In this document: one piece after another, positions 1-48,255 of the stretch | Layout of the letters: each line of letters starts with the position of its first letter | How positions within the stretch are numbered: the first letter of the stretch is position 1 | Assembly: GCA_029550925.1 (NCBI GenBank) | Contig: JAKPGL010000216.1 | Coordinates: forward strand, 1-48,255 | DNA length: 48,255 bases | DNA from: Planctomycetota bacterium | Lineage (GTDB): Bacteria; Planctomycetota; Planctomycetia; Pirellulales; Thermoguttaceae | Direction: 5' to 3' | Made by a program: the position numbers and the translations under genes | Notes under the pieces: generated by a model | The model's input: only the letters and a program-made list of their open reading frames with translations | What the model was told of the DNA's origin: nothing | The model's database searches: none

Positions 1-293
1 ATAGCCATCTGCGCCAGGGCCAAGACAACCAACGGTCGGCGAAACCTTTGGGCCAACCATCCTGCCGACGCCCCCAGGCCCGTCAGTAACATCCAACTGC
101 CCAGCACAATCCCCAGTACCAGTTCATTGCCGGCCAAGGCGGCCATCAATTCCCGCAGAAGGACCACCTGGGTCAAAAAGGCCGACACCCCCAGACCAGA
201 AATCGCTAACCATAAAATACCCCGTCCCGCTATCCACTCCCACGCCTGACATGGGGCTTGCGGTTGCCGGAGTTGGGAGGCGTCCGTCGCCAT
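1..293 (-). CDS. Membrane spermidine-synthase-like protein (fused MFS/spermidine synthase family), N-terminal part only
   Basis: Only the first 97 codons are in the window; the gene runs off the left edge. The start is ATG at 293, with an AAGGA Shine-Dalgarno about 8 bases upstream and an in-frame stop further up. The protein opens with a short polar leader and then a hydrophobic helix reading GLGVSAFLTQVVLLRELM, followed by GNELVLGIVLGSWMLLTGLG. This is the characteristic first helix pair of the polytopic proteins annotated as fused MFS/spermidine synthases, which carry a C-terminal aminopropyltransferase-like Rossmann domain that cannot be seen here. It lies 160 bases downstream of the Memo-AMMECR1 gene on the same strand and may be cotranscribed with it. 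The family call rests on the N-terminal helices alone. Confidence 0.66.
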   Translation of the reverse strand, partial: MATDASQLRQPQAPCQAWEWIAGRGILWLAISGLGVSAFLTQVVLLRELMAALAGNELVLGIVLGSWMLLTGLGASAGWLAQRFRRPLVVLALAQMA

Positions 294-453
294 CAGGATC
301 GTCCTTTTCGGGGGGGTAGTTGCCAGCAGAGTTCACCCAAGGGAGAATCACCCCTTTCTGTCGCCGCCGGGCAAGCGGTAGTCCAAAACGTTCGCCGTCT
401 CCCGCCAAGGGCGGAACGCCCGGAGGGCCTTTCTGGTCGGCTGCAATGCTCGC

Positions 454-2142
454 CTATTTTTCGCCGAAGACCTCGGCCTGGTAAGTGAGGATTTCGGTTT
501 TGGGGTCTTGCCAGGCGTCGGGCGGCAGACCGGCCTTTTGGGCCAGATGACGGAGGAACTCTTCCTTGTCCGGCAACTCCTTCCAAACCTGGGGCAGATA
601 GGTGGCCATCCGATGTCCCTGCCGGAGCACCACCCCATCTACGCCGGGCCGAAGTTTGCGGAGAAGCTCCTGGGGGCTATTGGCCTGGAGCTTGCGCGGC
701 ACGGTCAGGACGCTGATTTCGATGTCGATCTGCGGCAGTTCTTCCGGCCGGACCGAGGGGAATCGGAAATCGCTCAAGGCGGCCCGCATCCCATTCTCTA
801 GGACCGCTTTATACAAAGGAGATTTAGGGAAAATATGTCCAATGCAGCCTCGGAGTTGGCCCTGTTTGTGCAGAGTAACAAAACAGCCGGCCGGCGACCG
901 AAGTCGCTCCGGCACATCTTTTTCCTCCACCTCCGGCAGCCCGTGGGACGAGACCGACTCCACCACCGCCTTGCGGGCCAGCTCTAAAAGGAACTTCCGC
1001 TCTTCCGGGCTGTGCTGACTTGGTTCATCTCGGCTGGGAGAGGGACCAGCCGATTCCGGTGTATGATCTACAAACGCCACCGCTGCATATCCTACTACGC
1101 CCCGAGATCGATCGCCCGTCGTATCGCCGCTATTGCGATAGTCGAGCACCTTCGGCGTCCATCCTCGCTTTTTGGCCAGATGCATCAGGGCCAATATCGG
1201 CCCGATGCCGCAAGCCTCCTGGTGGGCCGCCCAGTCCAGGTCCATTCGTCGGACGGCCTCCAGGCAGGTGCGGTCCAAATCGACGGCCGTCTCATAAGGA
1301 TGATAATGGCTCAAATCCGAGCTGGCAACTACCAGGGTTTCGGCGTCGAGGTGCTTGTCCAATGCGTCGGCTACCTGTTTAGGATCGACCTCGCCCAATA
1401 GAATCGGGATCAACTGGAAATCTTTCAGCACCCGTTGGAGGAATGGCAGTTGGACTTCCAGGGAATGTTCAAAGGTGTGTTCATCCTCTTGGCCGAACGG
1501 CGGCAACTCCTTCGGCGATTGCCGCCAAAACGCGGGCCGAACTACCTTCGCTTTGCTCTTGGTCGAAAATGGCGGCTGGTGGCGTAACTGGTCGGCCTTG
1601 GCCGATAGCCGCACAAATCCCAACGGCGTGCGATACGCCTCGACATCCGGAATGGACGCCCCCTGGAAATGGGCGGTATGGCTTGGGGCCATGACAATGA
1701 CGGTTCGGATCTGTCGGCCCTGAAGCTGCCGGTACGCCGCCGCTGCTACCGGACCGGAATACTCATACCCCGCATGGGGACAAATCAGCCCTCGAATCTT
1801 CTGATCCGCCGGTATCTGAACCGCCTGGGGGGCTTTGGGGTCGGCCAGGAGTTGATCAACCCGCTTGGCCAACTCCTCCGGATGCGCGGGATAAAAAAGC
1901 CCAGCTACCGCTGGGGCCAGGACCTTTTTATAGGGAGGCTCTTTAGATTCTGAGCGAACGCCTTGGGATTCCTTCCCGCCAGCAACCTGCGAGCTAGAAA
2001 CCGCGACTTCTGGCCACGCAGCGTCTTCGGAAGAAGCCTGCTGGGACGCGTCCGAGGACCCCTCCACAGACCGGGTTTCCACCTGACATCCACTCGCCCA
2101 TCCTGCCACCCAAACCACTGCCGGGAAAATCCACCATCGCAT
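454..2142 (-). CDS. Exported Memo-AMMECR1 fusion lipoprotein (AmmeMemoRadiSam proteins B and A)
   Basis: A 562-residue protein. The reading frame is open up to 2217, but ATG at 2142 is preferred: it has AAGGGG 9 bases upstream and starts a clear lipoprotein signal, MRWWIFPAVVWVAGWASGC, with the lipobox cysteine at residue 19. The mature part has a low-complexity Ser/Glu linker and then a Memo domain. Visible Memo motifs are AGLFYP, CPHAGYEYSGP, APSHT, EHSLEVQLPFL, SSDLSHY and the closing YRNSGDTTGD. The Memo domain is related to LigB-type dioxygenases but usually has no known reaction. The last 180 or so residues are an AMMECR1 domain (GCFVTL, LRGCIGH, SDFRFPSVRPEEL, EISVL). The two domains usually occur with a radical SAM partner, which is not in the window. 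Function in bacteria is unknown. Placement of the fusion behind a lipoprotein signal is unusual. Confidence 0.9.
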   Translation of the reverse strand: MRWWIFPAVVWVAGWASGCQVETRSVEGSSDASQQASSEDAAWPEVAVSSSQVAGGKESQGVRSESKEPPYKKVLAPAVAGLFYPAHPEELAKRVDQLLADPKAPQAVQIPADQKIRGLICPHAGYEYSGPVAAAAYRQLQGRQIRTVIVMAPSHTAHFQGASIPDVEAYRTPLGFVRLSAKADQLRHQPPFSTKSKAKVVRPAFWRQSPKELPPFGQEDEHTFEHSLEVQLPFLQRVLKDFQLIPILLGEVDPKQVADALDKHLDAETLVVASSDLSHYHPYETAVDLDRTCLEAVRRMDLDWAAHQEACGIGPILALMHLAKKRGWTPKVLDYRNSGDTTGDRSRGVVGYAAVAFVDHTPESAGPSPSRDEPSQHSPEERKFLLELARKAVVESVSSHGLPEVEEKDVPERLRSPAGCFVTLHKQGQLRGCIGHIFPKSPLYKAVLENGMRAALSDFRFPSVRPEELPQIDIEISVLTVPRKLQANSPQELLRKLRPGVDGVVLRQGHRMATYLPQVWKELPDKEEFLRHLAQKAGLPPDAWQDPKTEILTYQAEVFGEK

Positions 2143-2321
2143 GGCCCATCGCCCCTTCGTAAAAAGGGAAAACTTTAGACGGAAAAAGGCGATAGGAAAA
2201 TGAGTCGCCCCAACCATCCTCTTTAAGTTTATCCCGTTGGGACCTTCAAGGGGATTGGGCCTGGAAAAAGCCAGGGCGAAAGGCCCCGTAGAGACAACCC
2301 CACCAGAGGGGATGATCGGCC

Positions 2322-2642
2322 CTAGACTTCTGTCGAAAGGTCTTCCGGTTCGAACCAGAATCGGTTGACGGAAGTCTCTTCCGGTTCCGGGTGGACTTCC
2401 AATTCATTGCGGATTTCTCGCACTCCGTCCAACCGGCGGAGCACCTCTTGAGCAACCTGTTTCTCAAAAAAGGATCGTACCCGCCCCCGGAGAACAAGAC
2501 AATCCTCTTCCGCGTGGCAATGCACTTCCCGACGAGCAAGCCTCGGTTCCCGGTTTAGAATCGAAATCGCCTTTTCCTCGATGGCGTCGGATTGGGGGCA
2601 GCAGGCGGAAGCAATACCGGTCGATGAAACAGCTTGAAACAT
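2322..2642 (-). CDS. Small BON-domain protein
   Basis: A 106-residue protein. From about residue 35 to 90 it matches the BON fold: a lead helix, a strand carrying LVLRGRVRSFFEKQVAQEVL, then DGVREIRNELEV. BON domains occur in OsmY-like periplasmic proteins and are thought to bind membranes or polymers. This one has no obvious signal peptide; the N-terminus contains a CC pair and could be cytoplasmic. A GGGGAAG Shine-Dalgarno lies about 9 bases before the ATG. It is transcribed in the same direction as the Memo-AMMECR1 gene, 179 bases upstream of that gene's start. A role beyond the domain name cannot be inferred. Confidence 0.8.
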   Translation of the reverse strand: MFQAVSSTGIASACCPQSDAIEEKAISILNREPRLARREVHCHAEEDCLVLRGRVRSFFEKQVAQEVLRRLDGVREIRNELEVHPEPEETSVNRFWFEPEDLSTEV

Positions 2643-3070
2643 GGCTCAACACTTCCCCGGATGCCAACTAAGGAAATGAATCCTAAATTTTCCTGCAACT
2701 TTTAGGTGGACTTGAATAACCCTTTGTGGGTAAAAAAGAACGATCACTCGCTCTCTGGTGATAACCCCTCGGAGAGGTTCTATTTTTAAGATCGGCAAAA
2801 TATATAAGATGGAGAAAATTTTTGGCATTAGAGAAACTGAAAATCTTTTTATATCGGGATGATTTGGAAGGAATTTATCGGATGTACTTGCTCCTCCGGC
2901 GCTGCTATTTTCACCCCAAAAGGTACAGATATTCCAAACAGTAAACCCGCCCATCCTGGAGGGATATCTGTTTTCTTTTTTCTTTGGGAGGCTTGGGGTG
3001 TTTGGACTAGTCTGGCCGGTGGTGGAGAGAAGGGATAGACCCGTAGTCCCCGGTTTCTCGCTCAGAAAGA
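2643..3070. other. AT-rich intergenic stretch upstream of the BON gene
   Basis: About 430 bases with no convincing gene. A 142-codon open frame on the minus strand (2646-3074) has no recognisable domain and looks like chance. The section 2760-2880 is strikingly AT-rich for this genome and should hold the promoter of the minus-strand BON gene. I could not settle on a well-spaced -35/-10 pair. No terminator hairpin was seen after mlaD. Confidence 0.5.
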
Positions 3071-4213
3071 TCATCGAGACGGAAAGAGCGGGGCCAAAAG
3101 TCCCCGGTTGCCCAGTCCCGGGGTTTGCGATTGGTATATAGGAACCTCCTCCGGGCTCATACCGGGAACTCCCTTGAAACCTGCCTGGGGTCGGACCGCA
3201 TCTCGAACGATGACGCCTGGATGCCGGGCCACCTTGTCGCTAAAAATGCGGGCGTCTTCGACGATCGGTCGCAATCGCTCCGACACCGCCTCCAAATTCG
3301 CAATCGTACTATTGAGCCGATCGTAAAGTTCCCGATTGTGGACCAATTGCCCCAAGGTGCCGGTGTTATTGTTGAGGGCTTGGGCGAATAGCTGCAGTTC
3401 GCCGAGCGTGGCGTCCAGTTTCGAAAGCGTCTGTTCCATTCGGCCGACCAATTCGGGACCGCGTTGGCCCAACGGGCGTGTGAAACCTTGAACATCTTCC
3501 AACACCCTATCCAATTGCTCCACAGCTCGATGCGTGCTGGCAACCAGTTCCGGCAACTGTTCGATCGCCTTGGCGATTTGTTGACGGGATTGATCGTCGC
3601 CGATCATTTTATTCAAATTGGCGAATGTCCTTTGGGAGAGGGTGAGGCTATCCTCGGCCATGGTAATCATGCGATTGATTCGGTCTTCGTTCTGTTTGAG
3701 GATGCCATCGACCCGTTGGGCGGTTTGGCCGAACTTGTCGCTGGTGTTGACGATCGAGTCGATGGCCCGTTTCAGATCGATTCGCATATCGGCCACGGCT
3801 TCCAGGGGGTCGAGCGCCACAATGCCTTCCTGAATCGCCTGCCGATCGATCGGAGTATCCGGTTTGCGGGGATCGCCCGAGGGCACAAATTCGAGCACGG
3901 CGTCGCCCAGAAGAGAGCCTCGGATTCGACAGACTTCGTTTTGTTTGAGCGGCACACCTTCGTTGATGCGGGCGGTAACGATGACGGAGCCGTCGTCGGC
4001 AAACTCATGGCGGGCTACCCGTCCGATCAGGATTCCGCTTTTGCGGACCGGCGTGTCGGCGGTTACGCCGGGCGCTTGGGGAAATCGAATCCGCAGGAGG
4101 TATGTTCGGTGCAGCACCGGCATTTCGCCGAAAAACAAGGCCAAAATCACGGCGATCAACACGCTGGCCGCCGCCATCAAACCTACCCGAAAATGCAGGA
4201 CTCGATCCTCCAT
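3071..4213 (-). CDS. mlaD: MlaD/MCE-family lipid-transport substrate-binding subunit
   Basis: A 380-residue protein with one N-terminal membrane helix (about residues 10-30) and an MCE domain (about 38-115) containing VRKSGILIGRV and the late strand GDAVLEFVP. A long helical tail follows (about 130-320), rich in heptad-like patterns such as the NRMITMAEDSLTLSQRTFANL-type stretch. MCE subunits form hexameric rings or tubes that shuttle phospholipid between inner and outer membrane. The tail is longer than in E. coli MlaD (about 180 residues), so it may form a PqiB/LetB-like extended channel or coiled coil. It is the last gene of the mlaE-mlaF-mlaD run and starts 3 bases after mlaF ends, with GAGG 8 bases before the ATG. 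No mlaB or mlaC is seen nearby. Confidence 0.92.
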   Translation of the reverse strand: MEDRVLHFRVGLMAAASVLIAVILALFFGEMPVLHRTYLLRIRFPQAPGVTADTPVRKSGILIGRVARHEFADDGSVIVTARINEGVPLKQNEVCRIRGSLLGDAVLEFVPSGDPRKPDTPIDRQAIQEGIVALDPLEAVADMRIDLKRAIDSIVNTSDKFGQTAQRVDGILKQNEDRINRMITMAEDSLTLSQRTFANLNKMIGDDQSRQQIAKAIEQLPELVASTHRAVEQLDRVLEDVQGFTRPLGQRGPELVGRMEQTLSKLDATLGELQLFAQALNNNTGTLGQLVHNRELYDRLNSTIANLEAVSERLRPIVEDARIFSDKVARHPGVIVRDAVRPQAGFKGVPGMSPEEVPIYQSQTPGLGNRGLLAPLFPSR

Positions 4214-4216
4214 CGT

Positions 4217-5110
4217 TTATTCCTCGCTTTGACCGGTGCGAATTTCCAGCAACCTCTGTTCCGCTTCGCCCCGGACAAAATCTCGGACTCGGATGTCAGG
4301 GCTTTGCTCTATGCCGTCGGGCGGGCCGTCGTAGAGGATTTGCGGCTCGTCCGATTGCAATCGGGCAAGAGGATAAAGCATCACGACCCGGTCGGCCGTC
4401 TTCTGCGCAGTGCGCATATCGTGAGTTACTACGATGCTGGTTACCGGGCGCCGACGTCGGGTTTCCAGAATCAGTTCGTTGATCACGTCGCTCATGATGG
4501 GGTCCAGCCCCGTGGTCGGTTCGTCGTAGAGCATCACTTCCGGTTCCAGCACTAGCGCCCGGGCCAGACCGACCCGTTTGCGCATCCCGCCGGAGAGTTC
4601 GGCGGGGTGTTTGTCGAGGATTTTGGGCGATAGTCCCACCTCGGCCAATCGGGCCAAGACAATTTCTCGAATTTCTTCTTCGTTCTTTGCCGTGTGTTGC
4701 CGGAGCGGAAACGCCACGTTTTGATACACCGTCATGCTGTCGAACAAAGCGGCCTGCTGAAACAAAAATCCAAATCGCCGACGTTGCCGGGTAAGCTCCT
4801 TTTCGCTCAATCGGCTCAGGTCCATGCCGTCGAAATAGACCTTCCCGCTGCTTGGCCGAATCAGCCCGATCAGCGTCTTCAGCAGCACCGTCTTGCCGCA
4901 ACCGCTTTCGCCGATAATGGCCAAGGTCAGCCCCCGATGCACCTGCAAACTGATGCGGCGAAGCACGGGATGGCCTTCAAAAACCAGCCAAAGGTCTTGG
5001 ACCTCGATCAGCGGGCGGTCCGACGTCGTCCGACCGGCCGGTCGATCCACCCCGTTGCTTGGCGAAACGGGCGGGGTCCGATTTAGATGATTTTCGGGGC
5101 TTCCGGCCAT
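4217..5110 (-). CDS. mlaF: MlaF-type ABC transporter ATPase
   Basis: A 297-residue ATPase of the lipid-transport ABC family. The P-loop reads GESGCGKT, the signature motif LSGGMRKRVGLARAL, and the Walker B/D-loop LYDEPTTGLDP. The H-loop follows as VVTHDM. The GGMRKR form of the signature is typical of MlaF rather than of importers. Residues 1-35 are a polar extension before the ATPase core. The start overlaps the end of mlaE by 28 bases, implying translational coupling. The C-terminus carries an extra acidic tail. With MlaE and MlaD it should power lipid movement across the envelope. Confidence 0.95.
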   Translation of the reverse strand: MAGSPENHLNRTPPVSPSNGVDRPAGRTTSDRPLIEVQDLWLVFEGHPVLRRISLQVHRGLTLAIIGESGCGKTVLLKTLIGLIRPSSGKVYFDGMDLSRLSEKELTRQRRRFGFLFQQAALFDSMTVYQNVAFPLRQHTAKNEEEIREIVLARLAEVGLSPKILDKHPAELSGGMRKRVGLARALVLEPEVMLYDEPTTGLDPIMSDVINELILETRRRRPVTSIVVTHDMRTAQKTADRVVMLYPLARLQSDEPQILYDGPPDGIEQSPDIRVRDFVRGEAEQRLLEIRTGQSEE

Positions 5111-5970
5111 AGGGTTACATTAATCGCTTCTAGGGTGATCCCCAGGATCAGGTCCAATAGCAGGATCGTAACAAAGGAGGCCACAAAAGCGGTCGTAGCG
5201 GCCCGGCCAACGCCCTCTGCTCCGGGATCGCAATGGAATCCCCGATGGCAGGCAATCAGGGCAATGGCCGCCCCAAAAAAACAACTCTTCAATACTCCCG
5301 CGAACAGATCAAACAACCCGACAAAGTCCCGGGAGTTTTGCACGTAATGATGGAAGTCGATGCCCAAGAAACAAATACTGTAAAAAGTCCCCCCCACAAT
5401 GCCCATGAAGTCGGCCATGAGCGTCAGCATGGGGATCAGCACCAAACAGGCCCAAAACCGGGGAACCACCAAATAGTGGATCGGATTGGTCCCCATGACG
5501 GCCAAGGCGTCGATCTGTTCGGTGATCCGCATGGTGCCCAATTGGGCGGCCATGGCGCTACCGACCCGACCGGCCAACATCGTGGCGGCCAACACCGGCC
5601 CTAATTCTCGCACTAACGCCATGTTGATTACCGCTCCAAGCCGGGTCTCCATATTCAGCATACGAAATTGGGTATAACTCTGCACGGCCATGACCATCCC
5701 AATAAAGGCACCCGTCAGGGCGATGACCGGCAAACTCCGAACCCCGATCTGGTAAAAGTTAGGGATGATGGTTTCCCACTTCGGCAGCCGAAACAGCAAC
5801 CATCGACAGGTCCGAAGGCAAAATAGCGAGAAACTGCCCCATTCGGTCAAGGCCTGGACAATCATCGCCCCCAGGTCGGTGATCCAATCGGCCACGTATT
5901 GGCCCACGGCTTCCGCCCAAGTGGGATTTCGCCGTCTCCGGATCACGGAACTATTGGCCGACGCTGCCAT
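5083..5970 (-). CDS. mlaE: MlaE-type ABC permease
   Basis: A 295-residue integral membrane protein of the MlaE family. Visible family segments include ALTGAFIGMVMAVQSY, the conserved ALVRELGPVLAATMLAGRVG coupling region and AELGTM-like LGTMRITEQIDALAVMG. An N-terminal amphipathic stretch precedes the first helix, as is usual for MlaE. It is the first gene of the three-gene operon. An AAGG at 10-13 bases before the ATG is a modest ribosome site. It forms the membrane half of the Mla-like lipid transporter. Confidence 0.94.
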   Translation of the reverse strand: MAASANSSVIRRRRNPTWAEAVGQYVADWITDLGAMIVQALTEWGSFSLFCLRTCRWLLFRLPKWETIIPNFYQIGVRSLPVIALTGAFIGMVMAVQSYTQFRMLNMETRLGAVINMALVRELGPVLAATMLAGRVGSAMAAQLGTMRITEQIDALAVMGTNPIHYLVVPRFWACLVLIPMLTLMADFMGIVGGTFYSICFLGIDFHHYVQNSRDFVGLFDLFAGVLKSCFFGAAIALIACHRGFHCDPGAEGVGRAATTAFVASFVTILLLDLILGITLEAINVTLWPEAPKII

Positions 5971-6464
5971 CGGTTTGCTGCCTTAGGAGGACCGTACTGG
6001 TTTTCGTAACACAGGCTTCCAACCTGGGGAAAATCCTTAGTCTCGGTTTCCAGCAGATGGGAAAAACTTGGAGGACAATGTCTATGCCACCACTTTCCCC
6101 GTTCGGGCTGTAGTCAATGCCCGTCTTTTTAGGGCTAGTGGCCCCCTGGGGGAGAGAAGACCTGTGTGGGCAGAAGACCTTCCATGCCGTCTTAACCAGG
6201 GTGGGTATGATACCGTTTCTTTGGCCTGTGCCAAGGGCAATGTCGGGAACGGAGGAAATGGGAAGAAACCCATAGGGGGAATCTTCTCCCCTGACCAACA
6301 GGCCAAAAGGGGATTTTTGCAGGGAAGGCTATGAGTATCTGAAGTTTATTTTTGCGTTTTGTTTATTTTGTGTATTTTTCCCATTTAATCTACTCTCAAG
6401 AATCAATCCCCCTATCCCCCCCGAAATATGCAGTCGAGACCCCTTCTAAATGACTAAAATTCTC
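5971..6464. other. Intergenic stretch upstream of mlaE
   Basis: No gene is supported here. Open frames on both strands (around 5951-6334) have no recognisable domain. The interval 6335-6400 is strongly T-rich on the plus strand. It must carry the mlaE promoter on the minus strand, but I see no well-spaced consensus. The stretch ends at the first MITE copy. Confidence 0.5.
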
Positions 6465-6708
6465 GTAATTATTCAGCCGAGTGCAGAAGTTCGCGGATTT
6501 TCCTAACAAAAACCCGAGATTTTTCCGGCAGAAATGTCACTGCCGCTCTAGCGGCGGTCCCTCGCAGATTGTCATTCCTGCGGAAGCTCTCAATCCAGGG
6601 TCCTATGAGGCGGCTACGTTGTTATTCCTCCCAAGTAGCGGCTGCAAGAAGCCTAGATTTGGCGCTTCCGCGGCAGTGACAAGGTACTGCATTCGGCTAA
6701 AATGGTAC
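6465..6708. mobile_element. MITE-like element, copy A (244 bp)
   Basis: The left end reads GTAATTATTCAGCCGAGTG; the right end on the reverse strand reads GTACCATTTTAGCCGAATG. The two match at about three quarters of positions and both sit on a TA dinucleotide. Inside are diverged palindromes of the type TCACTGCCGCTCTAGCGGC and degraded forms of the GTCATTCCCGC...GCGGGAAT hairpin found in the other copies. There is no coding capacity. It ends about 100 bases upstream of the promoter of the transcriptional regulator gene. Confidence 0.62.
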
Positions 6709-6809
6709 AATTTTTTTCCCGGTACTATTTCCCCACCAAAGAGGTAGTTCATTAGTGGCTTAAACGTCTTGTATCCCCCAAAACCGGGATAAATTACCTA
6801 TAGTAACAA

Positions 6810-6834
6810 AATTTTTTATTTTCGAGAAAAAATT
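6810..6834 (+). promoter_or_regulatory. AT-rich dyad directly upstream of a -35 box
   Basis: AATTTTTT (6810-6817) and AAAAAATT (6827-6834) form a perfect 8-base inverted repeat around a 9-base spacer. The dyad ends one base before the -35 hexamer of the regulator promoter. It could be an A-tract UP element that boosts transcription, or an operator. The sequence alone does not decide. Confidence 0.4.
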
Positions 6835-6835
6835 C

Positions 6836-6864
6836 TTGACTGTCAGAATTATTGTTGGTATATT
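6836..6864 (+). promoter_or_regulatory. Sigma-70-type promoter of the regulator gene
   Basis: TTGACT at 6836-6841 and TATATT at 6859-6864 are separated by exactly 17 bases. Transcription would begin near 6871, giving a leader of about 50 bases before the ATG at 6921. This also excludes the longer open frame beginning at TTG 6852, because that start lies upstream of the -10 box. Confidence 0.72.
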
Positions 6865-6920
6865 GCGAGGAAAATCCACCTGAGCTGGTCGGAACGGAAT
6901 CTGGAAAGGACGCGATTTCC

Positions 6921-8057
6921 ATGCAGATTGCACGTATTCTGGATTTAGCCAACCGACTGGAAGCCGACATCCAATCTCGGCGTCTTCGGCCTGGGGATCC
7001 GTATTTGGGTACCGAGCAGACGGCCCGGCTTTTGGGCGTGAGCAGTGCGCTGGCAAATCGAGCCTTACAACTGCTGGTTAAGCGGGGGATTTTGCATCGT
7101 CGGCAGCGTCGAGGCACGTTCATTGCGAAGTTGCCGGACCAGGTACGTTCGGCCCCTTTGGGCCGGGTGCATGTATTGGTCCACCGGGACTATATGGTGA
7201 GCGAAGGGGTGCTGGTTGACGGTGTGGTGGTGGGCATGGAAGGGGAACTGACAGGGGCCCAGATGGTGTTCAATTTTATCTCTACCGAAGGAAGCCAAGA
7301 GATTGTTCATCGGCTGGTAGCCGAGGCCCTACAGTCTCCCGAACCGGAAGGGTTTGTGCTGGTGCGATGTCCGCTGGGGGTCCAGCGTCTGATCCAGTCC
7401 AGTGGGCTGCCTGCGGTGATCCATGGACATCCGTATCCATCGGTTCGAGGGATTCCATCGTTGGATTGGGACCAGCGGGAGACGGCTGAGCTTTTGGTTC
7501 GGTATTTTTTGCACAAAGGCTGCACCCGACTGGTGGTGCTGTTTCGGCAGCAGGTACTGCCGGGCGACCATATCGTATTGGACCACATTCATCGGGTGTT
7601 GATCGAGGCAGGTTTCGGGCTAGGGGACCTAGTAGTCCGATGTTTACCTCATGAAGAACCCTGTGTGGCCGAAGAGACGGTCCGCCTGGTGGAAATGGGC
7701 GGCGATCGGCCGACCGGATTTTTCTGTCGGAGCGAGCCGTTGGCCAATGGCGTGGCAGCCGGGCTTGCCCGGCTTGGCCCGGATGCCCCCCAGGTTCTGA
7801 TCGGAGTGGGAAGCATCTATCGTAAACCGGGCCAGCAGCAGCCGCCGTATGTGCATACCCGGCCGATCCTTTCGCCGATTGAAATTGGGCATCGGATCGG
7901 GCGTCTTTTGGCCATGCAAGCACAAGGCCAGCGACCGGAACCCTTGTACGAAACCCTGCACATGGAATTAGTCGAACCCGGCCCGGAGGTCCAAACGGAA
8001 CGAATCACCCGTTGGGAGCCACCGCATCCGCCCCAGCAGGAACCCGGAGCGGGATAA
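6921..8057 (+). CDS. GntR-type transcriptional regulator with LacI-like ligand-binding domain
   Basis: A 378-residue regulator. Residues 1-75 are a winged helix-turn-helix of the GntR class: a helix MQIARILDLANRLEADIQ, then RRLRPGDPYLGTEQTARLLG and the recognition helix and wing LVKRGILHRRQRRGTFIA. The remaining 300 residues resemble the periplasmic-binding-protein fold of LacI-type effector domains (VLVDGVVVGMEGELTG, VLVRCPLGVQRLI, LVVLFRQQVLPG, GFFCRSEPLANGVAAGLARL). A GAAAGGA ribosome site lies upstream of the ATG. Its position at the head of the sialidase/neuraminate region suggests it senses a sugar from that pathway, perhaps sialic acid or an amino sugar, but the ligand is inferred only from neighbourhood. 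Confidence 0.85.
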   Translation: MQIARILDLANRLEADIQSRRLRPGDPYLGTEQTARLLGVSSALANRALQLLVKRGILHRRQRRGTFIAKLPDQVRSAPLGRVHVLVHRDYMVSEGVLVDGVVVGMEGELTGAQMVFNFISTEGSQEIVHRLVAEALQSPEPEGFVLVRCPLGVQRLIQSSGLPAVIHGHPYPSVRGIPSLDWDQRETAELLVRYFLHKGCTRLVVLFRQQVLPGDHIVLDHIHRVLIEAGFGLGDLVVRCLPHEEPCVAEETVRLVEMGGDRPTGFFCRSEPLANGVAAGLARLGPDAPQVLIGVGSIYRKPGQQQPPYVHTRPILSPIEIGHRIGRLLAMQAQGQRPEPLYETLHMELVEPGPEVQTERITRWEPPHPPQQEPGAG

Positions 8058-8064
8058 ATGTTCG

Positions 8065-8366
8065 GGAACATTTCCGGCAAATGGGAGGACACCTATTGGA
8101 AACCAGGCCCTTGGAAATAAAGCCCTTGGAAATAAAGCCCATACATAAATGTCATTCCCGCGCAAGCGGGAATCCAGACGCCTTTGTGCCTTTCTCTGTG
8201 TGTTTCCCACAGAAGCCCCTATGTTGTCATTCCCGCTCTAGCGGGAATCCAGGCGTCCTGTGCGGCTCCTTGGTAGGAATCCTAAAGTAGCCATCTCATA
8301 GAAGCCTGGATCGGGAGCTTTTGCGGGGATGAGAGGAAGGGGGTCTCCATTGGGCGGAAGTGTGGG
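8065..8366. mobile_element. MITE-like element, copy B (302 bp, internally expanded)
   Basis: The left end GGAACATTTCCGGCAAATG and the right end (reverse strand CACTTCCGCCCAATGGAG) are diverged versions of the copy C ends. It contains two GTCATTCCCGC...GCGGGAATCCAG hairpins (from 8151 and 8226) instead of one, plus the shared spacer CTAAAGTAGCCATCTCATAG and the closing GAAGCCTGGAT arm. It begins 7 bases after the regulator stop codon and fills most of the gap to the LamG gene. Confidence 0.6.
8108..8140. repeat. 15-bp tandem duplication inside MITE copy B
   Basis: The unit CCCTTGGAAATAAAG occurs twice in direct succession (8108-8122 and 8123-8137) and a third CCC follows. It lies in the part of copy B that has no counterpart in copy C, so it contributes to the larger size of this copy. 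Confidence 0.85.
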
Positions 8367-8422
8367 GGATTTTCGGAGGATAGGATAAAACCTTGATCCT
8401 TTCTTTTCTGGGAGGAGGTGCC

Positions 8423-10099
8423 ATGAATCGACGCACTCTGAGAGGTTTGCCGTTGGGATTGGTTTTGCTGGCTGCCGGGTTGGGCCTGGGTTGGCCGGGC
8501 GGTGTGCAGGCGGCCATCCTGCCCATCGACAGCACCAACCTGGTGCTCCATTTCGATGCTGCTTTGAACACGTATAAAGACGACGGCGTTACTCCAGCCC
8601 AGCCGGGGGATCGGGTCCAATGGTGGGACGACATTGGCCCAGCCGCCGGCAACAACGTGGCCCAACAGCTCAATAACAAACCCATTCTGGTAGCCAATGC
8701 GATTAACGGCCTGCCCGCCCTGCGGTTCGACGGGGCAAGCAACAGCCAGGTAAACCTCCTGGTACTGCGGGACGGCCCCGGGCGCCCGCCTCGGGGCGAC
8801 AGCCTTGGAACTAGTCTAGATACCAATACGCTCAGTTGGTTTATGGTCCTCCAAACCACCGATACGGCGACCACCGCGGCCCTGCGGGCTCAGGTCAACA
8901 ACGTGGATAACCAATGGGGCACTTTTTATCAGAACGGCCAGTGGGTCAGCCATTCTCGCACCAGCAGCGGCGGATTTGTCGGCGCCCGAATTAACGCCAA
9001 TGTGAACACCTTTTATCTGCTGAGTGCGGTCTGGGATGGGGCGGCATCGAACCAGCCGGTTACCGAATGGCTCAACGGCGGCTCACAGACCACAGCCACC
9101 GGCGCTACGCTCACCGGCCAATTCAACCGCCTGCGTATAGGTAATTCCTCGGGTGGGGGCGAAGGCTTTCGGGGCGACATTGCAGAGGTGCTCGTCTATA
9201 ACAAAGCCCTCTCCGCTCCCGAGCGGCGCACGGTGGAAGACTATCTGTGGACAAAGTACTTTGTCTCCGGCCCGCCCAGGATCAACGACTATCCGCTGGC
9301 CAATAACCTGCGACTGCACGCTACCGGCGATAGCCGAGATGTAAGCGGCACCACCGTTTTGGACACGGCCGGTACCCCGCAAAACGGCACGATCAACGGC
9401 TCGGTGCCGGTGCAGCCGGGTAAACTTGCTGAAGCGCTCTACTTTAGCGGTTCGGATTCCAATTACGTAAGTTTCGGCGATGTGCTGGACCCTGGACCGG
9501 ATGGTTATACCGTGTCGCTCTGGTTTAAGCCGGGGCGCACCACCGGGGTTCAATTCCTGGCCAGTAAATGGAATGCAAGCTCCAGTGATGTGGGCTGGAG
9601 CATCTGGCTGGATGGAGATGATCTGGTTGTCCGTGGCCAGCAAGTCGGCGGCGGAAGTAACGACCGGTTCGGCCAATATATCCCGGATGTCATTACCAGT
9701 ACAAATCAGTGGTACCATGTGGCCATGGTGCTGGACCGGCAGACGAACACCATCCGCGGCTACCTGAACGGCAGCAATGAGGGGTGGTTGGTGGCCACGC
9801 CCAAAGGGGCGGTTACCGACCAATTGATTCCTGGTAGCACGATCATTTGGTCATATCCTCTCCTTTTGGGACGGCGAGGCACCAACGAGGCGCCGTTCCA
9901 AGGCTGGATCGACGATTTTGCCATTTGGGACCGTGCCCTGACGCCGGAGGAAATTCGCTATCTCTATACAAAGGGCCTTCAGGGTTTTGATGCGGCGATG
10001 GTGCCGGAGCCGGCTTCGGCGGCGCTTTTGCTCCTGGGGCTAGCAGGCTGGTTGGCTGTGGTTTGGCGGCGAAAAGCCGCACCGGCTAACCCGAAATAA
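8423..10099 (+). CDS. Secreted two-LamG protein with PEP-CTERM sorting signal
   Basis: A 558-residue exported protein. ATG at 8423 is chosen over an upstream TTG because GGAGGAGG lies just before it and the signal peptide (MNRRTLRGLPLGLVLLAAGL, cleavage near VQAA) starts there. Two concanavalin-like LamG domains follow, about residues 25-285 and 295-520. Each ends in a typical closing strand: GDIAEVLVYNKALSAPERR and GWIDDFAIWDRALTPEEIR. The C-terminus is a PEP-CTERM tail: VPEP, a hydrophobic helix, then WRRK. Such tails are processed by an exosortase in exopolysaccharide-producing Gram-negatives and planctomycetes. LamG domains bind glycans, so it may be a surface glycan-binding or scaffold protein. 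The DUF1559 gene follows 61 bases later. Confidence 0.93.
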   Translation: MNRRTLRGLPLGLVLLAAGLGLGWPGGVQAAILPIDSTNLVLHFDAALNTYKDDGVTPAQPGDRVQWWDDIGPAAGNNVAQQLNNKPILVANAINGLPALRFDGASNSQVNLLVLRDGPGRPPRGDSLGTSLDTNTLSWFMVLQTTDTATTAALRAQVNNVDNQWGTFYQNGQWVSHSRTSSGGFVGARINANVNTFYLLSAVWDGAASNQPVTEWLNGGSQTTATGATLTGQFNRLRIGNSSGGGEGFRGDIAEVLVYNKALSAPERRTVEDYLWTKYFVSGPPRINDYPLANNLRLHATGDSRDVSGTTVLDTAGTPQNGTINGSVPVQPGKLAEALYFSGSDSNYVSFGDVLDPGPDGYTVSLWFKPGRTTGVQFLASKWNASSSDVGWSIWLDGDDLVVRGQQVGGGSNDRFGQYIPDVITSTNQWYHVAMVLDRQTNTIRGYLNGSNEGWLVATPKGAVTDQLIPGSTIIWSYPLLLGRRGTNEAPFQGWIDDFAIWDRALTPEEIRYLYTKGLQGFDAAMVPEPASAALLLLGLAGWLAVVWRRKAAPANPK

Positions 10100-10160
10100 C
10101 TTGGCCAGGTATAAGCCAGCGTCGATAAACTCCCCGGCTTCCTTTTCAAGGAGGTAAAGC

Positions 10161-11195
10161 ATGTCTTTCCGGACTACGATGAGGGCCGTTGGCGGATTCA
10201 GGGTGTCAAACGCCGGGGGCGAGCCAACGGTGCGCGGTTTCACGCTGGTGGAGCTATTGGTCGTCATTACGATCATTGGGATATTGATTTCGCTCCTGTT
10301 GCCGGCGGTGCAATCGGCGCGGGAGGCAGCCCGCCGAACCCAATGCGCCAACAATCTCAAGCAGATCGGTCTGGCCTGCCTCCAGCACGAGGCCGCCCAT
10401 GGGGCGTTTCCTTCCGGTGGGTGGGGAGTTCGTTGGGTGGGCGATCCGGACCGCGGCTTTGGACGCAAACAGTCGGGCGGATGGATCTACAGCATCCTGC
10501 CCTTCATGGAACAAGAAACCGTCTATAACATGCCCAGGGATAACGATCCCAATACGGTAACCAGTACCCAGAAAGACGGCGCACGCCGGATGGTGCGAAC
10601 GCCGCTGGTCATCATGAACTGCCCCAGCCGGCGGCGAGCCATCGTCTATCCGGACACCGGCTACGTGTGGGCCTACAACATGGACTCGCCCGGCGGGGCG
10701 GCCCGAAGCGATTACTGCGGCAACGCCGGCGCACGCACCGGAAGCGCCGGTAGCTCCTATTCGCCTACCTCCTTAGCCCAATATGAAACCTTTACAGGCT
10801 GGATGTACCAGAGCGGCTGGGACCTGAACGGTATCCTCTACCAAATCAGCGAGGTAAGCACTATCCCCGACGGTTCTAGCAACACCTATCTGGCCGGCGA
10901 AAAGTACCTTTGCCCGGATAACTACCAGAACGGCGCGGATAGCTCCGATAATGAGTCGATGTATGTCGGCGATGACCGGGATGTGCTCTGCAATACGCTC
11001 ACAACAGATCAGCCGATGCAGGATCGACCGGGCTTTTGCGGCCGGTTTAGTTTTGGCAGTCCTCATCCGGGCGGCTGGAACGTGGTGTTTTGCGACGGCT
11101 CGGTCCGGCCGATGTCCTACAGTCTTGACCCAAACATCCATGTGCTGTTGGGCAACCGCAAAGACGGCCAGGCCATCGACAGCAGTAAATTCTAA
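10161..11195 (+). CDS. DUF1559 pseudopilin-like protein with H-X9-DG motif
   Basis: A 344-residue protein typical of Planctomycetota. The N-terminus carries a class III prepilin signal: a charged leader, then [20 protein letters not shown], cut by prepilin peptidase before Phe. [20 protein letters not shown] follows, as is invariable in this family. The C-terminal signature is present as [14 protein letters not shown], i.e. His, nine residues, Asp-Gly. Planctomycetes encode dozens to hundreds of paralogues whose role is unknown; a link to outer-surface or pilus-like fibres used in polysaccharide uptake has been proposed. An AAGGAGGT ribosome site precedes the ATG. The gene sits between the LamG and sialidase genes, which suggests surface handling of the same glycan. 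Confidence 0.95.
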
Positions 11196-11253
11196 TGGTA
11201 AAAAGAGTTGCGAGTGCGGAAAAACGAATTGAGCACGCCTTGTGTTTTGTAAC

Positions 11254-11331
11254 ACCGTCTGCGAACAAGACGGTACCATGTTCCTGGAACGGCGTCTGCC
11301 CAGACGGTACCAAAGGTCAGTCTGACAGACT
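11254..11331. other. Three consecutive GTCTG/CAGAC hairpins
   Basis: Between the DUF1559 and sialidase genes lie three separate inverted repeats: ACCGTCT/AGACGGT (11254-11260 with 11268-11274), CGTCTG/CAGACG (11293-11298 with 11301-11306) and AGTCT/AGACT (11319-11323 with 11327-11331). The first two are each followed by GGTACCA. There is no T-run, so they are not classic terminators. They could protect or process the transcript, or be operator sites of a dyad-binding regulator. Confidence 0.55.
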
Positions 11332-11370
11332 AACTGAGTTACGGCATTACGTTGCACAGGAGGATGTTTC

Positions 11371-12639
11371 ATGCCTCATGGATCATCCCTAAAGCAAACG
11401 GTGGTTTTGGTGGCAGTAGGGGTGATATGCTGTTGGCTTGGATCGCCGGGAAGCGGTGAAAAAAAGGGCCAGGGTATCTGGGCGGGAGAGTTGAGACCCA
11501 TCGGCTCCTTGGAAGGTCTGGGGTTTTGCACAGCCTCGGAAGAGCAACCTTCCGAAAATAGCCCCGCTTCCGTGGAAGATATCCATAAAGCCATTGAGCA
11601 GGTGGATGTGTATATTTCCGGCCAAGACGGCTACCACACCTACCGAATCCCGTCGGTTATTGTTACACCGAAAGGCACCGTGCTTGCCTTTTGCGAAGGC
11701 CGAAAACACGGCCGAAGCGATAGCGGCGATATTGACCTGTTGGTCAAGCGGAGCGAAGACGGTGGCCGGAGCTTTTCCAAGCAACAGATCGTCTGGGACG
11801 ATGGTCCGAATACCTGCGGCAACCCTTGCCCGGTGGTGGATCAGAAAACCGGCACGATCTGGCTCCTGATGACGCATAACCTGGGGGAGGATTCGGAGGG
11901 GCAGATCGTAGCCCGTAAAAGCAAAGGGACCCGAACGGTTTGGGTTACCCATAGCACCGATGACGGGCGGAGTTGGGCTAAACCGGTCGAAATCACCCAG
12001 CAGGTCAAGAAACCGGAGTGGACCTGGTATGCCACCGGACCGGGCTGCGGCATTCAGCTTCGCACTGGTCGGCTGGTGATTCCGTGCGATCATATCAGCG
12101 CCGATGAGCATGCCTCCCATGTGATTTATAGCGACGATGGCGGAAAGACCTGGCGTCTGGGAGGATCGGCCCCTCAAAAAACCGACGAATGTGAAGTAGT
12201 GGAACTGGCCGATGGTCGGCTTTTGCTCAATATGCGAAATTACAACCGGCAGCACCCATGCCGGGCGGTGGCTTATAGCTCAGATGGCGGCCTGAGTTGG
12301 TCGCCGGTTTCTTACGACGCCGCCCTAGTCGAACCGATCTGCCAGGCCAGCATCCGGCGGTACAGCCTGGCCGATCCGAACCGACCGGGCAGTAAAAATG
12401 TGATCCTATTTTCCAATCCGGCCGATCCGAAAGATCGCAAGAACATGACCCTTCGGATCAGTTTTGACGAGGGGAAAACCTGGCCGGTGGCGAAGCTCCT
12501 TTGGCCTGGGCCGGCGGCGTATAGCTGCCTGGCGGTTCTCCCGGACGGTACGGTGCTATGTCTCTATGAGCGGGGCCAGAAACACGCATATGAGCGGATC
12601 AGCCTAGCCCGCATCCCGGCCAAGAGATTAGGACTATAG
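11371..12639 (+). CDS. Secreted exo-sialidase (GH33-like)
   Basis: A 422-residue enzyme predicted to remove terminal sialic acid from glycoconjugates. It begins with a signal peptide (about residues 1-28) after an AGGAGG ribosome site. The family arginine motif is YRIP at residues 91-94, followed by AFCEGRKHGRSDSGD. Asp-box repeats are SEDGGRSF, STDDGRSW, SDDGGKTW, SSDGGLSW and SFDEGKTW, which mark the blades of a six-bladed propeller. Near the C-terminus AAYSCLAVLPDG holds the expected nucleophilic tyrosine, and LYERG follows. The size is normal for a single-domain bacterial sialidase. A terminator follows the gene, and neuraminate lyase and transporter genes lie next, so its product is probably imported and consumed by this cell. 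Confidence 0.92.
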   Translation: MPHGSSLKQTVVLVAVGVICCWLGSPGSGEKKGQGIWAGELRPIGSLEGLGFCTASEEQPSENSPASVEDIHKAIEQVDVYISGQDGYHTYRIPSVIVTPKGTVLAFCEGRKHGRSDSGDIDLLVKRSEDGGRSFSKQQIVWDDGPNTCGNPCPVVDQKTGTIWLLMTHNLGEDSEGQIVARKSKGTRTVWVTHSTDDGRSWAKPVEITQQVKKPEWTWYATGPGCGIQLRTGRLVIPCDHISADEHASHVIYSDDGGKTWRLGGSAPQKTDECEVVELADGRLLLNMRNYNRQHPCRAVAYSSDGGLSWSPVSYDAALVEPICQASIRRYSLADPNRPGSKNVILFSNPADPKDRKNMTLRISFDEGKTWPVAKLLWPGPAAYSCLAVLPDGTVLCLYERGQKHAYERISLARIPAKRLGL

Positions 12640-12666
12640 AGGCCACTTTTCTTTTGGGTTTGTTCG

Positions 12667-12696
12667 CCTCTTTCGGTAGAGAGGGGAGATTTTTTC
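12667..12696 (+). terminator. Rho-independent terminator after the sialidase gene
   Basis: CCTCTTT (12667-12673) pairs with AGAGAGG (12678-12684), with one G-T pair, around a CGGT loop. A run of six T begins at 12690. It lies about 28 bases after the sialidase stop codon. It implies that the neuraminate lyase gene is transcribed separately. Confidence 0.65.
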
Positions 12697-12791
12697 TTCC
12701 TTGGTGGTTCCTCAAACAGGTGGGTAGGTTAGAATTCCAGGAGCCTCGGCTATAAAGTAGATAGTCAGAGAAGATTCTAAAGAAAGTAGGT

Positions 12792-12987
12792 AACATTTTA
12801 GCCGAATGCAGAGGAGGCTTATTTTAGAGCAAAATTGGCCCCACGTTGTCATTCCCGCGCAAGCGGGAATCCAGGCATCCTGGGTGACTCCTTCGGAGAA
12901 ATTCTAAAGTAGCCATCTCATAGAAGCCTGGATCCCCGCTTTCGCGGGGATGACAAGAAAGGTCACTCCATTCCGCTGAAATGTTAC
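12792..12987. mobile_element. MITE-like element, copy C (196 bp, best preserved)
   Basis: The left end GTAACATTTTAGCCGAATG and the right end (reverse strand GTAACATTTCAGCGGAATG) form an inverted repeat of about 21 bases with three mismatches. Both ends sit on TA. Inside, two hairpins face each other: TCATTCCCGCGCAAGCGGGA followed by ATCCAGGC on the left, and GCCTGGATCCCCGC followed by TTTCGCGGGGATGACA on the right. Between them is the spacer CTAAAGTAGCCATCTCATAG shared with copy B. It separates sialidase from neuraminate lyase and ends 32 bases before the lyase start. Confidence 0.75.
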
Positions 12988-13019
12988 GAAACAACGAAGC
13001 GACAAGTTTTGGAATACTT

Positions 13020-13967
13020 ATGACAAACCAACCGAAAACCAAAGGGCTGATTGCCGCGGTGTTTACCCCCTTTGACTTGCAAGGGCGATTGGCCCTCCAG
13101 AAGATCGACGAGTATGCCGCCTTTTTGATCGACAATGGATTGCAGGGGGTGTTTGTAGCCGGTACGACCGGAGAAAGTCTCTCGCTACGGACCGAGGAGC
13201 GCAAAGAGCTTGCCGAGGCCTGGGCCCGGTCGGCCAACGGTCGGCTGCGGGTGATCGTCCACGTGGGGCACAACTGTCTGGACGAGGCGCAGGAGTTGGC
13301 CGAGCACGCCCAGACTGTTGGCGCTGATGCCGTAAGTGCCATGCCTCCGTGTTTTTTCCGACCGGAAAGCCTGGAGGATTTGCTGGGTTGGTGTGCGGCG
13401 ATTGCCGGGGCGGCCCCGGAACTGCCATTTTATTTTTACTACATTCCGTCGATGACCGGGGGGTCGGTTTCGGTACCGGAGTTTATCCGACGGGCCAGGG
13501 AGAGGATTCCCCATTTTGCCGGGGTGAAATTCACGCACGAAGATTTGGCGGAGTACCGGTCGGCCGTGGGCGCCGATGAAACGTTGGACATCCTCTTTGG
13601 TCGGGATGAACTGTTGCTGAGCGGTTTGCAGGCCGGCGCCCGCGGTGCGGTGGGCAGCACCTATAACTTCGCCGCCCCATTGTATCAGACGCTGATGGAA
13701 GCGTACCGGCAGGGCGATCAGACGCTGGCCGAGCAACTCCAACAGGAAGCCTGTCGGATGATCGATCTTTGTCGGGACTCCGGAGGCCATATTTTGGCTG
13801 CCTTTAAGGCGGTGATGGAATGGGTTGGCATCGACTGCGGCCCAGCCCGGCCGCCGCTTCGGAACCTTTCGGCCCAGCAGAAAACCCATCTCATCCAAAC
13901 CTTGGCCCGCAACCTGCCAGCCGTCCGTTGGTGCCGATCTAAACGGAAACCCGCTGTATTGCCCTGA
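13020..13967 (+). CDS. nanA: N-acetylneuraminate lyase (DHDPS/NAL family)
   Basis: A 315-residue class I aldolase, predicted to split N-acetylneuraminate into N-acetylmannosamine and pyruvate in the cytoplasm. The pyruvate-binding motif is GTTGES (residues 48-53), the catalytic tyrosine lies in FYYIPSMTG (Tyr141) and the Schiff-base lysine in GVKFTHE (Lys170). YYIP and FTHED favour sialic-acid lyase over dihydrodipicolinate synthase, as does the neighbourhood. The start at ATG 13020 is preferred; an in-frame ATG at 12981 lies inside the end of MITE copy C and would add 13 unrelated residues. Neither has a strong ribosome site. No nanK or nanE is visible nearby. Confidence 0.87.
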   Translation: MTNQPKTKGLIAAVFTPFDLQGRLALQKIDEYAAFLIDNGLQGVFVAGTTGESLSLRTEERKELAEAWARSANGRLRVIVHVGHNCLDEAQELAEHAQTVGADAVSAMPPCFFRPESLEDLLGWCAAIAGAAPELPFYFYYIPSMTGGSVSVPEFIRRARERIPHFAGVKFTHEDLAEYRSAVGADETLDILFGRDELLLSGLQAGARGAVGSTYNFAAPLYQTLMEAYRQGDQTLAEQLQQEACRMIDLCRDSGGHILAAFKAVMEWVGIDCGPARPPLRNLSAQQKTHLIQTLARNLPAVRWCRSKRKPAVLP

Positions 13968-14098
13968 GGAAGCAGCCTTTCCTAAAAAGGGCGGGCATAC
14001 TGTCCGGTGCATTGATGCCTGTGATGAGAAATACCTGTCCAAAACCGTCTGGTCTGCCGAAGCGATGGCCGGGGCAGCCGATTGGCCGAGCCGACTTC

Positions 14099-16954
14099 AT
14101 GGCCTTTCTGCCCTCTGCCCGCCAAAGATCCCCGTCGTCCGTGGGGATGTTTCTCACGGGCCTGACGATCCTGCTGGTCTTGGCCGGTGGATTGGACGGG
14201 GCGCATCCGGAGGAACCGGAAAGTCCGGCAGACGCCCTCGCAGATCAACCATCCTTGCCTACCCAGAATTGTTTGCTTTGGCGGCGGTTGCCCGATTTGC
14301 CGGATCCGCTGGGCGTGGCCGGGGCGTTTGTCGGCGTGCATCAGGGCGCCCTGATCATCGCCGGCGGGGCCAATTTCCCCCCAGAAAATCGCTGGCAGGC
14401 TCCCAAACACTATGAAGACCGCATCTGGGTGCTCCAGCAGCAGAGGGCGGAGGGGGTTCGTTGGTATGGGCCATTTCGGTTGCCGCACAGGGTGGCCTAT
14501 GGGGCCTCGGTCAGTACGCCGAGTGGCCTGCTGTGTATAGGTGGGGAAGACGGCCAAACGGTCTTCGACGAAGTGCTTCTGTTAACCTGGGACCCGGATC
14601 GGCAATCGGTGGACATCCGCCATTTGCCGCCTTTGCCAGAGCCGACCGCCTATGCCGGCGCCGTCCTGCTCAGCCAGCACGTGTATTTGGCGGGCGGGCA
14701 AAGCGGGCTGAGACTCCCCTCGGCTACGGTGCGGTTTTGGCGATTGGACCTGGGCAGGCTCGACCTGGGACCTGCTAAACCGGACAGAGCTTACCCTTCG
14801 GATGGTCCTGTCGGCTGGGAGCGATTGCCGGGTTGGCCGGGGCCGCCCCGAAGTCTAGCCATGGTGGCCGCCCAGCACAATGGCTTCGAGGTGTGCGTGT
14901 ATCTGATGGGCGGTCGCCGGGCGGATCCGGAAGACCCGACCGGTAAGCGGATTATCCCATTGGCCGATGTATATGAATTTTCTCCCCAGCGGTATCAAAA
15001 GGAGCGTTGGGCGGCCTTTGCCGCTAGCGGCCCGGAACCGGCGGGCGCAGTTGCTGGATCGGAGCCGACCGCGTCGGCAGGTTCCGAAGGGACGCCTATA
15101 ACCCACAATAGATCGCCCGGGTGGCGTCGGCGGGCCGACATGCCGCAGCCCTGGATGGCCGGTAGTGCCATACCGTTAGGTCCATCGCATCTAGCCATCC
15201 TCAGCGGTGATCCGGGCGCCTTGTGGGACCAAATTGAGCGACTTCAGGATCGGCATCCTGGTTTTCCCCTGCAATCCTGGCTTTATCATACGATCACCAA
15301 CACGTGGACCGCTGGACCAAAATTGCCGGCCAATCAACTGTGCAGTCCGATCGTGGGCTGGGGGAATGGTTTTGTGTTGGCCAGCGGTGAGGTGCGGCCC
15401 AGAGAGCGAAGCCCGCAGATTTGGCTGATCCAGCCGGTACGACGCTCTATGCAAGTGGGCCGGGCGGCTGTGGTCGTGCTGGCGGCCTATTTGAGCGGCA
15501 TGTTGGCTATCGGCGTCTATTTCACCCTGAAAAACCGCTCCACCAATGACTTCTTTCGGGGCGGCCAGCAGATCGCCTGGTGGTTGGCCGGCCTGAGCAT
15601 CTACGCCACCATGCTCAGTTCGATTACCTACACGGGCATCCCGGCCAAGGCCTACGCACAGGATTGGGTGTATGCGGTAGGGAATTTGATGATCGTGGCG
15701 GTGGCGCCGATTGCGGTGTATGGGGCCATGCCCTTTTTCCGGCGGATCGACGCCACCAGCGCCTATGAATATCTGGAGCGGCGGTTTCATCTGGGGGCAA
15801 GGCTATTTGGCAGCGGGGCGTTTACGCTGTTTCATCTGTGCCGGATGGGCATTGTGATAACCTTGGCTGGTCTGGCCTTGGCCGCCATGTTGGGTTGGGA
15901 CGGCCGCTGGTGTGTGCTGCTAATCGGGCTGATTACGGTGGTCTATTGCACGTTGGGCGGAGTAACGGCGGTGATTTGGACCGATGCGATCCAGGCCGTG
16001 GTGCTTCTGGGCGGGGCGGTGGTGTGTTTGGCAATGCTTTGGATGGGATTGCCGGGCGGATTGGCCGAAGCGGTCCAAACCGCCTGGTCGGAGGGAAAAC
16101 TGCGCCTGGCCAATCTCCACGGGGACTTGGTGAGTGCGCAGTTGGGGCTTTTGGCGGTGGTGCTGGGGGCGTTCGGCCAGAACCTGGCTTCCTATATATC
16201 TGATCAGGCAGTCGTCCAGCGGTATCTCACCACCCCAACCCGCCGACAGGCTGCCCGGGCCATTTGGACCAATGCTCTGATTTCCATCCCGAGCACCCTG
16301 CTTTTTTTCAGTTTGGGAACAGGGCTCTATCTATTTTATCGATGCCGACCGGAGAGGCTGGACCCTAGTTGCCATGTGGATCAAATCCTGCCGTTTTTTG
16401 TTAGTCAGGAGTTGCCCGGGCCGCTCGCCGGGTTGATTTTGGCCGGGATACTAGCCGCCGCTCAATCGACCGTCTCGGCCAGCATGAATAGCACGGCCGC
16501 TACGGTACTTACAGATTTTATCCGGCCGCTGCGGGTGCTACGGAGCGAAGGGGCCTATCTGCGTTTGGCCCGCTGGTTGACTCTGTTATTGGGCCTGATC
16601 GGGGTGGGACTGGGCGTCTATTTCGTTAACCCAGACATACGTTCCCTATGGGACAAGTTTTTGGCTGTCCTGGGGCTTTTTATGGGGGTGCTGGGCGGGT
16701 TGTTTTGTTTGGGGCTGTTTTCGCGGCGGACCAACGGCCTGGGCGCCTGGGCGGGTATTGTAGGCGGCCTGGCCGTCGTGCTCCTGGTCGCCTTTTATAC
16801 GCCGGTGCAAGGGTATGTCTATGGCGCGATCGGCATTGCCGCCTGCTTCGGGATTGGATATTTGGTCAGTCTGCTTTCGCCCCGCTGGCCGTGCCATAGC
16901 GAAGGACTGACCATATTTTCCCGTCGGCCGCCGTCCCCTAACGCCGCTTCGTGA
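14099..16954 (+). CDS. Sialic-acid mutarotase-like kelch domain fused to sodium/solute symporter
   Basis: A 951-residue fusion from this start. After a signal-peptide-like segment (FLTGLTILLVLAGG) comes a kelch propeller (about residues 50-440) with repeats such as GALIIAGGANFP, GLLCIGGEDG and VYLAGGQSG, similar to the N-acetylneuraminate mutarotase NanM/YjhT. From about residue 455 begins a sodium/solute symporter: AAYLSGMLAIGVYFTLKNRS, DFFRGGQQIAWWLAGLS, then thirteen or so helices including LAGLILAGILAAAQSTVSAS. The periplasmic propeller would present the right anomer directly to the importer. The start is uncertain: the frame is open from TTG 14012, and ATG 14099 or ATG 14147 could both give a signal peptide; ribosome sites are weak. 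It follows nanA after about 130 bases. Substrate specificity is inferred from the fusion and neighbours. Confidence 0.88.
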   Translation: MAFLPSARQRSPSSVGMFLTGLTILLVLAGGLDGAHPEEPESPADALADQPSLPTQNCLLWRRLPDLPDPLGVAGAFVGVHQGALIIAGGANFPPENRWQAPKHYEDRIWVLQQQRAEGVRWYGPFRLPHRVAYGASVSTPSGLLCIGGEDGQTVFDEVLLLTWDPDRQSVDIRHLPPLPEPTAYAGAVLLSQHVYLAGGQSGLRLPSATVRFWRLDLGRLDLGPAKPDRAYPSDGPVGWERLPGWPGPPRSLAMVAAQHNGFEVCVYLMGGRRADPEDPTGKRIIPLADVYEFSPQRYQKERWAAFAASGPEPAGAVAGSEPTASAGSEGTPITHNRSPGWRRRADMPQPWMAGSAIPLGPSHLAILSGDPGALWDQIERLQDRHPGFPLQSWLYHTITNTWTAGPKLPANQLCSPIVGWGNGFVLASGEVRPRERSPQIWLIQPVRRSMQVGRAAVVVLAAYLSGMLAIGVYFTLKNRSTNDFFRGGQQIAWWLAGLSIYATMLSSITYTGIPAKAYAQDWVYAVGNLMIVAVAPIAVYGAMPFFRRIDATSAYEYLERRFHLGARLFGSGAFTLFHLCRMGIVITLAGLALAAMLGWDGRWCVLLIGLITVVYCTLGGVTAVIWTDAIQAVVLLGGAVVCLAMLWMGLPGGLAEAVQTAWSEGKLRLANLHGDLVSAQLGLLAVVLGAFGQNLASYISDQAVVQRYLTTPTRRQAARAIWTNALISIPSTLLFFSLGTGLYLFYRCRPERLDPSCHVDQILPFFVSQELPGPLAGLILAGILAAAQSTVSASMNSTAATVLTDFIRPLRVLRSEGAYLRLARWLTLLLGLIGVGLGVYFVNPDIRSLWDKFLAVLGLFMGVLGGLFCLGLFSRRTNGLGAWAGIVGGLAVVLLVAFYTPVQGYVYGAIGIAACFGIGYLVSLLSPRWPCHSEGLTIFSRRPPSPNAAS

Positions 16955-17024
16955 AACTTGCTAGCCTCCGGCCTTTATGGAGATGGTTTTTTGGCGGGCC
17001 GGGTTTCGCTGAGGTGGGCTTACG

Positions 17025-19142
17025 TTACCGCTCTTCCTGGTGTTGGTAGTCGGTAGAGCGGATCGTGGTGATGGTTTTGCCGTCCTGAAGCACCATCCGC
17101 TGCTCGATCTTCGGGCCTTTGACGTAAAAACCGTTCTGCGGCAGGAGCCAGCGCTGGCCGTCGGCCTGCAGTTCATAAGGTTTTTCGCCGAAGTTGACGA
17201 TGACCACGGCGCCGTCGGAAAAGGTGGTCTTTTGGACATCTCGATCCGGCGTTACAAACTCGTGGGTGAGCATCTCCGTGCCGGCGATCACTTCATGCAA
17301 AATAGATGTGTTCCGATAGGTGCGAAGGAACACTTCTCGGTTTTTGTGCCAGGCGCCTTTTTGCTGATCGGCCCAAAGAAGCGGGATCGTTCCGTAGAGG
17401 ATGTTGAAGGCGTCTTTTTTGGGGGTAATTTCCGGGGCGGCTTGCAGCAGAAAATCGCTCGAATCGCCCCAGTACCAGGTGGTCACCACGCAGTCGTGGA
17501 AGACCAGTTCCCAAAGCGGCGCCCGATACCGATGGCCGATATCCCAAGTGGCATACGTTGCCCAATTGCCGTATTTATGGCCCCAAGGGCTGTCGAACGT
17601 TTCCTCTTTGGATTTCGGCTGTTTCAGATGCCCAGCAGGCCAGAAGTGATAGGCGCCGCTCATCATCCCTTCGAAGTAATCCACGTGCGGCACCGCCCAC
17701 CAGATGCCATGCTCGCCGCCGACCACCAGCCGATGCGAACGCACATAACCCAAAAGCTCCTGGCCGCACTGCCGCTTCTCGGCGCGGGTGAGCCGATGGG
17801 CCGGGTCATAACATTCGTACAGACTTTCTGCCGTAGTTACGTCAATAAACCGGCCTAAAAAAGGATACTCAGCCAACACCTTGGGAATGTCCTTTTTGGC
17901 GGTCCGAACCCACAGGGCCGGGCACCGCTTCATGAATTGCGTCTTTTTATCGAAGGTGAGCCAGGCCTTCATCCGCTGGCCGTCTGCCTGCAAGACCACG
18001 CTTTGCGGGATGAGGTCGTGGGAACGGTCGATTTTGTCTTCACTATCGACAGGGAGAATATCTGTATAGTTATCGTATTCGCTCGTCAGATACCCCAACT
18101 GGTTGATCTTACGCATCTGGTCCGGCGGAAACCGCCCGTGCAGGATCATCCGGCGGATGCCCGCCTGATGGGCCTCCTGGGCAAACCCCAGGCCCGCCCC
18201 GCCCCAGACATCCGGCGCCCCGAAAAGACGCCGCAATTCCGGATTGGCTTTGAGCTTCTCCGAAAACGGCACAATCAGGCCCTGGCTGGCTGCATAGGCC
18301 CGGTACCGTTTGGCCAGCGCTACATACCCGCCTTGGTCTGTAAAAAAGTATATTATCTTTCGCGGATAGCCGAACTGACCCATGCTCGGGTGCCACCAAA
18401 TCTGCGGGGCCCAAACCGAAACGTTCTGGTAGGCAAACTTTCGGAACTCGATCTGTCCGTCGTCGTTGGTTTCGAGAATGACCATGTACCCTCGGCCGGT
18501 TTTCAGGTCCGTAAGGCCCACCCAAGGCATATCCAGCCGATCCATCCTGAACCATCGCCGGGGCAGGTTCTCATGGCGAATAGGATATAAATGTCCATTG
18601 CAATAGTCGGCCACCGCAATCACCCCATCCTCGTCCGTGCACAGGAGCGGCTCCCAAAATCGGCTGTTGGGCATCCCGACGGAGCGGTCCGGCATATCGA
18701 CTTCGACGTTCAGTTCCGCTTTGTCGGCCGGCAGGTGCAGCGTTACCTGCACCGACTGCGGCTTGTTTTCCTTCCAGAAAAGCGGCATCTGCCAGCGCAA
18801 CAGCCCGGCCTTCTGGTCGGCCGAAATCTTTTGCAGCCGATCCTCCCCGGACTTCCATTCGGCAACCGAAGGCCAGACATGGTTGATCCTTTTATCCAGC
18901 ACCTCCCAGACGCCGGTCTTCGGATCGACGGAAACTTTAAGGTAGTTGTTCTCCAGATGCCATTTGCCGTCTTGCTGGAAGACATGGGTGGGCGGCAGAG
19001 ACGGTGGCTGGCCCGCCCACAGGTCCGCCGCTCCCACCGCCAGAACGGCCAAACCAAAACCCACACAAAACACGAGACCTTGAACCGTCTTCTTCGCCTT
19101 TCCGCTGAGGAATCCAACTGGGGCGCAGACAACTCGTTGCAT
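17025..19142 (-). CDS. Secreted glycosidase resembling GH129/GH101 alpha-N-acetylgalactosaminidases
   Basis: A 705-residue exported protein with AAAGGAG 7 bases before the ATG and a signal peptide of about 44 residues. An N-terminal beta-rich domain (about 50-270) precedes a TIM-barrel-like core. The core carries SEYDNYTDILP (354-364), QADGQRMKAW, then FIDVTTAESLYECYDP with Asp434 and VVGGEHGIWW with Glu477. From memory, the GH129 enzyme NagBb uses an aspartate and a glutamate 43 residues apart; the same spacing is found here. A beta-rich C-terminal domain ends the protein. The neighbourhood of sialidase and sialic-acid genes fits an enzyme acting on O-linked glycans. Substrate and exact family need a profile search. 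It starts 27 bases after the upstream glycosidase gene ends, so the two form an operon. Confidence 0.7.
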   Translation of the reverse strand: MQRVVCAPVGFLSGKAKKTVQGLVFCVGFGLAVLAVGAADLWAGQPPSLPPTHVFQQDGKWHLENNYLKVSVDPKTGVWEVLDKRINHVWPSVAEWKSGEDRLQKISADQKAGLLRWQMPLFWKENKPQSVQVTLHLPADKAELNVEVDMPDRSVGMPNSRFWEPLLCTDEDGVIAVADYCNGHLYPIRHENLPRRWFRMDRLDMPWVGLTDLKTGRGYMVILETNDDGQIEFRKFAYQNVSVWAPQIWWHPSMGQFGYPRKIIYFFTDQGGYVALAKRYRAYAASQGLIVPFSEKLKANPELRRLFGAPDVWGGAGLGFAQEAHQAGIRRMILHGRFPPDQMRKINQLGYLTSEYDNYTDILPVDSEDKIDRSHDLIPQSVVLQADGQRMKAWLTFDKKTQFMKRCPALWVRTAKKDIPKVLAEYPFLGRFIDVTTAESLYECYDPAHRLTRAEKRQCGQELLGYVRSHRLVVGGEHGIWWAVPHVDYFEGMMSGAYHFWPAGHLKQPKSKEETFDSPWGHKYGNWATYATWDIGHRYRAPLWELVFHDCVVTTWYWGDSSDFLLQAAPEITPKKDAFNILYGTIPLLWADQQKGAWHKNREVFLRTYRNTSILHEVIAGTEMLTHEFVTPDRDVQKTTFSDGAVVIVNFGEKPYELQADGQRWLLPQNGFYVKGPKIEQRMVLQDGKTITTIRSTDYQHQEER

Positions 19143-19169
19143 GGAAAAATCTCCTTTGGAGAAAAGAGA

Positions 19170-21941
19170 TCACTTTACCAAATATACAGGAATGGTTCCC
19201 ACCCGTAGTGCAGGTTGCACCATGGGATTGCCCATCAGGTCCAGGGCCTGGTAACCAGCGGGTATTGGCAGTTCGATCTGGCCGGTGCGACGCCAGAGGA
19301 TCACCAGTTCTTTGCCGTCGCCGGTGCGGAAACGGAACGCCTGCAGGCCGGCCGGTTCGGTCCATTTGCCCAGGAAGGTAAACTGCGGTCCAAGCAGTCG
19401 GGCCAGGGCGGCCTGGGCCGCATACATCTTCCGCGGCGCTCCGCCGTATTCAAAAAAGACATTGCCGGCCGACGATTCGTTCCATGCCCCGCAGATGCCG
19501 GCATGGTAGAAGATTTTTTGCACCCCGGCCGAGCCGAGCACGGCGGCAAACTTCACCAGATCGGCGGCGGCCCGAAGTTCATCAGGCCGTTGCGATCGGC
19601 TCATGGCGGCATCGCCGGCCCGAAACGGCAGAACCGCCGGGTCGTCGTCGGCGTAAATGCCCAGTTCGGTCATCCAGATCGGTTTAGCCTGCTGCCGGGC
19701 CTGCATCCGCTGCCAGCATTCCCAGTAAGCCTTTTCATAGGCGTCCGGCGCCCCGGCATGGGGATACATGTGCAGGTCCATCACATCGCACCATCGCAGG
19801 CCGTCCTGCTCGATAAACTCCCGAACGAATCGGCTGTCCGGCCACGCGCCGATGCCACCGACCACCAGGCAATTTGGATTCACCGATTTGGCCGCCTGGT
19901 AGGCCGTGCGAAGCATCTCGATATAATCGGCCGTTCCGTAACCAAAGGACTGCGGCAGGGCATAGATTGTATATAAAGGTTCATTTAGGATTTCGATGGC
20001 GGTAATCCGGCCCTGATAGTGGCGAACCGTTTGCCGGACGTACTCGGAAAACAGGTCCATACGGCGGGGTTTCATGGCCGTCAGCGTGCGGCGGAAAAGA
20101 TAATCTTGGCCCTGAGTGTGGGCTCGCACCTTTTCCGGATCCACATCAGTAGCCCACGGGGCGGTAGGAAACGGTAAAAGCACTAGCACTTGGCCGCCTG
20201 CCCGGAGCACCCGGAGGATTTGGCCGTCGGGGATCGAAAAATCAAACGGCGCCCCGGCGGCCGGTTGCACCAGGCGCCATTGGCAGGACCAATCCCGCCA
20301 CCAGCAAAGCCCGGCCTGATGGCCCAGGTGGAGCAAAAACTCCCAACTGAACGCATGATTCATGCCGAAGGCGCTATCTTGGCCGGCCGGGTATGGCTGG
20401 ATAACGGCCGCCCGGAGCGATTGTCCCTCTGCGTTGTCCGGTTTCCAGCGGATGCGGAAAAATCCCAATCGGCCGGGCAAAACACCGGTAAAGTCTTTCT
20501 GCACCGATTGCCCGGCGGGCAGGGAAAGTTCTACCGGCTGTTGCCAGACCGGCTGGTCCAGGTAATCGGTGATGCTGAGTTGGCCCCGCAAAAGGGCCGG
20601 TTGGGGACCGGCGTTATAGCCCCGCAGACGGAAGGCCAACCCGGCGGCCGGATCGGTAAAGATATTCCCAGCCCGATCCGTTTCTACGGTGCTTTCCACC
20701 GGGTGGCGAGGTTGGTGATCGGCGATTTTCGTCTCTGGTTGCCCAGGCGACGGCCCGGCTGGAGCAGGAACCGGCCGGAGTTGGACGGCGTCGATCCAGA
20801 GCCGTCCGCCCGGATGTTGGCTGCGGCGAAGATCAATTCCCAGGCCGGCCCAGAAGAAAGGTCGCTGGGCGGTGAAGGTGTGTTCTACTTTTGTCCATTT
20901 TTCGGCGCCGGTAAAGGGCTGGGAGACCATCGGGCCATCGGCATGGCGGATCAGAAGCAGGCCCGGCAAATCCGGCGGATCGCTCCGTACATAGGCAGAA
21001 AGCACATATTTTTTGCCCACCTCAGCGGGCACCCAGCCTTCATGGGCAAGCACCACACACTGAAGCCCAGCAGCCGACGGATCGAAATAGTCGAAATAGC
21101 TCACCGGCAGTCCCTCCCGGCGGAGCTCCAATCGCCAGGAGTGCTGGCCGTGGTGGGCCTGGCTGCTGTCTAGCTGGCCAAGGCGCTGAAACAGCGCCCC
21201 GCCCCAGGACGGCACATCCGGGGCAAAACATCCCCAGCCAGCCCCGCCGCATTCAAAACTGCTGTTGGGAATGATATTGCCCTGCCCAGGCCAACTGAGC
21301 AGAGGCTGCCGTTGGAGCCGAAACTCTTTGATCGGCGTGATTTCCACATCATCCAGGTAGAGCGTTCCGACGCCGGTGAACCAGATTTGCAGTCGGCCAT
21401 CTTCGGCCCGGAGGTTTTGGCGGGCCTGAAAGAAAAACGTAAACTCTTCCCATCGCTCTGTCGGGCAGAAGGATTCCTCCAGGCCGGCAGAGGCCCACTG
21501 ACGGCGGTTGACCAAACTGATGGAGACGGCGCCGGCCTCAAAGTTTTCGGCCCTGGCCCAGAGCCGCACCTGATACCACTGACCTCGCTGCACCGCCACC
21601 CGATCGTACTGGGCGAGCATGGCATGGCTGTCGGGAAAACCGGATTCAAACTGGGTGCATTGCAATCGGGCCACCTTGCCCCGCTGGGGATCGGTAAATT
21701 GGGTGAGTTTCTGCACCACGCCTCTTCGGCCGGCGGTTGCCCAGCCGTCCGGAACGCCGTCGCCATCTCGGTCCTGGTCAAACGAGCCGTTGAAGACGGC
21801 CTGGAAGCCCGGGGCTTGTGGCGCGGCTTCAGCGGCCAGGACTGTCGAAATGGTTTTCACCCATACACCACACCCTATTATCCCGGAAACCGAAAGGCAT
21901 AAAACCGACCACCGCGTGAAAACCGATTTCATCCGATTCAT
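19170..21941 (-). CDS. Secreted clan GH-A glycosidase with two carbohydrate-binding modules
   Basis: A 923-residue protein. The N-terminus has an export signal in which LSVSGIIGC could be a lipobox (Cys24); a signal-peptidase I site near VLAAEA is the alternative. Two CBM4/9-like jelly-roll modules follow: NGSFDQDRDGDGVPDGW to LYLDDVEITP (about 47-205), and IIPNSSFECGG to LWIDAVQLRPV (about 225-385). A beta domain comes next, then a TIM barrel (about 530-850) with the acid/base motif AIEILNEPL and the nucleophile in PIWMTELGI, both typical of clan GH-A (GH5/GH39-like). MDLHMYPHAG lies between them. AGAGG sits 7 bases before the ATG. It is the promoter-proximal gene of a pair with the GH129-like enzyme. 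The substrate cannot be told from sequence. Confidence 0.82.
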   Translation of the reverse strand: MNRMKSVFTRWSVLCLSVSGIIGCGVWVKTISTVLAAEAAPQAPGFQAVFNGSFDQDRDGDGVPDGWATAGRRGVVQKLTQFTDPQRGKVARLQCTQFESGFPDSHAMLAQYDRVAVQRGQWYQVRLWARAENFEAGAVSISLVNRRQWASAGLEESFCPTERWEEFTFFFQARQNLRAEDGRLQIWFTGVGTLYLDDVEITPIKEFRLQRQPLLSWPGQGNIIPNSSFECGGAGWGCFAPDVPSWGGALFQRLGQLDSSQAHHGQHSWRLELRREGLPVSYFDYFDPSAAGLQCVVLAHEGWVPAEVGKKYVLSAYVRSDPPDLPGLLLIRHADGPMVSQPFTGAEKWTKVEHTFTAQRPFFWAGLGIDLRRSQHPGGRLWIDAVQLRPVPAPAGPSPGQPETKIADHQPRHPVESTVETDRAGNIFTDPAAGLAFRLRGYNAGPQPALLRGQLSITDYLDQPVWQQPVELSLPAGQSVQKDFTGVLPGRLGFFRIRWKPDNAEGQSLRAAVIQPYPAGQDSAFGMNHAFSWEFLLHLGHQAGLCWWRDWSCQWRLVQPAAGAPFDFSIPDGQILRVLRAGGQVLVLLPFPTAPWATDVDPEKVRAHTQGQDYLFRRTLTAMKPRRMDLFSEYVRQTVRHYQGRITAIEILNEPLYTIYALPQSFGYGTADYIEMLRTAYQAAKSVNPNCLVVGGIGAWPDSRFVREFIEQDGLRWCDVMDLHMYPHAGAPDAYEKAYWECWQRMQARQQAKPIWMTELGIYADDDPAVLPFRAGDAAMSRSQRPDELRAAADLVKFAAVLGSAGVQKIFYHAGICGAWNESSAGNVFFEYGGAPRKMYAAQAALARLLGPQFTFLGKWTEPAGLQAFRFRTGDGKELVILWRRTGQIELPIPAGYQALDLMGNPMVQPALRVGTIPVYLVK

Positions 21942-22145
21942 CCGAGAGCCTCTTTTTTTGGGGAAGGAAAAAACGGGGACGATCTATATGCCCGAAGAGA
22001 GGGCAGAAAATGCCCTCCTTCTGGCCAAGAAAGGTCCAAAGTCGTCGTTCCCTATAGCCCAAGAAGGTTCAGAAATCCGGCGGTATCAGGAACGACGGTT
22101 TCCGCAAATGGTTGGAGAGCCTGTTCGGAAAGTTTCCGGGCTGGG

Positions 22146-23039
22146 TTACTCTCGCACGGAGGGTTTATCGGGGCCGGGGAAGTCGGCCGGGACCGGTTGG
22201 GTGACTTTTCCGGTGGCGGCCCATTCACAGCCACGCTGGAAGGTTACGATGAAGGCCACGCTCTTTAGTTCCTTGGGCGTATGGCCTAGGGCGTTCTGGA
22301 ACACCCGACCTTTGCCATACTGGACGGTAAATAGCAGCGGTTCATGCCGACCGGAACCGCCTTTTTCTTTTTCTTTGGGGGCAAAGGCGGTGGCAAGGAC
22401 CGTCAGATTTTTGGCCGGGCCGCGAAGCCAACCGTACAGCTCGTCTTTGACGTGGGCAAAGCGGGGCGGCAGGCCCTGCATGATCGGATGATCCGGGCAA
22501 CGGACATCCAGGACGAATTCCTGAGCGGGGCCGTGGCCGCCAGCTCGGCCGGGCGAATTGTCATGGACGATCTTGCCGTCCTGCCAATAGACGTAGGGGC
22601 CATGTTTTTCATTCCGGCCGCCCCAGCCGCCCAGGCCGATCATCTCGTTCCACTCTTTCCAGTCGGGGAAGGCGGCCAAGGCGAAATGATAGATGACCAA
22701 TCCGCCGCCGCCCGCCACATAATCCAACAGGGCCTTTTTGGTTTCTTCGGGCCAGGAGTCGCCCTGGTAGTTGCTGACCACCACATCATAGGCGGCAAAG
22801 TTCGGCTTAAAGCCGCTCATATCGGCCCCCTTGGGCGGCGAGGTGGCTACATCCACCTGAAATAGCCCAGTCTCTTCTAGTATCTTTTTGAGCACCGGGG
22901 TTGTCGATTTCCAATCGTGGCCGTTTTGGCCGTCGATGATCAGGGCCTTTAGTTTCGGCTTTTCGGCTGCTTGCAGGCCCAGAACCATCCCCACCAGCAA
23001 CGCCATCGACACACTCGCAACAATCAGTCGCTTCCACAT
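22146..23039 (-). CDS. Secreted ThuA-domain protein
   Basis: A 297-residue protein. The ATG at 23039 is chosen over an upstream start because AGGAG lies 8 bases before it and it opens a signal peptide (MWKRLIVASVSMALLVGMVL, cleavage near LQAAEK). The rest is a ThuA-like class I glutamine-amidotransferase fold: KALIIDGQNGHDWKS, YDVVVSNYQGDSWP, YVAGGGGLVIYHFA, DHPIMQGLP and YGKGRVFQNALGHT. ThuA proteins were named for trehalose use and are linked to sugar metabolism, but their reaction is unknown; planctomycetes have many exported copies. It follows the glycosidase pair's strand but is about 200 bases upstream of it and probably has its own promoter. Confidence 0.9.
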   Translation of the reverse strand: MWKRLIVASVSMALLVGMVLGLQAAEKPKLKALIIDGQNGHDWKSTTPVLKKILEETGLFQVDVATSPPKGADMSGFKPNFAAYDVVVSNYQGDSWPEETKKALLDYVAGGGGLVIYHFALAAFPDWKEWNEMIGLGGWGGRNEKHGPYVYWQDGKIVHDNSPGRAGGHGPAQEFVLDVRCPDHPIMQGLPPRFAHVKDELYGWLRGPAKNLTVLATAFAPKEKEKGGSGRHEPLLFTVQYGKGRVFQNALGHTPKELKSVAFIVTFQRGCEWAATGKVTQPVPADFPGPDKPSVRE

Positions 23040-23261
23040 CGTCGGGCTCCTTTCTTCAGCAAGAGGATTCAGCAAAAGGATCAACAAACGAACTCGGAAA
23101 GGTCTAATCCCAGGCGGGGCGTAAACCAGGTAGGTTAAGGATATCTATCCTAGAGGAAAATTATTCGGGAAGGCTACTTTGTGTAATCTAATCGAATCTC
23201 TGTGCCTAGGCAAGTATCGCAGGGAAAATTTCGATCTCCACCACGAGCAATGGAGACGGCC

Positions 23262-23299
23262 GTTACGGTTGGCGATGGAGGTTACGGTTGGCGATGGAG
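23262..23299. repeat. 19-bp perfect tandem duplication across the flavodoxin stop codon
   Basis: GTTACGGTTGGCGATGGAG occurs at 23262-23280 and again at 23281-23299. The second copy contains the stop codon and last codons of the minus-strand flavodoxin gene; the first lies just beyond the stop. It looks like a recent slippage or duplication event. Confidence 0.9.
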
Positions 23300-23953
23300 T
23301 TTTTTGGCCAACTGGGCAATGCGGTGTCCAAGGCGTCGGGCGGTGAAAAGTTCCGCTTCGCTCAGGCCGGGGTCTAGCGGACCGGTGGCGGCCGATGCAC
23401 CCAGTTCGCCCCATTTGTCTTCCCCTTCTTCATCTTCGTACAGGGGGCCGGCCACCAGCATCCGATGGTTGATCATAAACAGAAGCAGCGAGGTAATCGT
23501 AAACTCCTTTCCTCCGGTCAGTCCGCCGCCGGTGGTAAACGCCCCACCCACCTTGTCCGTGAAATCCACCTTCCACTTCCAGTTCCAATCGTCGATCACT
23601 ACCTTCATTTTGCCGGGAATGTTGGCAAAATAGGTAGGACAGCCCAGGATCAATCCGTCGGCTGCCTGGAGGTCTTCCTTGGTTACCTCCTCGACCTTTT
23701 TCATTTGTACGGTTACACCAGCCACGGAGCGTGCGCCCTCGGCCACCGCGGCGGCCATTTTCTCCGTAGAGCCGCGCAAGCTGTAATAGGCCACAAGCAC
23801 CCGCACCTCTGTCGGTCCGGCCGGCGCAGAGGGGGCCGAAGCCGGCTGACCCGACCAACTCCGGCTGACCCACCAAACTGCCCCGACCAAACCGGCCAGC
23901 CCCAAAACCACTAGCCATCGCCGTACTTGCCCCCCGGTGTCAAAGACCCGCAT
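23282..23953 (-). CDS. Exported or membrane-anchored flavodoxin-fold protein
   Basis: A 223-residue protein. Residues 10-30 form a hydrophobic helix after VRRWLVV, followed by a Pro/Ala/Ser linker. From about residue 48 a flavodoxin/WrbA-like domain starts: VLVAYYSLRGSTEKMAAAVAEGA is the FMN phosphate loop region, LILGCPTYFANIPGKMK the second flavin loop, and GGAFTTGGGLTGGKEFT the third. Such proteins bind FMN and reduce quinones or act as electron carriers. The signal with paired arginines could be a Tat signal or an anchor leaving the domain outside the cytoplasm. AAAGGAG lies before the ATG. It is divergent from the kinase gene. Its partner is unknown. Confidence 0.85.
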   Translation of the reverse strand: MRVFDTGGQVRRWLVVLGLAGLVGAVWWVSRSWSGQPASAPSAPAGPTEVRVLVAYYSLRGSTEKMAAAVAEGARSVAGVTVQMKKVEEVTKEDLQAADGLILGCPTYFANIPGKMKVVIDDWNWKWKVDFTDKVGGAFTTGGGLTGGKEFTITSLLLFMINHRMLVAGPLYEDEEGEDKWGELGASAATGPLDPGLSEAELFTARRLGHRIAQLAKKLHRQP

Positions 23954-24152
23954 GGTTTCTGCTCCTTTGTAAGGAAAGAAAGTGGTTTTATCCTCTATTC
24001 AGTCCGGTATAGAAGGTAGCATGGTTGAGGCAGAGTGGATTGTCAAGATTTTGGGCCGAAAACTCAGGGAAAACGCGCCGATGGTTGCCAAGGAGAGCGA
24101 GGAAAGGGGCTGGGGATGTTTGGGCTGGTAGTTGGCGGCGGCGGCGATTTGC

Positions 24153-24165
24153 TATACTGGAGGTA
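24153..24165 (+). promoter_or_regulatory. -10 box giving a leaderless kinase transcript
   Basis: TATACT at 24153-24158 lies so that transcription would start about 7 bases later, at the A of the kinase ATG (24165). The -35 is weak (TAGTTG or TTGGCG region near 24129-24137). A GGAGG does occur but ends one base before the ATG, too close to act as a normal ribosome site. Confidence 0.5.
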
Positions 24166-26450
24166 TGAGCGACGAAGCCACCATCCCCCAAAGTCGAACC
24201 GAACAGCGCCAGGCGCAGCAGATGAGCCTACGTCGGGCGCGGCCGCCGGTGGACGTGCCCGGCTATGAGCCGGAGCGACTGCTGGGCGTGGGCGCCTATG
24301 GCGAGGTCTGGGTGGCCCTGGAGCGGAATACGGGCCGACGGGTGGCCATCAAATTCTACGCCCATCGCGGCGGCCTCGACTGGGCCTTGTTGTCCCGGGA
24401 AGTGGAAAAGCTGGCCTTCCTATTTGCCGATCGGTATGTGGTCCAACTGATCGGCGTAGGCTGGGACGCCTCGCCGCCCTATTACATCATGGAATACTTG
24501 GAGCAAGGCTCCTTGGCCGATCGGCTCGAAAAAGGGCTGCTGCCGGTCGAAGAGGCTGTTGGGCTTTTTCACGATGTGGCGGTAGGCCTGCTCCATGCCC
24601 ACGGCAAAGGGGTGCTCCACTGCGACCTGAAACCGGCCAACATCTTGCTGGACCAGGATGGTCGGCCTCGGCTGGCTGATTTCGGCCAGTCTCGGCTTTC
24701 GCACGAGCAGGCCCCGGCTTTAGGCACGCTGTTTTACATGGCCCCGGAGCAGGCGGACCTGCAAGCAACGCCGGACGCCCGGTGGGATGTCTATGCCCTG
24801 GGGGCCTTGCTGTATTGCATGGTGACCGGCAGCCCGCCCTATCGGACGCCGGAAATTTTACGCCAATTGGAGCAAGCGCCGAATCTGGTGGAACGCCTGA
24901 CCTTGTATCGGCGCTGGCTTCGCCATTCGCCCCGGCCGACGGCCCATCGGCAAACGCCGGGCGTGGACCGGGATTTGGCCGACATTATCGACCGCTGTTT
25001 GGCCATCGATCCGCAAAAACGATTTCCCAATGTGCAGGCGGTATTGGACGCCTTGCAGGCCCGGCAATTACGTCGGCATCGTCGGCCGATGCTTTTGGTC
25101 GGAGCGCTCGGGCCGGTGCTGTTGCTTTTGGTGGTGAGTTTTTTTGCCTGGCAAGGAGCTACCGCCGCTTTGCAGCGGTCCGAAGAAGCCCTGATCCAAC
25201 GGGCCTTGGAGAGCAACAAGTTTGCCGCCCAATATGCCGCCCGAACTACGGCGGCCGAGGTGGCCCGCCGCTACCGGGCCGTCCAGCGCATCCTGGAATC
25301 CCAAGAGTTTTTGACGGTCTTTCAGGAAACCATCCAGCATCCCGAGTTAGAGCCGATCCTCCAACGCCTGGCCGACCCGGACCTGCCCGAAGCCGAACTC
25401 CAGCAATTGGCCCATCAGCTCCGCCATCACCCGCAGCGCCGCAAACTCCAAGAGGCGTTCGAGCGGGCCATCCCGCCGGAAATGCAAGTGGGCAAACAGG
25501 TGAACAGTTGGTTTCTGGATGATCCCCTGGGCAACCAAATCGCCCGCGCACCGGAAGAGGCGGATGTCGTTACCATCGGCCGAAACTACGCCTGGCGAAG
25601 CTATTTCCACGGCGGACCCACGGATATGCCAGATCGCCGATGGCGTGCCGGGCCGGGCCAGCATCTGCAAAAAACCCAAATGTCCGCCGCCTACCAGAGC
25701 GAAGCTACCGGCCGATGGAATGTGGCCGTCTCCACGCCGATCCGCCAAAATCCCAACGGCCGGTTTCTCGGCGTGGCGGGCCTGACGGTCGGAGTGGGCG
25801 CCCTGGTAGAACTGCACGCCAAACCCCATCAATTCGCCGTGCTGGTCGAAGAACCTACCCCAGAACATCCCGGTCGAATCCTGGAACATCCCCTGTTCCA
25901 ATCCCGAGACCCCGCCCAACCGAAAATCCCCAAAGAGTTTAGCCAAATGGTGATCACCCCGGAGGCCCTGCCCAACACCTGGCAGCGACGCTGTTGGTAT
26001 GAAGACCCGGCAGGGCAATTGCCAGGCGGCGAATATTACCAGCGCCGTTGGCTGGCGGAAATGGAGCCGGTGCTATGGGCCGGTCGGCCGACCGGCTGGT
26101 TGGTTATCGTCCAGGAATCCTACGAGACGGCGATCGGTCAGACTCTGCGGGAGCTTCGGCAGCAATTGGTCGGCTATGCGTTGGCGGCGGGGGCAGGGGT
26201 GATTCTGGTGGTGGTCGGCTTATGGAGCTTTGCTCTGCGAATGTTTCGGGAGTCGGCCCCGGCGGCGGTTTGGCTGGCCGGAAAAACCGTCGGAGGAAGT
26301 GAAGGCAGCGGCTTGTCTTCGACCCCGGCCCCGGTTCGACCAACAGGACTTACCCCGCCAGAGGCAGAGATGTTGGAAGTCCCCACCGAACCCGCCCCTA
26401 CCAATCCCCACCAGTCCTCCCCCCCGCCAAACCACACCGGTTCCGATTAG
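24165..26450 (+). CDS. Transmembrane Ser/Thr protein kinase with extracytoplasmic sensor domain
   Basis: A 761-residue Hanks-type kinase. The glycine loop is GVGAYGEVWV (41-50), the lysine AIKFYA (Lys63), the catalytic loop LHCDLKPANILL (Asp154; HCD replaces the usual HRD), DFG at 172-174 and MAPEQA in the activation segment. Residues about 297-320 are a membrane helix. The following 330 or so residues are extracytoplasmic and look like a Cache-type sensor (WRSYFHGGPTDMP, MSAAYQSEATGRWNVAVSTPI, GVAGLTVGVGALVEL), as in chemoreceptors and histidine kinases. A second membrane helix (about 665-688) returns the chain to a Pro-rich cytoplasmic tail. It would sense a small ligand outside and phosphorylate cytoplasmic proteins. 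It converges with the MFS gene, with 7 bases between the two stops. Confidence 0.92.
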   Translation: MSDEATIPQSRTEQRQAQQMSLRRARPPVDVPGYEPERLLGVGAYGEVWVALERNTGRRVAIKFYAHRGGLDWALLSREVEKLAFLFADRYVVQLIGVGWDASPPYYIMEYLEQGSLADRLEKGLLPVEEAVGLFHDVAVGLLHAHGKGVLHCDLKPANILLDQDGRPRLADFGQSRLSHEQAPALGTLFYMAPEQADLQATPDARWDVYALGALLYCMVTGSPPYRTPEILRQLEQAPNLVERLTLYRRWLRHSPRPTAHRQTPGVDRDLADIIDRCLAIDPQKRFPNVQAVLDALQARQLRRHRRPMLLVGALGPVLLLLVVSFFAWQGATAALQRSEEALIQRALESNKFAAQYAARTTAAEVARRYRAVQRILESQEFLTVFQETIQHPELEPILQRLADPDLPEAELQQLAHQLRHHPQRRKLQEAFERAIPPEMQVGKQVNSWFLDDPLGNQIARAPEEADVVTIGRNYAWRSYFHGGPTDMPDRRWRAGPGQHLQKTQMSAAYQSEATGRWNVAVSTPIRQNPNGRFLGVAGLTVGVGALVELHAKPHQFAVLVEEPTPEHPGRILEHPLFQSRDPAQPKIPKEFSQMVITPEALPNTWQRRCWYEDPAGQLPGGEYYQRRWLAEMEPVLWAGRPTGWLVIVQESYETAIGQTLRELRQQLVGYALAAGAGVILVVVGLWSFALRMFRESAPAAVWLAGKTVGGSEGSGLSSTPAPVRPTGLTPPEAEMLEVPTEPAPTNPHQSSPPPNHTGSD

Positions 26451-26457
26451 GTCCTGG

Positions 26458-28212
26458 CTACTCCGGCAATGGTTTATCTTTGGTTTCCGGGGCAAACGGC
26501 AAGGTGAGTAGCCCCACTAGGAAACAGGCGCACATAGTAACACCGGCATACCGCATCGGCTCCGGATAGTCCTTAAACACCCCCGCCGTCAGCAGGCCCA
26601 GCACCGCCGGTCCCGGCACTGCTGCAAACCGGGCAATGTTATAGCAGAACGAAGTGCCCGTGCTCCGAAGCCGAGTGGGGAATAGCTCCGGAAAATAGAT
26701 CGCATAGCCGCCAAAGACCGATAGCTGCGCAAAACCCATCAGCGGCACCAGCACAAACAAATGCCACGGCTCCCGCATGAGCAAAAACGCAGCGGCCGTG
26801 CTGAAAATGGCCAGTAGGAAAAAGATGGCAAACGTCGGCCGACGCGGCAGACGCTGCGTCACCCAACTGAAACTGTAAATCCCGAAAAAGGCCCCGATGT
26901 TGAAGAACATCAGGTTGATGCTCCGCCAAAAGCCCACATGGCCGAGGATCTGTTTGTTCCGGTCGATGATATGTTGAGCGTGTGCAGCCAGGAAGGTTTT
27001 GGGATCCAGGCCGGCCTTGGCGGCGGCTTCGGCCCCGTGGCGGAGATACGCTTCCCGACGCTCGCGCTCCTGGGGCGTCTGAGCCTTTCGACTAGGCATG
27101 AACTTATCCAAAATCGACTGGGGCGGATCGGCGGCCGGCTGGTCCAAAAGCCGAAGCACCGATTCCTGATTCACCGGCTTGTTTTCCTCCAACAAGCTGC
27201 GGGCGGCGGCATATAAAAGCCGGGCGTCCAGATCGTCGGCCTCCAGACCCAAGAGAGCCGTCTCCTTGGGCAAGCTCTCTTTGGCCGGGGCCAAACTGGC
27301 CTGCTGGATCAAAAGAGCCACAAACTGCTGGTCTTTTTCTGCTTCGCCTTGGCGGCGTGCCTTGTCCTCAGCGCCTCGCAAAAACACCGTATGCGTCAGG
27401 TCGTTGGAAAAAACGCCGATGGCCCACAGACCCACCACCCCAGCAGCCGCCAGCAGCATCCCGCAAATGGTGTTCCGCCGCCAGCGTGGATCGCCGAAAA
27501 GCTCCCGAATGGAACCGGCTTTCTTTTTCGCTTCTCCGGCGGCCACGGCCTGCTTCCAGCGGGCCGGCTCTTCAAGCCGAAGCATCACCAGCACGGCCAG
27601 GAATGCAGGAATAATCCCGACCGCAAAGACCCATCGCCAGGCGCTGCCGGCAATCACCCCCGTAGCGGCCAGGTGTTCAAACAGCATCACAATCAGGGCC
27701 GCCGTGATATTGCCGAAGGCCGAAAATGCCTGGAGCATCCCCAGGGCAGGCGGTCGGGCTTTGTCCGGCAGTGCCTCGGCCACCAGCGACACCCCGACCG
27801 CAAACTGCCCCCCTACACCCAGACCGGACAAAAACCGATAGAGGATAAAATCGTACACGGAGACGGCAAAGGCCGTCAGACCGGTAAAAAGCGAATACGA
27901 CAGGATGGTGAAGACCATCGTCTTGGCCCGGCCGATCCGGTCGCCTAAAATGCCAAAGAAAATGCCGCCGGTGGCCCACCCCAGAAGCAAAAGGGAGGTG
28001 GAATAGGTGGCCCAGGCGTCAACGCGGGGGTCGCTGGGATCGGTGCGCAAAAGTTCAATCATCGCCGGCTTTCGGTTGGCGTTAAAAAGCTGCTGATCCA
28101 AACAGTCGAAAAGCCAACCTAGCGTGCAGACCGCAAACACAAACCAATGATACCCATTGAGCATCCGATACCACGGAAGTTGATTTTCGCTTACTGTAAT
28201 CGGTTGACTCAT
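26458..28212 (-). CDS. MFS sugar/acid transporter with large central loop
   Basis: A 584-residue major facilitator. The first half has helices with LGWLFDCLDQQLFN, the MFS loop motif FGILGDRIGRAKTM, and GLGVGGQFAVGVSLVAEALPDKARP, which resembles the sialate/aromatic-acid/metabolite families. The second half has SWVTQRLPRRPTF and YFPELFPTRLRSTGTSFCYN. Between helices 6 and 7 lies a hydrophilic insert of roughly 150 residues (about 275-425), rich in Glu, Lys and Ala, far longer than the usual loop. The protein is therefore well above the usual 400-450 residues. AGGAG lies 8 bases before the ATG. The substrate is unknown; uptake of an organic acid or sugar acid is a reasonable guess. Confidence 0.88.
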   Translation of the reverse strand: MSQPITVSENQLPWYRMLNGYHWFVFAVCTLGWLFDCLDQQLFNANRKPAMIELLRTDPSDPRVDAWATYSTSLLLLGWATGGIFFGILGDRIGRAKTMVFTILSYSLFTGLTAFAVSVYDFILYRFLSGLGVGGQFAVGVSLVAEALPDKARPPALGMLQAFSAFGNITAALIVMLFEHLAATGVIAGSAWRWVFAVGIIPAFLAVLVMLRLEEPARWKQAVAAGEAKKKAGSIRELFGDPRWRRNTICGMLLAAAGVVGLWAIGVFSNDLTHTVFLRGAEDKARRQGEAEKDQQFVALLIQQASLAPAKESLPKETALLGLEADDLDARLLYAAARSLLEENKPVNQESVLRLLDQPAADPPQSILDKFMPSRKAQTPQERERREAYLRHGAEAAAKAGLDPKTFLAAHAQHIIDRNKQILGHVGFWRSINLMFFNIGAFFGIYSFSWVTQRLPRRPTFAIFFLLAIFSTAAAFLLMREPWHLFVLVPLMGFAQLSVFGGYAIYFPELFPTRLRSTGTSFCYNIARFAAVPGPAVLGLLTAGVFKDYPEPMRYAGVTMCACFLVGLLTLPFAPETKDKPLPE

Positions 28213-28232
28213 GCACTGGCTCCTTTCCCATG

Positions 28233-28303
28233 ACCCATTGGCCTGCTCTTTAACTGACTTGTTCGCCGGGGCCTTTGCCCTAACCCATTGGCTGGCTATT
28301 TTA
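28233..28303 (-). promoter_or_regulatory. MFS promoter with two ACCCATTGGC direct repeats
   Basis: On the minus strand TAAAAT (plus-strand 28298-28303) is a good -10 box, though the -35 is weak. ACCCATTGGC occurs at 28283-28292, over the expected start site, and again at 28233-28242, exactly 50 bases away in the leader. The wider match extends to TGACCCATTGGCCTGCT versus TAACCCATTGGCTGGCT. The spacing and position suit operator sites. Confidence 0.42.
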
Positions 28304-28474
28304 CCCGGCTAAGAGCCCGCCAGAAAGCTTTTTACTTCCAAACAGGAATCGGTATTATGCCTTATCCGTCCCATGCCGACAACCCCTAGTAAGGTGGCTA
28401 ACCGGCTTGTACAAGGAAGATCGGCCCCTGAGTTCTTTTCCGCTGGAACCGGCGACAGCCATTTCCACCTATGC

Positions 28475-28503
28475 TTGTCATTTCTGAGAAGCCTCTGTAG
28501 AAT
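28475..28503 (+). promoter_or_regulatory. Sigma-70-type promoter of the HD-domain gene
   Basis: TTGTCA (28475-28480) and TAGAAT (28498-28503) are 17 bases apart. The leader to the ATG at 28630 would be about 120 bases and contains the repeat at 28521-28575. Confidence 0.62.
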
Positions 28504-28520
28504 CAAACGGGCTGATTGCT

Positions 28521-28575
28521 TCCCCCCGCTGCCATTGGTATTACCACTTTTGGGAACGCCGTGGGAATGCCGTTG
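28521..28575. repeat. Dispersed repeat, copy 1 (second copy at 46297-46356)
   Basis: TCCCCCCGC, CCATTGGTAT, AC.AC.TTTTG and GTGGGAA.GCCGTT occur in the same order and at nearly the same spacing here and at 46297-46356. This copy lies in the leader of the HD-domain gene and ends in CCGTTGGTACGG. Confidence 0.5.
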
Positions 28576-28629
28576 GTACGGCAAAGCAGCCGCTTTGTTT
28601 TATTTCATCCGTCATTGGAAAGTTTGGTT

Positions 28630-29634
28630 ATGTCCCGGCGGTATGTCGCGCAGCTAACGCCGCAGGAAAAGGTGAACGAAGTTTTCCGGGTGGTCCGGAA
28701 GCAACTTCGGACCAACCGAAACGGCATTCTTTACCTGCAGGTGGATCTGGCGGATCGGACCGGCGTGATCACCGCCCTGCGATGGAATGCTACGCCGGAG
28801 GACGCCCAGGCCTTTGAGCCGGGCGATTACGTCCGGGTGGAAGGAACCACCCAGGTCTATCACGGCGGATTGCAGCTTATCGTCAAACGCTTCAGCCGGG
28901 CGCCGGCAGACCAGATGGACGAACGAGAGTTTGTCCGGCTTACGGCGGCCGATCTCCAACGCCTGCAAAACTGCCTACTGGAACTAGTGCGGAGTTTGAC
29001 GGATCCGGCGCTACGCACATTGGCCGAGTGTTTCCTGGCCGACCAGGCCTTCCTGGAGCGGTTCCGGCAGGCCCCGGCCGGGGTGAAATATCATCATGCG
29101 TATCCCGGCGGCCTTTTGGAACATACGGTGCAGGTGATGGAGTCCGCCGCAGCGATGGCCAATTGTTATCCACAAATCGATCGGAATCTCCTGGTAGCCG
29201 GCGCGTTTTTCCACGACCTGGGCAAAGTGGAGGAACTGGCCGCCGAAGGCCAACTGGCCTACACGGACGAAGGCCAACTGGTCGGCCATCTGGTCCAAGG
29301 CGTGCGCCTCTTGGAACAAAAACTCCCCCAGGCCGAGGAGCTCCTGGGCGAACCCTTCCCCCAGGAGACCCTCCTACGACTGAAACACATGATCGTCAGC
29401 CACCACGGCCATTACGAGTTCGGCAGTCCGAAATTGCCGATGACCCTGGAGGCCTTGGCCCTATATTGCCTAGATTATCTGGACGCCCAGGTGTTCTTTT
29501 TCCAACAACACCTGGCCGAGGACCGAACGCCCGACCCCTCGTGGACCGGCTACTTTGCCCAGATTGGTCGAAAGCTGTTCAAGGGCATGGCCGCTCAAGG
29601 GGCGGAGGATTTTTCGCCCTCCCCGGAGGAATGA
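28630..29634 (+). CDS. OB-fold/HD-domain 3'-5' exonuclease, YhaM-like
   Basis: A 334-residue protein. The ATG at 28630 has GGAAAG about 9 bases upstream; the frame is open further up but that part lies in the leader and repeat. Residues 1-100 form an OB-fold nucleic-acid-binding domain (LYLQVDLADRTGVITALRWN, GDYVRVEGTTQVYHGGLQL). Residues about 140-300 are an HD phosphohydrolase: HHAYPGGLLEHTVQV, FFHDLGKVEEL and MIVSHHGHYEFGS supply the metal ligands. The same order is found in YhaM/CBF1, which trims DNA or RNA 3' ends using Mn or Co. It probably acts in RNA turnover or replication in the cytoplasm. Confidence 0.9.
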   Translation: MSRRYVAQLTPQEKVNEVFRVVRKQLRTNRNGILYLQVDLADRTGVITALRWNATPEDAQAFEPGDYVRVEGTTQVYHGGLQLIVKRFSRAPADQMDEREFVRLTAADLQRLQNCLLELVRSLTDPALRTLAECFLADQAFLERFRQAPAGVKYHHAYPGGLLEHTVQVMESAAAMANCYPQIDRNLLVAGAFFHDLGKVEELAAEGQLAYTDEGQLVGHLVQGVRLLEQKLPQAEELLGEPFPQETLLRLKHMIVSHHGHYEFGSPKLPMTLEALALYCLDYLDAQVFFFQQHLAEDRTPDPSWTGYFAQIGRKLFKGMAAQGAEDFSPSPEE

Positions 29635-29697
29635 CTGCTTGGAGGCAACCTCTTTACTCTTTATGCGGCGATTTTGTTAAGTGAGGACCAGCAGACC

Positions 29698-31371
29698 ATG
29701 GCCCGCACAGGGATGCATCTGTTGTTGGAACTGCTGAGCGAGTATGGGGTGCGGTATCTGTTCGGTAATCCGGGCACGACGGAATTGCCGCTTTACGATG
29801 CCCTGGCTGCGAACCGCCAGATTCAGTTCATCCTAGCCCTTCAAGAGGTTCCGGCCGTGGCGATTGCCGACGGCTATGCCCAGGCCTCCCGGCAAGTAGG
29901 AGTAGTGAACGTACATATCTGCTGCGGACTGGGCAATGCCATGGGGATGCTTTACAACGCCTATCGGGCCGGTACGCCGCTGGTGCTGACGGCCGGGCAG
30001 CAGGACCAACGCATGATGCTTGAAGAGCCGATCCTTTGGGGCGAAATGGTCGAGGCGGCGCGGCCGTGGACGAAATGGGCCTATGAGGTCCGGCGGGTGG
30101 AGGACCTACCGACAGCGGTTCGCCGGGCGGTGCAGACGGCCATGACACCGCCGACAGGACCGGTGTTTTTATCCCTGCCGTTGGATGTGCAGATGGCCAG
30201 TGCCGAGGCAGTCCCGCTCCAGGTAGCCCCGCTGCCGGATGTCCACGTTCGGCCGCCGATGGAAGCCTTGCAGCAGGCGGCCCAAGTGCTGGCCTCTGCC
30301 CGGCAGCCGGCCATCCTGGTCGGAAGCCGGGTCTGCGAAGCCGACGCTATCCAGGAACTGGCTGCCGTTGCCGACCTGCTCGCAGCGCCGGTTTTTCACG
30401 AGGCGACCACTTCGCACGGACGCAGCAGTTTCCCGTCGGACCATCCGCTAGCCGGTCCGCCGCTACCGTTTTGGTCGCCCCAGGTGCAGGAGTTTTTAGC
30501 GCCGTTTGATGTGCTGCTGGTAGTCGGGATGAAGCTATTTCAGCAGTATATCTATCATGAGCCGTCGCCTTTGCCGGCGCATGTTCGGCTGGTGCAGATC
30601 GACGAAAATCCCTGGGAGATAAACAAAAATTACCCTGTCGAAGTGGGCCTGTTAGGACATCCGAAAACGGCGCTGGAAGAATTGGCCCGGCTTTTGGAAG
30701 GCCTGCTGGAAGGAGATAAGGCGGAACTGGTTGGCAAACGGCGCGCCCACTGGACCGCTCATTTCCGGCAGGAGCGAGCGGCCCTTCGGCGCCAGGCCCA
30801 GGAGCAAACCGAACTGCGGCCGCTCCGGGCGCAGGTGGTGATGGACATTTTGGCCCAGGTGCTTCCGCCGAATGCGGCGGTGGTGGAAGAATCGCCCACC
30901 ACGACAATGGGCAGCTACCTGGAACGGATCGGAGCGATCAAGGACCCGACCGGCTATTTCGCCCAGCGGGGATGGGCCTTGGGCTGGGGACTGAACTGCG
31001 CCATCGGAGTTCGACTGGCCTGGCCGGAACGGCCGGTGCTGGCCATCATTGGCGACGGCTCGGCCATGTACGGATTTCAAGGTCTCTGGACAGCCGCCCG
31101 ATACCGGATCCCGGTTACCTTTCTGGTAACCAACAATCAAGAGTACAAGATTCTGAAAGATTGCGCCCGGGTGCTTCGGCTGCCGGAGGCGTTGGCCGGT
31201 AGGTACGAAGGGTTGGATTTGGATCGGCCGGTGATCGACTATGTGGGCCTGGCCCGTTCGCTGGGCGTGCCTGCCTGCCGGGTAACCCAGCCGGACGCCC
31301 TGGCCGAGCTGGTCCAGATGGGCCTTGGCGCCGACGGGCCGATCCTGATCGAAACGCCCGTGGTGAGTTGA
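29698..31371 (+). CDS. Thiamine-diphosphate enzyme, benzoylformate decarboxylase-like
   Basis: A 557-residue ThDP enzyme. ATG 29698 is chosen over TTG 29674; GAGGAC lies upstream and the family N-terminus starts there. The activating glutamate is in LQEVPAVAIADGYAQ (Glu50). GNPGTTELP aligns with the GNPGSNELP loop of benzoylformate decarboxylase, with Thr in place of the catalytic Ser. His73 in VNVHICCGLGNAMG and a later His in QQYIYHEP match the two active-site histidines. The ThDP-binding motif is IIGDGSAMYG through TNNQEYK. Total length is normal. It probably decarboxylates an aromatic or branched 2-oxo acid, but acetolactate-synthase-like activity is not excluded. It follows the HD gene after about 60 bases on the same strand. 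Confidence 0.88.
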   Translation: MARTGMHLLLELLSEYGVRYLFGNPGTTELPLYDALAANRQIQFILALQEVPAVAIADGYAQASRQVGVVNVHICCGLGNAMGMLYNAYRAGTPLVLTAGQQDQRMMLEEPILWGEMVEAARPWTKWAYEVRRVEDLPTAVRRAVQTAMTPPTGPVFLSLPLDVQMASAEAVPLQVAPLPDVHVRPPMEALQQAAQVLASARQPAILVGSRVCEADAIQELAAVADLLAAPVFHEATTSHGRSSFPSDHPLAGPPLPFWSPQVQEFLAPFDVLLVVGMKLFQQYIYHEPSPLPAHVRLVQIDENPWEINKNYPVEVGLLGHPKTALEELARLLEGLLEGDKAELVGKRRAHWTAHFRQERAALRRQAQEQTELRPLRAQVVMDILAQVLPPNAAVVEESPTTTMGSYLERIGAIKDPTGYFAQRGWALGWGLNCAIGVRLAWPERPVLAIIGDGSAMYGFQGLWTAARYRIPVTFLVTNNQEYKILKDCARVLRLPEALAGRYEGLDLDRPVIDYVGLARSLGVPACRVTQPDALAELVQMGLGADGPILIETPVVS

Positions 31372-31611
31372 CGGCCTTCCTGCCATCCCCTAACGTTCTC
31401 TTTTGCCAGGCCCCCCTCCCACCATTTCCCCAGAAAGAAGGGGGACTTTTTGGAAATTTGGATTGGCGGGGGGTAGAAAGAATGTCCCATCTTTTTCTTT
31501 CGGAGGGCCTTTTGCCATTGCATCTTTTGGCGGTTCGGGCAGAATGGAAATGTTACGGATTACCAGAGGGGAAATCGAGGAGCTTTTGGCAGCTTAAGCG
31601 GAATCGTACTT

Positions 31612-34011
31612 ATGGAAAAACGGTTTATCCTATTTTTAGTGCTTTCTTTTGGTATTTTGGTGGGGTACCAGTACTTGATGTTATTGCTGTTTCCGCCGGC
31701 GCCGAAAAAGCAGGTGGTCAAGAACCCCCCCGAAGTGGCTAAAGAGGCGAAACCTGAGCAAGCCCCTGAACAGAAGCCAAAACCCAAAGAAAAAGAAAAG
31801 GAAACTCCAAGCCCCGTAGGCCAAAAAACAACCCCAAAAGAGGATAAAGAATCCCCTCAAGAGAAGGTTGTCCCTGAAGAAAAGCCTGCTAAAGCTGAGC
31901 CTAAGCCGGAAGAGAAAGAAGTCTTTCCCCCAGAACAGGGGGTAACACTTGGTTCGGCAGACCCGGCCAGCCCTTATCGGATGCTCGTAACCCTTACCAA
32001 TCGGGGGGCAGCTATTGTTTCGGTCGAATTGAATAGTCCACGCTACCAGGACCTGAGCGACCCGGAAGGCATGTTTTATGATCGAAGTGGGTATCTGGGC
32101 CGGGTTTGGCTCCGGGACGGCCAGGATGGGGAAGGCTGTCGGGTAGATGTGGTTGGGCCTGGTACACCGGCTGAGGGGGCTGGACTTCGTGTAGGAGACA
32201 TCATTCAGGCAGTGGACGACACCCCTATTCAGGGGTCGAAAGGTCTCCGGGAAGCTCTGGCCAAGACCCGTCCGAACCAAACCATTCGACTCCGGGTGCT
32301 CCGTAGTGGGCAGACCTTGGACCTGGAGGCGCGGTTGGCAGCGCGGCCCCTGGCGGTCATTCGGCCTGAAAAGTTGGATCCGTTTTCCTTTTTGATGACG
32401 TTAGCCCGGGTGGATGACGCCGAATTAGGCTGCCGACCGCCGTCCCGTGAAGAACCAGCAGGCCGTCCGCCAGCGGATTTGGACAAGGAACTGCCAGGCG
32501 TTCGATTGCGACGGGTTACCTGGGAGATCGTTCGATCGAGTGCGTTGGAGGTGGTTTTTCGGCGGCGGTTACTCCGGTGGAATTTAGAGGTTACGAAGAC
32601 ATATCGGTTGGCTGCCCTTCCGGCCGAGCAGTCCGATGATCCGTCGGCCAAGGCGTATCATTTATCGTTGGAGATCGGTTTGCGCAACCTGGATGAGCGC
32701 ACCCACCAAGTGGCTTATCAATTGGATGGGCCGAATGGATTGCCGATCGAAGGCTGGTGGTATGCGGCCAAAGTGAGCCGAAGTTGGGGGGCGGTGGGGC
32801 TTCGGGACGTGGCGGTGGCGTTGGGCGATTCGGTGGGGCAGTTGGTGAGTTGTCAAAAAATTGCCGACCATGCGGTCGATGCCTTGCCCTGGAAGGGGAC
32901 GCCGGTCCGGTTTATCGGCGTGGACGCCCAGTATTTTTCGGCCATCCTTTTGCCGCAGCAAGGGGAAGACAATTGGGTTGCCGAGGCTTGGCCGATGTTG
33001 GCCGGTCCCGCACCGCCGGATCATAAGCAATTGGCCAACGCGACGTTCCGGCTCGTAGGGATGGTGTACGAGTTGAAACCAGGCCAATCGCTTCGGCAGG
33101 AATATACCGTGTTTGTCGGGCCGAAACGGCCGGGGTTGTTGGCTCATTACGGGCTGAGCGATTTGGTTTATTACGGTTGGTTCGGCTGGGTGGCCAAGCC
33201 GTTGGCTGGGTTGCTGCATTTCTTTTACAGCGTTGTAGGCAATTACGGGATTGCCATTATCTTGCTGACGGTGGTGGTTCGGCTTTGTATGTTTCCGTTG
33301 AGTAAAAAGCAGACGCTCAACGCGCTGAAGATGCAACAGCTCCAGCCGGAAATCAAGAAAATCTACGAAAAATACAAAAATGATCTGGAGGCTCGGACCC
33401 GCGCCCAGCAGGAACTCTTCCGTAAACATAATTATAACCCATTGGGCGGATGCTTGATTATCTTCCTGCAATTGCCGATCTTTGTGGCCCTGTATCGGGC
33501 GCTGATGGTGGACGTGGAATTGCGGCAAGCGCCGCTCCTGTCCGAGGCGATTCGATGGTGCTCGAACCTATCGGCCCCGGATATGTTCTACGATTGGAGT
33601 CGGCTGATGCCGGAGTTTGTCAATCGGGGCCAGGGGTTTTTCGGATTGGGACCGTATCTGAATGTGCTGCCGATCCTCACCATCGCCCTGTTTCTCTGGC
33701 AGCAGAAGAAGATGATGCCTCCGCCGGCCGATGAACAGGCAGCCATGCAGCAGAAGGTGATGACCTTCATGATGGTCTTTATGGGACTGCTGTTCTACAA
33801 AGTGGCCAGCGGGCTGTGTCTGTATTTTATCGTGTCCACTCTTTGGGGGATGGGCGAGCGAAAGTTTCTGCCTAAATCCTTGCCCTCGGATGAGGCCCCG
33901 GCAAAACCCACCGATACGCCGACCCTTTGGCAAAAACTTCAGAAGCTCTGGAGCTCCGACGGCGCCGGGGCAGGAGAGACCAAAAAGAAAAGGAGCCGAG
34001 ACCGCCGCTAA
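31612..34011 (+). CDS. yidC: Membrane protein insertase YidC with inserted PDZ domain
   Basis: A 799-residue YidC/Oxa1 insertase, larger than the usual 550-600. After the first membrane helix (8-28) comes a Lys/Glu/Pro-rich linker (31-108). The periplasmic P1 domain is then interrupted by a PDZ-like domain (about 160-245) with GTPAEGAGLRVGDIIQAVDD and TIRLRVLRSGQTLDLEARL. P1 resumes and runs to about 510. The insertase core follows with YGIAIILLTVVVRLCMFPLS, NPLGGCLIIFLQLPIF and FMMVFMGLLFYKVASGLCLYF, ending in a basic tail (KKKRSRDRR) that can contact the ribosome. It is essential for insertion of membrane proteins. The 240 bases upstream contain no gene I can support. The endonuclease III gene follows after 70 bases. 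Confidence 0.97.
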   Translation: MEKRFILFLVLSFGILVGYQYLMLLLFPPAPKKQVVKNPPEVAKEAKPEQAPEQKPKPKEKEKETPSPVGQKTTPKEDKESPQEKVVPEEKPAKAEPKPEEKEVFPPEQGVTLGSADPASPYRMLVTLTNRGAAIVSVELNSPRYQDLSDPEGMFYDRSGYLGRVWLRDGQDGEGCRVDVVGPGTPAEGAGLRVGDIIQAVDDTPIQGSKGLREALAKTRPNQTIRLRVLRSGQTLDLEARLAARPLAVIRPEKLDPFSFLMTLARVDDAELGCRPPSREEPAGRPPADLDKELPGVRLRRVTWEIVRSSALEVVFRRRLLRWNLEVTKTYRLAALPAEQSDDPSAKAYHLSLEIGLRNLDERTHQVAYQLDGPNGLPIEGWWYAAKVSRSWGAVGLRDVAVALGDSVGQLVSCQKIADHAVDALPWKGTPVRFIGVDAQYFSAILLPQQGEDNWVAEAWPMLAGPAPPDHKQLANATFRLVGMVYELKPGQSLRQEYTVFVGPKRPGLLAHYGLSDLVYYGWFGWVAKPLAGLLHFFYSVVGNYGIAIILLTVVVRLCMFPLSKKQTLNALKMQQLQPEIKKIYEKYKNDLEARTRAQQELFRKHNYNPLGGCLIIFLQLPIFVALYRALMVDVELRQAPLLSEAIRWCSNLSAPDMFYDWSRLMPEFVNRGQGFFGLGPYLNVLPILTIALFLWQQKKMMPPPADEQAAMQQKVMTFMMVFMGLLFYKVASGLCLYFIVSTLWGMGERKFLPKSLPSDEAPAKPTDTPTLWQKLQKLWSSDGAGAGETKKKRSRDRR

Positions 34012-34081
34012 ATGGCCGGTGCGGCGCCGTCGGGTCTTTTGACGGGGAAAAATTTCCGTTCCCATCCGGCCGACATGCTAT

Positions 34082-34801
34082 GTGAAACCTACTCCGTCCG
34101 AAAATTACCGGAACCAGAATCGGCGTCGAAAAATTGGCCTCCCCTGGACGCCGGCGGAGATTTGCCGACGTCTGCGCCGTCTGTATGGGCCGATCCAACC
34201 GCCGTCCGCAGAACCAGTCCTGAATAGCCTGATTCGGACGGTGCTTTCCCAGCACACGTCGGCTGCTGGGTGTCAGGCGGCGTGGGAATCGCTCCGAAAA
34301 CGATTTCCTACCTGGCAGGCGGTCCTTCGGGCGTCCAGGGATGAGATTGTCCAGGCGATTCGACCGGCCGGCCTAGCCCGCCAGCGGGCCAATACCATCC
34401 AGGCGATCTTGCAGGAGCTAAAAACCCGGCAGGGCAAGCTTTCGTTAGAGTTTCTCCACGGCTGGCCCACTGAAAAAGCCCTGGAATATCTGGTACATTT
34501 TCCAGGCGTTGGACCGAAGACGGCTGGATGTGTGCTGCTATTTGCCTGCGGGCGTCCGGTCTTGCCGGTGGATACCCATGTGCATCGGGTGACTCGACGG
34601 CTGGGGCTAGTTCCCCCCAAATGTTCGCCCGCCCAAGCCCAGCAGTTGCTGGGCCGGCAGGTTCCGGGGCGGCGGATGTTGGAGTTTCACCTGCAACTGA
34701 TCCGGCACGGACGGCAGACCTGTTTGGCCCGGCAACCGCGGTGTTGTCGGTGCCCCTTGGCCCAGAAGTGCCTCTTCTTTCTGGAAAGCAAGGCAATCTA
34801 G
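34082..34801 (+). CDS. Endonuclease III-family DNA glycosylase
   Basis: A 239-residue HhH-GPD glycosylase for oxidised pyrimidines in base-excision repair. LIRTVLSQHTSAAGC is the early helix motif, FPGVGPKTAGCVLLFACG the helix-hairpin-helix with the catalytic lysine, and LPVDTHVHRVTRRLG holds the catalytic aspartate. The C-terminal iron-sulfur loop is complete as C-x6-C-x2-C-x5-C (CLARQPRCCRCPLAQKC). The start is GTG at 34082 with no strong ribosome site. It lies 70 bases after yidC and may be read through from it. Confidence 0.93.
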   Translation: MKPTPSENYRNQNRRRKIGLPWTPAEICRRLRRLYGPIQPPSAEPVLNSLIRTVLSQHTSAAGCQAAWESLRKRFPTWQAVLRASRDEIVQAIRPAGLARQRANTIQAILQELKTRQGKLSLEFLHGWPTEKALEYLVHFPGVGPKTAGCVLLFACGRPVLPVDTHVHRVTRRLGLVPPKCSPAQAQQLLGRQVPGRRMLEFHLQLIRHGRQTCLARQPRCCRCPLAQKCLFFLESKAI

Positions 34802-35111
34802 GCAATCTGTCCTGAATGGCTAGACTTTTCCGGTCGGGAAATGGCTATCTAACGTATCGAAAGTATCGAGTCGATCCAAGGGTAATGTGTGGACATGGGC
34901 GTCCTGTGTGGCCGTAAGGCGAAAAGCGATCCTACCTCTAACGGGGTATTAGAGAGGGCGGTTGATTGCCGTAACCCAATGGGGAGATGTTTGTCCAGGG
35001 AGGAAGTTGCTTTTCTCCCTAGGATACCGGCGCCGACCATACCGCCGATCTTGGTTCCCAACGGGGGGAGGGCAAGGCCTGCTTTGCCCTTGGAACAAAA
35101 AAGAGGCCCGC
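34802..35111. other. Leader of the PAP2-like gene with a hairpin next to the ribosome site
   Basis: No gene is supported in this 310-base stretch. AGGGCAA (35069-35075) pairs with TTGCCCT (35084-35090) around an 8-base loop, ending 11 bases before the AAGAGG ribosome site of the next gene. It may tune translation. The open frame that runs in from 34962 is explained by chance extension of the PAP2 frame. Confidence 0.5.
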
Positions 35112-36278
35112 TTGTCTATAAGCCGAGGAGTCCAACTTGCTCTGATCCTTTGGGGGGGACTCTGGGGAGGGGGCGTGTTGATGGCCCAAACCAGACAGGG
35201 GCCGACCTTCTGGACGCCGCCCGAAGAACTTCTCGCACCGCCTTCCCGAACCGGCTGCTTTCCTTGCGGGACAGAGACGCCTTTCTGGTCGGACGCCAAC
35301 CCGTCGGCATGGGGCGAAGGGCCGGAACTTGCTCTGTTGCCCACGACGCAGCAGGAGCAGGGAACGCCCCCGGAGGCGACACCGCCGGCCGGCCCTCTAT
35401 TCTTAGAAAATGGAGAAACCACTTCTTCCGAGGGACTTTTAAGTCCCGAAGGAGCCTTTTCTGAACCGCCCGTCTCATGGGGCTGGAGTGAGCTGCCGCC
35501 GCCCGATTTAACGGAAGAAGAACTCGAACCGTTCCGCTGGCTTCGGTATCGTCGCCAAGTCCACGCTCGAGTTCGGCTCCTATTCCAAAACGTCCTAGAA
35601 GACCACCGCCATTTCTATAGTTGGCCCACCGTGCGGGACCTGGGACTAGGACTGGCCTTGGGCGCCGTCTTTGCCAACACCTCGGTCGATGAACATTTCC
35701 GAGATTGGTACCAGGAGGATGTCCGGAGCCGGGGGCTGGATAACTTCTCTTCGTTCTGGAAACCCTGGGGAGAAGGCGTCTATTTTCTCCCCGCCTATGC
35801 CGGGCTGGCGATGTTGAGCATCTTCTGTCCAGAACAACCCGTGCTCGGACCGGCAGGCTCGTTCAGCGCCAGGGTCTCTCGGGCGTATCTGGTCGGTTTT
35901 CCTTCGTTGCTTTTTTTACAGGCCATGACCGGCGGCGGCCGACCCGGTGAACATTTTGCCTGGTCTCAATGGCGGCCCTTTGAAGACACCAACGGCGTGA
36001 GCGGCCATGCATTTATCGGCGCTGTGCCGTTTATCACCGCCGCCCAGATGACGGATCGACCGCTGCTTCAGGCGGCTTTCTACCTGGGTTCCGTATTGCC
36101 TGCGTGGTCCCGCATCAATGACGACGCCCATTACCTTTCCCAGGTGTGTCTCGGCTGGTGGTTGGCCTACTTGGCCTGTCGGGCGGTGAACGAAACGGAA
36201 ACCGGCCAGCGGCCTTGGACATTAGTTCCTATCGCCGGCAGCAACCAGATCGGCCTCGGCCTGGTCTTCACCCGATAA
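35112..36278 (+). CDS. Exported PAP2-superfamily phosphatase-like protein
   Basis: A 388-residue protein. The start is taken as TTG at 35112: AGAGG lies 5 bases upstream and the following residues form a signal peptide (SISRGVQLALILWGGLWGGG, cleavage near VLMAQT). A Pro/Glu-rich linker (about 30-140) precedes the PAP2 core, which has hydrophobic helices, GGGRPGEHFAW, the second motif NGVSGHAFIG and the third motif SRINDDAHYLSQV. The Ser, Arg and catalytic His residues are kept, but the lysine of motif 1 is not evident and the final Asp of motif 3 (SR-x5-H-x3-D) is Gln. Activity on lipid or polyprenyl phosphates is therefore doubtful. It converges with the asparagine synthetase gene. Confidence 0.78.
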   Translation: MSISRGVQLALILWGGLWGGGVLMAQTRQGPTFWTPPEELLAPPSRTGCFPCGTETPFWSDANPSAWGEGPELALLPTTQQEQGTPPEATPPAGPLFLENGETTSSEGLLSPEGAFSEPPVSWGWSELPPPDLTEEELEPFRWLRYRRQVHARVRLLFQNVLEDHRHFYSWPTVRDLGLGLALGAVFANTSVDEHFRDWYQEDVRSRGLDNFSSFWKPWGEGVYFLPAYAGLAMLSIFCPEQPVLGPAGSFSARVSRAYLVGFPSLLFLQAMTGGGRPGEHFAWSQWRPFEDTNGVSGHAFIGAVPFITAAQMTDRPLLQAAFYLGSVLPAWSRINDDAHYLSQVCLGWWLAYLACRAVNETETGQRPWTLVPIAGSNQIGLGLVFTR

Positions 36279-36452
36279 GCCGAGGGGCCTTGCACATCTC
36301 GGGCTTCCGACGGGATGAAGTGCACCAGCCGTCGTCCTCCTGGTTTCCCGGCGAAGGCCTCCCGATTCGGGAATGTCCTTTCCGCCCGCGCAAAGCTGTC
36401 TGGTTCCTTCGTTCCGCGGAAATACTCCCTTCTGAAGAACTCTCTGGTAGAT

Positions 36453-38423
36453 TCAGGAAGTCCCCCAAAAGCTGTCGTACCAGAGTTTCAAATTGACGAT
36501 TCGCCAAAGAATTGCATTTCGGCTCGATTGGCGTTCATAGTGGAGAAGGGAATTCCATTGATCGAGGACTTTGGCAATTTCCACATATTCGGCCAGAAAG
36601 GATTCTTTTTCTTTCTGCAACAGAGGTTTCCAGCTTTCGGCGAGTTCGGCAAGCCAGCGGTCCTGAGGAATGGCAAACCCGATTTTATCTCTGCGGAGGC
36701 GGATTTTTTCCGGCAGGATTCCTTTGAGCGATTCCCGAAGGAGGTATTTACTGACGTTTTGGTGAATTTTGTAAGCACTTGGCAAACTCATCAGCCATTC
36801 CACAAACCGATAGTCGAGAAAAGGCAATCGGGTTTCAATGCTAAACGCCATGGAATTGCGATCTTCGTATTTTAGGAGTCTTGGCAATCGGATGCGCAGT
36901 TCTCGGTATAGATTGGCGTTGAGGGAAGACGTTTCATATTCGTACCCGATGAATTGAAGCAGCAGGTTTCGTACCTCTTTTTCTCGACCTCGGAAAAACG
37001 GGGTATTATGCTTCGTAAGATACCAGTACCGGATTCTTCGAGGCAGAAACAGAAAGGCAACCCTCCACAAATAGGAAGGCGTCGTCCATAGCTCCCAAGG
37101 AATGCAGTGCAACCGCCCGCTCTTTAGGAGACTAAACGAATGAATAGGAATATGTTTTTGTATATATCCAGCCAAAATTTCGTCCGCCCCTTGCCCGTCC
37201 AGAAGGACCTTCATCCCCGCCTGATGCGCCAGCCTCATGACGCAATACTGTGCATAAATCGAAAGCGATCCGAAAGGCTCCTCCTGAAAGTAAATCAGGT
37301 CCTTTAAGTCCTCTTGGAGCGAACAGCTATCCGGCGACGTAAAGTGTGCCTTGACGCCCGTTGTGCGGATGACCTCCTCCACAAAGGATCGTTCGCTAAT
37401 CGGCAGTCCTGGAAAGTCCGCCGTAAACGTACAGAAAGTCGAACTGCGCCGCTGGGGAACAAACGAAGGATGGTCCCACCACTTTTTCGCCGCCGTACAG
37501 ACGATCGACGAAGAGTCCAATCCGCCGGATAAACAACTGCCCACTGGTACATCGCTTCGCAGTCTCAATCGGATGGCGTCTTCAAACAAAGCGCGGAACT
37601 TTTCCGTACACTCCTTTTCTTGTTCCGGGGTCGTTTCTTCCAGAGAAGGATTGAACTCCAGATGATAAAACTTCTCCACCTGGAGAGTTCTTCTACGCAG
37701 GTCGAATTCCAGACAATGACCGGGAGGCAATTGGCGAATCGATGTAAAGAACGTCTCGTCCGTAAAATCGTGCATTCCGAAATAGAGATAAGGAATGACT
37801 GCATGGGGATTCGGCTGACCTGGTCCCCACGGCAACAGCGCAAGCGCTTTGATTTCAGAAGCAAAAGCGAAATTCTTTCCGTCGAATAAATAATAGAAAG
37901 GTTTGATTCCCCATCGGTCTCTGGCGCAGAAGAGGATATGTTTTTTCCGGTCGTAAATGCAAAATCCCCACATCCCGTTGAATCGGTGGAGGCACTGTTT
38001 TCCCCATTTTACATACGCGGCCAGAATCACCTCGGTATCCGATTGGGTCTTCAAGGAGAACCCTTCTTGTTGGAGTTCTTCTCGCAGTTCTATATAGTTA
38101 TACACTTCTCCATTATAGACGATCCAAACGTCCCCTTCCGCATAGGACATGGGCTGATGTCCGGAGGGGCTAAGATCGATAATGCTCAGCCTCCGATGCC
38201 CCAAAAGACCATTTCCACCCCGAAAAGGCATCGCCTCCAACAGGGGCATTTCCGATCGCAACTCTTCCATGCTTTCTGCCCCAAGGGCAGGGAAAAGTCG
38301 ATCCTCTTTGAATACCAGATATCCCTCGTCGTCTGGCCCACGATGCCGCAGTCGCTGCAAGGCTTTCTGACAAAGGTGCAAATCCACTTCGCCATCCGGA
38401 AAGATACCCAAAATGCCGCACAT
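36453..38423 (-). CDS. asnB: Asparagine synthetase, glutamine-hydrolysing
   Basis: A 656-residue two-domain enzyme. The start at ATG 38423 places the nucleophilic Cys at residue 2 (MCGILGIF), and AAGGA lies about 8 bases before it. The N-terminal glutaminase domain has RLRHRGPDDEGY, HRRLSIIDLSPSGHQPM and YNGEVYNY. The synthetase domain has the pyrophosphate loop VGSCLSGGLDSSSIV and LDGQGADEILAGY. It makes Asn or amidates another substrate; WbpS-like relatives act in surface polysaccharide synthesis and cannot be excluded. By eye its base composition is clearly lower in GC than the glycosidase and activator genes next to it. It begins 84 bases after the activator gene ends on the same strand. 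Confidence 0.93.
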   Translation of the reverse strand: MCGILGIFPDGEVDLHLCQKALQRLRHRGPDDEGYLVFKEDRLFPALGAESMEELRSEMPLLEAMPFRGGNGLLGHRRLSIIDLSPSGHQPMSYAEGDVWIVYNGEVYNYIELREELQQEGFSLKTQSDTEVILAAYVKWGKQCLHRFNGMWGFCIYDRKKHILFCARDRWGIKPFYYLFDGKNFAFASEIKALALLPWGPGQPNPHAVIPYLYFGMHDFTDETFFTSIRQLPPGHCLEFDLRRRTLQVEKFYHLEFNPSLEETTPEQEKECTEKFRALFEDAIRLRLRSDVPVGSCLSGGLDSSSIVCTAAKKWWDHPSFVPQRRSSTFCTFTADFPGLPISERSFVEEVIRTTGVKAHFTSPDSCSLQEDLKDLIYFQEEPFGSLSIYAQYCVMRLAHQAGMKVLLDGQGADEILAGYIQKHIPIHSFSLLKSGRLHCIPWELWTTPSYLWRVAFLFLPRRIRYWYLTKHNTPFFRGREKEVRNLLLQFIGYEYETSSLNANLYRELRIRLPRLLKYEDRNSMAFSIETRLPFLDYRFVEWLMSLPSAYKIHQNVSKYLLRESLKGILPEKIRLRRDKIGFAIPQDRWLAELAESWKPLLQKEKESFLAEYVEIAKVLDQWNSLLHYERQSSRNAILWRIVNLKLWYDSFWGTS

Positions 38424-38507
38424 GGATTCTTCCTTGGGTGAAGGATTCAAGACTTTGCATGTTCCCTGCCGAACTTCTTGTCCCTTCTCGGCCGAAAAGC
38501 TCCCTGT

Positions 38508-40421
38508 TCATTTCGGCGAGGAATTCCATCCAACGTTTTCCGGGAAGAGCATCGACTCGGCGAATGCGGCGGCGAAGTCCGGCTCGGCGGCCAGGTCGAT
38601 GTGCAGGGCCGTTCGCGCCAGCCGTTCCGCCTCCGCCTGGGCTTGGCGAGAAATCGCAAAAAGCCGAGCCCCCGCCAACGCCGTATTGCCTAAAAACCGA
38701 ATCCGTTCTACCGGCACTTCCGGCGGCAGTAGTCCGATCCGCTGCGCATTGCGCCGACGGATGTAATTGCCAAAACCACCGGCTAAAAATACCGCGTCCA
38801 AATCCAGGGGCCTCAGGCCGGCTCGGCGCAGGAGGAGTCGGATACCGGCCCGAATCGCACCGGCGGCCAATTGCAGTTGGCGAACATCCCGCTGGGTCAA
38901 TAGGATCGATTCGCCCGTAGCCGTCTGCTCCGCAGGACAAACGACAAAAGCCGGTTCCCCATTGGTCTGGATCCATCGGTCGCCTCCGGCTTCGTTGGAT
39001 CGTTCCGGCCGACAAAGCCGACCGTCCGGCCGAAGCCCACCAAGCCGGAGCAGTTCCGCAGCCAGGTCCACCAAGGCCGATCCGCACATTCCCTTGGGGC
39101 GTTCACTGCCGATGGTTCGGATATGCCACTGGCCGTCGAAGAAGATCCGTTCAATGGCGCCCGGGGCGGCTCGCATTCCGTGGCGGATCCGTGCCCCTTC
39201 GAAGGCAGGCCCGGCCGCCGTGGCCGCCGCAAAAAGCCGACTCCCGGCTGCCAGCACAATTTCCCCATTGGTGCCGATATCCAAAAACAAGGTGGGCCGA
39301 TCTTGCTGGGCCAAGCCGGCCGCCGTCATCCCCGCCACAATATCCCCGCCCACATAACCGCCGATGACCGGCGCCACATACACCAGGCCGGCCGGGTGGA
39401 TCCGAAGCCCCAAGCCAGCCGCTTGTCCCACCAAGCTGCCGCCTACCGCCGGGGTAAACGGCACTTCGCCCAAATACCGAGGTGTAATCCCGCAGACCAG
39501 ATGTTGCATCGTCGTATTGCCGACCAGGCTCAGATAATAAATCTCCTGGCGGCCGATGCCGGCCTGTTCGGCCAATTGGCCGATCAATTGGTCAATGGCC
39601 GAAATGACCGCCGAGCGAAGCTCCTCCAGGCAGCCCGGGCTCCGCTGGGCGTAGCTAATCCGGCTGATCACGTCGTCGCCGAAGGCGGTCTGGGGATTCA
39701 GCTCCGCCCGGACAGCCAATTCTCGGCCCGTAGGCAGGTGGATCAGAGCGGCCGCCAACGTGGTGGTCCCTATATCCACCGCTACGGCATGGTGCCGGTC
39801 GGTCGTATCGCCGGGTTCAAAATCCAGCAGGCAATTGTCGGCCAAAACCGCCGTCCCCTGAAAACCACACTGCCGAATCCGATCGGGCAACTGGCGCAGC
39901 ATCGGCCAATCCGCCCGGAGCGGCTTTTCCCCGCTCGTGGGACGTTCTTCTCCGTTGGGCGAATCCGGCTGAAGTGCTCTTGCCAGGCGCTCTATATCTG
40001 GCTTGTCGTCCTGTCGGCTGGGCGGCGGGAGGACCACAAAACGTTTGACCACCGGCGGCTGGATCGGGAAATCGGCCAGGACTTGGCCTACCAGCAAGAT
40101 TTTAGCGGCCGTCTGGGCCAGCGTGGCCTCCGGCACATGGACTACCAGGGCCTGGCGGACCGGCGTCTGGCAAGCCAATCGCCAACCGGTCTTCAGTTCT
40201 TCTGCAGAGAACCGGCGTTTTTCTTGGTCGGTGGGCGTTCCGGCGCCTTTCAGAAGCCGAACCCGGCATTTGCCGCACAGTCCCTCCCCGCCGCAGGGCA
40301 TTTGAAGTTCCAGTCCTGCCTGGGCCGCCGCCTCAACAAGCAGGGCGCCTGGCGGCACATGGACCGTGGGACCCGACGGCTCAAATCGGACAGGAATGAG
40401 AGAAGAATTTTCATCCATCAC
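38508..40421 (-). CDS. Ferredoxin-ASKHA corrinoid-activator protein (RACo/RamA-like, DUF4445)
   Basis: A 637-residue protein. The N-terminal 2Fe-2S ferredoxin domain has Cys43, Cys49 and Cys52 (PCGGEGLCGKCRVRL) and a fourth Cys in RLACQTPV (Cys84). After a linker comes an actin-fold ATPase: AVAVDIGTTTLAAALIHLPTG, SLVGNTTMQHLVCGI, LFLDIGTNGEIVLA, MCGSALVDLAAELLRLG and VFLAGGFGNYIRR. Proteins of this type use ATP to push an electron onto the cobalt of corrinoid proteins, reactivating methyltransferases. No corrinoid protein or methyltransferase is in the window, so the client lies elsewhere. It starts 53 bases after the large glycosidase-like gene ends. Confidence 0.9.
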   Translation of the reverse strand: MMDENSSLIPVRFEPSGPTVHVPPGALLVEAAAQAGLELQMPCGGEGLCGKCRVRLLKGAGTPTDQEKRRFSAEELKTGWRLACQTPVRQALVVHVPEATLAQTAAKILLVGQVLADFPIQPPVVKRFVVLPPPSRQDDKPDIERLARALQPDSPNGEERPTSGEKPLRADWPMLRQLPDRIRQCGFQGTAVLADNCLLDFEPGDTTDRHHAVAVDIGTTTLAAALIHLPTGRELAVRAELNPQTAFGDDVISRISYAQRSPGCLEELRSAVISAIDQLIGQLAEQAGIGRQEIYYLSLVGNTTMQHLVCGITPRYLGEVPFTPAVGGSLVGQAAGLGLRIHPAGLVYVAPVIGGYVGGDIVAGMTAAGLAQQDRPTLFLDIGTNGEIVLAAGSRLFAAATAAGPAFEGARIRHGMRAAPGAIERIFFDGQWHIRTIGSERPKGMCGSALVDLAAELLRLGGLRPDGRLCRPERSNEAGGDRWIQTNGEPAFVVCPAEQTATGESILLTQRDVRQLQLAAGAIRAGIRLLLRRAGLRPLDLDAVFLAGGFGNYIRRRNAQRIGLLPPEVPVERIRFLGNTALAGARLFAISRQAQAEAERLARTALHIDLAAEPDFAAAFAESMLFPENVGWNSSPK

Positions 40422-40474
40422 AATCTGCTTCCATATACCAGGTCCGTGGCCTCCTTCCCTGCTCTGACCAAGGA

Positions 40475-43400
40475 TTACTCCCCAGCAGTTGCCGGGCGGA
40501 GCCGGTAGGCAAAAATCCCCGGCGAGCAGCGGAGGCGGATTTCTTCTTTTGCTTCGTCCGGCTCAAGCCGACGGCGGGCCACCACCCGGCCTTCGATGTC
40601 TAAATGTTCCAGAATCTCTGGCCTGGGCAATTTCCAAGGTAATCTTTCCCATCGAATCCGGAGATCAAACGGCCGGTCGGCGTCCGGAAGCGGCGTAAGG
40701 AGCAGGGCTTGGCCTTCCGGGTGAAGCCGAAGGCCGCCCGCAGTAACCAGCGGGCCAAAGTCGATCGGTTTGGCCTCCGGATTTTGCCGGGCAAGCACCG
40801 GATCCTCTTCCGCCGAAAGCGGGGTCCATTGAAGCGGTGGGGCCGATCGCTTGCCGGCCTCCGCCTCCGGTTTGCCTGCCTCCTGCCCGGATTGACCCGG
40901 TCCACCGCCCGACGCCTCTTGGAGCCGAAGCAGGCCAAGCCGGATACGATGCTGCCCGTCGTCGGAGCCTAAAATCCACAGTCGTCTGCCGCTTTGGGGA
41001 TCATACAGTCCGGCCCGCAATTCCCACTGGGCGCCAGGCCGGGCGCTGGCGGGAATCTGTCCGGCGGCTTTGGCAGCGATTGGGCCGATCTGGTCCTTCG
41101 TAAAATCGCCGCCATGATGGCTGGCGTGAAAGACGATTTCTCCGTTGGCGTTGCAGAAATGCAAGAAGGGGCGGTAACCGGCCGGGATGGGCTCATCGGC
41201 TTGCCAGCGAATCAGCATTTCAAATCGGCCGTCGTCCAGCGGCTGGAATTTTTCCACCGAAAGGCGGATCGACCGAAGCCCGACCACCATCCGGCCGTTC
41301 ACATATAGTTCCTCGGGCGATTGGGCGATTTCGACGATTCGGCCATCGCGTCGGCAAATACTGGCTTCGACCAGGCCGCCTTCGACCGGCGTCCGGGCCA
41401 GGAATCCGTACTGGGGCAACTGCACGCCTTCGACGGTCCAATCCTGCTTGCCGCGGTTGACCCAGACCCTGGCGCCGCCGGACCAGAGCACTTGCTGGCG
41501 GTGCAGATCGGCCTGGGGCAGGCTGGCCCGCAGCGTCCACTCCTCTCGGCCCTCCGCGCCGCCAGCAGAGACGAACCGCACCTGCTGAATGGTTCTCAGA
41601 GCCAGCGCCTGGCCCAACCGACTCAGAAGCCAATACTTCCGAACCACATCCCGGCCAAACGGCGCCGGAACCATGGCCGGATGACCGGTCAGCACCTCCG
41701 TACTGATATAATCATCGCTCAGGATGCCGTGCAGGCGCTCGTCCAGACCGCCGGCATATCGGCCCGAATAGCCCGCTCCGTGGAGCACAAACCGGTCATG
41801 GTGGGCCGCATCGAACCAGGCAATGCGCTCGGCGTCCTGGCAGGGCCAATGCCACACGGTCCACCGATAATATCCTTTGCCCTCCGGCGGACTGACGCGC
41901 AGATGGTTCGTCTGCGCCCCGTCCAGGTAGCCGATCAGTTGGTCATGGCCGCTCTCGGAAATCTGCGGCGCATGGTCGCCCAAAAGGTCCCGAATCCAGG
42001 CAAAGAGCCTGCCCCAGGTATCTCGGGTATATTTTTTGGTAAAAAATTGACCATCGGCCGTCCAATAATCATACGGCCCGATGCTCGACCATACGTCGAT
42101 AAAATACGCCGTGGGCGCTAGCTCCTTTTTAATCGTTTCCAGGTTGGGCCGAAGGTACTCTTCCACCCGGTCGGCCCGGTAGCGGTAGGATTGGGCCTGA
42201 CGAGATTCATGGAGCCAGGCCCGCACCGGGCGCCCATCCGCCGTAAAGGCAATGTTCTTCTCGTAGGAAAACCCTTCGGCGTCCGGATAGAAGTCGATAT
42301 AGTTATCATGGAGGGCAAACGGTACGCCCGCCTGACGGCAAACGGCGATCAAACGGTGCATCTGTTCGAGGCTGCCAAACTGCGGATTGGGCGGATAGAT
42401 TTCCGGCAGTCGATAGTCGTAGCCCCACCGCTGCCAATTGTGCCAGATGACCATGCTATGGCGCAGGCCGTATCGGAAGGCTTTTTGGAGGGCGTCGGCG
42501 CTGGGGTCGTACCGGCCGCCCCAAAGGTCGAACACAAATCGGCCGGCGGCTTTGGGTGCGCCGTCGGAGGCCCGCAGACCGTTCACCTGCCGCCAATGCC
42601 GGACCGCCTGCCAGACATCCGGTGCAGGAACAAAAGTCCATGTGGCCTCGTCGGAAACATGGATGGAGCTGTGCCGCTGGGTAGGATTGATCCGGTATTC
42701 GCTCGGCGGCAAATCCACCGCCTGCACCATCGCCAAACCGCCGGCAAACTCCATGCCCACAAACGAGGTCGAAAGCCGATGACCGTCAAAACCCAATTGG
42801 AACGGCCCCGGCTGGCGCAGCACATTGCCCGGTCCGGCATAGACAGCCAGGACCGGCTGGCTCCATCGGCCAACGGCCACATCCTCAATCCGAAACACCT
42901 CCCACGGCTTCGACGCCGGGGCATCTTCCAGCCAGAACTTGGCCCGGAGCACGCCGTCGGCAATCCAGAGTTTGCCGATCAGAGTAAACGGCCCGGCCAG
43001 CGAGCGGAACCGATGCCGCCAGATGGCCTCCGGTTTCCCCTCCGGCTGTTCCGGCCCGTGGAGTTCCTGAAGCAATATCGGCGACCCTTGGGGGTCCAAT
43101 CGGGCGCCGAACAGATGGACCTGAAACCCTTGGAAATAGAGCCAGGCGTCAGCGGGGCCACCCCGACCGGCTTCTGCCGAACCTGGTTGATCTGGTCGCT
43201 GGGGGTTGGGTTCTGCCGGCCCGAAACCGATCACCGCATCCAGCAGTCCCCGCCGACCCGGCCAAACCCGCACCTGATACTCCGTCTGCTCGCACCGAGT
43301 CTTCCCCAGCAGAAAAGATCCCTCTTGGCTTGGCGGCGGAAACGGAGCTTGCGGCGGTAATTGGCCGCACTGGAGCACCGGCTCGGCCCAGTAGGCCGAG

Positions 43401-44392
43401 TCCCAGCCGGTATCCTGCTTCGGCCCAGGATGCGACTCCAATTGAAGCCGAACCGTCTGCCCGGCGAACTGGCTCAGATCCACTTCCACCGGTTGCCAGG
43501 TTTTGGCCACCAGGTGCTTTTCCCAGACCACCTGACCGAACTGCCCTTCCGGGACGTCCCAGCCCAGGACCCGCACCCGGAACGTCAACCCATCGCTCCC
43601 ACCCTCCGGAATCTGCCCCAAAAAGCACCGGAACAGGATTGGTTTTTCGGACGGCAGTTGCAGCGGTAGTTCGATGAGCATGGCGCCGGCCCGGCCTTGG
43701 CGCCACGGGGGATGGACGGCAAAACCTTCCCGGCTCTGGCCGGCCAAGTTGAACTGGCTCCGATAAAGGGCGGTTCCGGTCGGCTCATGCACGCCGGTCC
43801 AACCGGCGGGCATCGTCTGGGCTGGCTGGCCAAACACTTGATAGACCATCCGATAGACCGGCAGTTGATCCAGGGCCAATTCGCCCGACGCCGGCGCCGG
43901 CTGCGCCGCCCAGGGGAGGGGTCGGCTTGGCCGAGGCGGGGCCGCCAATTTGGTCTGGAAAATCAAAATCGGGTGCGCTAAATACTCCTGCCCGCCATGC
44001 TGAAACCGCACATAAGCATGGATGGGATAATGGGCCGAGTAGGTCGGCCGGCCGGCGGTGATTTGAAATTCCAGGCGTTGCACGCCGGGGGGATTGCCTG
44101 GGCGGTTGAGATCCCGGGCCGGCACCTGGAACCGGACCGGATCGGCAGGCTGGCATTGCCAGCGGTCGATCAGGCGAAGTTGCACACTGCCGCTAATCGG
44201 CTCGGCGGCCTTGTTTTGCAGCACCACGGCCACCGGGATTGGCTGGCCGATTTGGGTTACTTCCGAAGGGCCTTCGATGCGGGCGGTAATCGGCCCGGCC
44301 TGATCCACCGGCGGATCAAACCCGACGGCCCGCTCCGATGCCAGTCCGACCAAGGCTACCCAAAGAAGTAATATTTTACTGCGACGACCCAT
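40475..44392 (-). CDS. Large secreted protein with GH129/GH101-like catalytic core
   Basis: A 1305-residue exported protein. GGAG lies 9 bases before the ATG and a 24-residue signal peptide follows (cleavage near AVGFD). N-terminal beta domains span roughly 30-590. A TIM-barrel-like core (about 615-880) contains FALHDNYIDFYPD, FTADGRPVRAW, AYFIDVWSS with Asp766 and PQISESGHDQ with Glu813. The order and several words match the smaller enzyme at 17025-19142 (EYDNYTDILP, LQADGQRMKAW, FIDVTT, GGEHG). Beta-rich domains follow to the end, including a segment with RFEMLIRWQADEPIPAG and a Gly/Gln/Glu linker near 1165-1190. It is probably a glycosidase on complex glycans; substrate unknown. It is the first gene of a run with the activator and asnB genes. 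Confidence 0.72.
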   Translation of the reverse strand: MGRRSKILLLWVALVGLASERAVGFDPPVDQAGPITARIEGPSEVTQIGQPIPVAVVLQNKAAEPISGSVQLRLIDRWQCQPADPVRFQVPARDLNRPGNPPGVQRLEFQITAGRPTYSAHYPIHAYVRFQHGGQEYLAHPILIFQTKLAAPPRPSRPLPWAAQPAPASGELALDQLPVYRMVYQVFGQPAQTMPAGWTGVHEPTGTALYRSQFNLAGQSREGFAVHPPWRQGRAGAMLIELPLQLPSEKPILFRCFLGQIPEGGSDGLTFRVRVLGWDVPEGQFGQVVWEKHLVAKTWQPVEVDLSQFAGQTVRLQLESHPGPKQDTGWDSAYWAEPVLQCGQLPPQAPFPPPSQEGSFLLGKTRCEQTEYQVRVWPGRRGLLDAVIGFGPAEPNPQRPDQPGSAEAGRGGPADAWLYFQGFQVHLFGARLDPQGSPILLQELHGPEQPEGKPEAIWRHRFRSLAGPFTLIGKLWIADGVLRAKFWLEDAPASKPWEVFRIEDVAVGRWSQPVLAVYAGPGNVLRQPGPFQLGFDGHRLSTSFVGMEFAGGLAMVQAVDLPPSEYRINPTQRHSSIHVSDEATWTFVPAPDVWQAVRHWRQVNGLRASDGAPKAAGRFVFDLWGGRYDPSADALQKAFRYGLRHSMVIWHNWQRWGYDYRLPEIYPPNPQFGSLEQMHRLIAVCRQAGVPFALHDNYIDFYPDAEGFSYEKNIAFTADGRPVRAWLHESRQAQSYRYRADRVEEYLRPNLETIKKELAPTAYFIDVWSSIGPYDYWTADGQFFTKKYTRDTWGRLFAWIRDLLGDHAPQISESGHDQLIGYLDGAQTNHLRVSPPEGKGYYRWTVWHWPCQDAERIAWFDAAHHDRFVLHGAGYSGRYAGGLDERLHGILSDDYISTEVLTGHPAMVPAPFGRDVVRKYWLLSRLGQALALRTIQQVRFVSAGGAEGREEWTLRASLPQADLHRQQVLWSGGARVWVNRGKQDWTVEGVQLPQYGFLARTPVEGGLVEASICRRDGRIVEIAQSPEELYVNGRMVVGLRSIRLSVEKFQPLDDGRFEMLIRWQADEPIPAGYRPFLHFCNANGEIVFHASHHGGDFTKDQIGPIAAKAAGQIPASARPGAQWELRAGLYDPQSGRRLWILGSDDGQHRIRLGLLRLQEASGGGPGQSGQEAGKPEAEAGKRSAPPLQWTPLSAEEDPVLARQNPEAKPIDFGPLVTAGGLRLHPEGQALLLTPLPDADRPFDLRIRWERLPWKLPRPEILEHLDIEGRVVARRRLEPDEAKEEIRLRCSPGIFAYRLRPATAGE

Positions 44393-44702
44393 GTCGGCCT
44401 CTCCTCAAGAAAACGAACACGGATGTATTTTGGCTTGTAGGTTCTTCGAGGGGGAAACGGAAATATTCCGACAGGGAACACACCGGCTGCTGACTCCCCT
44501 AGGGAAGACTACCATTGTACCCCATTGGCTGGGTTCCATGAGTATCCCATTTTTCCGTCGGCTTGCCAAGAAGAGACCCAAATAGGGTGGGAGGGGACTT
44601 GTCAATCGGAGGGTTTTGCGGAAAAGTAAAGGTGAGGCGGGATTCCGTGAGGAATCCGTAGGGTTTCTAGGCAAGGTGGGTTGAGAAGAATGGGCCTGAG
44701 CT
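44393..44702. other. Divergent promoter region between the large glycosidase-like and Trm112-like genes
   Basis: On the minus strand TACAAT (plus-strand 44514-44519) is a good -10 box for the glycosidase-like gene, with a leader of about 115 bases. CCCATTGGC at 44521-44529 sits directly upstream of that -10 and matches the repeats in front of the MFS gene. A TTGACA on the same strand (near 44598) has only a poor -10 partner. I see no clear promoter for the plus-strand gene. Confidence 0.42.
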
Positions 44703-44960
44703 ATGGTAGATACGGAACTGCTGAAGATGTTGGTTTGTCCGGAGACGCATCAGCCGCTGCGGGAAGCGGATGAAGGATTGCTGGCGAAGCTGAACGAGGC
44801 GATCCGGGCGGGCAGAGTGAAGAATCGCTCTGGCTCGTCGGTTACCGAAACGTTGAGCGAAGCCCTCCTGCGTCAAGACGGCAAAGTACTCTATCCGGTT
44901 CGGGACGGAATTCCGGTGCTGCTGGTGGACGAGGGGATTCTGCTAGAGAACCTTGGGTAA
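44703..44960 (+). CDS. Trm112-family small protein
   Basis: An 85-residue protein matching the Trm112/UPF0434 fold: LLKMLVCPETHQPLRE at the start and GKVLYPVRDGIPVLLVDEGI at the end. Homologues bind zinc or stabilise methyltransferases, but this one keeps only one cysteine, so zinc binding is unlikely. The ribosome site is weak. It stands alone between the glycosidase-like gene and a MITE copy. Confidence 0.85.
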   Translation: MVDTELLKMLVCPETHQPLREADEGLLAKLNEAIRAGRVKNRSGSSVTETLSEALLRQDGKVLYPVRDGIPVLLVDEGILLENLG

Positions 44961-45045
44961 GGTCTCTTGGGTCTTCCATGAGGGATACTAAAAGGGGCGT
45001 GCCACGGGATGTGTCCCAGAAGAGTTTGCCGGGAAGAGAAAGTTT

Positions 45046-45307
45046 GGAACATTTCTGCCGTCTCAAGTAGGGACCGACGCTCTGGCATTCCTCTGTGCCA
45101 GGGGGGCATCCAACATGGCGTCGTTCCTGCGTAAGCAGCTTTTGATTGTTTAGCTTTCTGGTTTCCCGCGGATGGGGGCAAGCCTGGACTGCCGCTAGAG
45201 CGGGAATGACAAATAGGGTTCGGACTGCCACGTTCGCGGCAATGACAACAGGATTCCTTCCGGAGGGTGGAAAGAAGAGGATATCCCCCACTCGGCTGAA
45301 TTGTTAC
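45046..45307. mobile_element. MITE-like element, copy D (about 262 bp)
   Basis: The right end on the reverse strand reads GTAACAATTCAGCCGAGTG, a close match to copies A and C, and sits on TA. The left end near GGAACATTTCTGCCG is diverged and its exact position is uncertain. Inside are GCCTGGACTGCCGC and TAGAGCGGGAATGACA arms of the family hairpin. It fills most of the 383-base gap between the Trm112-like and HEPN genes; nothing else is recognisable there. Confidence 0.55.
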
Positions 45308-45343
45308 GAAAATTTCTCGTCTGGACCGAAAGAATGGTTGGGT

Positions 45344-45787
45344 CTAGTCCTTTAGAGGTGGATCAGGGCTGGGCTGGGAATCGGGATTTTCCGTTACGTT
45401 TTGCTGGAGTTTTTGAGAAACAAACTGACGGACTTTTTCTGTAACGGCGATCGCCTGCTGGGTCTCCTGCTGGGAAGGCATATAAAATTCTTCGCCGTAC
45501 CGGAGTACGGTGGCATATCGACTCAGCTGATCTGATTCCCACGCTCTCAGAATTTGGAATTCGGGGTCGATTTTGGTACAAAGATGGATCAGCACTTCCA
45601 GTCGGTGCGTTCTGGGATGTTCCCGGCCATGGGAGATCAAAAAGGCCTTCAGATACTTTTCGCAGCACTGTTGGAGATGGAAGCAGACCATGTCGGAGAC
45701 CGGATCGGCAGTAGCCAGTTCATCGAGCGCGATCTTCCAATCGTGCTCGGCTTTGGCGATCCACTGACGGACCGTTTCCGGATTCAC
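45344..45787 (-). CDS. HEPN-domain protein of an MNT-HEPN pair
   Basis: A 147-residue all-helical HEPN protein. Typical segments are WIAKAEHDWKIALDEL, CFHLQQCCEKYLKAFLISHG and HPRTHRLEVLIHLC. It starts with GTG at 45787, and this GTG overlaps the stop of the MNT gene as GTGA, so the two are translationally coupled. In MntA-HepT toxin-antitoxin pairs the HEPN partner is an RNase carrying RX4HXY, whose Tyr is AMPylated. Here the His after the Arg is followed by Arg-Leu, so the Tyr is absent. It may be a non-toxic or differently controlled variant. Confidence 0.85.
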   Translation of the reverse strand: MNPETVRQWIAKAEHDWKIALDELATADPVSDMVCFHLQQCCEKYLKAFLISHGREHPRTHRLEVLIHLCTKIDPEFQILRAWESDQLSRYATVLRYGEEFYMPSQQETQQAIAVTEKVRQFVSQKLQQNVTENPDSQPSPDPPLKD

Positions 45788-46110
45788 AGTTCAATTCCTT
45801 CTCGAAAGGCGTAGTAGGTCAAATAGCCGGGATCGTTGCGTCGCTGGGCGGCGGTTTTCGATGATTGAATGAACACGTCCGCAAAAATGTCCTCTTCTGC
45901 AAGCCGCCAACAGATACGAGAAACCAAGTCTTCCCGCCGGGAAAACGGCAGGTCCTGATCCACCACCACATAGAAATCCCAATCGCTTGTCAGCCGGGCG
46001 TCGCCTCGAGAGCGGCTGCCGAAGAGCATCAGATGGCGAACCGTACACCCTGCCTGCTGGATTTCTGTGGTGATGATTGTTTTGGCCCGCTCCATCAGAG
46101 GGTCGGTCAT
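45784..46110 (-). CDS. Minimal nucleotidyltransferase (MNT) partner
   Basis: A 108-residue nucleotidyltransferase of the polymerase-beta fold. The active site reads FGSRSRGDARLTSDWDFYVV, which supplies the GS and paired Asp metal ligands; a third acidic residue lies in FADVFI. ATG 46110 is chosen over a longer frame because AAGGAGG lies 7 bases before it. In characterised pairs the MNT protein AMPylates the HEPN toxin and so acts as antitoxin. It is the first gene of the pair. Confidence 0.87.
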   Translation of the reverse strand: MTDPLMERAKTIITTEIQQAGCTVRHLMLFGSRSRGDARLTSDWDFYVVVDQDLPFSRREDLVSRICWRLAEEDIFADVFIQSSKTAAQRRNDPGYLTYYAFREGIEL

Positions 46111-46296
46111 TGCCCAACCTCCTTCCATCCCCGCGATTTGCCCACGATAGACCCTAATATGTTGAGAATCTCCGGAGGGAAGAATCCATCCCGTCTCGAT
46201 CCACCCATTCCGGGAAAATACATCATACCTCAATCTCCCTCGAGGGGAGGAGGGGGCAGGCCGGGAAAATTCCGTTGGCCTGTGTCGCTATCCGTT

Positions 46297-46503
46297 TTGC
46301 TCCCCCCGCCGGGGACCCATTGGTATCTACACATTTTGCAGTGCGGTGGGAAGGCCGTTCTGTTTTAGCCTTTCCCCCATCCGAGAATTCCCCTGGAGAA
46401 GGTTTGTGTTGACAAACCGGCGTTGCCGGGCCTAGCGGTCCTTTGCCGTCGCAGGCCAAAGAGAACCTCCTCTCTCGGCGACACCGACTTGTGTAGATAC
46501 CAA
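46297..46503. repeat. Dispersed repeat, copy 2, bounded by a 14-bp inverted repeat
   Basis: TTGGTATCTACACA (46320-46333) recurs in perfect inverted orientation as TGTGTAGATACCAA (46490-46503), 156 bases apart. The left arm lies inside the segment shared with 28521-28575. GC-rich flanks (CCCCGCCGGGG on the left, AGGCCGGGGAG on the right) extend the symmetry roughly. Confidence 0.55.
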
Positions 46504-46645
46504 AGGCCGGGGAGAGGGCGACGCAGGTGCGCCCATCCGGCGATCTGGCTTCCCCTTTCCTCGAATCTCTTGCAGTCGGATGGGTTGTTGTCTCCGGGCT
46601 TGATAAAAAGACGATCCCCACGGATAATTAGCCTTTAAGTAAGCA

Positions 46646-46773
46646 ACTGGAGTTTTGCAAAATGGGCTTGTTCAGGTGTTCGCAGACGGAACAGGTCCCT
46701 CAAAAATCCCGTGATTTTTGGGGGTCGGTAGTGTACAAGATCGGTGGAAATCTCCAATTGGCAAAACTCCAGT
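46646..46773. mobile_element. 128-bp element with 20-bp terminal inverted repeats
   Basis: The left end ACTGGAGTTTTGCAAAATGG and the right end on the reverse strand ACTGGAGTTTTGCCAATTGG match at 18 of 20 positions. The interior holds a further hairpin, CCCTCAAAAATC facing GATTTTTGGGGG. AAGTAAGCA before and GAGCAAGCA after could be a decayed 9-base target duplication. It has no coding capacity and is unrelated to the four-copy MITE family. Confidence 0.55.
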
Positions 46774-46967
46774 GAGCAAGCAACACGGTTCGTTTTTCCG
46801 GAGAGGGGATGTTCCGTCATTGGAGGGACCCAGGAAGCAACGGCCAGGCCTTTGGCCCAAAACAGGAGGGCCTCTCTAGCCCACGCTTTCTTCCCGAGAA
46901 CTTCCCTTTTGGAGACGTGAGGGAACCAACAGGTTTATGAGTTACCTACTCATCCGGGGGAGCTACG

Positions 46968-47306
46968 ATGACCACGGTGTTCAAAAAGATCATTGATCGG
47001 CAGATACCGGCCAAGATCGTCTATGAAGACGACCAGGCGTTGGTCTTTGAAGACATCCATCCGCAGGCGCCGGTCCACTTGATTGTGATTCCCAAAAAAG
47101 AGATCCCCACCGTCAACGATATTACCGAGGCGGACGAGGCGTTGGTGGGGCATCTGTTTGGGGTGATGGCGAAGGTGGCGCGTCAGTTGGGTTTGGCGGG
47201 CGGTTATCGGGTGGTAACCAACTGCGGGCCGGACGCCGGTCAGGAAGTCATGCACCTGCATTTTCATATGCTCGGCGGTCGCACCTTTGACTGGCCGCCG
47301 GGGTAA
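46968..47306 (+). CDS. HIT-family (HINT-like) nucleotide hydrolase
   Basis: A 112-residue protein close to bacterial HinT. The histidine triad is HLHFHMLGG near the C-terminus, and the N-terminal half has IVYEDDQALVFEDIHPQAPVH and LIVIPKKEIPT as in purine nucleoside phosphoramidases. GGGGGAG lies upstream of the ATG. It hydrolyses AMP-linked amides in the cytoplasm. No operon partner is evident. Confidence 0.96.
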   Translation: MTTVFKKIIDRQIPAKIVYEDDQALVFEDIHPQAPVHLIVIPKKEIPTVNDITEADEALVGHLFGVMAKVARQLGLAGGYRVVTNCGPDAGQEVMHLHFHMLGGRTFDWPPG

Positions 47307-47408
47307 GCGGAGCAGCGGGCGCAGCCACAGCGGGACAGGCCCAGGATCGCCGCCCCGGGCGCTCCCCCTTCCGGGATTGGAAAGAGCGTCGGGCAGACAT
47401 AGACTGGG

Positions 47409-48255
47409 TTACGATTTCTGCGTGCGTTTCCAGGCGACCACCTCCTGGATTGTTTGGTCGAGCGTATATTCGGGTTGGAACCCCGTCAGACGTCGCAGCA
47501 GGCGCACATCCGGGGTACGTCGTCGGCAGTCTTCAAAGTCCGGCCCATAGACCTCCTGGTAACTTTGGAACTGGATGGGCAGATTGGGATCGACGGCGGC
47601 GATGACCCGACGGGCCAACTCGAGAATCGTGATCGGCCGATCGCTGCCGATGTTGACCACCTTGCCGACGGCTTCCGGGGCGTCCATCAGCAAAAGCACC
47701 GCCCGAACCACGTCCCGCACATGGGCGAAAGAACGGATCTGCAAGCCGTCGTCATGGACCAGCAGCGGGCCGCCGGCCAAGGCCGCCTCCACAAACCGGG
47801 CCAACACCATCCCATAGGCGCCGGTCTGCCGGGGACCGACCACGTTGAAAAACCGACCGATCACGACCGGCACCCCCGCCTGCCGATGCCAGGCCAACGC
47901 CAGGAACTCGTCGATGGCCTTGGAGGCCCCATACGCCCATCGAGGCCGACTGGTCGGCCCGAAGACCATCTCCTCCGTTTCGGTCCAGGTGGGTTTGGGA
48001 TTTTTGCCATAGACTTCGCTGCTACTGGCCAGGAAGAATTTTACCGATTGGCCCTGTTGGCAACGTCGGCCCAAAGCCCGCAAGATCAGCCCGGTCGGAA
48101 GGATATTGGTTTCGATGGTTCGGACCGGATCGGCGGCGATCAGGGCCACCCCCACTGCGGCGGCCAAATGATATACCTGGTCCGCCTGGGCCGTGATCTG
48201 CTCCACCACCGCCGGGTCCGCCACACTGGCCCGAAGATATTCCAGCCGAGGATGC
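47409..48255 (-). CDS. NAD-dependent nucleotide-sugar epimerase/dehydratase, 5' end missing
   Basis: At least 282 codons of an extended short-chain dehydrogenase; the frame stays open to the right edge, so the first 40-60 residues with the Gly-rich NAD loop are outside the window. Visible motifs are VYHLAAAVGV, FFLASSSEVYG (catalytic Ser/Thr region), WAYGASKAIDE (the YxxxK pair), VVIGRFFNVVGPRQ and the substrate-loop RSFAHVRDVV. This is the pattern of UDP-glucose 4-epimerases and UDP-glucuronate decarboxylases; the two are not separable here. It probably makes sugar precursors for surface polysaccharide. Confidence 0.92.
   Translation of the reverse strand, partial: HPRLEYLRASVADPAVVEQITAQADQVYHLAAAVGVALIAADPVRTIETNILPTGLILRALGRRCQQGQSVKFFLASSSEVYGKNPKPTWTETEEMVFGPTSRPRWAYGASKAIDEFLALAWHRQAGVPVVIGRFFNVVGPRQTGAYGMVLARFVEAALAGGPLLVHDDGLQIRSFAHVRDVVRAVLLLMDAPEAVGKVVNIGSDRPITILELARRVIAAVDPNLPIQFQSYQEVYGPDFEDCRRRTPDVRLLRRLTGFQPEYTLDQTIQEVVAWKRTQKS

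Follow-up and report, generated by a model that had tools for sequence, protein, structure and literature searches.

The gene at positions 17025..19142 on the minus strand of a 48,255-nt stretch of planctomycete DNA (the window) begins with an ATG start and encodes a protein of 705 residues. Its sequence and its predicted model make it very likely that this protein is secreted and acts as a retaining alpha-glycosidase of the GH101/GH129 group. The explanation that we favor, and consider probable, is that the enzyme falls in a separate clade (clade A), is probably exo-acting, has a substrate that is probably not alpha-GalNAc, and cuts this substrate jointly with a GH39/PslG-like hydrolase encoded by the adjacent gene. 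The basis of this explanation is homology, the fold match, the kept catalytic pair, the replacement of recognition residues of NagBb (the GH129 alpha-N-acetylgalactosaminidase of the gut bacterium Bifidobacterium bifidum, which takes GalNAc off mucin), the convergent order of the genes, and the lack of a conserved link to the nearby sialic-acid (nan) genes. Asp434 would attack the anomeric carbon, and Glu477 would protonate the leaving oxygen and then activate water in a double displacement. Clade A would have lost, or would never have had, the metal site that holds the N-acetyl group of GalNAc in NagBb, and the Asp330 loop of NagBb would be absent as well. The substrate would be a different sugar in alpha linkage; the likeliest is a galactose-type or anhydrogalactose-type terminus of a polysaccharide or exopolysaccharide, which the enzyme would cut together with the neighboring beta-hydrolase.

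Family placement and the catalytic pair

Low pLDDT and a hydrophobic stretch in residues 1-46 point to a likely signal peptide, from which we infer secretion. In the AlphaFold2 model of the protein (pLDDT 87.6, pTM 0.88), Asp434 ends the strand 430-434 and Glu477 ends the strand 473-477. The motifs FIDVTT and GGEHG begin at residues 432 and 475, which gives Asp434 and Glu477 a spacing of exactly 43 residues. The earlier note had named the same spacing for the catalytic pair of NagBb, and the translation of the reading frame together with the phmmer alignment against the PDB bears this out. Residues 432-489 of NagBb align without a gap to residues 431-488 of the target, which places Asp434, the predicted nucleophile (codon 17841..17843, minus strand), on the NagBb nucleophile Asp435, and Glu477, the predicted acid/base (17712..17714, minus strand), on the NagBb acid/base Glu478. 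The two residues also fall on Asp486 and Glu517 of DagB (ZgGH129), the 3,6-anhydro-D-galactosidase of Zobellia galactanivorans. In our alignment A2, whose 33 rows we chose from 44 distinct frames, neither residue varies in any row, and because the alignment has only 8 invariant columns, the match is more than chance. Nine of the 11 frames left out reach both sites (L021 and L026 fall short), and all nine have the Asp and the Glu; the pair is present in each of the 42 relatives that cover both positions.

By phmmer against the PDB, NagBb was the closest single solved sequence (E 3e-20), with DagB at E 3.6e-15. The profile of 33 relatives matched NagBb in one stretch (residues 110-632) at E 4.6e-83 and DagB at E 1.8e-64, and a search with a 12-row profile put DagB about level with NagBb (1.4e-38 versus 2.6e-38). 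Fold comparison by VIA-align gave a Z of 34.0 for DagB (structures 5opq and 8rzg-8rzk) and up to 32.0 for NagBb (30.9-32.0 over 5wzn, 5wzp, 5wzq and 5wzr), with the next family at only 17.9; Foldseek matched the target model to DagB at E 4e-34. NagBb and the target also share an HDC motif. The proposed kinship to NagBb is thus upheld by the phmmer match, the fold and the catalytic pair. That the top fold match is DagB, and not NagBb, was counted against GalNAc; because DagB stands first, fold rank cannot choose the substrate. The GH101 endo-alpha-N-acetylgalactosaminidases (EngBF, S. pneumoniae) have the same barrel fold (Z about 15-17) but share 8-9% identity and are not close kin by fold search, and the GH101 profile PF12905 gave no match to the target at E up to 1 in the Pfam scan.

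PF11308 (Glyco_hydro_129) scored 74.3 bits on the target, over its curated cut-off of 25.6, and PF18952 (DUF5696) scored 26.6 bits against a cut-off of 25.6, over residues 607-659 only. The GH129 profile hit that the earlier note proposed as a check is thus obtained, but the profile is no test of NagBb-like function: residues 110-632 of NagBb score just 25.8 bits on PF11308, and their best profile is DUF5696. Because the model hardly recognizes NagBb, its hit on the target is weak evidence. Canonical PF11308 proteins of Planctomycetota (L052-L054) belong to the same superfamily and have the Asp and the Glu in the same columns (L053 and L054), but the two that were scanned score 354-375 bits versus 74 for the target. 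L053, the one canonical protein compared with the PDB, had no NagBb match at E 1 or better. The PF11308 hit was rejected as proof of GH129 on the score of NagBb and the result for this high-scoring protein.

In a quick tree with long branches, clade A stands (support 100) apart from the group formed by NagBb, L018/L024 and L019 (support 96), and a second clade, B, is separate with a support of 99. Clade A ranges over Thermoguttaceae, other Planctomycetota, Kiritimatiellota, Lentisphaerota and Verrucomicrobiota, and several of its members outside Thermoguttaceae carry CBM9 or CARDB domains. Clade B (motif GSETGH), from Thermoguttaceae and others, shares 30-36% identity, the catalytic pair, Glu491, Trp313 and Tyr356 with the target but has a shorter loop after the acid/base; among three clade B proteins scanned, an N-terminal CBM_4_9 domain was over the cut-off in L042, below it in L046 and absent in L037. 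Identity to NagBb is 24% for the target and 36% for proteins in another genome of the same family. The earlier note held that a planctomycete GH129 in a sialic-acid locus would be notable, but a GH129 was already listed for the planctomycete strain SH-PL62 in 2017 (PMC5352709), and PF11308 matches occur in 16 of 392 sampled Planctomycetota genomes, including the source genome of the target.

Residues for substrate recognition

The residues of the metal/N-acetyl site of NagBb were taken as those that differ between 5wzq and the wild-type structure 5wzn. Over residues 110-632, 5wzq, which is titled "quadruple mutant" in the PDB, differs from the wild-type protein exactly at H271, H320, D322 and H366, all of which are Ala. 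We take these four residues to be the metal (Ca2+) ligands of the N-acetyl site, and Asp330 to be a contact to O4 of GalNAc. The aligned residues of the target are W313, H335, R337 and Y356, so that three of the four are replaced: His271 by Trp313 (codon 18204..18206), Asp322 by Arg337 (18132..18134) and His366 by Tyr356 (18075..18077), all on the minus strand. The fourth site is not conserved either, as the H335 column reads HHHQNHNNN across nine clade A members, and Asp330 falls in an alignment gap in 9 of 9. Because clade A is without the NagBb metal site and the Asp330 loop, its substrate is probably not alpha-GalNAc. The alpha-GalNAc specificity predicted for this enzyme is not supported in view of these replacements, and a GalNAcase of the NagBb type was rejected because H271, D322, H366 and the Asp330 loop are missing. 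PMC8106489 describes Ca2+ and Trp398 as supporting GalNAc recognition. The stacking Trp398 of NagBb aligns with T396 of the target, but a tryptophan conserved in both clades, W394, is found two positions off, next to a gap.

It is unlikely, on this evidence, that the enzyme is a functional GH129 alpha-N-acetylgalactosaminidase that acts on mucin-type glycans after sialidase and holds the N-acetyl group by residues other than those of NagBb. The NagBb-like proteins of genome G005 (L018 and L024), which are the stronger candidates for GalNAcases in planctomycetes, also lack His271, Asp330 and Trp398; because recognition features vary even near NagBb, GalNAc could be bound in another way, and the place of NagBb as the closest single solved sequence, with an equal catalytic pair and spacing, speaks for such an enzyme. 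So do the genes for a sialidase and for NanA-like and NanM-like proteins, which lie between 70 bp and 5.7 kb from the target, a BNR_2 protein near the enzyme in genome G001 and the enrichment of Planctomycetota on mucin media reported in PMC11929135. The missing metal-site residues and Asp330 loop, the separate clade, the 12-row profile search that favored neither NagBb nor DagB, and the gene order described below weigh against it.

The enzyme is very unlikely to be an alpha-1,3-(3,6-anhydro)-D-galactosidase that acts like DagB on carrageenan-type chains, even though DagB is the best fold match. Three essential acids of DagB, D486, E517 and E531, are all kept in the target as D434, E477 and E491 (Glu491 codon 17670..17672, minus strand; absent in NagBb), a change of Glu531 inactivates DagB (PMC5698469), and the EHG of GGEHG is common to both. 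DagB, however, is without a 12-residue stretch between the catalytic residues (spacing 31) and is only 19-23% identical to the target. Its fourth essential residue, Asp202, which comes from the partner monomer, falls on His190 in a gappy, poorly aligned region where the clade A column reads HHHECADDR, and none of seven substrate contacts (C198, K208, N218, H347, W455, L536 and Q566; PMC5698469) is kept at the aligned target positions. No sulfatase or GH127 match was found among the 20 proteins of the window scanned with Pfam. The DagB paper considered only Asp435 of the two NagBb catalytic residues to be conserved; our profile alignment places DagB Glu517 in the acid/base column of NagBb, and a single pair of catalytic residues shared throughout the group then becomes the simpler interpretation.

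Sialic-acid genes and the neighboring hydrolase

Three genes on the plus strand make up the sialic-acid side of the locus. These are a sialidase at 11371..12639 (BNR_2 E 6.8e-42, with a YRIP motif and five Asp boxes), an N-acetylneuraminate lyase-like gene of the DHDPS family at 12981..13967 (assigned by Pfam; the best NCBIfam match, N-acetylneuraminate lyase, scores 176 bits, below the cut-off of 281), and a Kelch/NanM-like mutarotase fused to a sodium:solute symporter at 14012..16954 (Pfam, NCBIfam). The end of the last gene faces the end of the target gene 70 bp away. The earlier note had placed the enzyme beside a sialidase, and a genuine sialidase-type gene does lie 4.4 kb off, but the NanA-like and NanM/symporter genes stand between and all three are on the opposite strand. 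They are convergent to the target gene and do not form one operon with it.

This arrangement is not conserved. On the flank that holds the nan genes here, the three close relatives of the target have a DUF3352 gene (G001), a diaminopimelate epimerase gene (G002) or an outer-membrane efflux gene (G026). A NanA-type lyase was not found at E 1e-50 or better in G001 (92% complete) or G026 (99%, one contig), and G002 carries one on another contig. No sialidase match reached E 1e-60 in G001, where the BNR_2 protein, 35% identical to the sialidase of our locus, is encoded on the far side of the partner hydrolase and a ThuA gene, 14.6 kb from the enzyme. The suggested role after sialidase is undercut by the convergent genes, the other flanking genes and the two genomes in which the lyase was not found, and a mucin operon with the sialidase was rejected on orientation and lack of conservation. 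The nearness of the enzyme to the sialidase gene looks accidental.

Counting relatives at E 1e-40 or better, with clades A and B pooled and the source genome left out, we found a sialidase in 11 of 15 family genomes with a relative of the target versus 7 of 21 without one (p 0.04). Genomes with a relative are, however, of greater size as well (p 0.03), and within size classes the difference in sialidase does not reach significance. For NanA the counts were 6/15 and 4/21, which is not significant (p 0.26). We hold it to be very improbable that the neighborhood is functional, with the enzyme trimming a sialylated non-mucin glycan; physical nearness and the weak association with sialidase speak for this, and the convergent and unconserved gene order and the result for NanA speak against it. 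In G017 and G051, moreover, sialidase and NanA genes lie side by side on contigs where no relative of the target was found; G017 has relatives on other contigs and G051 has none. That the protein is inactive, or a binding protein with the fold retained, is extremely unlikely: recognition residues of both characterized relatives are missing, but Asp357, Asp361, Trp394, Asp434, Glu477 and Glu491 are identical in nine clade A rows and 16 rows from clade B and L067, and their identity in proteins that are 30-82% identical argues for a kept active site.

Upstream, 27 bp from the start of the target gene, lies the gene for the partner (19170..21941, minus strand), a 923-residue protein with CBM_4_9 domains and a GH39/PslG-like clan GH-A hydrolase, as assigned by Pfam, alignment and Foldseek search of its model (GH39 5jvk, E 8e-21; PslG, E 2e-17). 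The hydrolase has an invariant NEP (Glu654) and TE (Glu759) in the alignment. The partner adjoins the enzyme in G001 and G002 as it does here, and not in G026, where the two are far apart (1.84 Mb versus 4.45 Mb). A ThuA-domain gene farther upstream (22146..23087, minus strand; Pfam) adjoins the partner in G001 and is on the same contig in G002. We infer that the enzyme and its partner may act jointly. Around the clade A members L034, L035, L080 and L081, where few neighbors were scanned with Pfam, no common neighbor was seen, and gene context was set aside for this reason as a means of naming the substrate.

Clade A within the GH129-like group

We put at about even the chance that clade A constitutes a third functional class in the GH129-like group beside the GalNAcases and the anhydrogalactosidases, namely an alpha-glycosidase of PVC bacteria that is without the NagBb metal site and deserves a family of its own. 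If so, the Pfam label "GH129" is given to proteins that have little resemblance to the enzyme on which the family was founded. Alpha-GalNAc activity does not follow from a match of the catalytic pair together with a Pfam "GH129" hit; the recognition positions of NagBb named here would be better evidence. Clade A has a conserved active site, and a small panel of substrates would suffice to assay it. A search of part of the literature turned up no characterized member of the clade, which does not mean that none has been published. PMC5673643, on Thermogutta terrifontis, does not name GH129 in its main text, and the text of PMC11131199 has no mention of GH129, GH101, sialidase, GH33 or mucin. The window itself encodes a second, very distant member of the group, a DUF5696 protein of 1305 residues at 40475..44392 on the minus strand.

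Catalytic pair, fold and GH129 label

The enzyme gene (17025-19142, minus strand) starts with ATG and encodes 705 residues. The motif FIDVTT begins at residue 432 and GGEHG at residue 475, which bears out the 43-residue spacing between Asp434 and Glu477 reported in the earlier note. The top PDB sequence match was NagBb, the GH129 alpha-N-acetylgalactosaminidase of Bifidobacterium bifidum (5wzq/5wzn, E 3e-20), and the second matching family was DagB, the 3,6-anhydro-D-galactosidase of Zobellia galactanivorans (8rzg, E 2.8e-15; 5opq, E 3.6e-15). Residues 431-488 aligned without a gap with NagBb 432-489, which places Asp434 on Asp435 and Glu477 on Glu478. Both residues are invariant in an alignment of 33 relatives that has only eight invariant columns. 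We chose these 33 rows from 44 distinct frames; nine of the 11 omitted frames span both catalytic sites and carry the Asp and the Glu in every case (9/9), and the other two (L021 and L026) stop short of both sites. We predict that Asp434 is the nucleophile and Glu477 the acid/base of a secreted retaining alpha-glycosidase.

An AlphaFold2 model built on the 33-row alignment had a mean pLDDT of 87.6 and a pTM of 0.88. Residues 1-46, modelled at low confidence, look like a signal peptide. The succession of mainly strands, a helix-strand mix from about residue 270 and a strand-built C-terminal part may be read as a beta-sandwich, a barrel and a C-terminal beta domain. Asp434 closes strand 430-434 and Glu477 closes strand 473-477, so the expectation that they face each other holds at the level of strand ends in the predicted model, and only at that level. 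Foldseek placed DagB and NagBb on top (E 4e-34 to 2e-29); GH101 followed at 1.5e-15. The Z-scores from VIA-align were 34.0 (5opq), 32.0 (5wzp) and 30.9 (5wzr), after which came a Flavonifractor galactosaminidase at 17.9 and, at about 15-17, GH101 and GH36. Because Z drops from 31 to 18, the predicted model makes membership in the NagBb/DagB group firm, and the kinship to NagBb is upheld by both sequence match and fold.

The proposed profile check gave a PF11308 (Glyco_hydro_129) match of 74.3 bits against a cut-off of 25.6, besides a marginal DUF5696 match. As a control, we scanned NagBb 110-632 and DagB 35-536 against Pfam. NagBb reached 25.8 bits with PF11308 (cut-off 25.6), its best match being DUF5696 at 52.9 bits; for DagB, PF11308 was not among the matches up to E 1, and DUF5696 fits both proteins better than PF11308. 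Two planctomycete proteins scored 354 (L054) and 375 bits (L053) with PF11308, and a PDB comparison of L053, the only high scorer so compared, yielded nothing from NagBb at E 1 or better. Given these results for NagBb, DagB and L053, a PF11308 match neither shows nor excludes NagBb-like function.

Relatives and substrate-recognition residues

A quick maximum-likelihood tree (36 rows) united the enzyme with eight proteins (support 100), five from the compared genomes G001, G002, G026, G292 and G218 and three from Kiritimatiellota (L034), Lentisphaeria (L035) and Verrucomicrobia (L036); we call this clade A. A larger clade with the motif GSETGH was separate (support 99), and NagBb clustered with L018 and L024, two proteins of genome G005, and with L019 (support 96). 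The deep branching order is unsure because of long branches (the 1305-residue protein of the window, DagB and others). Clade A proteins outside Thermoguttaceae (L034, L035, L057, L064) have 1100-1400 residues or more; L034 and L035 carry a CBM9 domain insertion close to the N-terminus, and L057 and L064 a CARDB domain downstream of the barrel.

The earlier note had proposed alpha-linked GalNAc as the substrate. Over residues 110-632, 5wzq, a "quadruple mutant" by its title, differs from wild-type NagBb by exactly H271A, H320A, D322A and H366A; we take these four residues to be metal ligands holding the N-acetyl group, and Asp330 presumably contacts O4. In a joint alignment, our enzyme has Trp313, His335, Arg337 and Tyr356 instead, and the columns of the nine clade A members read W in 9/9, HHHQNHNNN, RRRRREQQS and Y in 9/9, with Asp330 opposite a gap in all nine. 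NagBb Trp398 aligns with Thr396, and Trp394 lies two residues off; GalNAc recognition is supported by Ca2+ and Trp398, according to PMC8106489. The metal-site and Asp330 columns leave clade A without the NagBb GalNAc site and the GalNAc claim unsupported; we predict action on an alpha-linked sugar other than GalNAc.

Searched against the PDB, a profile of the 33-row alignment matched NagBb in a single stretch (E 4.6e-83) and DagB at E 1.8e-64; a 12-row profile hardly told them apart, with a slight lead for DagB. DagB acids Asp486, Glu517 and Glu531 align with Asp434, Glu477 and Glu491, and Asp202 lies opposite His190 in a gappy region. Mutants of each of these four DagB acids were inactive, as stated in PMC5698469. 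That paper also says that DagB keeps only Asp435 of the two NagBb catalytic residues; in our profile alignment, however, DagB Glu517 shares a column with NagBb Glu478, and DagB lacks 12 residues between the catalytic pair.

The proteins of G005, which belongs to the same family as the window's genome, share about 36% identity with NagBb (best match E 7e-109), as against 24% for our enzyme. All three (L018, L024, L030) keep H320, D322 and H366 and lack H271, Asp330 and Trp398. By this identity and the metal-site residues kept, a planctomycete NagBb is better sought in G005, whose three proteins are, from sequence, the better candidates for planctomycete alpha-GalNAcases. PF11308 matched at E 1e-5 or better in 16 of 392 sampled genomes of the phylum, including the window's own, and our enzyme had matches at E 1e-70 or better in nine of the 392. 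The suggested novelty of a planctomycete host does not stand, because Table 3 of PMC5352709 already gives strain SH-PL62, a planctomycete, a GH129 count of one.

The sialic-acid neighbourhood

On the plus strand, a sialidase gene (11371-12639; YRIP and five Asp boxes), a NanA-like gene (12981-13967) in the same apparent unit and a single frame fusing a NanM-like Kelch mutarotase to an SSF sodium:solute symporter (14012-16954) look like a real sialic-acid unit. The enzyme gene runs the opposite way, its end 70 bp from that of the NanM/SSF gene. A weak terminator-like hairpin between them (16966-16982) is no evidence by itself, because the stretch holds 12 such sites against 8.5 expected. In G001, G002 and G026, whose enzymes are 82%, 79% and 69% identical to ours, this flank is occupied by a DUF3352 gene, a diaminopimelate epimerase gene and an outer-membrane efflux gene, respectively. 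With the opposite orientation, this leaves the proposed partnership with the sialidase unsupported.

Of 59 relatives, 18 have a NanA-type lyase (E 1e-50 or better); at that threshold G001 (92% complete) and single-contig G026 have none. The G002 lyase gene lies next to a NanM/SSF gene on a contig (L047) other than that of the enzyme; this Kelch/NanM-SSF fusion and NanA-like gene are 75-77% identical to the window's. The best-matching sialidase relative in G026 is 1.5 Mb from the enzyme. One result points the other way: a BNR_2 protein of G001 that shares 35% identity with the window's sialidase is encoded only 14.6 kb away from the enzyme, on the side of the partner. Among 36 family genomes other than the window's, 15 of which have relatives of the enzyme (E 1e-40 or better), these relatives were unassociated with NanA (6/15 vs 4/21, p 0.26) and weakly associated with sialidase (11/15 vs 7/21, p 0.04). 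Genomes with such relatives were also larger (p 0.03), and within genome-size classes of the 36 the sialidase association was non-significant. The window's genome has a second sialidase gene elsewhere (contig C78, 75624-76703, minus strand), 87% identical to the first.

The partner gene and other genes of the window

The enzyme gene lies 27 bp from a same-strand gene for a 923-residue partner (19170-21941, minus strand), with a ThuA gene beyond. The two are again adjacent in G001 and G002, with ThuA nearby, and lie apart in G026. The partner carries CBM_4_9 domains and, in a ten-sequence alignment, invariant NEP (Glu654) and TE (Glu759), which we take to be the motif of clan GH-A. The best matches of its model (pLDDT 79.5) were 5jvk, a GH39 enzyme (E 8e-21), and PslG (E 2e-17), whose substrate is an exopolysaccharide. 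Because of this resemblance, a polysaccharide or exopolysaccharide may be the substrate rather than mucin; since the two genes are apart in G026, this is only a hint.

A 1305-residue protein (40475-44392, minus strand) matches DUF5696 at 32 bits and aligns with the barrel of our enzyme. FIDVW occupies the nucleophile position and SESGH that of the acid/base; by its sequence it is a second, very distant group member in the window. Further, a RACo-type protein with Fer2 and RACo middle and C-terminal domains (38508-40421, minus strand) is encoded beside an asparagine synthase gene.
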